64,000 nt of DNA from Cucumis sativus (taxonomy: Eukaryota; Streptophyta; Magnoliopsida; Cucurbitales; Cucurbitaceae). The notes beneath the pieces were generated by a model. That model was not told where the DNA came from. It saw only the letters and a program-made list of their open reading frames with translations, and did no database searches. Position 1 is the stretch's first letter; each line of letters starts with the position of its first letter. This document shows positions 1-64,000 of this stretch, piece by piece. Position numbers and translations under genes: made by a program. The stretch lies in contig NC_026657.2 of the NCBI RefSeq assembly GCF_000004075.3, positions 31,714,408 to 31,778,407 on the forward strand. Direction: 5' to 3'.

Positions 1-3000
1 AAGTACAATTATTTGCAAAATGACACATTTACCTCTTTACATTTCTTTTATAAAAAATATAGTCTATTTTTCTGTCAATTTTTCATTTAAGTAAACTAGA
101 CCTCCCCCACTAAATTTATAGTTGTACAATAGAGAGAGGTTTTAAAATATTTTAATTAATAAAATTGTCTTTTGCCATATTTAACTCAAATAGTTATAAC
201 TATTTTAAGAGAAAGATACTTGTCCGACTGGTGTGTTCACATCAGATTGCAATCCTTTATATCAATTATTTAAATCATACTCATATGTTAAATAGTACGA
301 TAATCCGTTACATAATGCTTCATATGTATGGTTTAAATCTGTAAAAGGATATACCCCTAAATGTCAAGAGTTGTAATAGAAGCAAAGTGCAATGCCATTC
401 ATTTGAATATATTTTTTTACTTAGATCGTGATGCTTTACATCCATGGTTCAAATTACATCTATACACCATGAATAATAATAATACTCCTTAATATTATTT
501 CCTTTTCCTTTCACAATAAATAAATAAATACATTTTTAACAAGCTTAACTTCAATCTTCAATCTAACATCTAAATAATTTAAGAATTTTATGTACATATT
601 GTTTCCTTACAGTCCATTTTATATATAGTATAGTACATACGAGTAAATGAGCTGAATTATTAGCTAAAGACTAAAAATAAATATAAATTTGTGTTCCAGT
701 TTTTAACTTGTTTCTTGAAAACCTTGGTAGAAATAAATAACAAATGATAAATCTAGAGATAGAAGAAGGGTTTATTTGACCTAGTTTTCACTAGGGTTTA
801 GTTATTCAACTTTATGTTATATTGTATGCTTAATGAATTGCTGAATTTCTTCCCTGTAAACATAAACTAAGTAGTGGACTCTTGATTATTATTGGTTGTA
901 TTTTATATTGGACATCGCTTAAGATTTGTTTATATTAATTTTATTCTTTCAATTTAATTATCCAAAAATCAACAAAATCAAATAGAATATCATCCCTAAT
1001 TTTAACTTTCAATATATAATCAAATTCAAATAAATTAGTATTATACCATTCATCAATCACCACTAAACTTCAATTTATTTAACTTTGGGTTATTTTCATT
1101 TAATGTCATTAATTTTACATGGTCCACTCTCAATTATATCATACAAATTGAAAATTTTAACTTTTATTTTAGGCCTGGCTGCATTTATGGCACAATAAAA
1201 ATTAAATATTGAGAAATGACAATTCAAAGAAACAATGATAGGCATATATGTATTTAGTGCCCTATAGCTAATAGACCTCATAGAAATCATCAAAACAAAC
1301 CAGAAAAAAATTGATTGAAACTTAGAAAAACAGGTCAAATGTAAAAATCCAATAGCTATATCTAATTATTAACCTCCAAATATTTGAAAATTTAACTTAG
1401 TTAATTTGCTTTTGATCTAAGTAATTATGCGTCAATCATCAACCAAGCCAATACTTAAATACATTTCAGATAATACCTATCTTCCTCCATCATTTTACCC
1501 AATTTTACAATCATAGTTTATCTTGAAATCATTCTTATCTCTTTTTTGAAACTTTTGTATACAAACGAACAAGGAAAAATGCATAAGAAGCATCCAAATA
1601 TTACCCTGTTTATACGTTACATTTATCATTGATTTTTAAAGCTTAAATTTATTTATTTGATCATTATGTTTCTACTCTTATTCTTAAAAATTATGTCAAG
1701 TTTTTTTAGATTAAAATTAAGAAAATTAAAATATTTGTAGCCTTTTAATCTTTGAATTTTGAGTTTAATTCATAAAATTTAAAATATCACAATATCATTT
1801 TGATATTTGAGTTATATTTCAATTTCATTCAAAAAAAAATTACAACATTTTCATTTATATTATTTTGAATTCTCACTAAATATTCACCATAAATAAATTA
1901 AACAATTATGAAATTTAATTTTAAAACTAATTCCAACAGAGAACATAATAATAATTTATTTGAACATTTAAAATGAATGAGTAAATATTAAACCTAACTA
2001 AATGAATATTTAATGAAAAACCATAATTTAAATAACGTTTAAAGTATATCTAGAGGATTAAATGGAAACAAAATTTAATTTTTAAATACAATAAACTATA
2101 ACATTTTGAATCAAATCAACTAAATTGAAATCAAAATTAAATTAAAACAAAAACTAAAGAATATATTATTTTAAACTGAGTGAAAAACAAAACTAAAAGT
2201 CCTGTACCAGAAAAAAAGAAAAAGAAAAAAAAAAAGGAAAGCTTTTTTCTTTGTTATAAATACCAAAATGGATGGGAACTACAGAAATCGATACATTCGA
2301 TTTGATATATTAAATTTTTAACGTTTGAGTTTTGTAAGAATTGAATGAAAAGAAAGTAAAGAAATAAAAGGGGATGTGGACTGAGTATCTGCAGTTCCAT
2401 TGCCTCGCTTTAAAGCTCCTCCTCCTCCTCCTCCTCCTCGGTAGCCACTCGTGGTGCTATTGTATTTTGACTACACAACGTACTCCACCACTCGCCTTTC
2501 TCTTACACGCGCATGCTTTCTTCTTCTCTTCTCCTTCAACAAATATTTGGACTAAAATTACTTTGCAAACCCTATACTTTACAATTTGTTTAATTTTAAT
2601 CTTTTCCAAATTAATTCATAACATAAAAATCCAGGTTAGTGATATAAAGTTTCCTTTTAAAATCAACCATAAAATAGTAGATCATACTTTTAAAACAAAT
2701 CAAGATTTTATTTGAATTTTCATACATTTTGATGTTTAGATTAAATTTTAATTTAGGAGAAAACGTTAAGAGACAACAAATGGTTTTTGAAAATATATTA
2801 GGAAATAATAATATTAATTAATTTTAAAATTGATTGAAATCACGCATTTAGAAGTGTCCTAATTAAAATCAAATATGTCTCAAATTATCTACGTCAAAAT
2901 AATAAATTTGAATTCTTTTAAATTTATAAAAGTAAAATTTAAAATCTTGAACTAGAAGTTAAAATTGAGTCAAATTTTATTATAACTATGGGTTCAATTT

Positions 3001-5207
3001 CTGCAAACATGGTAGGTTTAAGGGCCTAATTCTAACATAGGTAGAAATTTAGAGGTCTAATTAAAATTTTGAGAGTATATTATAGAATGGTATCCACAAT
3101 TTGCTCATGATTTTACTTTCCTTGTTGGGACTTAGGGGAGAGTGTCCCCTCACGCTCTTCTATAATACCTTCCCTTTATTTATTTTGTCTTTGAATTTCA
3201 AACATGGATTTAAATTATTTTTCAAATACCATTACGTGTCCTTTGAAAAATAATACATGAAATTATCAAAATTGTGAAGCTTTGTTCATGAAAATCATTT
3301 TTTAGAAGTTATGAACTGTTTTGAGTGCTTTTTTTTTTTTTAACATAGCATCTCCCTTTTTAAATTTATTTTACTCCTTTATTCTTATTGTCGTGTTAAA
3401 ATCATGAGAGAAATTGAATTAAATAATTGAAAGATTACGTATAAATTATAAAAATCGTTTTAGAAATTATCCAATCCCAATAAACATAAAAAAAATAACT
3501 AGGTTGAAATATTATTTTGGTTAGTTCAATAGATTTTAAATTTATTGAATGAATAGACTAATAAACAAAGTTTTTTTTAAAAAAAAAAAAATTGAATATT
3601 TTATCTTATAATCAAAAGTCCCAACTTGCATATGGAGGTTATTTAAATGTAAATGTAACATGTAAGAAGTGGTTTTTCTTTCCTCCCCTAATTGTAAATT
3701 TTAAATAATTGATTTTGATTTCATTTTAATTAAATTGAGAAACAAAGGTATGAACTAAGAAGTAAGATGGCATCATGTCCAAAAAGTCATTTCTGCAGAA
3801 TCAAAGCTGTAAAGAAGTGGTTTATATTATATATTTTCTAATTCATATAGATTCCATCTGTAAAGTAACTTCAACACACAAACACACACCCACGCAAAAA
3901 AGTTACTATTTAATATTGTTTTGGTTTTATATATATAATTTTGTCTACAAAATTCAATCATACGATGTATTGTTTTATTTATATTATTCAAAAAATTTCC
4001 AAAATTCTTAACATGAACACATTTAAATGGGTTGAATTTCTAGGACATAACAACCTATTTTAGATTAGGGAAATTGTTTTTTTAGTAGGATCATGTGAGT
4101 ATTTCTTATATATGTGTCATGTGAAGTTGATGGGATATCTATTATATTTCTAATTCATTCTTCCATAAGAGTCAACTATTTTTTAATAATTAATCTTCCA
4201 TAATATTATTTTAAAGTTTTATTCTTTTCACATTTTTAATTCATTTTATGGCGGATATATCAGTTTATAGGGTTGTTTGAGCCATTAACTCACTTACATC
4301 AAGTGGGTTATTATTGTTTATTTGATAGTTGGGTTATTATTGTTTATTTGATAGTTTGATATCTTATTCCGATAGCTTATGTTTTCCAATTATTATGACT
4401 AAAGTTTAATTACATATAAATGATTTGAAAATTTTGGCTGTTTATTGTGTCTACTCACTTTAGGTTAATATAGAAAACAAATTTTGTAAGTTTTAAAAGA
4501 ATAAGCTTGTTTTTTTTTAAAAAAAATATATTGTAGAACAAGAATAACAAAATATTGAATTTCTAATAAAAGGGGTGTTTTTGGCAATATTTTCATTTTT
4601 CATTTTTAGTTTTTGAAGATTAAAGATATTTATTTACTTATCTTGTTTTGTATCAAAATTAAGTAGAAAAGTTGCATTATTAACCAAATTCCAAAAATCA
4701 CAAACACATTTTTTAAAATTATTTTTTTATAAAAAATTTAGATATGGAAGTAAGAGATTTTGAGGTAGAAAAGATTTTTATAAACTTAAGTTTCAAAAAC
4801 AAAAAAGAGTTCATATTTCAAAATCTAAAAAGAAAAATACAAAGATCTCATATTGCAATTGACAATTCTTTAGTTTTTGTTTTTGAAAATCAAGCTCATC
4901 AACATTAACATACCCTCTAAATCATTTTCACTATCTACTTTTTGTCAACGATTTAAAAAAAAAAATCTTTTAAAAACTTTTTTCTTCTTTCTCAAACTTG
5001 ACTAAGAATTCAAAACCCCGATAAACATGCAGATAAAATAAGAAAGAAATGGATTTAAATTTAAAAAATAAAAACAAAAACAAAAACAAAAGATAGTTAC
5101 CAAATGAGAGTAACATTTATAAAATTATTTATTAAATATAAAAAAAAATGTTTGGGGCAAGAATTTGGTTAAAGTAGTCATGTACATATTATTATTATTT
5201 AAAAAAT
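1..5207. other. AT-rich intergenic DNA, no gene recognised
   Basis: Very AT-rich sequence with many stops in all frames. Open frames near 1.1, 2.4 and 3.8 kb have low-complexity, non-conserved translations and no splice partners, so I do not call genes. A (CTC)n microsatellite lies at about 2416-2439. No RNA gene or transposon ends are recognisable. Confidence 0.6.
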
Positions 5208-5209
5208 AA

Positions 5210-5365
5210 ACTATTTTAGCTTGATTAAAAAAATAATATTACTATTTTAGCTTGATTAAAAAAATAATATTACTATTTTTGCTTGATTAAAAAAATAATA
5301 TTACTATTTTTGCTTGATTAAAAAAATAATATTACTATTTTTGCTTGATTAAAAAATAATAAATA
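5210..5365. repeat. 31-bp tandem repeat, five copies
   Basis: The motif CTTGATTAAAAAAATAATAT recurs at 5220, 5251, 5282, 5313 and 5344, an exact 31-bp period. The last copy is slightly shortened. Copies 1-2 carry ATTTTAG and copies 3-5 ATTTTTG before the shared core, which shows how the array grew. It lies about 390 bp upstream of the DUF620 start codon. Confidence 0.9.
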
Positions 5366-5544
5366 TTAGGAGAAAAAAAAAAGATGAGTAGTAATTGAGA
5401 ATTTCTAAATAATCGAAAAAAAATAGTTATTATAGAATAATTCTTAGTCCAATGAGTAGAAGAGTTAAAAATTAGAATGGTAATTTAGAGAAAGAAGATA
5501 GATAAATAAATAGAAAAAAATGGGGAGGGAAAAGTAGTGTTGTC

Positions 5545-5752
5545 GATATAAACGAGGCGAAAGGAATTTAGAAAAAGCGAAAGGAGAGTGAAGAAAACGC
5601 GGGAGAGAGTGCGAGTGGGTGGAAGAAGAAACAAGGAAGGAAGGAGAGGTCGCTTTGAAAGCAGTCGTACACATCAGACGCTTCTTCTTTTTAAGTAACC
5701 AACCCCTCCCACTCTCTTCCTCCCCCAAATTACTCTTTCCCCATTTTTCCGA
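5545..5752 (+). promoter_or_regulatory. Probable core promoter and 5' UTR of the DUF620 gene
   Basis: A TATA-like GATATAAA at about 5545 is followed by a purine-rich then pyrimidine-rich leader of roughly 170 bp ending at the ATG at 5753. Position and composition suit a plant 5' UTR. The transcription start is inferred only. Confidence 0.4.
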
Positions 5753-8700
5753 ATGAATCGTCTAGCCCCTTTATCGGAGGAGCCCATCGACGAACACGAC
5801 GCTCGTACTCGTACTCGTAATCGCAACCGTACCACTGCCGGAGCAGGAGGAGGAGGACGATCCTGGCGGAACTGGATCAGAACTCATTTCTCCATCCTTT
5901 CTTCTGCAAAAAAATCCGATGGCCTCAATGTTCTTCTCAGCGTCCTTGGCTGCCCTCTCTTTCCCGTCTCTCTTCAACCTAACTCCGCCGTCTCCATTAC
6001 CAATCAGGTCCCTCTCCCTTTCCTTTCTTCTCTTTACCGTTTCCGTTTAATAAAATTTAAATATACAAACAAACATCTCTCTTAGGTTTAGTTCCGATTT
6101 TGATTTGTTGGAGATCTCTGTTTTTAATTATTATATTTTTAAATTTTTTGAATAATGTAATATAGTATTTGCAACACTTACAACGTTTTCTTAAGCTTTA
6201 AATTACTGAAGTACCCATGACCCTTTTATTTGAGTGACCAAATTAAACCTCTACCCTCCATCCTTATGCTTATTTTGGTCCCACATTTCATATATAGGAT
6301 CCTACACTTCTTTCTATACCAACAAAATTTTGTTACATGTTGGACGAAAATTGGGATCTGTGATGGAAAATTGGAATTATTGTGTGAATCACTATCATTC
6401 CATTTATCTTCAAAATTAATTTTCTTGACCAACGATGCCGCACTACAAATTTCTAGAAAATATTCGGGTTTTAAAGTGATGATAAATTTTAGGGGTATCT
6501 TTAGTGAGTTCATATATATATATATATATATAATTCAATGACGTGATAGGAAATTTGAATATTGTACTTTTCTTTTCTTGCTTTAAAATAGGTGTATGAT
6601 ATCTTTATATAAATTGAGTAAAGTGACATTAAGTTTTTGTTATTGTTTATGAAGTTAACAAACAGTCATTTTGTTTTCTTTAAATTAATTATATAAATGA
6701 AACATTTTCTGAACTCATAAGTGAAAATATGGCATAGGAGGAGATCATAGACTAAATTCTTTAAAGATATTTTATTTATGTCCTATTTATTATTATTATT
6801 TGGGCCTTTGGGAAAGAAAAGAAACTTGTGATTTAAGCTAGAAGAATGTGCTGAAAACCAAAAATGAGTGGTCCAGAATTTATGTTTAATGCAACGATTT
6901 TCTTTCTTTCTTTCTTTCTTTCTTTCTTTTTAATGAGTTTAAAAAGTTGTCCCTCTTTTTCAGTCTAGAGGTTACTACGAATTATTTTCTTGAAATTCTA
7001 TATATAATTTTTATACCAATTTGAAAACAAAAATAGATGAATTTTAATTAATACGTGTATTTCTTAGAACATAGGTAGGGTACGGACAAAATAAATTGTG
7101 TATTTTTTAATTTTAGTCTCTAATGTTAGTTTGTAAAACTTGAAAACTAGATTAACATATTTTATTTCCCTTTTTGAAAATTAATATTATTATTTAATCA
7201 ATTTTGGTAAAATTTAACTTTGAAGTATTTTCTCCCTGAAGAAAGAAAAAAACTTTGAAGGCTTAAATTGAAAGTTTATTAAAAGTATTGGGATTAAATG
7301 TGGACAAATGGAAATATAAGAATTAGAGTTCAACAAATTATGTATGAGGACAATGATATCTTAACTTATCAACTTTGTGTCACATAAATTTGCAGTTTTT
7401 CTTTTAAGTGAATAAATAATTATAATGAAATGTTGTTTTTTGGAGTAGGTTTCGTCGTCGTCTCAATATATCATAGAGCATTTCGCGGCGGCAACGGGGT
7501 GTCGGAAGTTGAGGGGGAGAGTGAAGAACATATTTGCGACGGGGAAAATAACGATGGGAATGGCGGAGGAGGTCAGCTCCGGCGTCGGCGGCGGAGGAGG
7601 AGGAGGAGGACCCACAGGCGGTGTAACACAAAAAAGGTTGTTTTGTGATGTGGCAAATGATTCCGAATAAGTGGCTGATAGAGCTGTCTGTGGGAGGCCA
7701 CAGCATAGTGGCCGGCAGCGATGGCAACGTCGCTTGGAGGCACACACCTTGGCTTGGCTCTCACGCCGCTAAGGGCGCCGTTCGCCCTCTCCGCCGTGCT
7801 TTTCAGGCAAGTCTCCAATATCCAGTATTATTCATTTTTCTCTATTTTATCAAAATTTGGGATCTTCTTTTGACGAGGAAGAAATTCGATCACTCTTTTA
7901 TAATTACATTTCAAAATTATTTTCAAGATACAATTAAAATTTAAAAGCTTGAAAAAGTAGTTTCTAAAACTTTTTATAATAAAAAAAACATTAGTTAATA
8001 ATTCAAATGTCTTTGTAAGAATGGTGAGACAATTATTATAGAAATGGAGAATACGTGTGATTCATTTCAAATTTAAAGAAACAATAATGATTAACCTTTT
8101 TTTGTTACTTTGATTTAAAAAAAGTTTGATTTGTGAAATGAATGAAAAATATTTGGATGTGTGTAATCAAAATTGGCCGAATGACAAATTTTTGAAAAAG
8201 ATTGTAATTGAAGGAAATGCGTAGAAAAACCGATACAGGTTATAGTTGCATCCAATTATTGCATGTAATGTATTTCATGGACTTCGAAAAAGTAGAGTTT
8301 CAACAAGTTAGGATGTATATTCTCAATTAGTTCTGTTACTATTTGTTTCTCTACATGTGGAGTTTGGGAAGAATACTTCATAATAGATATAGCCCCCACC
8401 CCCCCACTAATATTTTAGAGAGGCTTCACTTATCATCTCTAGACCCTACCATTTTTGAGACCTAAAAAAATGTCTTCAATTTTCTTTCTTTCTTTCTTTC
8501 TTTTCTGATAAACTAAGTCTTTATCACTAGGACCATCCCTTAGGAAATTGTGATATTAATTTAACCAAGAAGAAGAAGAAGAAGATGATGATGATGATTT
8601 ATTAGCCTTCTTTGCAAATTGTTGATTATTTTTACAAATGCTCGTGCCTTTTAAATTTATTATTTCACAAATTTCCATTCTTAAATAATTGCAAAATATT

Positions 8701-9555
8701 AATGATTGTAATTTAAATAATAATTAGTAAAGCCCCTTATTTGTAGTTCACTAAAATAATTTGAACACTCCAAAATAGTCCTATCCAAATTATTGTTGAA
8801 ATTCATGAGAAAAGAAAAATAAATTTAATTATTATTTCTATTTTTTATGAAAATGATATTTAAATCAATGGATTAGTCTAAAGCCAACTAAGCAAACTTG
8901 ATTGATTGAAATAATTAAAAAATTTCTCTGGGTCAATAATAATAAATTAAGTCGAAGCAAATTATAAAGTCAGAATGTTGTTTCTTATAATTAAGAGAAA
9001 GAAAATCAATGTGGGAAGATGTTGACTTTGAGTTATAAGAACTTTATGCATAATTTGTTTTTAATATAGGGATTGGATCCTCTAGCAATTTCAGAAGTAT
9101 TCTCTCCAGCTCAGTACATGGGAGAGAAACAAATCATGGCCATTGATTGTTTCGTATTGAAATTATCAGCCGACCAAACTGATCTTGCTGATCGAAGCGA
9201 CAACACAGCTGAGATGATCAAGCATGCAATCTACGGTTACTTTTGTCAAAGACGTGGACTTTTGGTCTACTTAGAGGACTCCTCATTGACTCGAATTCAA
9301 TCTCCTGGTTCTCACCCCATGTACTGGGAAACAACCATGTCAACAAAAATCGACGATTATCGAACAATTGACGGTGTTATGATTGCCCACTCTGGTGAGA
9401 CCGATGTCATCATCACACGCTTTGGAGATGATCTTAAAACCGGCCCTATGATCACGCGATTGCAAGAGATTTGGAGTATTGATGACGTGGCGTTTAATGT
9501 TCCAGGATTGTCTATGGATAGTTTTATCCCACCTAAACAAGTTCAAAAGAATTGA
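5753..9555 (+). CDS. DUF620 family protein (three exons; one-base frame break in exon 2)
   Basis: Exons are 5753-6007, 7449-7806 and 9070-9555, all phase 0, giving about 365 residues, a normal length for this plant-only family of unknown biochemical function. Recognisable family blocks are SSQYIIEHFAAATGC at the start of exon 2, KWLIELSVGGH and GNVAWRHTPWLGSHAAKG later in exon 2, and QYMGEKQ, LKLSADQTDLADRSDN, GVMIAHSGETDVIITRFGDD and DVAFNVPGLSMD in exon 3. The N-terminus is basic and glycine-rich. Exon 2 opens in one frame and ends in another: an A6 run at 7630-7635 has one base too many, and with five A the exon would be 357 bp, in phase and matching the family across the site. Intron 2 uses a GC donor (CAG|GCAAGT at 7807). 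The break may be a consensus error or a real null allele. Family assignment is firm; function is unknown. Confidence 0.88.
6008..7448 (+). other. Intron 1 of the DUF620 gene
   Basis: GT at 6008 and AG at 7447-7448 bound a 1.44-kb AT-rich intron. It contains a (TA)n run at about 6513-6532 and a (TTTC)n run at about 6901-6928. No nested gene is visible. Confidence 0.75.
7807..9069 (+). other. Intron 2 of the DUF620 gene, GC-AG type
   Basis: The exon 2 family match ends at CAG (7806) and resumes at GGATTGGATCCT (9070). The intron begins GCAAGT and ends ATATAG, a GC-AG intron with the otherwise strong donor context typical of that minor class. It contains (TTCT)n near 8483 and (AAG)n(ATG)n near 8567. 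Confidence 0.8.
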
Positions 9556-10460
9556 GCAAGTAGTGAATCGTAATCGGTTGTCATCGCTCGATAGATCAAC
9601 AGTTGTGATTTGATAGATGAAAGTTTAGGTTGAATGAGTTCAATCCATGATTAAATGTAAGTCTGCATGATCCAAAAGGTTAAAAATAATATAAGATGAC
9701 ATATATGTTAATAGTTTAATGTTTTCCTTTTCTTAAAAAAAAAGAGAGAGACAGAGTAGAGAAGAAAAAAAGAAAGGAAAATTGCCTCCATAAATGTTTA
9801 AAAAGTTTTAAATCTCTTGTTGGTGGGATGCTGTTAAATTGTAATTTTTACCCACTCACGGTAAATTTCTAAAATGCTAGAACATTTGAGGTTAAATACA
9901 ACATTGTAAGTAATAATTAAAAAGTTAAGTGATGAATATTATTTGAATGGGTAAAAAATAAAACTTGGAATTATTATGAAATAAAGTTGAGTGATGGAGA
10001 CATAGCCTAATAAAATAGACTATCGAAGGGCAATCTTTGCCGGATCTATGTCTTTGAGACAATGTGATATGTCTAATCCAATTATTAATTTTCATAATAA
10101 AAGAACCTTATCATACCTTTAGGATTGTAATAAATCTAAGTTTGCAAATATTAACAACAATATTGATTCTCATTCAAAAAATTTATTCTAACATTCTCAT
10201 TCAAAAAATTTATTCCAACGTTCTACATTCGATAAATTTATAAAATTTGAAATTATAAATTACAAGTGTATATAATATTTTTGAAAAACTACAAATATAG
10301 TAAAATCTGTCAAAGTATATCAATGATGGAAGTTTGTAACAGTCCTCAACTTTGCTATATTTGTAATTTCTTTTAAATATTGCTACTTAACATATTTTTG
10401 GAATAGTTGCAAATTTAGTAATTAAATTCAAAATAATTAAGTATATAGTAACATTTTTTA
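9556..10460. other. Intergenic, DUF620 3' flank
   Basis: AT-rich 3' flank of the DUF620 gene. No gene is visible. Short phrases such as TTGCTATATTTGTAATTT near 10353 are related to the fold-back element that follows. Confidence 0.5.
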
Positions 10461-10617
10461 AAAAAATTGCAAATATAGCAAAATTTGTCAAAATCTATCA
10501 ATGATTAGAGTTTATCATAGATCATGTTGTAAAAATTGGTCTATCATCGATAGATCATACGAGTCTATCGGTGATACAAGTTTATCAACGATAGTTTTGC
10601 TATATTTACAATTTTTT
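10461..10617. mobile_element. Small fold-back (MITE-like) element upstream of the SET gene
   Basis: The left end, TTGCAAATATAGCAAAAT (from about 10467), is the inverted complement of the right end, ATTTTGCTATATTTACAATT (from about 10594), with one mismatch. The interior repeats CTATCAATGAT / CTATCATCGATAG / CTATCGGTGATA motifs. A ~155-bp unit with inverted ends and no coding capacity fits a MITE or fold-back repeat; I recall such CTATCATTGATAG-rich repeats being common in cucurbit genomes. No target-site duplication was confirmed. Confidence 0.5.
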
Positions 10618-10815
10618 TTAAATGTTGCTATATTTTCAATTTTTTTTAAATGTTGTTGTATTCTTAATTATTATTCGTGAAATGGGTACTGATTTACTAA
10701 AGTTGGACTATTTATTGGACCGGCCCAGTGCAATATCAAACCGTGAGCCCAAGTAAGCCCAAATTCAACTATTTCGTCTCTAATCTCTCCAATGGAGTAC
10801 ACCGTAGACAGAGAA

Positions 10816-13800
10816 ATGGCGTCGTGTTCCTTGGTGCGTTTTGGCCGTTGGATTTCCCGGTTCAAATTCCCGTACACTCTCAGGCCAAGCCATTTTCCTC
10901 TCCGTCACCTTTCTCCTCCTCCGCCGGACTCCGCGATGCCGATTCTGCCGCTCCTGGCGGTCCGCCACCTATACGAGTCTCGCTCACCGATTCAGCCGGT
11001 CGAGGTGTTTTCGCCACTCGAAAGATCGGCGCCGGAGAACTCATACACACAGCCAAACCACTCGTTGCACATCCTTCACTATCTTCTATCCACCATGTGT
11101 GCAATTTCTGCCTGCAGAAGCTGCAGAGATATGCTAACGTCGACTCCGATGCTCGTCGTGCATCATTCTGCAGTGAAGAGTGTGAGCAACATTCCAAGGT
11201 ATCAGTACAATTATATTCTCTCACTGTTTTAATTAGGTTAATCTGTTTTAAATTTTGTTTGATTCTTGATCTGTTTTGCGTTAATTTTATTTTGTGAAAC
11301 CACAAGCCGTTCTTACACGAATTCGTTTTCACCTGCCTCTTGTGTTGTACGAATTGTCTGCACGAATTCTTCGATTAAATCGTATTTATGAACTTATTTA
11401 AGACTCAATTGAGTATTATTCTCTCTCTGCTGCCTTATTCGACGTTCGTTCAGAAGTTTGTCCTATGTCCGCCATGTGTTTGTAGTTTTGGTTCTGAAAG
11501 TGATACCATTTATCAAATTGTCATTTCGCTTAGATGCATTTGAAAAACTTCTATGAATATCGAAATAAGCAAGTTCTTACAGTAGAAATTTAAAAAGTTC
11601 AAGGTAGAACTTGATTTTTTCAAGTGGTTATTTCCTTTGGATCCGAAGCCAAAGAGATGCATTTGGATTTTGGGAGTCTTAGAACTGAAAATTTAGCAGT
11701 TGGAGAGTTGTTTATCATCTTTGTCTTTTATCTGCACTGTACATGGAGAGAAGAACAGCACCCGTATTTTTCCTGTCTAGGCGTGGGTTGGTTAAGTTTC
11801 ATTATGTATATGGTTTTTTCTCTTAGGTTTTCCACGATGTTGAAATGGAAGCGGATTGGTCAGACTACGACAATTATTGCAGGTGCATTAAATTTTCCAT
11901 TATTTAGGTCACCAATTAATTTTATGTTTCCTACTGTACATATATGCATTCGAGAATTGATGATTTATTGGAGTCAGTACAGTTATGACTGCAATTTAGA
12001 GTATCTGAAGAGAAAGCAAAAGATTTTCTTGTCTTTAAGGCTTAATGATGTGATTGATTTGTGATATATGGGCCAGCCCCATTGTGGTTCACTAACCAAG
12101 CCATCGACAAAATCTCTTTGGTATTTAGTTTTATAGGCTTCACTTTCCAGCTCTAGTGTTTAGTTGTCTGTTTTCCTTTTTTCCCCCTCTTGGGTAATTT
12201 TCTTCTGTCTTCTATTCTGTATTTTCCCATGGATAAGAACTGCTGCGTTAAGAACAAATCTTAGTTTAATGGCTGAAAATAAGCAATGTCGTTGGGAAAT
12301 GATTATTTCTGAAGGGAACTCAATTCTTCGTTGTCAATCTACTGTCATTAGTATTTTTTGGTGCCTTCATGGAATAACTTTGTCATCAGTGTTTTTCTTT
12401 ATCCCATTTTTTCTCCTCTCTTTTAACCTTATTCAAGATTTTTAGGCAATAGAACACCTTATATAAAGTGATAACTTTTTTAATCTACGAAGATAATTTA
12501 GCATGCAAGGGTAGAAACCTGAACAAAATAGTCCATATACTGATAAACACGCACATGGCTTTCAATGTGCCTTCTATACGAATGACTGGTTGGTAACTTT
12601 GTAGTGGTACAACTAACATGTCAAAAATGTGTGTTTATGGCCTTGTCAAGGGAGCGAGGGTTCAAATATCCTCTTTTGGTGAAGCGATTGGCTTGTATGG
12701 TTATATCTGGAGCTATGTCTTCTGACCACCTTGACATACTTCAACCTTCTCGTTTGTCTACTGATATAGTTTTGGAGGTAAGATACTCCACATGTTTCAT
12801 ATGATTGATTACTTATTGGTCCGTATCCAGCAGACAGCTCAATAATTTGCTGATATTACATTTAGGTTTAGTTTGAATTGGTCTTAGTCGGTGTACTCTA
12901 TCCTATTTCCTTGGATGTGTTATTGTTTTAGTTCATTGAAATTTTGATTTAAATTATCAATTCCTGATATTCTTTTGTAAGCTCGATTTTGGAGAACAAG
13001 TTAATCTTTCATTGAATGTTAAGTACGCATATATTCTCTTGGAGTTGGAAGGAAGGCTGCAAAATACCAAGTACACCAAAAATAGTCTTGAAACAAGTTT
13101 GATCAGAACTAAAGCACAGAGACGCCAATTACAATTGCCTTCAAGCATAAGTAATAGAAAGAATAAAAATCTTTCTTCCACAGTGAAATAGTGGTGCCCA
13201 AATTGAAGCATTAAGCTAAACCCAACCTCTCGAATTATTGCAAATTTATTTTCAAGCAAGTTTCGTTTCATTCCAACCAATTGTGTCAGAAAGATGGCCG
13301 CTGACTAGCACTCCACATGTCATAAATGACAAGGATGATGAATCTCCTCTAAATACCTCCACCAATAGTATGATATTGTCCACTTCAAACCTAAATCCTC
13401 GTGATTTAGCTTTTAGTTTTGTCTTAAAGACCTTATACCCTTAGAGATAGTTGTCCTTAATTTGCATTCCCAACAGTAGTGTTGTTCTTCTTTTTTTTCT
13501 ATTCTTTTTTTCTTCTATTTCCATTTCATTGAAAATCTGGCTTTTAGCTTAAATAAAATGTAGGTGTATGTATTTGTTTGAATTGTCTAGGTACTAAGTG
13601 AATATAGTTTTATTCATCTGAAAACTTCAGTTAGAAGAAGGATACAGCTTGCTGAGAAAAGCCTTGATCAACGCAAACATCACAGATGAACGGATGCTTT
13701 GTATCCTACTATATATGCTGGCAAAGATTTGTAACAATATTTCATGTCATGCTATTCTTTCCTCATTGTTGTTGACTTACATATATTCCAAGTTTTAACT

Positions 13801-14562
13801 CAAGAATGGTATACTGGAGTTCTCGCACGAATTCGTATCAATGCCTTCCGAATTGAATTGGCTGGAGGGTATGAAGATCTTCATTCTCTTGCAGCAGCCT
13901 GTGTCGAAGCTGAAGCTGCTGTCGGGAATGCTGTTTACATGTTGCCATCTTTCTATAATCATGACTGTGGTCAGTGCTACCTCGTTCCTTTTTCCCAAGC
14001 ATCTCTTTTTATTGAAACATAAAACATGTTGAATAGGAACTGTTGACATAACTGCCACAGAGTTCTCCGCTTGCACTTGTGACTGCAGTTCCACGTCAGG
14101 GAAGATACAAAATTATGTAACAGGACATAGGGAATTGAAGCAAAAGAGAGAAGAAAATCCGACTAGCTAAAGCTTTAGTGCTAATGTCATGAGGCTGTGT
14201 TTGTTGCAGATCCAAATACACACATTATATGGATAAATAATGCAAATGCAAAATTGAAGGCCCTCCGTGATGTTGATCCTGGTAAGTTTCTTTTGTGTTT
14301 CGTTATAGGTTCAAGGGATGTATACATAAAATCAACATAGGATTTTAACAATTACAAGAATCCAACTTGTTTACAGAAATCCTGGTAATTATGCTTTTTG
14401 TTTAGAGAACTTATAACTACAACAATTGTTACTGAAATGACAGATGAAGAGCTCCGTATTTGCTACATTGATGCAAGTATGGACTACGACGCTCGTCAAA
14501 CTCTTCTGCACCGAGGGTTTGGTTTTATTTGCAAATGTGCACGATGTTCATATGGTGATTAA
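10816..14562 (+). CDS. ATXR4: SET-domain protein, ATXR4-like (seven exons; one-base frame break in exon 1)
   Basis: Exons are 10816-11198, 11827-11882, 12651-12777, 13631-13700, 13793-13969, 14210-14281 and 14444-14562. They splice to about 334 residues if one missing base in exon 1 is allowed for. The protein has a basic, organelle-type N-terminus, then the SET start (GRGVFATRKIGAGELIHTA), a CxxC...CxxxC zinc-binding insert (CNFC, CSEEC), the conserved PLLVKRLACMVISGA and ARIRINAFRIELAGG blocks, the SET signature SFYNHDC, the CYIDAS motif and a post-SET CKCARC. This order matches Arabidopsis ATXR4/SDG38, annotated as a histone-lysine methyltransferase-related protein. The ATG frame (10792 or 10816) and the SET frame differ by one base; the SET frame has no upstream ATG, and a base missing around the TTTTCC run at 10889-10896 explains both. 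The start at 10816 is preferred because MASCSLVRFGRWISRF resembles a targeting peptide. Methyl acceptor unknown. Confidence 0.9.
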
Positions 14563-16421
14563 GGGGAGTTTAATTATTGGTACATCAAAAAATTTTCATA
14601 TATAGAATGCTCATCTAAAACAAAATTGTTGACTTTGCTTCACTTCTTAACTAGGTATTAATCCCATATGGTTGTAGATGTGGCCCTAAATCAACCTTAT
14701 TTGTGATTCTATTATGGCTTGGCTTCTCCTGATGGCCTATGGGAAAGAAGAATAGGACCAAAGGCTCCAATATCTGAAATTTGTGAACATTTTTGGGATA
14801 TGAATAGAGAACAGAGGGAGAAATGTTATCCTTTCCAATAATTCTCATTAGGTGTGTTGTTCTATGACTGCTAATTTATGTTAGTTTTCTATGACATACA
14901 ATAATGGGAAGTTCAAAATTCAACCGTGCAGGTTTCGAAGTGTTTTCAAATTAGTGCCATTAGCAAGAATACTATTATTTGATGCATTGTAGTAAGTTTA
15001 ACGTTTAGTTTATGGTATGTTTGAGATTGTCCAATATGGTTAAAATTGCTTTTCATTTCGATCATAAAAGTGCGTTTAGAATTTTAATTTTTTAATATTA
15101 AGTTAGATTTAAATGGTTAAATTGCTTTTCTCGGATTCAAAAGTGATTTTAAGATGTTAAAATCACTTTCTGGCATTTGAGCCTCAAGTTTAAAAACAAA
15201 TACTTCAGTCCTTGAAAATTGTAAAATAGTTACAAATTTTCTTTGAAATGATTTTGAATTCAAAATTGAAAATTTCAAGAACAAACGTCCATTTTACCTA
15301 ATTTTGTTTGATCCAAAATTTCATTCCCATTGGCGATAACTAAAATTGAAGGCGATTTAGTGACGCTTATTGCTACCACCATTTCGTCTATTCACATTAC
15401 TTTGTTACTTTTCTAATTATTCCTCGATTAGTTAAAACTCTATTTTATTTATTATTGACTCGTATCTCATTTTTTTACCTTACAAAAAATAGTCTTAAGG
15501 TTATATACTTTCATTAGATGTCATTTTTTTTTATAAAATTAAAAATCCTACTCAATTCATAATATATTATTAGTTCGCTAAAATCATTTAAGTAGAGATA
15601 CCATTAAAAAAAACCTATTATCGGCTGTTGTAATAAATCCATACTTAGAATTGGGTTAAAGTGTTCAGTTAGGAAAGATTAAACAATAAAGTATGTGTGT
15701 ACATATTAAAAAAAAAACCACAGTTTTAAAAGCAAGAGATGAGTGGTAATCAAAGGAGATACTTTTATATTGAACAGTAAAGCCATTTATCATCAAACTT
15801 AACCACACACCACTCATTCTCTGCGTGCATCTCAAAACCCTACGTTCCTTCAATTTCCCACCCTTACCATAAAAAAAGAAAAAAAAAAGAAAGAAAATAG
15901 CAAAGTAAAATAGCCGTTAAGGCACCATCTCTCCCTTAGAAAGATCACTAGAGAGAGGAGCAAACATTGATTTGTGGATTAGCTAAGCGAGTTTATGAGA
16001 TTGGTATAGATTTTGAGAGAGAGAAAGAAAGAAAGAAAGAAAGAAGAAAGAGGTGTGTGTGATTGAGGAAAGCAATGGGATATAATTTGAAGGCATTGAA
16101 AGATTAAAAAACTTTTACTATGAGATGAAGAAGGAAGGTACCAGAGAAATACAAAAGCAGATCTCATCATAGTGTGAGGGAATGATCGATCTCTCTCTCA
16201 CCTGCGTGGAGATAACAATTGATCCAAACACCATTCTTAATATTCTTTTTTTTTACCATCCCTTTTTCTTTCCCTTTCTTTGCTGCTTTCATGCTTTTCT
16301 TCCACACACACACCTGAACAACTACACACACACAAACACAATTAAAATTCAACTTTTGGAATAATCATTTTTCCATGCAACCCAAATCATGCATAAGAGT
16401 TAGTTACCTACACTATTTTGG
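14563..16421. other. Intergenic between convergent SET and CCR4 genes
   Basis: This holds the 3' flanks of two convergent genes. It includes a GAAA microsatellite at about 16019-16044, CT-rich tracts and a CA-rich tract near 16310-16345. Two minus-strand open frames at 15.98-16.35 kb are low-complexity and unconserved. I compared the stretch with common plant microRNA families by eye and saw none. Confidence 0.5.
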
Positions 16422-19400
16422 TTAACGTCTAGGCCGAGATTTGCACCGGAACTCGGCAAGAAGTGCTATATGATCGGAGGACCACACTGGAGATGGAAGG
16501 GCTGTATCTTTCCTCAAGCTCTCCTCATCCAACAGCTCTAACAAAGACTCCACTGTTAAAGTGTCCGCTGGTGAAGAAACAAATTTATTTAGAAATGAGA
16601 AAAAAAGAACATTCCAGTTTGATAAAATGAACAGCAGCCGGAAGGATGAGCATACCTGTGTAGAAAATGTAGTCCAGAGTTCCGATAAAATCTCTAGTAC
16701 AATTTGTAAATAAGGGTTCATTTGTTGTAGGATCCAGTCTTTTCCTCTGCTTATCTAAACCGATGCCAACTCCCTTTATTGCAAAGGAGGAGTAAGCACT
16801 AACCTGTGGAGAAATCATGGTTCCAATATAAAACAACAGGGAAGATAACTTCAGTGCTGGTTTAGATACATTGACACTGTTGATAGAAGAATTACCAGAG
16901 GTAGCTGATGTGACAATTTGCTATGTGGTTGACATAGATTCAGAGGATCTACAACTAAATCCGGATGTGTTGGTTCTACCTTCCCCCTAGCAAGAAGATG
17001 ATGTGGAGCACTGCAACAAAGTTCAATGACTAAGATAATTAGTTGAACATATCCCTTTTTTTCCTTTTATCCCAAATAATAATAATAATAGTAATGATAA
17101 TAATTGCACAGATCTTTGACACAATTGTATGAACTTATTTGTCAGTAACAACGAAGAAAACAAACCTTCCAGGAACAGAATTAAAATCCCCACAGACCAG
17201 CATTGGAATATCTGCACTCACGGCTATTTTCTCCAGTCCTTTCAATAGAGTATGCACCTAGTTTCAAGAATGTTAAACAAGACTTAGATTCATATTCAAG
17301 GGAGAAACCCGAAGGAAAACATGATACGGTATACAACATAAATAAAATTACCTGCCAGAGCTTGACATCTTTTAACTCTTGGTTCCCATTAATATGCGTA
17401 TTAGCCTGATAGGAAGTTAATAATAAAATATATAAGCACGGGAGAAGAGATAGGAAATTGCAAGCTTGGCTCCCCCAAAGAAAGGCCAGCAGAAAATTAC
17501 ACAAGAAACCAAAAAATTCAAATCTATTAATACTGTTTGTAGAAAAGCATATCAAACAGCAAGATTGAAATTAACAGAACACAGGTGTCCAGAGACAATC
17601 AAAACCCACGTATTATCTAAAAGAGAACCTCTGGGGAGAAAATAGGCTTAAATAATAATAAAAATTAAGGAGCCTCATCAAATTATTAACAAACAATTAT
17701 ATTAGAAGCAACAAAAGCAAACCATAGAGACATTGCCAAATAGACAAGAATTCAAGAATTCTTACACACAAACAAGCTGCCTCTTTCCTGGATTGTCAAC
17801 TGTTGGTGTGCTGAATTTTGATTCAAGAACTACGATAAGTGCAACATCATCCTAACAACCGGTGCAGTAAAAAATAATGCGTTAGTTCACAACACCCTGT
17901 GCAATCAAAATGCCTGGACTAGAGGGAAAAGAAGCACTAGAAAATCACCTTGATTAATCTGTTTAAAGCATTTCTCTTTTGAACAGTTAGAATAGTCGCT
18001 GGATCAGTTAAAGATTGTGCAGCTTTGTTAAACTCAACCTGCAAACATGCCAGAAAACAGTGAGGATGCAGCAATATCGCATTACAAAGAAAAACACTTT
18101 CTCAAACACTTCTCAACCTCATATTTTTTGACATGTGCAAATCTATCTCTACGGAAAAATGTTGCACAGCCATCAATAGTTTGAATATTCCCATTGTAGA
18201 TCTGAAAAAAGACAAATACAGCGGATGAGAAAACAGATAGACCTCAAATCTATTTGTATATAAAGAGTATACTGCAAACGGTAAATGTGAAATAAACCTC
18301 GTTGGTTTTTCTCTTATAAAGTGCCTGATAACCATGTTTGTCAAGTTCAGGAGCAAAAAATTCCACAAAGTGATCGCTCTGAACCTGTTTACAGACGGTG
18401 AACAATGCATAGTTCAAACACAACATTCAATATTTGACCAGAAAATAAAAATAAAATAATATTAATATCAACATTAAAAAAATTATCAAAATTTTCAGAA
18501 TGGTGTCAGTTGTCACATTCTCAACCTTACAAAGGTACCCACTTCCAAAAGAATGAACAAGAAAAACTAGTTTCCTTGGACCCATCTTTTACAAATCTCA
18601 GTATTTTGGGGACTACACATCCTATTGTGTTGAAACGAGAAATAAGATTGGATGTTTTGAAGCGAAAAATACTTGATTGCTATCTTTCTGATTTTTTGTG
18701 AACTGAACTTTTCTTTAAAAATATAAAGAAAAGTATAGCACAAAAAGATGAAGCCCATAAAATATTCTGAATAAATAAAATGCTTAGAGAACATCAATTG
18801 CAATTGCAACAAAACAAACTTCTAGAATCCCAACATGCCACTGATGCTATAGTAGCCAAAATTTTATTTATTCACAGACATGAAGACAGTGATATTTACC
18901 TCCTGAAGACAAATTATATCTGCACGATAACCAACTATTTCTCGAAGTAGATTTTGCCGGCGATATGGCCATGAAAGAGCCCATGAAGGGCAATAACTGA
19001 ACGTTTCATTTGTGGCATATACATCAGCCAAAATATTGTAGGAAAGCACAGTAAACGTTCCTGACGATGATACTCGACCATCCAAATCCAGCTTTCCCAT
19101 CACATCTACCCCATTAACTGGTATTACTCGACGTGGACTAGGGGATGGAGCTGGAATGACCCTAGAAGTTAATACAGTAAGTGGAGATGCCACAGGTAAC
19201 ATCGTTTCCACATCCACAACAGCACATTCAAACTTGAGGACCTGGCCAATATCTTCAGCGGTTGGTGTGTAACTCTTATAGCGTCCTACTTCTAACCAAG
19301 TTTCCACTCCCGTCTTTTGTGTAACAGCTGCTGAATTGTTGTTGTTATTGTTATTATTATAACGTCCAAATAACTCTTCCTCTTCATTACCATTTTCGTT

Positions 19401-21964
19401 CATAGCACTTGCAGCACGGTCATGTAGGACACGATGATGCTGCCAAGAATCTGAGAAGCATTTGGTGGTGCAATGATAACTTTTAAAAGCAGGGATTTTG
19501 GCTTTAACACAACCTAAACATTGTAAAGTGGCTGCCTCAGAAGGATGCACACTACAAACAGCAATTTTTTTATCACTTTGTAAGCGGTACCTGAAAAGAA
19601 TTTATTGTTTAAAGTTCAATATCAGCAGAGCATCATTTCAACAAAATGATAGATGTCAGACCATACAAATTCCTAATTCTTATGGAGAGAAAAAGAAAAT
19701 AGATCTTGAAGAAAAGCTAAATTATTAGATTGAAAAAATGAGCTCCATCAATGAAACTATTTCCAATAGAGAGATAAAAAAAGATATTATTAAGAAAATG
19801 CCCAAGTGGTATAACATTTAAGGGCCACATTCTGCCTTTGCAGCACTAGGATTTCATCACCACAATTCAATTCATCATCAATTTTCATCAATATGTAGAA
19901 ACATTAGAAATTTAGGGGGCGTTAAATCCATACACAATCCAGAAATACATCTTTCAATTTCACATGAAATGGAATCCTGACTTGAAATAACTTAAAAGTT
20001 GGTGTAAACCACCATAAAACAGTTTATTCCAGAGTGAGAAATGTTTAAATCATCAAAATTAGAAGAGAGCCTTCAAAAGAGAAATCCCCAACAAAAAGCT
20101 GAACAAATTTCAGTAGCCTAATTAAATCATAACCACCAGCAATTTAAAGAGTATGCCAAGAAATTCAGTAGGGTGTAGTCAGTACACCTTACTTGCAGCG
20201 CATCTTGGCCTAAAGAAACACACACATTAGAATAAATACACACACAAGAGTGATGTTGAGAAAAAAGGCTTCATTTTCAAGTTACCATTTCTTTAATTCC
20301 TTATGGTCTCATCAGTCATCATCCATTCATATACTATAATTCTGCTTTTTTTAAAATCCGTACTTACTAAAAAACATCACTTTTCTGTGTTTTGCACTTT
20401 TGCCTCAAAATAATATTGTGCAACATCGATCCCCACAAGAGAACATATGCAGGCTACTAAGAGCATAATTGACAAAAACACATTGATTTTAAGGTTTTAG
20501 TCCGTCTTAGGTTCAAATCTCTCAAGCTCACCTTCATATGGGAAAACATAGAAGAAGAGGAAGAAGAAAACAATATTGTTTTGAGGAAAGGAAAATGGGA
20601 TTCATATATTATCCAGAATTATCTTCTTTTTTACAATTATTCATTTACAAATCCACTGCACAGCCTAACATTTGAACTTGTAGTCTCTTCTGATCCAATC
20701 AATTCTTCATTCGAGTATTAATGTAAGCAGGTATTTATTGAAATTTTAAAATCCACAAGACTCCACTATGAAAAAGAAACTGCTATATTTCAGCTTCAAG
20801 GCCTGCTCAAAGCAAGGAAATTCCACATAACTGAAGCCTCCTGTCCCTCCAGACCTAGATTATTCCCTCTACCTTCCCTTTCCCGACAACTCTTTTTTAT
20901 CCATCAAATAAGAGATATACTTTCTATGTGGGAATTCCATCCCTGTATGGACAAAAGTTCAACAAATTTTTTATGGAAAAAGATTGATTTATGTCCCTTA
21001 AATTTTAAGGTTTTTTTTTAATTTTCGCTTTTCAAAATAGATAAGAATTGAAACTACACTCGGAGAGTGTTTGGGCCACCAACTTGAAGTCGAAGTTGGG
21101 TTGGGTTATTATAACTTACCCCATTTATAACCTACCAAGTATCATAAATATTATTTTAAAACTCTCTTTGATCCCATTTACTACTTTCTTGTAATATTTC
21201 TACTTATCCTCTCCCTCCTCTTTGTTAGAGTGTTTGAACCCCAAACACATCCACATGTTATTATAACTCATATTTACTCGTAAGTCATAACCAACTGAGA
21301 GAATAGTTAAATTCTATATCTGCAACACGCCCTCTTCACTAGCTTTCCAAACGACTAAAAAACAAATAATAAAAGGGCAGCAACGCCTTTGGACATGTAT
21401 AAAAATACTGACGTAGTACAATACAACCATTGGCATCTTTATATAATCAAGCAAGCTGACAATTACATTATATTATTTGCTACATTCATAAATCGTAATC
21501 ATGGTCATTTTTCCTAGTAGTAGGAATATAGAAGAGATAACAGCTAAAAACGCGTTTAGAAATTAATCTCACCATATAAAAGTCAAAAAACATACAGTCA
21601 TTTTGATACAAACTGTCTCAAGAGTAGCACCAAAACAATTCCAAGTTCCAAGATAAAGAAGAAACCACTAAACCCCAAACATATCCAATTGAGGTACAAC
21701 GACCAACAGTCAAGACACTGTAGAGTAGTAAACAACCAATAGACAATAATATCACAAAAGGAGATGAGAACCAATTCAAATTCCGCAATGATCGCTTGGA
21801 GCTTACCATCTGTATCTCAGAAATTGACCATCAAGAGGAGCGGACTCAGATACATCGTCAGTACTGATATTCTTATCGGGGCGGCGATGGAGAACGTAGG
21901 GCGTAAGTTCGCAGCCTACAATAGGAATATCAGAAGGCAGGTGCACGCGTACCACGCTCAGCAT
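16422..21964 (-). CDS. CCR4: Carbon catabolite repressor protein 4 homologue (CCR4-1/2 type deadenylase), eleven exons
   Basis: Exons on the minus strand are 21964-21807, 19590-18900, 18384-18298, 18201-18118, 18038-17949, 17851-17766, 17405-17352, 17257-17166, 17010-16896, 16803-16656 and 16567-16422, about 583 residues, close to the Arabidopsis CCR4-1/2 length. The N-terminus has the plant-specific start and a Cys/His cluster (CLGCVKAKIPAF...CTTKCF...HH), the MYND-like region reported to bind CAF1. Then comes the exonuclease/endonuclease/phosphatase domain with SYNILAD, the CLQE metal site, NTHIN, GDFN, NCTRDFIGTLDYIFY and the final SSDHIAL. It is predicted to shorten mRNA poly(A) tails in the CCR4-NOT complex. 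Oddities: eight consecutive Asn codons near 19337-19360, and a sixth-exon donor that is one G short of keeping phase (TGTGT|GTAAG). The promoter side has a TATA-like box at 22370-22377. Identity is firm. Confidence 0.93.
19591..21806 (-). other. Intron 1 of the CCR4 gene
   Basis: A 2.2-kb first intron, long relative to the others. It includes a pair of related direct segments (GAGTGTTTG...TTATTATAACT at about 21066 and 21228) that look like remnants of a small repeat, and a lone tRNA-B-box-like GGTTCAAATC at 20510. No exon-like conserved frame is visible. Confidence 0.5.
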
Positions 21965-22369
21965 ACTTTACTCTCGTCAATCGACACAACGCGGCATAGA
22001 AGATAAAACGAAAACACTCGAAGCTTCACGAAAAGCAGAAAAGGCATCAAGAAAGCGGATTCCCGGCGGATCCGCCATTTAGAAGAAGACGAAAACCGCC
22101 AGAGTTGAAGGAGAAGAGGAGGACTCAGGTGCGGATCTTGAGAGGAGGAAGTATGGAAATGGAATCGGGAATTTGAAGAGAAGATTTGGAGAAAAAGGGA
22201 GGAAGAATGAGATGGATGATTAGGGTTTTAGAGAAGAAGAAGAAGAAGTGAGAGTGGAATTGAAATTTTTTGTTGATGTGTTTGTTGCGATTTTAATGCC
22301 TTTTCTTTTAGAGAGAAGAGAGAGCTGGGAAGTGGAGGGGCGTGAAGAAAGGGAGGGATTGTTAGGGGG

Positions 22370-22377
22370 TTTATATA
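22370..22377 (-). promoter_or_regulatory. TATA-like box of the CCR4 gene
   Basis: TATATAAA on the minus strand, about 400 bp before the CCR4 start codon. It is followed by a long CT/GA-rich leader (GAA repeats at about 22231-22245), which fits a plant 5' UTR. Inferred from position only. Confidence 0.4.
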
Positions 22378-24410
22378 CTATGACTTCTTCTTCTTCTTCT
22401 TCTTTCTTTCTTTCTATTTTATTTATCATTTCTTTGCTATATCATATATTATTATGCGACGTTTTGGGTAATATGCTAATTCCTTTTCTTTTAGACTACT
22501 CTGTGACTAATAAAAAGTTTCTTACTACCAAAATCAATTACCCGGGTTGGGTTGGTTTTATTTTTGGGTTCGATTGAGTTTTAAAATCTTTATATTTTTT
22601 TGGATTGGGGTTGAATTAAAGCTTTAAAAGTCTGGTTCCAATTTGTAATATTATTGAAATATATGTTTTTATATTATAATTATAAATTATGAGTATTAAA
22701 ATTCATGTATATTTTTATGGTTTTTTTTTAAGTTTACGATTAATATCTTAGATTTTAATCAAACTTCAGTTATTATTGCGTGTGTAAATAAATTTAAGAA
22801 TTTTAAGTTAATAGAATTTACTAAGAAGGAAAAGAAAAATAAAAATAAGCAACCTCACAACCAAAGAGACCTTGTTAGACCCGACTTGTGGAAATATAGA
22901 TAGGTGAATATAATTAATGACATGTGGTTAAAACCTTATTTAGATGCATTGCATTCTTGATAGCAAACTTTACTTTTGATTAGGAAGTGTTTGATTTGAC
23001 ATTCTTTCTCAAAATTCAAAATTATTTATTTATTTCAAAGTTATATTCGGACTTATTTTATGATTTTATGGCATTTTGAAAACAAAATTTGATATTTCTT
23101 AAATATGTTTTGATTTCTTACGTTCTCCTCTTCTAGCTAGTTTTGATTTTAGCACGTATTAGGAACATATATACATGCATACCTATACAAAAGTAATATC
23201 ACTAGTTTTGATTTTAGCACGTATTAGGAACATATATACATGCGTACCTATACAAAAGTAATATCACTATAAGATCTTCGTTTATAAAGTTTTGGATGAA
23301 CAATTTTGTGAATTGGTTTGGTAGTATTCTTTTTTAGTTATATTGATATAGAAATTGCTCACACACCAACTACCCAAGGGATACAATGAGATTGCATAGT
23401 GTTTTGAAGAAGACATTGATAGGAAAAATATTTGTCACCCCACCACATATATCAAAAGGCATGGACATGAACAACAAAATGAATTGCCTACTATTAAATG
23501 TCCCCCACCTACATACAAGACAATTAAAACTTGTGAGATATTCAATTAATATCATTGTCATGTTCGTGAAAGTTGTCCAATATATACCAAATCAACAATA
23601 ATTTGATTACAAGGTGACTCGATAAATAACTAAGTGTAGGAGAGTTTGTCCATGCGTGGTTTGTAATATTTAGTCACTAGTCGTTACTTTTATAAATGGT
23701 TGTATAATTATCAAATAAAAAACAATAGAAACTCGTGTATATTCACTTTGTCGTGAGAGTTTATACCAACAATGATTTCTCAAATTTTAACAATGTTCGT
23801 TACAGATACAATAATGTTTTTAAATCGATGTAGTTTACTATTTAGGACGAGAAGATGTTATTTCATCTCTGCCTTTTTTTAGTGTCATGTACTATGAACT
23901 AGTTAATCAAGCTAGGGAGAGTGAATAAGAAGATTTGAGCTTCTCATCTTCAACAAAAGCATGTGACTAAACTTGTCTGACGAGTTCATGTTTACTAGTA
24001 AGATTGAGGTAGTACTGATATCGAGCACAAATTTAATCACATATGATAATTTGGTCCTCTTAAAACTCATTGAAGATAGTGGAACCTACCTCATAATAGG
24101 TATGATACTTTGCACTTATCCAGGTGGACTTTAAAACATTACACTTCATTCACACAGAGAACCATGTTTCTTGAAATTAAACTCGAGTTTGTGTGAGATT
24201 TACTCTCTAATACTTGACTTTAACTTGAAGATCGTAAGGAACTCTTATATTTATAGGTTTTTTATAGGGTCATGTGGTTTCAAGCTTATGTATATGAATC
24301 TGACCCTTTTAACTGAAATATAATTTTTAGTTTGGTTGATATTTGGCCGAATCAAGCTTAAATGTTGACTTTTAATTGAATATAAACCAACTATGAAACA
24401 CTAGGGGCCT
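22378..24410. other. AT-rich intergenic DNA
   Basis: No gene is recognisable. A (CTT)n/(TTTC)n tract lies at about 22384-22415. The only clear structure is the 65-bp tandem duplication listed separately. Confidence 0.5.
23137..23267. repeat. 65-bp tandem duplication
   Basis: CTAGTTTTGATTTTAGCACG begins at 23137 and again at 23202, and the whole 65-bp block is repeated with one visible change (GCATACC versus GCGTACC). Confidence 0.9.
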
Positions 24411-25360
24411 TTTTGGGAGAACGAATGAGTTATGAAAAAATTAGTGTTATGATAAAACTAGTGTTATGATAGTATGTATTTTGGGAAATAGTGATGTGGG
24501 AAGAATTATGGGGTGATTATGATAAGATTTTTTGGAGAAGGGTTGTGTAGGTAATAATATGATTTTTTTTATACATTTTTTTTAATTTGTATTTTAAATA
24601 TAGTACACAAATTTTGTATATTTAATTTACGAAATTGTTCTATTTTCGTAAAACATATTTCAAAAATTTATTTAAATGTGACCAATTTTCAACATTTCTT
24701 ACGTAATTATTACATGCGAATAATTTATTAATTTTTATTTTGAATTAATATTATAACTGCAATACACAAATTCTGTATATTTAATTTATCAAATCATAGT
24801 AGTTTTATATTCAAAATTTAATTCAAATAAATCTTAAATAAGATATTGCAATTAAATTGATTTATTTTAAAGAAAATTATTGTACATTAAAGTTTAAATA
24901 CTTTTTAAAATATTTGTTGTACATTTATTTAAGTTATTCAATCGTTCAAAAAGTTATTTAATCTAACATTAAATAGCCTCATTTGATTTTTATTTTTTTT
25001 TATAAATTTAATAAAATTAATTTAACTTAAATTTATCATTAATAGTTTATATATGCATAGGTCAATTTTCAAATAAAATATTCGAAAATTTGAAAATTGA
25101 ATAAAATACATGAAATAATAATTTTTTAAAAAATGTTAAATACGATGAACAAATACATAAAATAATCAAAATTAATTTCGTAAATAAAATAATTTAAAAA
25201 CAATATTTTTTTTAAGACTATTGAATAAATTAAAAACAAATGATACAATTTTTAAAACAAATATAATAATAAAACTATTGGAGAGAGCGATTGAGTAAAA
25301 ATAAAGGTTATCATAAGCCTAAAACAAGAGTTATGACAATCATTCTCAAAACAAGTCCGT
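24411..25360. mobile_element. Possible degenerate non-autonomous DNA transposon
   Basis: The left side reads GGGCCTTTTTGGGAGAACGA then ATGAGTTATGA; the right side ends GAGTTATGACAATCATTCTC then AAAACAAGTCC. Read inverted, the two ends share an imperfect match (GG-C-TTTT-GAGAA-GA..GTTATGA). The interior is extremely AT-rich without coding potential. No target duplication was confirmed, so this is tentative. Confidence 0.3.
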
Positions 25361-25449
25361 CCAAAGATGACACTTCCAGGCCAGGAGGTTGGATTACCCA
25401 AACGATAACTATTAATAATTAATAAAATTAGGAAAGTTCTGGTTTCATC

Positions 25450-25491
<42 letters not shown>

Positions 25492-26640
25492 TAATTTTTC
25501 AAAAAACACATATGTTTTTTAAAAATATATTAAACAAATTAAAATAATATTAATAATAATTGAGATAAGCTTATCAAATTATAGTTGGATTGCAAATTAA
25601 ATTTAGAAAACCTAACATAACCAAATTATGAAAAAAAATTACGTATAAAGAAAAGTGAAAAATAATTGCATCATATTGTTCACACGAGGAATTGAACTTT
25701 GTTATATTGATGAATATTGTGAATACAGTCTCTACTATTTACTCATTTGATATTTTCTCTCGAATACAATTTAAAACTTAGAACTTATCGATCTTTGGTA
25801 TTCAGGATGTTGTTGTTGCAAGTCGATTTGAACTATTATGGAATTCAATGAAAGTTTAATTTTCAAAGTCAGTCTTTCAGAAGTTAGATATAAGTTGTTA
25901 TTCGAACTTGCACGTCTTCAGAACTTTAATTATTCATTCAAAGAAAGACCTACTCAAATGAATGACAAAGATCTCTATTTATAGATAAATTTTTGGGCTT
26001 TAGGTGGGCTTTGGCTTATTTGCTTGTTGAGCTTTGACTTTAACCAATTTGTCTGTTGGACTTTAGCTTGAGCCCATTTGCCTTATTGGGTTGGATTTGG
26101 GCTTGGACCCATTTGCTTTATTGGACTTGAGTCCATCTGTTTGTTGAGTTTGGACTTGGCTAATCTGCTTATTGAACTTGAATTGAGTTGCATTGGGTAA
26201 ACTTAATTATCAAAATCCAATAAAATATAATTATGAAATATTTGTTGTGATGATGTGGCAGAATTTAATTGGCCGAAATTTATTGCTCAACACCTACCAA
26301 AAAATGGATAGCTACACTTTTAGTTATCCATTTTGATTGACTTAAAATTTTATTATTAACGTAAATAGTTTGAATTGTCGTGTTTTAAAAAATTAAATTG
26401 TTTTATATCATTTACAAAAGTTATTTTTAATTATTAGTATAAAATTTTATATTATTACAAAATATTTATTTGTAAAAATTAAAATCCTAGTCATTGTATT
26501 GTTTTAAAGAATAAAACAATATATGTATGATAAAAGTAGGACAACAATCTATCACTCAAAGAAGTGTGACTTTACTATATTTGTGATTTTTTTTGCTAAC
26601 AATTCTAATTACACTTTTTCTTCTACTAAAACAATGGGCT
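25361..26640. other. AT-rich intergenic DNA
   Basis: It contains a (TA)n microsatellite at about 25452-25483 and a degenerate stretch at 26.0-26.2 kb in which variants of TTGGGCTTGGACCCATTTGC / TTGAGTTTGGACTTGG repeat about six times, probably an old short tandem repeat. No gene is visible. Confidence 0.5.
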
Positions 26641-26783
26641 TTCTATTTGGGCTCACTTTAATTCAGCCCGCTCATTAAAGAAGCAAATAAAAAACCTAGC
26701 CCTAGTCACTATACAAATCCGAATGAACTAGGGTTTCTTCATTTTGTGAGCGAGTGTGAGAGAAAGTTCCTCCTGCCCCAATC

Positions 26784-27599
26784 ATGCCGGCCGGCCATGG
26801 ACTTTGTGATGGTCGGGCACCCCAAATCAATTACACATTTTTTTATAAAAAATAATCAATACATACAATGGTATTATTAACTACTAATTCTAATTAATTT
26901 ATATTTCTTTAATTGCCTTTAGTAATTAAATTAATGTTTAATATAAAATATTTTTTTATTTTAAGTGATTAAATAACTAACTAATATAGCAATCTATTGC
27001 AATAATACTAAACTTATTATACAATCTCTCATTTTAATGTACGTAAATCTCTCATTTTAATGTATGTAGAAATGTACGTATGTATATACATACATATACA
27101 TGTGTATAACTTTAAAAGTAAGCATTATTGAAGTTTATTTAAAACTAACGTTGTCAAGTACGATTGAGTTGATTATTTTAACCAACTCAATCCAGCTCAA
27201 GTTGATAGATGAAACCATAGAGAAAAACATTTTCTATCGTACGATGGGTTTTGGAATATGATGAGAGAAAGTTTCATTCTGTTTTGGACTTTGCTTTATA
27301 TATATAAATTAAATGTGTGATTTTCGGGATGAATTTTGTAGGTTGGGAACAAAATTATTAAAAAAAGAATTCATGTGAGAGTTGAGCACGTGCAGCCTTC
27401 TCGATGCACCGAGGAATTTCGCTTGAGGAAGGTGAAGAATGACGAGCTGAAGGCTGAAGCCAAGGCCAAAGGCACAGTCATCTGCACTAAGAGGCAACCG
27501 GAAGGCCCCAAACCAGGGTTCATGGTTGAAGGAGCTTTAATGGAAACTGTGACTCCCATTCCCTACAATGTGGTTAATGATCTCAAGGGTGGCTATTGA
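26784..27599 (+). pseudogene. RPL21: RPL21 copy A: exon 1 truncated, exon 2 intact
   Basis: The upstream region is a diverged copy of the L21 promoter and leader, and the start codon at 26784 opens MPAGHGL. After seven codons the match to exon 1 stops and about 540 bp of unrelated AT-rich DNA follows. Exon 2 (27342-27599, after TTTTGTAG) is complete, 85 codons ending [14 protein letters not shown] (here [10 protein letters not shown]) and a stop. Residues 8-79 of eL21 are therefore missing, including most of the N-terminal half that contacts rRNA. The 3' flank also resembles the other copies for several hundred bases. It shares the GTVICTKRQ variant with copy B, whereas C, D and E have GAVICTKRQ. 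An old, probably non-functional duplicate. Confidence 0.85.
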
Positions 27600-27813
27600 A
27601 ATTTTATCCTCTTTGAACTTTTGCCTTGTTTTGTAGTTTCATTTTTGTTTGATATTTGAACTGCTTGAATAGTACAATTTTATCATATTATGCTTCTAAA
27701 TTTTGGATACGAAACTTATGGAATTAAATTGTTTCTTAGTTTCTAGTTTTGGCCATTAGCATAAGGAAGTGTAGTTTTAGCTTATTAAAAGTAAATTTTG
27801 TTGCCTTAGGTTA

Positions 27814-27900
27814 TTCTTTCCATTGTTTTCATATATTCATATTTCTTAATCACCATCTAATTTCTTTCCATTGTTTTCACATATTCATATTTCTTAATCT
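27814..27900. repeat. 48-bp tandem duplication
   Basis: TTCTTTCCATTGTTTTCAYA..TATTTCTTAATC occurs at 27814 and again at 27862 with one or two differences, in the 3' flank of RPL21 copy A. Confidence 0.8.
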
Positions 27901-29861
27901 GATTAGCGTTTTTATTTCAATAACAAAGGAGAGTTTTCCAAACTTTGATATTACCCATGATAGAGAATGTTTTGAGTTGGAATTAGGGCAAATTATAGCC
28001 TAAATTAAATGTTTACAAACATTAGTCATTTTATCACTAAAATTTCTTTGGACTTCATTTGATATGTCAATTTGTTTGGTTTATGTTTTCAAATAATTAT
28101 TGACATGAAATTAAAGTATGGATATATATCAAAATTACTTACAGTAAATGAACGAATCAAGGTTGATGAGAGTTTTTGCAATCATCCTTCATCATTTATG
28201 TATTCTTTCAATGACTTTGATTCTGCCACAATCTATTTTGTTCTTCTAATTCTTGAATAGCTTGTCAATCTCATTGGCGTGCATTTCTCGCTCATGAGCT
28301 AATGCAGTTGAGGAAGAACTATCAATGGCGTGTTAGAACTTTGGCCTTTGAGTAGCCTAGTCGTCTATCCAAAATTGGCTTTGCATATTCGTGGGTTGGG
28401 ACTAGATAACAAGTATTTGATTCTGCCATAAAATTTAATTGAATAATAAGTAAATTGTGTGTAAACAAAATGTAAAAACAAAATGAAGACAACAAGCATA
28501 GCAGAAAACTTACACGAGCATCTACTCTCTTACATCTTCACTCGATCAGTGAGCGCTACTATTGTGACTGTAGGGCTGCTTTGCTATAGTAGCCCTATTC
28601 TTTGATGATTGTAGATGTAAATAAGATAAAAATGGAACATTAAAGAACATTAAAAATATAAACTTTCGTTTGAGAACATTTGTAAGTTTTAAGTCATTTA
28701 AAATTGTCACATATCCAACACACGATTCTTCAATCGCGGGTGGGTTGGCTTGTGCCTATTCAGGATCACTAAACTTTTTTAAATGACGAGGGTTCTGCCC
28801 CTAAACTCTTTTCCCTAAACTCTTTCTAGGTGGTGAGAACCTGATGCTCAACTAACGGATTAGGTGTTGGATATGTGAAATCCTCGAAAAATTGCTACAA
28901 AAGGAAAGTATATTAAGATTATATATATGTACGCGATAGGTCATTAACTTATATGAACGCTTAATTTTAAAACTTACTCGTATAGAGTCCTTCACGAGTT
29001 CGATGTAATATGGGGTAACATCGGTCCACTTAAGAAAGCAATCAGGAAAAGTGTCTAGCGTTAGCACAACGCGAGCCAATGGTACAACTGAAGCGAACAG
29101 TGTGTGGAAAGATCAACTTATCTTCCAGTGTATGGAAAGATCAACTTATCTTGTCTTGGAACGATCAATATGAGGATCTTCCCATTTTGTGCAACATATC
29201 ACCACCTCCTCTTCTACACCACCACTATTTAATGGCATGCCATTCTCAAAACCTTTCTTTGCCGTTTGTTGTTCATGTTCAATCGTTGCTTGTAAATCGT
29301 GCAACATCCCCAACTTTTTCACTGTCTTCATAAAATAGATTACTACTATTTGATTAATGGAAATGATCATTACTAGGTGTTTCATCTAATCTTTCTATAC
29401 CTTTATATATACAAGTTGACTGAGACTCCATAATACACCAATATGTGTAGGAGAGGCATATTCTATTCGTTAATAAATGTCTGTCCATACCCTCTAATTA
29501 AAGGCTCTCCATGCATGATGGCGTCAGGAGAAGTTTGCATCTTTTTTAAATTTTAAACTTCTCTCAATGTCGCTATGCATGTCATGGAGAGTTCCCCTTT
29601 AAAATTTCTTTTCTTATTTTTTTCCTCAGACGTGTCTCTCTCCCTTAAGGTTCACCACCACTTGTTGTCTATTATCTGTCGCTTGCTGTCGCAGTCGACA
29701 CTTGTGAGCTATCCTTCGTCCCTCGTCGGTAAATGTTTGTTTCGTTTTTTCTTCGTTTTGGTTTGAGTTTGAGAAAAAAAAAACACTAAAAAGGTATGTT
29801 ATTTTATTTTATTGTGAAAGCCTTCTTTTATAGTGTTCATCTTTGCCAATTTTACATTATG
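27901..29861. other. Unassigned spacer left of the RPL21 array
   Basis: No gene recognised. Open frames near 28.1, 28.9, 29.1 and 29.6 kb have no family features I know. A 28-bp tandem duplication (GTGTGGAAAGATCAACTTATCT) lies at about 29100-29155. It ends at the left edge of the segmental array, about 29862. Confidence 0.45.
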
Positions 29862-30451
29862 CAAAAAGAAGGTTTATGAGATATTTTTTTTTATTTAATA
29901 ATTATTTTTAATTATTAATTAAGAAAAAATAGCTAAATACTCACATTTGAGTGAATTGTCAGAGAATTTAAATGAAGGTAAGAATGACAATCCAATGATA
30001 AAATTTAACCTTCCAAATTTAGTGAGTACTTGAACTTGTCTAACAATCGTTAAATTACACTTCTAGAACCTCAAAACTATTTTGAAAATTATCGAAACAC
30101 TAATTTTTTTTTAAAAAAAATGACTTAATTTTTCTATCAAATACTTAAAAATATATTTAAAAGACAGTATTGTGTTTCAATTTAAATTAAAATTAAACTC
30201 TACACCATGATAATAATTTTTTTGACCATTTTTATTTTCTAGAGGAAAAACTACAAAAATAGTTATAAATGTAGCCATTAGATTTAAAATAATTAAATTT
30301 TTAATAATATAATTTTTAAAAATATAACATAATATGTTAAATTCGAAATGATAGTAATCAAATATTAGTCACTATATTTATGATTTTTTAAAAATATAGT
30401 TATATGACTATTCGTAAATTTGCTAACAGATTACATTTTGTGCTTTCTATC

Positions 30452-30521
30452 TGGGCCCAGTTTAATTTATCCGGCCCATTAAAGAAGCCAATAAAAAACC
30501 TAGCCCTGGGAATTAGGGTTT
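30452..30521 (+). promoter_or_regulatory. RPL21-B promoter: site II and telo-box motifs
   Basis: CTGGGCCCAG (30451-30460) and CCGGCCCATT (30471-30480) contain TGGGCC site II elements, and AATTAGGGTTTC (30511-30522) contains the telo-box in reverse. This pairing is characteristic of plant ribosomal protein gene promoters. The block is preserved in units C, D and E. Confidence 0.75.
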
Positions 30522-30565
30522 CTTCATTTTGTGAGAGAGTGTGAGAGAAAGTTCCTGCTCCAATC

Positions 30566-31291
30566 ATGCCGGCCGGCCATGGACTTCGATCACGTACCAG
30601 AGACCTCTTCGCCAGGCCTTTCAGGAAGAAGGGTTACATTGCTTTGACTACCTACTTGAGGACGTACAAAATCGGTGATTATGTGGATATCAAGGTGAAC
30701 GGCGCCGTCCACAAGGGTATGCCTCATAAATTTTACCATGGTCGCACAGGTCAGGTATGGAATGTCACAAAGCGCGCCATCGGTGTCGAGATCAACAAGC
30801 AGGTTCGGGATTCTTTTTTAAAATCTGTTATAGTTTTTAGAATGTATGTGAATCTGGTGATTTAGGGTAATAGATCGTGTTTGGTTTTGATAGAATCTTA
30901 ATTAGTTTTCGGACTCTGTTTTTCTTATTAAACTTGTGAATCTTAATGTATGTTCTAGTTTGATGGGTTCTGGAATCTGCTTTTTTTTTTTTTAAGTATT
31001 AAACTTGTGATTTTCGGAATGAATTTTTTGTAGGTCGGGAACAGAATTATTAAGAAAAGAATTCATGTGAGAGTGGAGCACATGCAGCCTTCTCGATGCA
31101 CCGAGGAATTTCGCTTGAGGAAGGTGAAGAATGACGAGCTGAAGGCTGAAGCCAAGGCCAAAGGCACAGTCATCTGCACTAAGAGGCAACCGGAAGGCCC
31201 CAAACCAGGGTTCATGGTTGAAGGAGCTCTAATGGAGACTGTGACTCCCATTCCATACGATGTGGTTAATGATCTTAAAGGTGGCTATTAG
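30566..31291 (+). CDS. RPL21: 60S ribosomal protein L21 (eL21), copy B
   Basis: Exon 1 is 30566-30802 (79 codons) and exon 2 is 31034-31291 (85 codons plus stop). The 231-bp intron is phase 0, GT-AG. The 164-residue product opens [20 protein letters not shown], has [20 protein letters not shown] in the middle, [17 protein letters not shown] in exon 2 and ends [10 protein letters not shown], matching the usual length of eukaryotic eL21. It is a component of the cytosolic large ribosomal subunit. Intact; it differs from copies C-E at M versus V in the EHMQPS block and T versus A in GTVICTKRQ, so it forms the older branch with copy A. Confidence 0.96.
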
Positions 31292-32700
31292 AATTTTCAC
31301 CTATCTGAACTTTTGCTTTGCCTTGTTTTGTGAGTCTTATTTTTGTTTGATCTTTGCTGCGCAACTGCTCTAATGGTACTGGCGTAGGTGGATGGGTCCT
31401 TTGTGGTTCGACTTCTAAAGGAAAACAACAAAAGAGTAATAGGAAATATAGTAAAATTATTTTTAAAAAGATATAGAGTTATTTGTTCTCACTTTAGAGG
31501 TTCTTCAGTTATTTATCACTATTTCATTATTAGAGAAGCAAACAAGAAAGACATTGACTTGGAAACGTATAAATCTTTGTTGAAACGTTTGATTTACTTC
31601 AAGAAATAAAATAATAGAATAGAATATCAATTCATCTTTTATGTCAATGTTAAACTTGGAAAAAATATGAAAATATGATAAAAATATTGTGATGTTGATG
31701 GAGATTTAATAATATGTCACCTAACTCCTTTTGAAATTCAAGAAGTAAACAAAGACTAAGCGTGAATTAAAATTAGGATATGCATTTTTATCGATTTTTT
31801 TAAAAATAATAAGTAAAATGCTACTTTTTCCAACTACTCTATGGTAACATTTAAAACAATTTTATGTTTTAATTTTCATAATTATGAAAGGCATCAAACA
31901 AATAATTTATTTATCCTTCTTCCATTGTATATTAACCAATTTAGTCGATTTGGATGTAAATTATACGTAGGTAGGATGCTCTATGTTTCAAATACTTAGT
32001 CTTTTACTCAATTATTTATTAAGAGCAATATATTAATACATTAACGATGAATTGAAATGATAAATTTAGAAACATTTTTTTTAATACAAATTGGATCTAA
32101 GATCTAGAACACAAAATTTCTTGATCTTCAATCCACATATTGCAATTGAATTAAGCTCTTCAAAATTTAGAAAATCATATATTTTTAAACCTCTCTTGAG
32201 TAATTCACACTAAGAAAACCACAAATTTGCAAAGGAGACTTGGAGGGATTCCAATAGTTTATAACAAACTTTTATACAAATTTGAAGCAAGGAGACTTAG
32301 GATTCCAATAGTTTATAACAAACTTTTAATAATATAAAGTTAAGATTTGAATTAAAAATTAGCAGTGACTCGATAAATTTTAAATAACTTTTGAAGATCT
32401 ATAAAATTAAAAATGAAGAGTATCGATTTGGTTTTTAAAAGTTAAGATTGTGTTTTTTTTAAAAATTATTTTTGTTTAAAAATTTTGATTAAGAATATGA
32501 GAACTTTTCTAAAAATGTAAAAAGTATAGTCTATGATTAATTTTTTTTTTAGAAATAGAAACTAAAATAAAAAGTAATTTATTTTGGAAAAATAAAAACA
32601 AATTCTTTGAAAAACAAATATTTTTCTAAGGTCAATGGATCAAAATTTGTGATTAAATCTTTTTTTTAGGTTAAAAGCCCTTTGAAAATGAATAGTCAAT
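31292..32700. other. Unit B spacer with dirigent region deleted
   Basis: About 90 bp after the RPL21-B stop, the sequence CTCTAATGGTA is joined directly to CTGGCGTAGGTGGATGGG. In unit C those points are about 2.5 kb apart, flanking the dirigent gene. The remaining spacer, 31.39-32.7 kb, is AT-rich and shared with the other units. It includes a ~55-bp direct duplication (AGTTTATAACAAACTTTTA) at about 32230-32330. Confidence 0.8.
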
Positions 32701-32831
32701 TATACCCCCGGATCTTCCGTCGTCGTTGGGTTTAACTCAATTTCCCGTTTCTCGTCAGAACTGCAAACTGAAGACGGAACCCGCGAATTCGTTGCCGAAC
32801 AAAGATCTTCAGTGCGAGCTTCAGTCTAAAC

Positions 32832-33105
32832 ATGGGTACTAGAGAAGTTTACGAACATAAGCTAAGAAGAGGCAATCTCTACCATGAACCCACTATGAAT
32901 CCAGGGCTCGGATCGCCTCGTTGCCCTCGCTGTTTTTCTCTTCTTAAACCCGACCATGTATTTGTCTCTTCTTCTTCTTCTATTAAGCACCTTCTACTAC
33001 TTACGTTTTTTAGTTTTGGGATTCATGTTTGAGTTTTACTGTGTTTTGATTCAGGATAAAAGTGAATGGGCCATCAATCCTGTTCTCCACTGTGTTACTG
33101 CTGTG
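32832..33105 (+). pseudogene. Orphan 5' gene fragment, unit B (two exons)
   Basis: Exon 1 (32832-32957, 42 codons) begins MGTREVYEHKLRRGNLYHEP and contains a CPRC pair that could be half of a zinc ribbon. Exon 2 (33055-33105, 17 codons) reads DKSEWAINPVLHCVTAV before a strong GTGAGT donor. I recognise this as the start of a conserved plant protein of unknown function, of which later exons should follow. About 310 bp into the next intron the sequence switches to the upstream region of the next RPL21, so the rest of the gene is absent. Its GC-rich leader (from about 32700) is retained, so it may still be transcribed. Function unknown. Confidence 0.65.
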
Positions 33106-34000
33106 GTGAGTTGCCATCGTTCCGATCTTCGATTTTATTTGCTTTGAGAACACATAATTTAATGGGTGCTTCTAGGTTTTTTGATCGTGTAGAGTTATAA
33201 TTGAACTCTATGTTGTGTTTGTTTAATTGGTTCGGTCTTTAGTAGTTCATGAACGTTTGTTGATCGATGATTTAGGAGTTTAATTCAATTCAGTTCTTGC
33301 TATTAGCAATTGGAGTATTCTATCTAACTCAATTCATGGTTTTCAAGGGACGTAAAAAATTGTAGGAATGAAGTTCGTGGTTTTCTTTTGGAAAAATCTT
33401 TATTTCTTCGCTAATTCAAGAAGAAGGTTTATGAGATATTTTATTCTTATTTAATAATTTTTTTAATTATTAATTAAGAAAAAATAGCTAAATACTCACC
33501 TTTGAGTGAATTGTGAGAGAATTTAAATGAAGGTAAGAATGACAATCCAATGATAAAATTTAACCTTCCAAATTTAGTGAGTACTTGAACTTGTCTAACA
33601 ATCGTTAACTTACACTTCTAGAACCTGAAAACTATTTTGAAAATTATCGAAACACTAATTTTTTTTATAAAAATGACTTAATTTTTCTATCAAATACTTA
33701 AAAATATATTTAAAAACAGTATTGTGTTTCAATTAAATTAAAATTAAACTCTACACCATGATAATAATTTTTTTGACCATTTTTATTTTCTAGAGGAAAA
33801 ACTACAAAAATAGTTATAAATGTAGCCATTAGATTTAAAATAATTAAATTTTAATAATATAATTTTTAAAAATATAACATAATATGTTAAATTCGAAATG
33901 ATAGTAATCAAATATTAGTCACTATATTTATGATTTTTTAAAAATATAGTTATATGACTATTCGTAAATTTGCTAACAGATTACATTTTGTGCTTTCTAT

Positions 34001-34071
34001 CTGGGCCCAGTTTAATTTATCCGGCCCATTAAAGAAGCCAATAAAAAACCTAGCCCTGGGAATTAGGGTTT
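34001..34071 (+). promoter_or_regulatory. RPL21-C promoter: site II and telo-box motifs
   Basis: CTGGGCCCAG at 34001-34010, CCGGCCCATT at 34021-34030 and the reverse telo-box TAGGGTTT at 34064-34071, in the same arrangement as copy B. Confidence 0.75.
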
Positions 34072-34115
34072 CTTCATTTTGTGAGAGAGTGTGAGAGAAA
34101 GTTCTTGCTCCAATC

Positions 34116-34840
34116 ATGCCGGCCGGCCATGGACTTCGATCACGTACCAGAGACCTCTTCGCCAGGCCTTTCAGGAAGAAGGGTTACATTGCTTTGACTA
34201 CCTACTTGAGGACGTACAAAATCGGTGATTATGTGGATATCAAGGTGAACGGCGCCGTCCACAAGGGTATGCCTCATAAATTTTACCATGGTCGCACAGG
34301 TCAGGTATGGAATGTCACAAAGCGCGCCATCGGTGTCGAGATCAACAAACAGGTTCGGGATTCTTTTTTAAAATCTGTTATAGTTTTTAGAATGTATATG
34401 AATCTGGTGATTTAGGGTAATAGATTGTGTTTGGTTTTGATAGAATCTTAATTAGTTTTCGGACTCTGTTTTTCTTATTAAACTTGTGAATCTTACTGTA
34501 TGTTCTAGTTTGATGGGTTCTGGAATCTGCTTTTTTTTTTTTAAGTATTAAACTTGTGATTTTCGGAATGAATTTTTTGTAGGTCGGGAACAGAATTATT
34601 AAGAAAAGAATTCATGTGAGAGTGGAGCACGTGCAGCCTTCTCGATGCACGGAGGAATTTCGCTTGAGGAAGGTGAAGAATGATGAGCTGAAGGCTGAAG
34701 CCAAGGCCAAAGGCGCAGTCATCTGCACCAAGAGGCAACCGGAAGGCCCCAAGCCAGGGTTCATGGTTGAAGGAGCTCTGATGGAGACTGTGACTCCCAT
34801 TCCATACGATGTGGTTAATGATCTCAAAGGTGGCTATTAG
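34116..34840 (+). CDS. RPL21: 60S ribosomal protein L21 (eL21), copy C
   Basis: Exons 34116-34352 and 34583-34840 give an intact 164-residue eL21. The sequence is that of the C/D/E branch ([20 protein letters not shown]). The 230-bp intron is nearly identical to the other copies. The leader CTCCAATCATGCCGG and the promoter motifs are retained, so nothing visible argues against expression. The downstream neighbour in this unit is a dirigent gene on the opposite strand. Confidence 0.96.
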
Positions 34841-36799
34841 AATTTTCATCTCTCTGAACTTCTGCCTTGTTTTGTTTTGTGAGTCTTATTTTTGTTTGAT
34901 CTTTGCAACTGCTCTAATGGTACAATTTTCTCAGATTATGCTTCTAAATTTTGGAAACGGAACTTGTAGAATTGAATTGTTTCTTAGTTTCTAGTTTTCG
35001 TCACAGTGTAGTTTTAGCTTATTCAAAGATGTTCTTGTTTCCATTATTTCCATTGAACCCATATTTCTTAAACTAACTAAACTTTCAATTCTTAATCACC
35101 ATCCAATTTTGATAACAAAAAGAGTTTTTAAAACTAATTTGAGTGTCAAACATTCTTACTTTTTTGATATTACTCATGACAGAATGTTTATCACTGAAAT
35201 TTATTTGATATGTCAATCAATTGTGTTTTGGTTGCTTATTGTTTGGTTCATGTTCCCAAATATTGTTATCGGTGAATAAAACTACGAGGAGTTCGCTTGA
35301 GTATATGATAGTAAACTAATGATTTTTAGTGAAAAAGTGGAGTATTAAGGTTGGTAACTCTCGAACATCCTTTGACCATTATAATAAGTTCATTGTTGTA
35401 GATTTTATCCAATTGTAATATGTTACACCATTTATAATTGTATGGAACAGATGTTCTTGATTGATTATATTTGAGAGAACCTTAATATGTATGTGGAATT
35501 TTTAATTGTTTTATTTATGTTTTATAAATAAGGTTCATTTCGTAATCAACTATCAAATAATTTGGAATTTTAAAACCTACCCTTTTGAAAGTGTTATTTT
35601 ATTTTTGTGTCAAATTTAATAACATTTTCGTTATTGAGATAGAGATTTGAATTCTAACTAGTTCTTGTAGTTTTATTTGCCATAAATTGCCGACACACAT
35701 GGTGGTGACTGTAATATCACAAAATTCATAACCATTCAGGCCATTGGCATGTAGAAAATTGATTGTCCTGTAAGTTTATGTGATTTTTAAATGATGATGT
35801 GATTTCTCCATTTAAGTTAGTAGCACAAAAATTTGGGAATTTTCAATCTGTAATTATGATCGGCTCGAGTTATTGACTCTCTTTTGAATATGTTGGCTAG
35901 TTTTAATCTTCTGTTTCAAAATGATTGAACGGTCTTTGTATGTCTCATATTCCAAAGATCAAACATTTTATATGATAAAATTGGCTAGAAATAGTGAAGG
36001 GTTTTTCGATTTTCAAGTGTATTCATTGGAGTTTTGTCATAGTAATTTAGCTTCGAAAAAACTCATTCAAGTGGTTAAAAATGTGATTGGACATTCGATT
36101 CTGCATATGAGAGTTTGAAAGAAAATGTCGGTGCAGACTAATTAGTGATGTATGGTATATGCCTTGGTTTCTATCTAATATGAAGTTCGGAAGTTTGGTG
36201 ATTATTAGAAAACACATTCCCTTTTTTCGACTTTAAACACTTGTGGTCTTAGATGAGATTAGAAATGTACATCCTGAACTTTTGAATAACTCTTAATTCA
36301 AACTTTATGGTGATAATACTAAATAGAAATAGTATGATCACTTAAGTAAACAACAATTACTCATGACTCATTCTTTTGTTTTGATTTTGGTTGGGTTGTA
36401 TCCACACGGATGTTCTTTATATTCCATTAGTTATAAAAGATTGCTGCTCCATACAATTTTCCATCATGACCAATATGTCTTTATATTCCATTAGTTATAA
36501 AAGATTGCTGCTCCATACAATTTTCCATCATGACCAATAAATAATGGTGATCGGAACGATAATTAAAATAATAGAAAAACTAAAATAGAATAAAGTTTAG
36601 ATACCAATCTATAAATTTAAATCTATTATTTTAATTTAAATTTGTGAACCACCTCAAACAATATTTTGAACTTAAGCCTAAGGTTCACTTTAATATATGG
36701 TCACCACATAAACTTTATTAAAGAAAAGAGAGGAAAAAGGAAAAATTCCCAAATACTTTTTTCCAAAAAAAAAGAAGAAGAAGAGGGAAAATCCTTGTT
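34841..36799. other. Unit C spacer between RPL21 and dirigent gene
   Basis: AT-rich 3' flank of RPL21-C. It is shared with unit D and, up to about 36204, with unit E; its first few hundred bases also resemble the flank of copy A. A ~63-bp tandem duplication (TTTATATTCCATTAGTTATA) lies at about 36413-36538. No convincing gene is visible. Confidence 0.6.
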
Positions 36800-37376
36800 T
36801 TAGTAGTGAAAGAACATAGACGTTATACTCCACTACGGCAATCGCCGGAGCTGAAATTCAGGGCATGAGTCTTCGCCAGAGCATACCCAGCAAATCGGAA
36901 AAGCCCGCCGCCGCCGACCACTGGCATCATCTCTCACGGCGGACATAATCGTATTCCGCCCCAAGATGCTCAAATAACTCCCATTATATTTCCCTTCCAC
37001 AAACGGCGAAATTCATACCATTAAGAGCCCAAATTCCGTTTTCGACGCCCCCGCGTAAAATCCTTGAGCTTTTCCCAGCAATTTGACCCAATTTCCGGCC
37101 GTTCAGTCAGCGGATCATCCGTCATCACCACAGCGCCAAACAGAGTCCGTGAGGCATTGGACGACGGCGTGGAACGACAATCAGCGCCGTGGGTTCCGGC
37201 GCGCTGACATGTCATGGAAGTAAAAGTGGAGATGACTCAGCTTCTCCGCCGCGAATGCCGAGCTTTTCCGGTGACAGAACGGTGTCGGATGCGGCGAGGA
37301 GGGAGGTAAGGAAGAGAGAGAAAAAAGTGGCAGCTGCGACGGCGGTGGAGGGCATGGGGATGAGAATTGGAGCCAT
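36800..37376 (-). pseudogene. Dirigent protein gene, unit C (frame-broken)
   Basis: Read on the minus strand from the ATG at 37376, the order of blocks is a hydrophobic signal peptide (AVAAATFFSLFLTSLLAA), KLSHLHFYFHD, SSNASRTLFGAVVMTDDPLT, a glycine-rich block near the C-terminus and VEYNVYV. These are the conserved segments of plant dirigent proteins, secreted proteins that guide stereoselective phenoxy-radical coupling in lignan synthesis. The span of 577 bp fits a single-exon ~190-residue protein. Several one- or two-base indels move the frame: the piece with the FGAVVMTDDPLTE block is in a different frame from the signal peptide, and the end reads VYVLS instead of VYVFHY because of one extra A. 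Copy D is broken at other positions, so an intact gene probably existed recently. Confidence 0.8.
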
Positions 37377-39000
37377 GGGAGTGGAGGAATTTGAAAGTAT
37401 TTAAAACGGTGGAATTTCATTAATAATGAATTGTGTTTGATATAAACGGCGAGAAGAAAGTAAAAGGTATTGCGTAGGTGGATGGGTCCTTTGTGGTTCG
37501 ACTTCTAAAGGAAAACAACAAAAAGAAATAATAGGATTTTTTATATTTACAAAATATATTAAAATTATTTTAAAAGATATAGAGTTATTTGTTCTCAGTT
37601 CTTCATTTATTTATCACTATTTCATTATAGAAGCAAACAGAAAGACATTGCCTTCGAAACTTATAAATCTTTGTTGAAACGTTTGATTTACTTCAAGAAA
37701 TAAAATGCCTTCTTATTGAAATTTTCTAATTCTACTTAGTAACTTTAAAAACTAAACTTATTTCTCTCCTTTGCACAAACATGATTTTGATTTCTAAATT
37801 TTTTATTTTATGTTTTACTATGATATAATAGAATATCAATTCATCTTTTATGTCAATGTTAAACTTGGAAAAAATATGAAAATATGATAAAAATATTGTG
37901 ATGTTGATGGAGATTTAATAATATGTCACCTAGCTTCTTTTGAAATTCAAGAAGTAAACAAACACGAAGCGTGAATTAAAATTAGGATATGCGTTTTTAT
38001 CAATTTTTTGAAATAATAAATAAAATGCTACTTTTTCCAGCTACTCCATTGGTAACATTTAAAAACAATTTTATGTTTTAATTTTCATAATTATGAAAGG
38101 CATCAAACAAATAATTTATTTATCCTTCTTCCATTGTATATTAACCAATTTGGTAGATTTAGATGTAAATTATACGTAGGTAGGATGCTCTATGTTTCAA
38201 ATACTTAGTCTTTTACTCAATTATTTATTAAGAGCAATGCATTAATACATTAACGATGAATTGAAATGATAAATTTAGAAACAATTTTTATAATACAAAT
38301 TGGATCTAAGATCTAGAACACAAAATTTCTTGATCTTCAATCACATATTGCAATTGATTAAGCTCTTCAAAAATTTAAAAAATCATATATTTTTAAACCT
38401 CTCTTGAGTAATTCACACTAAAAAAAACCAAGGAGACTTGGAGGGATTCCAATAGTTTATAACAAACTTTTATACAAATTTGAAGCAAGGGAGACTTGGA
38501 GGATTCCGATAGTTTATAACAAACTTTTAATAATATAAAGTTAAGATTTGAATTAAAAATGGCAGTAGACTCGAAAAATCTTAAATAACTTTTGAAGATC
38601 TATAAATTAAAAATGAAGAGTATCGATTTGGTTTTTAAAAATTAAGTTTATAAATACTACTTTTTATTCGTAAATTTATTTATTTATCCAACTCAAATTT
38701 AGGTAAGATTGTGTTTTTTTAAAATTTATTTTGTTTAAAATTTTGATTAAGAATATGAGAACTTTTCTAAAAATGTAAAAAGTATACTCTATGATTAATT
38801 TTTTCAGAAATAGAAACTAAAATAAAAAGTAATTTATTTTAGAAAATAAAAACAAATTATTTGAAAAACAAATATTTTTCTGAGGTCAATGGATCAAAAT
38901 TTGTGATTAAATCTTTTTTTTAGGTTAAAAACCCTTTGAAAATGAATGGTCAATTATACCCCCGGATCTTCGTCGTCGTTGGTTAACTCAATTTCCCGTT
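37377..39000. other. Unit C spacer between dirigent gene and orphan fragment
   Basis: It begins with the dirigent promoter side (TATTTAAA near 37398) and continues as AT-rich DNA shared by all units. It includes the ~55-bp direct duplication around 38430-38530. No gene is visible. Confidence 0.55.
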
Positions 39001-39079
39001 CTCTCAGAACTGCAAACTGAAGACGGAACCGCGAATTCGTTGCCGAACAAAGATCTTCAGTGCGAGCTTCAGTCTAGAC

Positions 39080-39351
39080 ATGGGTACTAGAGAAGTTTAC
39101 GAACAGAAGCTAAGAAGAGGCAATCTCTACCATGAACCCACTATGAATCCAGGGCTCGGATCGCCTCGTTGCCCTCGCTGTTTTTCTCTTCTTAAACCCG
39201 ACCCTGTATTTGTCTCTTCTTCTTCTTCTATTAAGCACCTTCTACTACTTAGTTTTTAGTTTTGGGATTCATGTTTGAGTTTTACTGTGTTTTGATTCAG
39301 GATAAAAGTGAATGGGCCATCAATCCTGTTCTCCACGGTGTTACTGCTGTG
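39080..39351 (+). pseudogene. Orphan 5' gene fragment, unit C (two exons)
   Basis: Exon 1 is 39080-39205 and exon 2 is 39301-39351, phase 0, both open. It differs from the unit B copy by Q for H in YEQKL, P for H at the exon 1 end and G for C in VLHGVTAV. Later exons are missing and the second intron runs into the RPL21-D upstream region near 39660. Confidence 0.65.
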
Positions 39352-40244
39352 GTGAGTTGCCATCGTTCCGATCTTCGATTTTATTTGCTTTGAGAACACA
39401 TAATTTAATGGGTGCTTCTAGGTTTTTTGATCGTGTAGAGTTATAATTGAACTCTATGTTGTGTTTGTTTAATTGGTTCGGTCTTGAGTAGTTCATGAAC
39501 GTTTGTTGATCGATGATTTAGGAGTTTAATTCAATTCAGTTCTTGCTATTAGCAATTGGAGTATTCTATCTAACTCAATTCATGGTTTTCAAGGGACGTA
39601 AAAAATTGTAGGAATGAAGTTCGTGGTTTTCTTTTGGAAAAATCTTTATTTCTTCGCTAATTCAAAAAGAAGGTTATGAGATATTTTATTCTTATTTAAT
39701 AATTTTTTTTAATTATTAATTAAGAAAAAATAGCTAAATACTCACCTTTGAGTGAATTGTCAGAGAATTTAAATGAAGGTAAGAATGACAATCCAATGAT
39801 AAAATTTAACCTTCCAAATTTAGTGAGTACTTGAACTTGTCTAACAATAGTTAAATTATAGATCTAGAACCTAAAACTATTTTGGAAAATTATCGAAACA
39901 TCAATTTTTTTTTTAAAATGACTTAATTTTTGTATCAAATACTTAAAAATATATTCAAAACACAGTATTGTGTTTCAATTAAATTAAAATTAAACTCTAC
40001 ACATGATAATAATTTTTTTGACCATTTTTATTTTCTGAGGAAAAACTACAAAAATAGTTATAAATGTAGCCATTAGATTTAAAATAATTAAATTTTATAA
40101 TAATATAATTTTTAAAAATATAACATAATATGTTAAGTTCGAAATGATAGTAATCAAATATTAGTCACTATATTTATGATTTTTTAAAAATATAGTTATA
40201 TGACTATTCGTAAATTTGCTAACAGATTACATTTTGTGCTTTCT

Positions 40245-40318
40245 ATCTGGGCCCAGTTTAATTTATCCGGCCCATTAAAGAAGCCAATAAAAAACCTAGC
40301 CTCGAATTAGGGTTTCTT
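40245..40318 (+). promoter_or_regulatory. RPL21-D promoter: site II and telo-box motifs
   Basis: TCTGGGCCCAG, CCGGCCCATT and AATTAGGGTTTC are present in the same order as in the other copies, just upstream of the D leader. Confidence 0.7.
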
Positions 40319-40358
40319 CATTTTGTGAGAGAGTGTGAGAGAAAGTTCTGCTCCAATC

Positions 40359-41084
40359 ATGCCGGCCGGCCATGGACTTCGATCACGTACCAGAGACCTC
40401 TCGCCAGGCTTTCAGGAAGAAGGGTTACATTGCTTTGACTACCTACTTGAGGACGTACAAAATCGGTGATTATGTGGATATCAAGGTGAACGGCGCGTCC
40501 ACAAGGGTATGCCTCATAAATTTTACCATGGTGCCACAGGTCAGGTATGGAATGTCACAAAGCGCGCCATCGGTGTCGAGATCAAACAACAGGTTCGGGA
40601 TTCTTTTTTAAAATCTGTTATAGTTTTTAGAATGTATATGAATCTGGTGATTTAGGGTAATAGATTGTGTTTGGTTTTGATAGAATCTTAATTAGTTTTC
40701 GGACTCTGTTTTTCTTATTAAAACTTGTGAATCTTAATGTATGTTCTAGTTTGATGGGTTCTGGAATCTGCTTTTTTTTTTTTTTTTAGTATTAAACTTG
40801 TGATTTTGGGAATGAATTTTTTGTAGGTCGGGAACAGAATTATTAAGAAAAGAATTCATGTGAGAGTGGAGCACGTGCAGCCTTCTCGATGCACGGAGGA
40901 ATTTCGCTTGAGGAAGGTGAAGAATGATGAGCTGAAGGCTGAAGCCAAGGCCAAAGGCGCAGTCATCTGCACCAAGAGGCAACCGGAAGGCCCCAAACCA
41001 GGGTTCATGGTTGAAGGAGCTCTGATGGAGACTGTGACTCCCATTCCATACGATGTGGTTAATGATCTCAAAGGTGGCTATTAG
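40359..41084 (+). pseudogene. RPL21: RPL21 copy D: exon 1 with three one-base losses
   Basis: Exon 1 (40359-40592) is 234 bp instead of 237. Compared with copies C and E it lacks a T in CCTCTTCGCC, a C in AGGCCTTTC and a C in GGCGCCGTCC. Further small rearrangements are GTGCCACAGG for GTCGCACAGG and ATCAAACAAC for ATCAACAAAC. The three losses cancel overall, but the stretch between them is out of frame, so the first exon would encode scrambled residues. Exon 2 (40827-41084) is intact and identical in protein to copies C and E. All losses are in short homopolymers, so consensus error is as likely as decay. Confidence 0.85.
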
Positions 41085-43032
41085 AATTTTCATCTCTTTG
41101 AACTTTTGCCTTGTTTTGTGAGTCTTATTTTTGTTTGATCTTTGCAACTGCTCTAATGTACAATTTCTCAGATTATGCTTCTAAATTTTGGAAACAGAAC
41201 TTATAGAATTGAATTGTTTCTTAGTTTCTAGTTTTCGTCACCCTGTAGTTTTAGTTTATTCAAAGATGTTCTTGTTTCGATTATTTCCATTGAACCATAT
41301 TTCTTAAACTAACTAATCTTTCTATTCTTAATCACCATCCAATTTTGATAACAAAAAGAGTTTTTAAAACTAATTTGAGTTTCAAACATTCTTACTTTTT
41401 TGATATTACTAATGACAGAATGTTTATCACTGAAATTTATTTGATATGTCAATCAATTGTGTTTTGGTTGCTTATTGTTTGGTTTATGTTCCCAAATATT
41501 GTTATCGGTGAATAAAACTACGAGGAGTTCGCTTGAGTATATGATAGTAAACTAATGATTTTTAGTGAAAAAGTGGAGTATTAAGGTTGGTAACTCTCGA
41601 ACATCCTTTGACCATTATAATAAGTTCATTGTTGTAGATTTTATCCAATTGTAATATGTTACACCATTTATAATTGTATGGAACAGATGTTCTTGATTGA
41701 TTATATTTGAGAGAACCTTAATATGTATGTGGAATTTTAATTGTTTTATTTATGTTTTATAAATAAGGTTCATTTCGTAATCAACTATCAATATAATTTG
41801 GAATTTTAAAACCTACCCTTTTGAAAGTGTTATTTTATTTTTGTGTCAAATTTAATAACATTTTCGTTATTGAGATAGAGATTTGAATTCTAACTAGTTC
41901 TTGTAGTTTTATTTGCCATAAATTGCCGACACATGTGGTGTGACTGTAATATCACAAAATTCATAACCATTCAGGCCATTGGCATGTAGAAAATTGATTG
42001 TCCTGTAAGTTATGTGATTTTTAAATGATGATGTGATTTCTCCATTTAAGTTAGTAGCACAAAAATTTGGGAATTTTCAATCTGTAATTATGATCGGCTC
42101 GAGTTATTGACTCTCTTTTGAATATGTTGGCTAGTTTTAATCTTCTGTTTCAAAATGATTGAACGGTCTTTGTATGTCTCATATTCAAAGATCAAACATT
42201 TTATATGATAAATTGCTAGAAATAGTGAAGGGTTTTTCGATTTTCAAGTGTATTCATTGGAGTTTTGTCATAGTAATTTAGCTTCGAAAAAACTCATTCA
42301 AGTGGTTAAAAATGTGATTGGACATTCGATTCTGCATATGAGAGTTTTGAAAGAAAATGTCGGTGCAGACTAATTAGTGATGTATGGTATGCCTTGGTTT
42401 CTATCTAATATGAAGTTCGGAAGTTTGGTGATTATTAGAAAACACATTCCCTTTTTTCGACTTTAAACACTTGTGGTCTTAGATGAGATTAGAAATGTAC
42501 ATCCTGAACTTTTGAATAACTCTTAATTCAAACTTTATGGTGATAATACTAAATAGAAATAGTATGATCACTTTAAGTAACAACAATTACTCATGACTCA
42601 TTCTTTTTGTTTTGATTTTGGTTGGGTTGTATCCACACGGATGTTCTTTATATTCCATTAGTTATAAAAGATTGCTGCTCCATACAATTTTCCATCATGA
42701 CCATATGTTCTTTATATTCCATTAGTTATAAAAGATTGCTGCTCATACAATTTTCCATCATGACCAATAAATAATGGTGATCGGAACGATAATTAAAATA
42801 ATAGAAAAACTAAAATAGAATAAAGTTTAGATACCAAATCTATAAATTTAAATTCTATTATTTAATTTAAATTTTGTGAACCACTCAAACAATATTTTGA
42901 ACTTAAGCCTAAGGTTCACTTTAATATTATGGTCACCACATAAACTTTATTAAAGAAAAAGAGAGGAAAAAGGAAAAATTCCCAAATACTTTTTCTCAAA
43001 AAAAAGAAGAAGAAGAAGGGAAAATCCTTTGT
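41085..43032. other. Unit D spacer between RPL21 and dirigent gene
   Basis: Near-identical to 34841-36799, differing mostly by one-base indels. It includes the ~63-bp tandem duplication at about 42643-42770. No gene is visible. Confidence 0.6.
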
Positions 43033-43609
43033 TTAGTAGTGAAAGACATAGACGTTATACTCCACTACGGCATCGCCGAGCTGAAATTCAGGGCATGAGT
43101 CTTCGCCGAGCATACCCACGAGCAAATCGGAAAAGCCCGCCGCCGCCGACCACTGGCATCTCTCTCACGGCGGACATAATCGTATTCCGCCCAAGATGCT
43201 CAATAACTCCCATTATATTTCCCTTCCACAAACGCGAAATTCATTACCATTAAGAGCCCAAATTCCGTTTTCGACGCCCCGCGTAAAATCCTTGAGCTTT
43301 TCCCAGCAATTTTGACCCAATTTCCGGCCCGTTCAGTCAGCGGATCATCCGTCATCACCACAGCGCCAAACAGAGTCCGTGAGGCATTGGACGACGGCGG
43401 TGGAACGACAATCAGCGCCGTGGGGTTCCGGCCGCTGACGATGTCATGAAGTAAAAGTGGAGATGACTCAGCTTCTCCCGCCGCCGAATGCCGAGCTTTT
43501 CCGGTGACAGAACGGTGTCGGATGCGGCGAGGAGGGAGGTAAGGAAGAGAGAGAAAAAAGTGGCAGCTGCGACGGCGGTGAGGGCATGGGGATGAGAATT
43601 GGAAGCCAT
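43033..43609 (-). pseudogene. Dirigent protein gene, unit D (frame-broken)
   Basis: The minus-strand ATG at 43609 opens MASNSHPHALTAVAAATFF, a signal peptide with a hydrophobic core, and stays in frame to HLHFYF. There one C is missing from TTCCATGAC and the frame is lost. The rest of the dirigent domain is present in other frames and ends cleanly with VEYNVYVFHY and TAA (43033-43035). The C-terminal end that is broken in unit C is intact here, and the HFYFHD site that is broken here is intact in unit C. A secreted dirigent protein involved in lignan or lignin-like coupling is the family role; expression of either copy as a full protein is doubtful if the sequence is accurate. Confidence 0.8.
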
Positions 43610-44221
43610 GGGAGTGGAGGAATTTGAAAGTATTTAAAACGGTGGAATTTCATTAATAATGAATTGTGTTTGATATTAAACGGCGAGAAGAAAAGTAAAA
43701 GGTATTGGCGTAGGTGGATGGGTCCTTTGTGGTTCGACTTCTAAAGGAAACAACAAAAAGAAATAATAATTTTATATTTACAAAATATATTAAAATTATT
43801 TTTAAAAGATATAGAGTTATTTGTTCTCAGTTCTTCATTTATTTATCACTATTTCATTATAGAAGCAAACAAGAAAGACATTGCCTTCGAAACTTATAAA
43901 TCTTTGTTGAAACGTTTGATTTACTTCAAGAAATAAAATGCCTTCTTATTGAAATTTTCTAATTCTACTTAGTAACTTTAAAAAACTAAACTTATTTCTC
44001 TCCTTTGCACAACATGATTTTGATTTTCTAAATTTTTTATTTTATGTTTTACTATGATATAATAGAATATCAATTCATCTTTTATGTCAATGTTAAACTT
44101 GAAAAATATGAAAAATTGATAAAATATTGTGATGTTGATGGAGATTAATAATATGTCACCTAGCTTCTTTTGAAATTCAAGAAGTAAACAAACACGAAGC
44201 CGCGTGAATTAAAATTAGGAT

Positions 44222-44226
44222 ATGCG
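44222..44226 (+). other. Left target-site duplication ATGCG
   Basis: ATGCG directly precedes the 5' LTR and recurs directly after the 3' LTR at 57789-57793. Joining the flanks at this site restores the spacer sequence seen in unit C (GGATATGCGTTTTTATC). Confidence 0.95.
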
Positions 44227-44554
44227 TGTTGAATAAGAAATTTTGAGACCAATCACAAGTTGCCACATCATTTATTAAGTTAATGATGAAAAGTACAAAT
44301 AATTAAATTTGGACTAATTAAAATTGACACATGCCCAAATTAAAGAGTTAAAATAAATAAATTGGTCATTCTAATAATGCCACATGTTTTCATATTAATC
44401 GTTGATTAAGTTAATCATTTTAGTTCAATTAAGCCAAAAAAAATAAGCTTAATTGAGCCCAAAGACTAAATATAACTAAGTCCATATGGTTGAGCCCATG
44501 GGTCTGGTCCATGGACCAACCAAGTTCAAACCCATAAAGCCCACCAGTGAACTC

Positions 44555-44562
44555 TATAAATA
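44555..44562 (+). promoter_or_regulatory. TATA box of the retrotransposon LTR
   Basis: TATAAATA inside CTCTATAAATAGAGG, an inverted-symmetric context, placed as expected for the LTR promoter. The same box is at 57126-57133 in the 3' LTR. Confidence 0.7.
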
Positions 44563-44732
44563 GAGGAATTCTCCTCATTTGCAGGGGTTGGAAAATTTTG
44601 ACTCTTGAAGATCTAGAGAGAATTCTTCCAAAAGCTAGAAGACTCCCTAACTTCTGAAGTTGACCACCCTCGAAGATTGAAGCTGTTTTGAAGATACAAA
44701 CTTTCTTCCAAGACTCCAACTTCAAGACATCA

Positions 44733-45090
44733 CGTGCTCCGCTTCCTCAAATCAAGCGTAAGCATTCAACCAACTTGAAGAAATCACGTGCTCCGCTTCT
44801 CCAAATCAAGCGTAGACGTTCAACAAACTTCAAGACATCACGTGCTCCGCTTCTCCAAATCAAGCGTAGACGTTCAACAAACTTCAAGAACATCACGTGC
44901 TCCGCTTCCTCAAATCAAGCGTAAGCATTCAACCAACTTGAAGAAATCACGTGCTCCGCTTCTAAATCAAGCGTAGACGTTCAACAAACTTCAAGAACAT
45001 CACGTGCTCCGCTTCTCCAAATCAAGCGTAGACGTTCAACAAACTTCAAGAACATCACGTGCTCCGCTTCCTCCAAATCAAGCGTAGACA
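44733..45090 (+). repeat. ~53-bp tandem array in the 5' LTR, each unit with CACGTG
   Basis: Seven units of about 50-54 bp share ATCACGTGCTCCGCTTC, CAAATCAAGCGTAGACGTTC and AACAAACTTCAAGA. The palindrome CACGTG, a G-box/E-box core, is present in every unit. The array is downstream of the TATA box, so it would be transcribed as leader. Confidence 0.85.
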
Positions 45091-45220
45091 TACAGTTGAG
45101 AGAGAATCAGAGGATCAAATTCTAGAGATTGAACCGCATCGCATCAAATCAACAAAAATACAACATCAACCAAGTTAAGTCCACGAATTAAATTTCTCCG
45201 GAAATCTCGTGCGAACAAAT

Positions 45221-45235
45221 TGGCACGCCCAGTGG
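45221..45235 (+). other. Primer binding site
   Basis: TGGCACGCCCAGTGG begins 3 bp after the 5' LTR and starts with TGG, complementary to the CCA end of a tRNA. I do not assign the tRNA species. Confidence 0.7.
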
Positions 45236-45287
45236 ACCATCTCTACCTCTCATCTCTCTCTCATCATCTAGATCTACAAGCAAATCA

Positions 45288-47006
45288 ATGGCATCAAAGA
45301 AAGCTGCATCCAAATCTTCAGCTGCAAGCGACACCTACACGGGACCTATCACCCGTAGTCGTTCCAGGGGATCATCCAAGGGCAAGCCAAGGTTCCGCCA
45401 TCGCGCAGAGCATCCTGAAGCAATTGATGGAATCTCCTAAAGCTGGAATTGTCATCAAGGAAAATCCTCTATATAACGATTATGATTCTGCCTCTAGCAG
45501 GTCACTGAAAGAAGCACACCCAGATGTGATGTTGACGATGATCCGTCAGATCGAGACTGCCATGGCGGAGATGGAGAGAAAAATTAATCTCCTGATGAAG
45601 GTTGTTGATGAACGAGACCACGAAATTGCAGCTTTAAAGGAGCAGATGCAGACTCGTGAAACTGCTGAATCGAGTCAAACTCCTGTCGTTAAAGTTGATG
45701 ACAAAGGGAAGAACGTGTACAAGAAAATCAGCCACAACAACAATCAACTTCTGTGGCTTCTCTCTCGGTTCAACAATTACAAGATATGATCACAAGCTCC
45801 ATCAGAGCACAATATGGAGGCCCATCTCAGACTTCTTTCATGTACTCTAAACCATACACCAAAAGAATCGACAACTTGAGAATGCCGCTTGGATATCAGC
45901 CTCCAAAATTCCAGCAGTTTGACGGAAAGGGCAATCCAAAACAGCACGTTGCTCACTTCGTCGAAACATGTGAGAATGCAGGATCAAGAGGAGATCAACT
46001 AGTCAGACAATTTGTTCGAAGCTTGAAAGGAAATGCTTTTGAATGGTATACTGATCTGGAGCCAGAAAGCATTGAGAGTTGGGAACAACTAGAAAAGGAG
46101 TTTCTCAATCGCTTCTACAGCACCAGGCGTACTGTAAGCATGATGGAGCTTACAAATACGAAACAAAGAAAGGGAGAACCAGTCATCGACTACATCAATA
46201 GATGGAGAGCTCTAAGTCTTGACTGTAAAGATCGGCTCACCGAACTGTCGGCTGTAGAAATGTGCACCCAAGGCATGCACTGGGGACTCCTCTACATTTT
46301 GCAGGGAATAAAGCCCCGCACATTTGAAGAACTGGCAACTCGAGCTCATGATATGGAGTTGAGCATCGCCAGTAGAGGAACTAAAGATTTTCTTGTTCCT
46401 GAAGTAAAGAAAGATAAGAAAGAGATGAAAGGTGCTGAAAAGATAGTGAAAAGCACCACGAAAGAATCTATGGTCGTAACAAACCCCGCTGAAATTCTCC
46501 AAAGGAAAGGAAGCGAGGGTTGAAAAGAAGGATGATGGAAGCGAAAGGCGACGTCTGACTTTAAAAGAAAGGCAGGAAAAAGTTTACCCATTTCCTGATT
46601 CAGATATCGCTGACATGCTAGAGCAACTACTAGAGAAGCAGCTGATCCAGCTGCCAGAATGTAAACGACCTGAGCAAGCAGGAAAGGTAGATGATCCCAA
46701 TTACTGCAAGTATCATCGGGTCATCAGTCATCCAGTAGAGAAATGCTTCGTGCTGAAGGAGCTAATTCTAAGGTTGGCTCGTGAGAAAAGGATGAGCTAG
46801 ATTTGGAGGAAGTAGCTCAAACAAACCACGCTGAAGTGACGATAATGTCTGAGGCTTCTTTCGTCGAGATTGATTTTTGAGCAAAGGAAAAGCTTGGTCC
46901 AGTTCGGGACCTTTGAGCCTATAGTTGTCCATTCTTTCAGGAAATCTCATACGAGGATCCTCAAGGAGAGAAAAGACCAATTGAAGAAGACGATGAAGGG
47001 TGGATA
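45288..47006 (+). pseudogene. gag: Retrotransposon gag region (frame-broken)
   Basis: The probable start at 45288 opens MASKKAASKSS and loses its frame within about 100 bp. The continuation lies in the +1 frame and contains a coiled-coil-like acidic/basic segment (45430-45660). The main capsid block is open at 45753-46523 and contains HVAHFVETCENAGSRGDQLV and NAFEWYTDLEP, typical of the plant retrotransposon gag domain. A further piece at 46615-46800 has a zinc-knuckle-like CKYHRVISHPVEKC, in which the second ligand is His instead of Cys. At least three frame changes separate these pieces. Gag packages the element RNA into particles; as written it is not one continuous protein. Confidence 0.85.
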
Positions 47007-47825
47007 GTGGTGACCCACCGAAAGAAAAGACAGTCGATCCCGACCCAAAGAGAGTCTCGCTCTTACCAAAACTATAGAAGAGGAAATAAGACTCAAAAGA
47101 ATAAGAAAAAGAAGAAGACTCATAAGCTTAAGCTCGTACATAATGAAGACATGAATTTCTCTCGACCTCAACGCTTAGTGACCTTGGCAGACTTCCTTCC
47201 AAAAAGCTTCCTTTGTGATCATCAGGATGAAGACCCAGAAGTCGTTGCGTGTCATGCTATCAACACAACGGAGGAAGAAATAATCCCTCCAAGATCACTA
47301 GAAGGAGAGGGAGTATCAAAAGACCTTTCAAGGTTTAATGTAGAGGATCTATTATCACTTCCTCAAGAGACCAAAACCATCCTTATTGATGCATTGCTAA
47401 ATTCAAGAGCATCAAGTTCGAGTACTCCGACTATGACATATGAGAGTGGTTCTTATTGTATGTCTATAGACTTCTCAGATGAGGATTTGTTGTTGGGATC
47501 TAAACTTCATAATAGACCTTTGTATGTTTCTGGATACGTTCGAGAACAGAGAGTCGATCGAATCCTCATTGATAATGGCTCAGCTGTCAACATAATGCCA
47601 AAGTCGACTATGTGGCAATTAGGCATCTTGATGGACGAGCTCTCAAATAGCAAGCTAGTAATTCAAGGTTTTAACCAAGGTAGCCAAAGAGCAATAGGCA
47701 TGATACGGTTAGAACTCATAATTGGCGACCTAAAGGCCAGTGCATTGTTTCATGTCATAGACTCAAGGACTACTTACAAGTTGTTACTAGGGCGTCCTTG
47801 GATTCATGGAACGGAAACGGAGTAG
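47007..47825 (+). pseudogene. Retrotransposon aspartic protease region
   Basis: An open frame of 272 codons with a lysine-rich start and a retropepsin-like domain. The active-site motif is IDNGSAVNIMP near residue 189, followed by a LLGRPWIH block that marks the end of retroviral-type proteases. D-N-G-S replaces the more usual D-T/S-G. It would mature the Gag-Pol polyprotein. It ends in a stop right after the LLGRPWIH block because of a small insertion around 47810, and the sequence continues in another frame. Confidence 0.8.
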
Positions 47826-49369
47826 TAACTTCAACACTGCATCAGTGCTTCAAATTTTATCAGGACGGTGTAAAGAAGGTTGAAGCCGACTCTAATCCAT
47901 TCTCAGAAGCTGAGTCTCACTTCGCAGATGCAAAGTTTTATTCAAAGAATAATAATATTTTAGAAGTTTTGCCTGCAGAAACCCCTCTTACAAAAGGAGA
48001 AGATAATTCACAACTGAAATCACTCGCAACCACAGAACCACATGAAAGTGCGAGAACCTTTAACTCTGGAAAGGGTGAAACATACACTCGCAACACAAAG
48101 GGTATGATCTTGAAGAATGAAAATGCTGCAAACACACCAGTTTTGCGTTATGTCCCTCTGTCAAGGCGCAAGAAAGGCGAATCACCATTCATGGAGTCTC
48201 CAAAAGGTTTGAAAGTTGTTGGGACATCGAAATCATAAAAGAAAGCTTCACTACACCACTAACTAAGATAGCGAAGCAGGAGGTAAAGGTAGATCTGGTG
48301 GAAGCAAACTTGCCCCAAAGGCGAACGAAAGACGGATTCGACCCCAAGGCTTACAAATTGATGGCGAAACAGGTTATGACTTCACAGCTCACACCGAGTT
48401 TAAAAAGCTTAAATTCATGACCGACCTGGCTCTCCTCAACTCAAAAGAAGCTTCTACGGGAAGGACATTCTATACCCGTGTCGAGAAAAGGACTCGGATA
48501 CAAGTCGCCAGAACCGATCCGTATAACTAAAAAGGGGAAGGAAAAAGTGGTTGACATCAATCATATAACTATAGAGGAGGATGACAATACTGACGTAAAA
48601 GAAGGTGATAATCAGAGAATCTCAGTATTTGATCGAATTAGACCATCTGTTGCACGTCCCGTAGTATTTGAAAGGCTAAGCATGACAGAGGCAGAAAGAG
48701 AAAGGCTCCAGTCAGTACCAAACCTTGAGAGACATTCGGTCTTTCGAAGGCTAACTACGACTCCCATAAAGGAAGAAAGCACATGCCATGCCTTGACAAC
48801 TACAAGACCATCAGCCTTTGAAAGGCTAGGTGTGTCTAAAAAGAAAAATGTACAAGCACCCCGTGCTCCGATTTTTAATCATCTCGGGGATAAAGGATCA
48901 CACGACAACATTGATTCCAACATAGATACAAAGAAGAAGGAACCAATGTCTCGTGTGAAAGTTTGGCGTCGAATTAAGCATACAGATGTCGATAATTATC
49001 GTAGTAAGAAGTTTCCTTGCGAGACAAAGGAAAATGGAGAAATTCATAGCAACGTTCCTTCTCGCATGAAAAGAAAAACTTTTGTTACTCTCAATACAAG
49101 TCAAGGTTCGTTAAAGGTAAAAAGACATGATGTTATACTAACGAATCCTGAAAAAGAAGGGTCGGAACAAGGGAAGGTGAAACTTCATGTCATCACATCA
49201 CCATTATTGAGGAATCAGAGACTGGAACTCATGAAGAAGACGCAGAAAATGCCCCACAAAGTTTAGAGGATGGTGGTCAATCTACTGTAGACGAGCTAAA
49301 AGAGGTGAACCTTGGTACAATAGAGGAACCACGTCGACTTTCATTAGTGCGTCCCTCTCTAATGAAGAG
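47826..49369 (+). pseudogene. Retrotransposon linker between protease and reverse transcriptase
   Basis: Two open stretches (47798-48238 and 48478-49266), charged and low in structure, with repeated short motifs (SVFDRI/AFERL/VFRRL-type) and no enzyme domain that I recognise. They are separated by frame changes. Such spacers are common in Tat-type elements. Confidence 0.6.
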
Positions 49370-50383
49370 GTGGATAAATATATGAGTTTGCTCACCGAAT
49401 ACAGGGACATCTTTGCGTGGTCATACAAGGAGATGCCAGGACTTGACCCAAAAGTAGCAGTCCATCATCTTGCAATTAAACCCGGATATCGACCGATTAA
49501 ACAAGCACAACGACGTTTTCGACCGGAGCTTATCCCTCAAATCGAGGTGGAAGTCAACAAGTTGATCGAAGCAGGATTCATTCGCGAGGTCAAATATCCA
49601 ACGTGGATAGCAAACATTGTCCCTGTTAGAAAAAAAAATGGACAACTTCGCGTTTGTGTAGACTTTCGCGATCTGAATAATGCATGCCCTAAAGATGATT
49701 TTCCCTTGCCCATCACCGAAATCATGGTTGATGCAACTACTGGACACGAGGCGTTGTCGTTTATGGATGGGTCGTCTGGATATAATCAAATACGGATGGC
49801 CCTCTCAGATGAAGAAATGACAGCTTTCAGAACTCCAAAGGGAATATACTGTTACAAGGTGATGCCCTTTGGATTGAAAAATGCCGGCGCTACTTATCAA
49901 CGTGCCATGCAGAAAGTGTTTGATGATATGTTGCACAGGTATGTTGAATGTTATGTTGATGATCTTGTAGTCAAAACAAAGAGACGACAAGACCATTTGA
50001 AGGATCTAAAAGTCGTGTTTGATCGCTTGCGAAAATATCAGCTAAGGATGAACCCTCTCAAGTGTGCGTTTGGTGTAACTTCAGGAAAATTTCTTGGCTT
50101 CATTGTAAGGCATCGAGGGATCGAAATAGACCAGTCCAAGATTGATGCCATTCAGAAGATGTCAAGACCTAAAAGTTTGCATGACCTAAGAAGTCTCCAA
50201 GAGATGGCTTACATCCGAAGGTTCATCTCTAACTTGGCCGGTCGGTGTCAACCTTTTCAAAAGTTGATGAGAAAAGGAGAAAATTTTGTGTGGGATGAAG
50301 CTTGTCAGAACGCTTTTGATAGCATAAAGAAATACTTGCTTACTCCCCAGTGCTGGGAGCTCCAGTACCTGACAAACCACTAA
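49370..50383 (+). pseudogene. Retrotransposon reverse transcriptase domain
   Basis: A 337-codon frame with the full order of plant Ty3/gypsy reverse transcriptase blocks: YPTWIANIVPVRKKNGQLR, CVDFRDLNNACPKDDFPLP, SFMDGSSGYNQI, MPFGLKNAGATYQRAM, and the catalytic YVDD at residues 195-198, followed by the thumb (KCAFGVTSGKFLGFIV). It makes element cDNA from RNA. The frame is lost at 50350, where the neighbouring RNase H frame takes over. Confidence 0.9.
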
Positions 50384-51285
50384 TATTGTACATTGCTGCA
50401 CAAGAAAGGTCCTTAGGAGCATTACTGGCACAAGAAGAGGTAAAGGGAAAGGAGCGTTCTCTCTACTATCTAAGCAGAACATTAATTGGGGCTGAAGTTA
50501 ACTATTCTCCTATCGAAAAGATGTGTCTTGCACTTTTCTTTGCCATTGATAAGTTGAGGCATTATATGCAGGCCTTCACGGTTCATCTAGTGGCAAAAGC
50601 AGACCCTATAAAGTATGTTCTATCCAGGCCAATCATCGCTGGACGCTTAGCCAAATGGGCGGTTCTACTCCAACAATATGACATTGTCTATATTCCCCAA
50701 AAGGCGATAAAAGGACAAGCGCTAGCAGACTTTTTAGCAGACCACCCAATTCCTTCGGATTGGAAGTTATGTGATGACCTACCAGACGATGAGGTTTTCT
50801 TCACAGAAGTTATGGAACCTTGGACTATGTACTTCGATGGTGCAGCTCGAAGAAGTGGTGCGGGGGCAGGCATTGTCCTCATTTCTCCTGAGAAGCATAT
50901 GTTGCCTTATAGCTTTGCACTTTCCGAATTGTGTTCAAACAATGTGGCTGAATATCAGGCTTTGATAATTGGCCTTCAAATAGCATTAGAAATCGGAGTG
51001 TCATTCATAGAGGTCTATGGTGATTCAAAATTGATAATCAATCAACTCTCGCTTCAATATGACGTGAAACATGAAGACTTGAAGCCATATTTTGCTTATG
51101 CTCGACAATTGATGGAAAAGTTTGATAATGTGATGTTAGAACATGTCCCTAGAGTAGAAAATAAGAGAGCGGATGCATTGGCAAATTTAGCCACGGCCTT
51201 GACCATGCCAGATGATGTAACTCTGAACATACCACTTTGTCAACGATGGATTATACCCCAGTTAGGCCTGAATGTCAGGAAGTGA
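50350..51285 (+). pseudogene. Retrotransposon dual RNase H region
   Basis: The first 110 residues align with the normal Ty3/gypsy RNase H by layout (SLGALLAQEE, LYYLSRTL, YSPIEKMCLA), but the segment where the first catalytic Asp should stand reads LYIAAQERS, so that site appears lost. A second RNase H of archaeal type follows, with apparently complete catalytic residues: D163 (MYFDGAAR), E201 (NVAEYQAL), D225 (YGDSKL) and D275 (KRADALANLA). Two RNase H domains in tandem are a hallmark of Tat-lineage elements, where the second one is thought to have taken over the activity. Confidence 0.87.
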
Positions 51286-52205
51286 ACATGGCAACATCCT
51301 ATTTGATTGATGAAGAAGATTGGCGTCAACCCATCATAGAGTATCTTGAACATGGAAAGCTTCCAAAGGATTCTCGTCATAAAATTGAGATACGAAGAAG
51401 GGCAGCACACTTCATTTATTACAAGGGAACTTTATATCGCCGTTCTCTTGAAGGGCTCTTCCTTCGATGTCTCGGAAAGGAAGATTCGGTAAAAGCTCTA
51501 AAGGAAGTACATGCAGGTGTTTGTGGAGCACATCAATCGGGACCAAAGCTTCAATTCCAGCTAAGAAGAATGGGCTACTACTGGCCTAAGATGATCCAAG
51601 ATTCAATAGACTATGTGAAGAAGTGTGAGCCTTGTCAATACCATGCAAACTTCATACACCAACCTCCAGAACCTCTTCATCCAACTGTGGCTTCTTGGCC
51701 TTTTGAGGCTTGGGGACTCGATCTGGTTGGCCCCATTACACCAAAATCATCAGCAGGACATTCTTATATCCTAGCAGCAACAGACTATTTTTCAAGGTGG
51801 GCTGAGGCCATTTCATTGAGAGAAGCCAAGAAGGAGAACGTGGCAGACTTTATTCGAACACACATCATCTATCGATACGGTATTCCACATCGAATCGTGA
51901 CGGATAATGGAAAGCAATTCTCCAATAGTATGATGGACAAGTTATGTGAAAAATTCAAATTCAAGCAATATAAGTCATCCATGTACAACGCAGCTGCGAA
52001 TGGACTAGCAGAAGCATTCAACAAAACATTGTGTAATCTTTTAAAGAAAATTGTCTCCAAGTCAAAGAGGGATTGGCAAGAAAAGATCGGCGAGGCATTA
52101 TGGGCTTATCGACGACTCATCGCACCCCTACAGGGGTTACACCATATTCGCTTGTTTACGGTGTGGAGGCTGTCCTTCCTCTCGAAAGGGAAATTCCGTC
52201 ACTAA
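51237..52205 (+). pseudogene. Retrotransposon integrase region
   Basis: The open frame contains the HHCC zinc site (HAGVCGAHQSG, then CEPCQYH) and the catalytic core with D162 (WGLDLVGP), D223 (TDNGKQFSN) and E259 (GLAEAFNKTL), spaced D-60-D-35-E as in retroviral integrases. It loses its frame after WAYRR, and the C-terminal part continues in other frames to about 52550, including a GDLVL-type block. No chromodomain is visible, in line with a Tat-type rather than a chromovirus element. Confidence 0.88.
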
Positions 52206-52577
52206 GAATGCAGTACAAGAGGGATTGACTACCGAAAGATAAGTGAAGTTACTCTTCAAGAATTAGAAGCACTTGACGAAAAGCGTTAGAGGCTCAGCAA
52301 GCATTGGAATGTTATAAGCGAGAATGTCCAAGCTTTTGATAAACACGTTAAACCTCGCTCCTTTCAAGTCGGTGATCTAGTGCTTGCCGTAAGGAGACCG
52401 ATCATCACAACAAGCATACAGGAAATAAGTTCACACCTAAATGGATGGACTTACATTGTTAAAGAAGTTTATACAAATGGCGCATACAAGATCGTGATCA
52501 AGACGGACTACGAATTGGCCCAATCAATGTAAATTTCTTAAAAAAATTTATGCTTAATTTTGTTAAAAAAAAAAAAA

Positions 52578-53215
52578 AAGTTGAACTACGTTATGACTTG
52601 ATCCCTATGTTATAAAGGGTACGTAGGCAGCTTAAGGAAAACCTTAAGCCCAGTCCAGCAAAAAAAAAGTTGAACTACGTTATGACTTGATCCCTATTAT
52701 AAAGGGTACGTAGGCAGCTTAAGGAAAACCTTAAGCCAGTCCAGCAAAAAAAAAGTTGAACTACGTTATGACTTGATCCTATGTTATAAAGGGTACGTAG
52801 GCAGCTTAAGGAAAACCTTAAGCCCAGTCCAGCAAAAAAAAATTGAACTACGTTATGACTTGATCCCTATATATAAGGGTACGTAGGCAGCTTAAGGAAA
52901 ACCTTAAGCCCAGTCCAGCAAAAAAAAATTGAACTACGTTATGACTTGATCCCTATTATAAAGGGTACGTAGGCAGCTTAAGGAAAACCTTAAGCCCAGT
53001 CCAGCAAAAAAAAATTGAACTACGTTATGACTGATCCCTAATTACAAAGGTACGTAGGCAGCTTAAGGAAAACCTAAGCCCAGTCCAGCAAAAAAGAACT
53101 ACGTTAGACTTGATCCCTACTTATAAAGGGTACGTAGCAACTTAAAGAAAACTTTAAGTTCAGTCCACCATTATAAAAAAAAAAAAAAAAAAAACCTTGA
53201 ACTACGTCGTGAGTT
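52578..53215 (+). repeat. Tandem array of ~86-bp paired-hairpin units
   Basis: Seven units plus a degenerate eighth begin near 52580, 52669, 52755, 52843, 52928, 53014, 53096 and 53197. Each has a first inverted repeat (CTACGT ... CCCT ... AGGG ... ACGTAG) and a second perfect hairpin (GCTTAAGG-AAAA-CCTTAAGC), then a CCAGTCCAGC-A(n) tail. Unit 7 has ACTTAAAG-AAAA-CTTTAAGT, in which both arms changed together. The array sits directly after the integrase region. Confidence 0.9.
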
Positions 53216-53640
53216 AATTCTTTTCTTCAAAGGGTGTTCATCTCCACTAAGAAATCATAACAAATTGGGGGCAAATCCCTAAATTCAAGATGTTCATCTT
53301 TAGTAACAATGAGATGAAATAAATTGAAGATGTACAAACTCCGTGCAAAGACTATGTACAAGTTGAGTGCATGTAAAAAGAAAAAAAAAAAGAGAATCTC
53401 AAAATCAAGCTCAAAGGCATCATTAATGATCCCTCAAATTCAAGCATAAAAGTTTCATTGATGATTCCTTATATTCAAGTTTGAAGGCTTCATCGATGCT
53501 GCAGCTCCAGCTCTTTGAGAGGATAACGATGGTACAACTTTGATAGGACGACGATCGGGCAGCTCTGCCTTCGCCTCTCCAAGATGAAAACGACAGTGTA
53601 ACATCGTTTCTGCCTCTTGAAGAAGATGCATGCAATGCTA
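53216..53640 (+). other. Retrotransposon 3' noncoding segment
   Basis: It begins with GTGTTCATCTCCACTAAG and continues with repeated GATGTTCATC / TTCAAGCT-type phrases. No conserved coding frame. Transition between the hairpin array and the minisatellite. Confidence 0.5.
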
Positions 53641-53649
53641 AAGCTTTAA

Positions 53650-54875
53650 CCTCTGCTTCATCTTCAGCTTATTGCAACGAAGAGGATTCATCTTCATCTT
53701 CTTCTAAGTTTGCAATCGAAGATGATTCATCTTCATCTGCTCTAAGGTTCGCAAGTGAGAGGATTCATCTTTGTCTTCCTCCATGTGTTACAACCGAGAT
53801 GATTCATCTCATCTTCACCTAGGAGTCGCAATCAAGAAGATTCATTTTCATCTTCTCTCAGGTGTAACAACCGAAGATGATTCATCTTCATCTGCTCTAA
53901 GGTGTCGCAAGTGAGAGGATTCATCTTTGTCTTCTCCTATGTGTTGCAACCGAGAGGATTCATCTTCATCTTCTCCTAAGAATTGCAACTGAGAAGATTC
54001 ACCTTCATCTTCTTCTAGGTGCTACAACCGAGAGGATTCATTTTCATCTTCTCATTGGAATTGCAACTGAGAAGATTCATCTTCATCTTCTCCTAAGAGT
54101 CGCAACGAGAAGATTCACCTTCATCTTCTTTCAGGTGTCGCAACCAAAGAAGATTCATCTTCATCTTCTTAGGAGTTGCAACCAAAGAGAATTCATCTTC
54201 ATCTTCTTTCAATATCGTAGCCGGAAGGATTCACCTTCATCTTCTTCTAGGTGCTACAATCAAAGATGATTCATCTTCATCTTCTCTTATATGTCATAGC
54301 TGAGAAGATTCATCTTCATCTTCTCCAGGTGCTGCAATCGAAAATGATTCATCTTCTCTCATATGTCATACCGAGAGATTCATCTTCATCTTCTCCCATA
54401 TGTCATAGCCGAGAGATTTATCTTCATCTTCTCCCAGGTGCTGCAATTGAATAGGATTCATCTTCATCTCCTCCCATATGTCATAGTCGAGAGGATTCAT
54501 CTTCATCTTCTCTCATATGTCATAGCTGAGAGGATTCATCTTCATCTTCTTCCAAGTGCTGCAACTGAAGAGAATTCATCTTCATCTCCTTTCATATGTC
54601 ATAGCCGAGAGGATTCATCTTCATCTTCTCTCATATGTCATAGCTGAGAGGATTCATCTTCATCTTCTTCCAAGTGCTGCAACTGAAGAGAATTCATCTT
54701 CATCTCCTCCCATATGTCATAGCCGAGAGGATTCATCTTCATCTTCTCCTATATGTCGTAGCTGAGAGTATTCATCTTTATCATCTAACAGGTGTCGCAA
54801 CCCGGCCGATGGAATTCATTTTCATCAGCTCTAAGGTGTCGCAAGCTAGATGATTCATCTTCATCTTCTCCCTAG
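53650..54875 (+). repeat. GATTCATCTTCATCTTC minisatellite, about 25 units
   Basis: Units of roughly 40-50 bp share GAGGATTCATCTTCATCTTC followed by variable TCCYAGGTGCTGCAAC or TCCCATATGTCATAGC. In the second half (about 54490-54780) they form a higher-order block of about 118 bp (TCCAAGTGCTGCAACTGAAG recurs at 54551 and 54669). All six frames give low-complexity Ser/Leu/His-rich translations, so I treat it as noncoding. Confidence 0.85.
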
Positions 54876-54885
54876 TACCACAACC

Positions 54886-54959
54886 AAGAAAGAAAGAAAA
54901 AAAAAGGAGAAGCAAGAAGAAGAAAGAAGAAAATGATGAAGAAGAAAGAAGGAAGAAGG

Positions 54960-54992
<33 letters not shown>

Positions 54993-55125
54993 AAAAACAA
55001 AAAGAAAGAAAAACAAAAAAAAAACAAAAGAAAGAAGAAGAAGAAAACAAAAAAAAGAAGCAAAAGAAGAAAAAACAAAAAGAAAGAAGAATAAGAAGAA
55101 GAAGAAAAAAAAAAAACGAAGAAGC
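54886..55125 (+). repeat. A-rich/(AAG)n tract
   Basis: About 240 bases that are almost purely A and G on the + strand, including an unbroken run of about 30 A from 54960. The shadow reading on the other strand is a phenylalanine/serine-rich frame that is not a gene. Confidence 0.85.
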
Positions 55126-55132
55126 TCAATTG

Positions 55133-55808
55133 GTGATAACGAAGATCGAAGCCCGACGATGACAGAGTCGATCTCTCCTACTAGGGCGATAGATCTGACG
55201 GCAAAAGCCCGATCGTCCCTAGAAGAAGCTCAACAAAGTCATTTATGCAAACGAAGATTGAAGCCCGACGATGACAGAGTCGATCTCTCCTACTAGGGCG
55301 ATAGATCTGACGGCAAAAGCCCGATCGTCCCTAGAAGAAGCTCAACAAAGTCATTTCTGCAAACGAAGATTGAAGCCCGACGATGACAGAGTCGATCTCT
55401 CCTACTAGGGCGATAGATCTGACGGCAAAAGCCCGATCGTCCCTAGAAGAAGCTCAACAAAGTCATTTCTGCAAACGAAGATCGAAGCCCGACGATGACA
55501 GAGTCGATCTCTCCTACTAGGGCGATAGATCTGACGGCAAAAGCCCGATCGTCCCTAGAAGAAGCTCAACAAAGTCATTTCTGCAAACGAAGATTGAAGC
55601 CCGACGATGACAGAGTCGATCTCTCCAACTAGGGCGATAGATCTGACGGCAAAAGCCCGATCGTCCCTAGAAGAAGCTCAACAAAGTCATTTCTGCAAAC
55701 GAAGATCGAAGCCCGACGATGACAGAGTCGATCTCTCCTACTAGGGCGATAGATCTGACGGCAGAAGCCCGATCGTCCCTAGAAGAAGCTCGACAAAGTC
55801 ATTCCTGC
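55133..55808 (+). repeat. Exact 112-bp satellite, six copies
   Basis: The word GACGATGACAGAGTCGATCT starts at 55155, 55267, 55379, 55491, 55603 and 55715, a constant 112-bp spacing with no indel. Copies differ by single substitutions (AGATCG versus AGATTG; CTACTAGG versus CAACTAGG). The period is not a multiple of three. Confidence 0.95.
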
Positions 55809-55893
55809 AAAAAAAAAAAAAAAAAAAAACAAAACAAAAATACAAAAAAAAAAAACAAACAAAAAAACAAAACAAAACAGAAAAAAAAAAACA

Positions 55894-55928
<35 letters not shown>

Positions 55929-56780
55929 GAGAAAGGGAGAAGAAAAGTTTTCTATACCTTTCTGCCGATTTGATGAGGAATAAGCGTTGGATGAGGTATA
56001 AGTGAGTAGGGTATGAGTCTATTTATAAGCCCAACAAATCCAATTCCTAAAAGGATTAGGAATGATATTTAATTATTTTTTTAAAAAAAAACAAATCCAA
56101 TTCCTAAAAGGAATAGGAATGATTTTTAAAAAATATATATATATAAAGAAAAGATAATCCAATTATCTTATTTTATTTTAAATTATTTCTTTTTTTTGGA
56201 TAAATCTCAAGTTTAACTTTTATTGAGATATTTAAAATATTTAAAAATTTCAACATTTTTAAAAATATATACATATATATATAAATATTCTCAATTTCAA
56301 AATTCAAGTTAAATTAACTTGCATATATGACCTCCTTTTTATCATGAATTTAAATCGGAGCCATAAATCCAACTTTACCTAAGATTGAGGACCTGATTTT
56401 TTTATCTCAAATTAAAATTGGTCATTCCAAATTCTTATGCATCCCCAAGATAAATTAAGGTACGGTAGAAACCTTATCCTTATTTCAAAATTAAAATTTT
56501 GGTTATATTCCAAATTTTACTTTAAAAAAAAAAAATCATCATATTAATTTTTTTTCCCCTCAAATAAAATTAAGTGGGAAATAAAACTTTGAATTTTTTT
56601 TAAGGTTTGGCCATATTCCAACCCTTATTTTAAATTTAAATCAAACTCACGTACTAAATTCATAGTTTGATTAATTTGATATGCTGAATTGAGTAAAAAA
56701 AAAAAAAAAAAAAGGCTCGTACTTTGACTTCAAATTTATCTTTTCCGAGATTCATTCACCCATATACGTGCATAAATCTC
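55809..56780 (+). other. A-rich tract and AT-rich pre-LTR region of the retrotransposon
   Basis: It starts with about 120 bases of A-rich and CA-repeat sequence (ACACACACAC near 55892), then AT-rich noncoding DNA up to the polypurine tract. A short duplicated phrase (AAATCCAATTCCTAAAAGGA) occurs at about 56035 and 56092. Confidence 0.6.
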
Positions 56781-56790
56781 GAAAAGGGGC
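56781..56790 (+). other. Polypurine tract
   Basis: GAAAAGGGG followed by CATT, then the 3' LTR at 56794. Position and composition fit the plus-strand primer site. Confidence 0.65.
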
Positions 56791-56793
56791 ATT

Positions 56794-57788
56794 TGTTGAA
56801 TAAGAAATTTTGAGACCAATCACAAGTTGCCACATCATTTATTAAGTTAATGATGAAAAGTACAAATAATTAAATTTGGGACTAATTAAAATTGACACAT
56901 GCCCCAAATTAAAGAGTTAAAATAAATAAATTGGTCATTCTAATAATGCCACATGTTTTCATATTAATCGTTGGATTAAGTTAATCATTTTAGTTCAATT
57001 AAGCCAAAAAAAATAAGCTTAATTGAGCCCAAAGACTAAATATAACCTAAGTCCATATGGTTGAGCCCATGGGTCTGGTCCATGGACCAACCAAGTTCAA
57101 ACCCATAAAGCCCACCAGTGAACTCTATAAATAGAGGAATTCTCCTCATTTGCAGGGGTTGGAAAATTTTGACTCTAGAAGATCTAGAGAGAATTCTTCC
57201 AAAAGCTAGAAGACTCCCTAACTTCTGAAGTTGACCACCCTCGAAGATTGAAGCTGTTTTGAAGATACAAACTTTCTTCCAAGACTCCAACTTCAAGAAC
57301 ATCACGTGCTCCGCTTCCTCAAATCAAGCGTAAGCATTCAACCAACTTGAAGAACATCACGTGCTCCGCTTCTCCAAATCAAGCGTAGACGTTCAACAAA
57401 CTTCAAGAACATCACGTGCTCCGCTTCTCCAAATCAAGCGTAGACGTTCAACAAACTTCAAGAACATCACGTGCTCCGCTTCTCAAATCAAGCGTAGATT
57501 CAACAAACTTCAAGAACATCACGTGCTCCGCTTCTCCAAATCAAGCGTAGACGTTCAACAAACTTCAAGAACGTGCTCCGCTTCTCCAAATCAAGCGTAG
57601 ACGTTCAACAAACTTCAAGAACATCACGTGCTCCGCTTCCTCCAAATCAAGCGTAGACATACAGTTGAGAGAGAATCAGAGGATCAAATTCTAGAGATTG
57701 AACCGCATCGCATCAAATCAACAAAAATACAACATCAACCTAAGTTTAAGTCCACGAATTAAATTTCTCTGGAAATCTCGTGCGAACA
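56794..57788 (+). repeat. 3' long terminal repeat
   Basis: About 995 bp, matching the 5' LTR, with the TATA box at 57126-57133 and seven CACGTG-region units (one unit reads GAACGTGCTCC and has lost the leading CAC). Most differences from the 5' LTR are one-base indels. Confidence 0.95.
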
Positions 57789-57793
57789 ATGCG
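57789..57793 (+). other. Right target-site duplication ATGCG
   Basis: ATGCG follows the 3' LTR terminal AACA and continues into TTTTTATCAATTTTTTG, the expected unit D spacer. Confidence 0.95.
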
Positions 57794-58790
57794 TTTTTAT
57801 CAATTTTTTGAAATAATAAATAAAATGCTACTTTTTCCAGCTACTCCATTGGTAACATTTAAAAACAATTTTATGTTTTAATTTTCATAATTATGAAAGG
57901 CATCAAACAAATAATTTATTATCCTTCTTCCATTGTATATTAACCAATTTGGTAGATTTAGATGTAAATTATACGTAGGTAGGATGCTCTATGTTCAAAT
58001 ACTTAGTCTTTACTCAATTATTTATTAAGAGCAATGCATTAATACATTAACGATGAATTGAAATGATAAATTTAGAAACAATTTTATAATACAAATTGGA
58101 TCTAAGATCTAGAACACAAAATTTCTTGATCTTCAATCCACATATTGCAATTGAGTTAAGCTCTTCAAAATTTAAAAAATCATATATTTTTTAAACCTCT
58201 CTTGAGTAATTCACACTAAAAAAACCAAGGAGACTTGGAGGATTCCAATAGTTTATAACAAACTTTTATACAAATTTGAAGCAAGGGAGACTTGGAGGAT
58301 TCCGATAGTTTATAACAAACTTTTAATAATATAAAGTTAAGATTTGAATTAAAAATGGGCAGTAGACTCGAAAAATCTTAAATAACTTTTGAAGATCTAT
58401 AAGATTAAAAATGAAGAGTATCGATTTGGTTTTTAAAAATTAAGTTTATAAATACTACTTTATTCGTAAATTTATTTATTTTATCCAACTCAAATTTAGG
58501 TAAGATTGTGTTTTTTTAAAAATTTATTTTTGTTTAAAATTTTGATTAAGAATATGAGAACTTTTCTAAAAATGTAAAAAGTATACTCTATGATTAATTT
58601 TTTCAGAAATAGAAACTAAAATAAAAAGTAATTTATTTTAGAAAATAAAAACAAATTATTTGAAAAACAAATATTTTTCTGAGGTCAATGATCAAAATTT
58701 GTGATTAAATCTTTTTTTTAGGTTAAAAACCCTTTGAAAATGAATGGTCAATTATACCCCCGGATCTTCGTCGTCGTTGGGTTTAACTCA
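57794..58790. other. Unit D spacer, right of the retrotransposon
   Basis: Continuation of the spacer interrupted at 44226. It is near-identical to about 37996-38960 in unit C. No gene is visible. Confidence 0.6.
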
Positions 58791-58882
58791 ATTTCCCGTT
58801 TCTCGTCAGAACTGCAAACTGAAGACGGAACCCGCGAATTCGTTGCCGAACAAAGATCTTCAGTGCGAGCTTCAGTCTAGAC

Positions 58883-59155
58883 ATGGGTACTAGAGAAGTT
58901 TACGAACAGAAGCTAAGAAGAGGCAATCTCTACCATGAACCCACTATGAATCCAGGCTCGGATCGCCTCGTTGCCCTCGCTGTTTTTCTCTTCTTAAACC
59001 CGACCCTGTATTTGTCTCTTCTTCTTCTTCTATTAAGCACCTTCTACTACTTAAGTTTTTTAGTTTTGGGATTCATGTTTGAGTTTTACTGTGTTTTGAT
59101 TCAGGATAAAAGTGAATGGGCCATCAATCCTGTTCTCCACGGTGTTACTGCTGTG
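58883..59155 (+). pseudogene. Orphan 5' gene fragment, unit D (one-base loss in exon 1)
   Basis: Exon 1 is 58883-59007 and exon 2 is 59105-59155. It is the same as the unit C copy except that CCAGGGCTCGG reads CCAGGCTCGG, which shifts the frame after MNPG. Later exons are absent. Confidence 0.65.
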
Positions 59156-60044
59156 GTGAGTTGCCATCGTTCCGATCTTCGATTTTATTTGCTTTGAGAA
59201 CACATAATTTAATGGTGCTTCTAGGTTTTTTGATCGGTAGAGTTATAATTGAACTCTATGTTGTGTTTGTTTAATTGGTTCGTCTTGAGTAGTTCATGAA
59301 CGTTTGTTGATCGATGATTTAAGAGTTTAATTCAATTCAGTTCTTGCTATTAGCAATTGGAGTATTCTATCTAACTCAATTCATGGTTTTCAAGGGACGT
59401 AAAAAATTGTAGGAATGAAGTTCGTGGTTTTCTTTTGGAAAAATCTTTATTTCTTCGCTAATTCAAAAAGAAGGTTTATGAGATATTTATTCTTATTTAA
59501 TAATTTTTTTTAATTATTAATTAAGAAAAAATAGCTAAATACTCACCTTTGAGTGAATTGTCAGAGAATTTAAATGAAGGTAAGAATGACAATCCAATGA
59601 TAAAATTTAACCTTCCAAATTTAGTGAGTACTTGAACTTGTCTAACAATAGTTAAATTATAGATCTAGAACCTAAAAACTATTTGGAAAATTATCGAAAC
59701 ATCAATTTTTTTTTTAAAATGACTTAATTTTTGTATCAAATACTTAAAAATATATTCAAAACACAGTATTGTGTTTCAATTAAATTAAAATTAAACTCTA
59801 CACCATGATAATAATTTTTTTGACCATTTTTATTTTCTGAGGAAAAACTACAAAAATAGTTATAAATGTAGCCATTAGATTTAAAATAATTAAGTTTATA
59901 ATAATATAATTTTTAAAAATATAACATAATATGTTAATTCGAAATGATAGTAATCAAATATTAGTCACTATATTTATGATTTTTTAAAAATATAGTTATA
60001 TGACTATTCGTAAATTTGCTAACAGATTACATTTTGTGCTTTCT

Positions 60045-60116
60045 ATCTGGGCCCAGTTTAATTTATCCGGCCCATTAAAGAAGCCAATAAAAAACCTAGC
60101 CCTCGAATTAGGGTTT
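60045..60116 (+). promoter_or_regulatory. RPL21-E promoter: site II and telo-box motifs
   Basis: TCTGGGCCCAG near 60046, CCGGCCCATT at about 60067 and the reverse telo-box TAGGGTTT at 60109-60116, ordered as in copies B and C. Confidence 0.75.
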
Positions 60117-60160
60117 CTTCATTTTGTGAGAGAGTGTGAGAGAAAGTTCCTGCTCCAATC

Positions 60161-60885
60161 ATGCCGGCCGGCCATGGACTTCGATCACGTACCAGAGACC
60201 TCTTCGCCAGGCCTTTCAGGAAGAAGGGTTACATTGCTTTGACTACCTACTTGAGGACGTACAAAATCGGTGATTATGTGGATATCAAGGTGAACGGCGC
60301 CGTCCACAAGGGTATGCCTCATAAATTTTACCATGGTCGCACAGGTCAGGTATGGAATGTCACAAAGCGCGCCATCGGTGTCGAGATCAACAAACAGGTT
60401 CGGGATTCTTTTTTAAAATCTGTTATAGTTTTTAGAATGTATATGAATCTGGTGATTTAGGGTAATAGATTGTGTTTGGTTTTGATAGAATCTTAATTAG
60501 TTTTCGGACTCTGTTTTTCTTATTAAACTTGTGAATCTTAATGTATGTTCTAGTTTGATGGGTTCTGGAATCTGCTTTTTTTTTTTTTAGTATTAAACTT
60601 GTGATTTTGGGAATGAATTTTTTGTAGGTCGGGAACAGAATTATTAAGAAAAGAATTCATGTGAGAGTGGAGCACGTGCAGCCTTCTCGATGCACGGAGG
60701 AATTTCGCTTGAGGAAGGTGAAGAATGATGAGCTGAAGGCTGAAGCCAAGGCCAAAGGCGCAGTCATCTGCACCAAGAGGCAACCGGAAGGCCCCAAACC
60801 AGGGTTCATGGTTGAAGGAGCTCTGATGGAGACTGTGACTCCCATTCCATACGATGTGGTTAATGATCTCAAAGGTGGCTATTAG
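60161..60885 (+). CDS. RPL21: 60S ribosomal protein L21 (eL21), copy E
   Basis: Exons 60161-60397 and 60628-60885 give an intact 164-residue eL21 with the same protein sequence as copy C. Promoter motifs and leader are conserved. The intron is 230 bp. With copies B and C it makes three intact eL21 genes in this window. Confidence 0.96.
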
Positions 60886-63330
60886 AATTTTCATCTCTTT
60901 GAACTTTTGCCTTGTTTTGTGAGTCTTATTTTTGTTTGATCTTTGCAACTGCTCTAATGGTACAATTTTCTCAGATTATGCTTCTAAATTTTGGAAACAG
61001 AACTTATAGAATTGAATTGTTTCTTAGTTTCTAGTTTTCGTCACCCTGTAGTTTTAGTTTATTCAAAGATGTTCTTGTTTCGATTATTTCCATTGAACCC
61101 ATATTTCTTAAACTAACTAATCTTTCTATTCTTAATCACCATCCAATTTTGATAACAAAAAGAGTTTTTAAAACTAATTTGAGTTTCAAACATTCTTACT
61201 TTTTTGATATTACTAATGACAGAATGTTTATCACTGAAATTTATTTGATATGTCAATCAATTGTGTTTTGGTTGCTTATTGTTTGGTTTATGTTCCCAAA
61301 TATTGTTATCGGTGAATAAAACTACGAGGAGTTCGCTTGAGTATATGATAGTAAACTAATGATTTTTAGTGAAAAAGTGGAGTATTAAGGTTGGTAACTC
61401 TCGAACATCCTTTGACCATTATAAAAGTTCATTGTTGTAGATTTTATCCAATTGTAATATGTTACACCATTTATAATTGTATGGAACAGATGTTCTTGAT
61501 TGATTATATTTGAGAGAACCTTAATATGTATGTGGAATTTTTAATTGTTTTATTTATGTTTTATAAATAAGGTTCATTTCGTAATCAACTATCAAATAAT
61601 TTGGAATTTTAAAACCTACCCTTTTGAAAGTGTTATTTTATTTTTGTGTCAAATTTAATAACATTTTCGTTATTGAGATAGAGATTTGAATTCTAACTAG
61701 TTCTTGTAGTTTTATTTGCCATAAATTGCCGACACATGTGGTGGTGACTGTAATATCACAAAATTCATAACCATTCAGGCCATTGGCATGTAGAAAATTG
61801 ATTGTCCTGTAAGTTATGTGATTTTTAAATGATGATGTGATTTCTCCATTTAAGTTAGTAGCACAAAAATTTGGGAATTTTCAATCTATAATTATGATCG
61901 GCTCGAGTTATTGACTCTCTTTTGAATATGTTGGCTAGTTTCAAAATGATGGAACGGCCTTTGTATGTCTCATATTCCAAAGATCAAACATTTGATATGA
62001 TAAAATTGGCTAGAAATAGTGAAGGGTTTTTTGATTTTCAAGTGTATTCATTGGAGTTTTGTCATTGTAATATTTAGCTTCGAAAAAACTCAATCAAGTG
62101 GTTAAAAAATGTGATTGGACATTTGCGATTTTGCATATGAGAGTTTGAAAGAAAATGTCGGTGCAGACTAATTAGTGATGTATGGTGTGCCTTGGTTTCT
62201 ACCTAATATGAAGTTTGGAAGTTGGGTGATTAAAATATGATAAAAATATTGTGATGTTGATGAAGATTTAATAATATATCACATAGCTCCTTTTGAAATT
62301 CAAGAAGTAAACAAACACGAGACGTGAATTAAAATTAGGATATGCGTTTTTATCAATTTTTTGAAATAATAAATAAAATGCTACTTTTTCCAGCTACTCC
62401 ATGGTAACATTTAAAAACAATTTTATGTTTTAATTTTCATAATTATGAAAGGCATCAAAGAAATAATTTATTTATCCTTCTTCCATTGTATATTAACCAA
62501 TTTAGTAGATTTAGATGTAAATTATACATAGGTAGGATGCTGTATGTTTCAAATTCTGAGTCTTTTACTCAATTATTTATTAAGAGCAATACATTAATAC
62601 ATTAACGATGAATTGAAATGATAAATTTAGAAACATTTTTTTTTAAATACAAATTGGATCGAAGACTTAGAACACAGAATTTATTGATCTTCAATCCACA
62701 TATTGCAATTGAGTTAAGCTCTTCAAAATTTAAAAATCATATATTTTTTAAACCTCTCTTGAGTAATTCACACTAAAAAAAACAAACAAGGAGACTTGGA
62801 GGGATTCCAATAGTTTATAACAAACTTTTATACAAATTTGAAGCAAGGGAGACTTGGAGGATTCCGATAGTTTATAACAAACTTTTAATAATATAAAGTT
62901 AAGATTTGAATTAAAAATGGCAGTAGACTCGAAAAATCTTAAATAACTTTTGAAGATCTATAAGATTAAAAATGAAGAGTATCGATTTGGTTTTTAAAAA
63001 TTAAGTTTATAAATACTACTTTTATTCGTAAATTTATTTATTTTATCCAACTCAAATTTAGGTAAGATTGTGTTTTTTTAAAAATTTATTTTTGTTTAAA
63101 AATTTTGATTAAGAATATGAGAACTTTTCTAAAAATGTAAAAAGTATACTCTATGATTAATTTTTTCAGAAATAGAAACTAAAATAAAAAGTAATTTATT
63201 TTAGAAAAATAAAAACAAATTCTTTGAAAAACAAATATTTTTCTGAGGTCAATGGATCAAAATTTGTGATTAAATCTTTTTTTTAGGTTAAAAACCCTTT
63301 GAAAATGAATGGTCAATTATACCCCCGGAT
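60886..63330. other. Unit E spacer with a different dirigent deletion
   Basis: Up to about 62233 it follows the unit C 3' flank (34841-36204). Then GAAGTTGGGTGATT is joined to AAAATATGATAAAAATATTG, which in unit C lies 1.68 kb further on, past the dirigent gene. From 61930 on it is somewhat more diverged than C versus D. No gene remains. Confidence 0.8.
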
Positions 63331-63447
63331 CTTCGTCGTCGTTGGGTTTAACTCAATTTCCCGTTTCTCGTCAGAACTGCAAACTGAAGACGGAACCCGC
63401 GAATTCGTTGCCGAACAAAGATCTTCAGTGCGAGCTTCAGTCTAGAC

Positions 63448-63721
63448 ATGGGTACTAGAGAAGTTTACGAACAGAAGCTAAGAAGAGGCAATCTCTACCA
63501 TGAACCCACTATGAATCCAGGGCTCGGATCGCCTCGTTGCCCTCGCTGTTTTTCTCTTCTTAAACCCGACCCTGTATTTGTCTCTTCTTCTTCTTCTATT
63601 AAGCACCTTCTACTACTTAAGTTTTTTAGTTTTGGGATTCATGTTTGAGTTTTACTGTGTTTTGATTCAGGATAAAAGTGAATGGGCCATCAATCCTGTT
63701 CTCCACGGTGTTACTGCTGTG
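63448..63721 (+). pseudogene. Orphan 5' gene fragment, unit E (two exons)
   Basis: Exon 1 is 63448-63573 and exon 2 is 63671-63721, both open and in phase, identical in protein to the unit C copy. The following intron is cut by the window edge shortly before the expected junction with another RPL21 upstream region. Confidence 0.65.
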
Positions 63722-64000
63722 GTGAGTTGCCATCGTTCCGATCTTCGATTTTATTTGCTTTGAGAACACATAATTTAATGGGTGCTTCTAGGTTTTTTGA
63801 TCGTGTAGAGTTATAATTGAACTCTATGTTGTGTTTGTTTAATTGGTTCGGTCTTGAGTAGTTCATGAACGTTTGTTGATCGATGATTTAGGAGTTTAAT
63901 TCAATTCAGTTCTTGCTATTAGCAATTGGAGTATTCTATCTAACTCAATTCATGGTTTTCAAGGGACGTAAAAAATTGTAGGAATGAAGTTCGTGGTTTT

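Follow-up and report, generated by a model that had tools for sequence, protein, structure and literature searches.

A tandemly repeated candidate RNA module downstream of the integrase in a cucumber Tat-type retrotransposon

Results

A Tat-type element with a seven-unit array

The 64,000-nucleotide stretch of Cucumis sativus contig NC_026657.2 that we analyzed (the window) contains an LTR retrotransposon, all features of which lie on the forward strand. Its 5′ LTR (TG...CA, 44227–45217) and 3′ LTR (56794–57788) were delimited by local alignment to each other, in which 979 of 984 aligned bases are identical with 14 gaps. On either side of the element stands the target duplication ATGCG (5 bp; 44222–44226 and 57789–57793), and a polypurine tract read from the sequence (GAAAAGGGGCATT, 56781–56793) adjoins the 3′ LTR; these three features are general to LTR elements and not specific to the Tat clade. 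Open reading frames between the LTRs match Pfam profiles for gag (45753–46523; Retrotrans_gag, E = 3e-14), reverse transcriptase (49370–50383; RVT_1, E = 4.8e-34), RNase H together with a second RNase H (50350–51285; RT_RNaseH at 7–110 and RVT_3 at 162–281 of the one frame) and integrase (51237–52205; rve and Integrase_H2C2). The RVT_3 match probably represents the archaeal type of RNase H. An additional domain of this kind, lying after the first RNase H and ahead of integrase, is the arrangement given for Ogre and Retand, both angiosperm Tat clades, in the portion of the literature cited here (PMC6317226). By its domain order and profile matches, the host element is a Tat-type Ty3/gypsy retrotransposon of the Ogre/Retand type.

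Between pol and the 3′ LTR lies a tandem array with variable copy number, as in the 3′ untranslated regions (UTRs) of Tat/Ogre elements. Seven units span 52583–53172, a degenerate eighth follows and Tandem Repeats Finder describes the array as 7.0 copies of 86 bp, which bears out the original prediction, made from the letters alone, that an array follows the integrase region. Unit 1 (52583–52671) comprises a first stem (stem 1, CTACGT/ACGTAG), an inner stem (CCCT/AGGG), a second hairpin (hairpin 2, GCTTAAGG/CCTTAAGC) and a possible crossing pairing (GACT/AGTC). Units 2 (52672–52757), 3 (52758–52844, with CCCT shortened to CCT), 4 (52845–52930), 5 (52931–53016) and 6 (53017–53095) were recognized by sequence and predicted fold, and unit 7 (53096–53172), a terminal variant followed by an A-rich run to about 53198, by sequence and comparison with sister arrays. 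The first half alone of the eighth unit (53199–53278) is recognizable by sequence, and against our motif model this unit scored 11.8 bits (E = 2.9), below significance. The same 3′ region holds two further arrays: a degenerate one at 53681–54871 with a period of 39, 78 or 118 bp, and six nearly identical 112-bp copies in tandem at 55138–55811.

The sequence TACGTAGGCA is present in six of the seven units and the exact arm pair CTTAAGG/CCTTAAG in five. Two hairpins had been proposed for every unit. In minimum-energy folds of the sense strand, stem 1 and hairpin 2 both form in six of seven units, but four (units 2, 4, 5 and 7) show the inner CCCT/AGGG stem; units 1 and 3 adopt another inner pairing, and in unit 6 stem 1 is lost and hairpin 2 is bulged. 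The stability of single units relative to shuffled sequences is moderate (z = −1.71 to −2.42 for the sense strand and −0.57 to −2.01 for the antisense strand).

Hairpin 2 of unit 7 reads ACTTAAAG-AAAA-CTTTAAGT and differs from that of the other units at exactly two pairs, both changed on both arms. These paired changes had been reported together with a joint change of a flanking G...C, which proved to be one of the two pairs and not a third. An unmatched change in one arm, named beforehand as a case against a conserved structure, does occur: unit 6 is missing one base of the 3′ arm of hairpin 2 (CCTAAGC), with the opposite arm unchanged. Unit 7 also lacks one G in ACGTAGGCA, and relative to three sister copies positions 51201–52580 are missing 16–17 bases with 1–6 mismatches. 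The missing bases of the window copy point to local assembly errors, which probably account for its single-base deletions, and the deletion in unit 6 is therefore weak evidence either way.

Occurrence across the cucumber genome

In the cucumber assembly (226.6 Mb, 88 contigs), we counted 258 occurrences of an exact 22-mer taken from the unit and 274 of a gapped pattern. From 131 integrase matches we fetched 25 loci of the same family (L069–L076, with L071 the window copy, L112–L116 and L117–L128) and found the motif just downstream of the integrase in 24 of them, L116 being the sole exception. For six (L069, L071, L072, L073, L112 and L127) the 22-mer and pattern counts had already shown the motif, and without these the proportion is 18 of 19. 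Another group of integrase-bearing elements in the same genome (L097–L111; integrase identity 37–41%) had the motif at E = 1 or better in none of 15 loci, with 7.8–8 kb fetched for each. Elsewhere in the assembly, copies other than that of the window have frames that stay open for up to 2486 amino acids.

The module is also retained in families with a single unit (L077, L095 and L119). The sister family L095 resembles the window across pol and the motif but no further, with no blastn match to the window at E = 1e-4 in the following ~820 bp; in L077, the ~110-bp motif stretch is the sole match to window positions 44000–58000 within 3 kb. Loci in which pol is deleted (L081, L082, L086 and L087) were considered as a sign that the motif is needed in cis, and this argument was dropped since the motif itself had found them.

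Two further arrangements were noted. On contig C6, a macro-repeat of ~1.24 kb recurs at least five times, judged by match positions 27882877–27888373; the two repeats read (L168, C6:27882840–27884700) each hold six units of a sister type, in which the loop is mostly TTCA, together with what by eye is the end of pol, and by the same inspection the macro-repeat looks like a satellite-like outgrowth of the retrotransposon 3′ region. At L080 (501–595), a unit carries an insert in its inner loop that resembles by eye the sequence just upstream of the L086 motif, a possible trace of template switching.

The terminal unit is an inherited variant

We read hairpin 2 in the units of a subset of the fetched loci, which have one to eight units per copy, and counted 34 multi-unit arrays (the duplicate L078 was left out). 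Internal units mostly have the arms GCTTAAGG/CCTTAAGC. Of the 34 arrays, 14 end in exactly ACTTAAAG/CTTTAAGT and another 7 in exactly its G–U form, GCTTAAAG/CTTTAAGT, and neither exact form was found in any internal unit of these arrays. Because the variant or its G–U form closes 21 of 34 arrays, the unit 7 variant was inherited and is not a fresh event; on this comparison the paired change is old and family-wide, and the argument from unit 7 that structure rather than sequence is kept becomes weak on its own. One-letter variants of the terminal form end other arrays (for example L074, L080, L086, L094 and L117), and something else ends those of L085, L088, L093, L113, L114, L121, L125 and L127. 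Judging from the placement of these variants, the terminal unit seems to stay fixed while the array grows on its upstream side. In L118, hairpin 2 is GCTTAAAG/CTTTAAGC, with one variable pair changed without the other, and the two variable pairs of hairpin 2 therefore changed independently.

Divergent homologs pair with different letters

When GAACTACG, TGAT and TACGTAGGCA, separated by gaps, were sought in a prokaryote collection (84,980 species genomes), there were three hits, L052–L054, the last of which looks like a chance match and was rejected as a homolog. L052 lies on a contig of a Solirubrobacter assembly that reads as plant DNA and has no stop-free stretch longer than 107 amino acids; from ~72 (TGTAGACATCC) to ~3511 (CACA), followed by TTGGCGACTCCACTGGGGA, it resembles an LTR with a primer site. 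The motif (position 2827) may lie within this putative LTR, which was read from one copy. L053 lies at the end of a contig from a roe-deer gut metagenome (MAG), the first 300 bases of which look plant-like. Both are apparently plant DNA in bacterial assemblies, through contamination or a chimeric contig. A DNA search of both against the cucumber genome returned no match, an empty answer of little weight.

Since the search pattern fixed stem 1, this stem in L052 and L053 is no test of structure. The original prediction had suggested checking whether other elements keep the stems with different sequences, and for the inner stem L052 and L053 do. The inner stem is CTTTGTCAA/TTGATAAGG in L052 (9 bp, G–U counted) and TCCTCTA/TGGAGGA in L053 (7 bp, G–U counted), set beside CCCT/AGGG in the window family (4 bp) and TCCTTT/AAAGGG in L077 (6 bp), and exceeds shuffled sequences in both outside homologs (P = 0.0006 for L052 and 0.0019 for L053; fixed register, G–U allowed). 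Two other loci do poorly in the same register: L082 has no pair there and L095 two. Hairpin 2 of L053 has seven pairs of different letters (CTTAATT/AATTAAG) on a GCA/TGC base that is common to L052, in which hairpin 2 is minimal, with two pairs alone beyond this base.

The strand immediately after CTACGT also pairs over a long range with the 3′ end of the module and thereby crosses stem 1. This crossing stem has 6 bp in L052 (GGACTT/AAGTCC) and L053 (GGCCTT/AAGGCC), and the two differ at a single pair, both bases of which have changed. In shuffle tests it is significant with Watson–Crick pairs (P = 0.0094 for L052 and 0.0011 for L053) but not with G–U allowed (P = 0.17 and 0.07). In cucumber the equivalent spans 4 bp, hardly varies and does not reach significance (P = 0.59). 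Of 86 distinct rows, 73 form it, and overall we regard the crossing stem as supported but not proved. In L052, the nested stem 1 fold ties with the long-range fold in predicted energy (−16.9 kcal/mol, z = −1.77). The long-range fold is the predicted optimum in L053 (−23.1 kcal/mol, z = −2.39), and the nested fold is favored by 1.8 to 3.6 kcal/mol in the three cucumber-like units tested. On these predicted energies, the module may be a pseudoknot, or else a fold with two states. The two separate hairpins proposed for each unit thus give way, in the homologs, to what looks like a single module with a further stem that crosses or competes with stem 1.

As a chance set, we used the hits of scans of viral contigs plus L054, nearly all of them viral contigs with the same or similar stem 1 anchors. 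After removal of repeats, hits too near contig ends and hits without CTACG, 62 remained, the anchors of which are not all identical: one reaches a 6-bp long pairing, two reach a 7-bp inner stem and none reaches both. The viral pattern scans themselves (43, 14, 11 and 26 stretches) gave chance matches only, as judged by eye from the letters; the best of the 37 loci of the last two scans against the model were L144 and L160 (22.7 bits, E = 0.0063), which look unrelated beyond the anchors.

The strand order in these homologs brings to mind a self-cleaving ribozyme. The hepatitis delta virus (HDV) fold runs in the order P1, P2, P3, P4, its P1.1 needs a C pair and its P1 letters are not expected to be conserved. 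The strands of L052 and L053 would follow the same order (stem 1, crossing stem, inner stem, hairpin 2) if stem 1 and the crossing stem form together, and in both GCAA precedes or overlaps the crossing strand. However, short stretches of L052, L053 and one window unit matched no Rfam 15 family even at E = 10, ribozymes and the HDV models among them; the inner loop of the window units has no C pair for P1.1, their P2 equivalent is the 4-bp pairing with P = 0.59 and the conserved letters of stem 1 are not expected of a P1. We consider an HDV-like ribozyme very improbable.

The hairpins could instead act as pause or strand-transfer sites during reverse transcription and so be the cause of the array. 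Arrays are found in no fewer than two subfamilies, whose hairpin 2 loops differ (AAAA in the window and TTCA in L168), as such sites would allow, and the resemblance of the L080 insert to sequence upstream of the L086 motif is of the kind that strand transfer would leave. A pausing role would, however, leave unexplained both the conserved unpaired TTGAT and GCA and the placement of the motif within the putative LTR of L052, and we give it little credence.

Covariation across the family

We aligned 137 matches from 47 sources, giving 89 distinct rows with L052 and L053 included. L002–L004, L006, L008, L071, L078, L084, L091, L096, L166 and L167 were dropped as overlapping other loci, and L090, a separate place, was also left out of the covariation count. 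In this alignment, whose rows are related and were fitted to a model already holding the structure and both outside homologs, 94.8% of 1569 cells are paired versus 93.0% in shuffles. Changes on both sides were seen at 8 of 18 pairs (2.7 in shuffles; 0 of 500 as high) and in 64 cells (11.8 in shuffles; 0 of 500 as high), and further pair types numbered 23 (19.3 in shuffles; 3 of 500 as high). Registers that were slid gave 17–56% paired.

These counts exceed those of the shuffles, but six of the eight pairs depend on no more than two rows each, and stem 1 contains two of the eight. Within cucumber, the signal comes mainly from two hairpin 2 pairs; the first pair of this hairpin is G–C in 33 rows, G–U in 29, A–U in 23 and other in 1. 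Paired changes in stem 1, such as CTATGT/ACATAG in L119, were given no weight as support because CpG decay can mimic pairing. Cells with sense-strand G–U outnumber those with A–C by 75 to 41, but by 46 to 41 without one pair, and because the excess vanishes in this way we see no strand preference in the decay of single copies. Mainly on the strength of L052 and L053, which pair with different letters, the evidence favors the proposal that structure is kept, on grounds other than unit 7.

This null result for strand suits an element acting in DNA as well as one acting in RNA. Plant bZIP factors prefer ACGT cores, and each unit has two such cores (TACGTA/ACGT) within strongly conserved stem 1 letters, so the array might be an enhancer or chromatin signal, as bZIP sites or as a cruciform. 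However, neither the inner stem nor hairpin 2 nor the long-range pairing involves the ACGT cores, and all three pair with changed letters, for which reason a DNA-level role seems improbable to us.

An ordinary 3′ UTR tandem repeat without function, arising by slippage or abnormal strand transfer, with incidental hairpins and similarity by common descent, would account for the variation in unit number from one to eight, for the further units in the 1.24-kb macro-repeat, for decay of single copies without strand bias and for two-sided changes that fall mostly on few rows. It accounts poorly for the single-unit families L077, L095 and L119, which retain the module, for the persistence of the module beyond its surroundings in L095 and for the two pairings that L052 and L053 make with other letters. 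We consider this explanation less likely than the reading proposed below, though it is the main rival to it.

Discussion

We propose that the unit is a cis-acting structured RNA site on the genomic RNA of a Tat-type element, serving its export or packaging, and we put the probability of this reading at roughly 0.45. The module lies downstream of the integrase, is present in relatives and keeps its inner stem with different letters; hairpin 2 does likewise except in L052, where it is minimal. Every unit would repeat a single folded module of the sense (genomic) RNA, in which stem 1 (CTACGT/ACGTAG) would stack on a variable inner stem and be followed by hairpin 2. In the divergent homologs, the strand that follows CTACGT would pair with the 3′ end of the module across stem 1, forming a pseudoknot or a two-state switch. 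The Gag of the element or a host protein would bind the module and thereby mark full-length RNA for export or packaging. The tandem array would be secondary: new copies would arise upstream of the fixed terminal unit, with template switching during reverse transcription the probable cause.

More broadly, and more tentatively, the unit could be one form of an RNA module widespread in angiosperm Tat/Ogre elements: a pseudoknot or two-state fold with HDV-like strand order, located in the 3′ UTR in one lineage and in the LTR in another, that controls the fate of genomic RNA and is arrayed in some families.

The original prediction called the element undescribed. This holds for the motif in that Rfam 15 gave no match near threshold in window positions 51500–54500, L052 or L053. 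In literature searches on the core words of the motif, no paper had both words together and no listed title looked relevant, and the motif was likewise absent from the titles listed under Tat/Ogre repeats, under conserved motifs, under cucumber, under RNA structure and under Ogre pseudoknots. Letters similar to the core of the motif presumably occur in other plant elements. The description does not extend to the tandem array itself, which is of a known kind, since repeats between pol and the 3′ LTR of Tat/Ogre elements are well described; Macas and colleagues are said to have treated those in the 3′ region of Tat, Ogre and Retand elements in 2009.

The array resembles the 3′ repeats of Tat, Ogre and Retand elements in type of element, in its place between pol and the 3′ LTR, in variable copy number and in satellite-like outgrowth, as set out in the sections cited (PMC7004042, PMC6317226). 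Those repeats are described there and in part of a further account as hypervariable and family-specific (PMC7004042, PMC11963269), whereas the cucumber unit is kept between subfamilies and recurs on two outside plant-like contigs with changed stems that still pair. As far as these searches go, the new point is that this module folds and is conserved, beyond being a family-specific hypervariable repeat. The region between POL and the 3′ LTR of Retand elements is similarly long, with tandem arrays after pol in about half of the elements, but 97% of the clusters are reported, in the part of that study cited, to carry an antisense TRP28 reading frame (Vicient 2025, PMC11963269). Here the TRP28 profile (PF04195) had no match in the cucumber genome, a result to be read beside its equal absence from all 14 control genomes, and the longest antisense stop-free stretch in 52561–56800 is 122 amino acids.

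Structured cis-acting RNAs are also known from other retroelements. The retroviral CTE, a structured cis-acting RNA transport element, is comparable with the module. HDV-like ribozymes would share its strand order of four stems but differ in the absence of an Rfam match and of a P1.1 candidate in the window units. Mouse LTR elements have structured RNA transport elements, RTE in IAP and MTE in MusD, the latter with a pseudoknot and a kissing loop, and the export of plant LTR-element RNA is, in the sections of the same source cited here, without direct study (PMC12786077). Like RTE and MTE, the module would be a structured cis-acting RNA in an LTR element; unlike them, its host is a plant, it has no Rfam match, and the likeness is drawn from their published descriptions.

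Tat/Ogre elements make up a large share of some plant genomes, Ogres amounting to 45% in Lathyrus sativus according to the part of the report cited (PMC7004042). A portable module that survives the turnover of its surroundings would offer a concrete cis-element for RNA export of plant LTR elements, and would help to explain the persistence of some 3′ UTR repeats that seed plant satellites.

Lastly, the Tat element of the window is itself flanked by direct repeat pieces (~40138–42140 and 59938–61944), which are 98–100% identical and ~19.8 kb apart. This arrangement suggests that it sits inside another repeated element, or between the ends of one.
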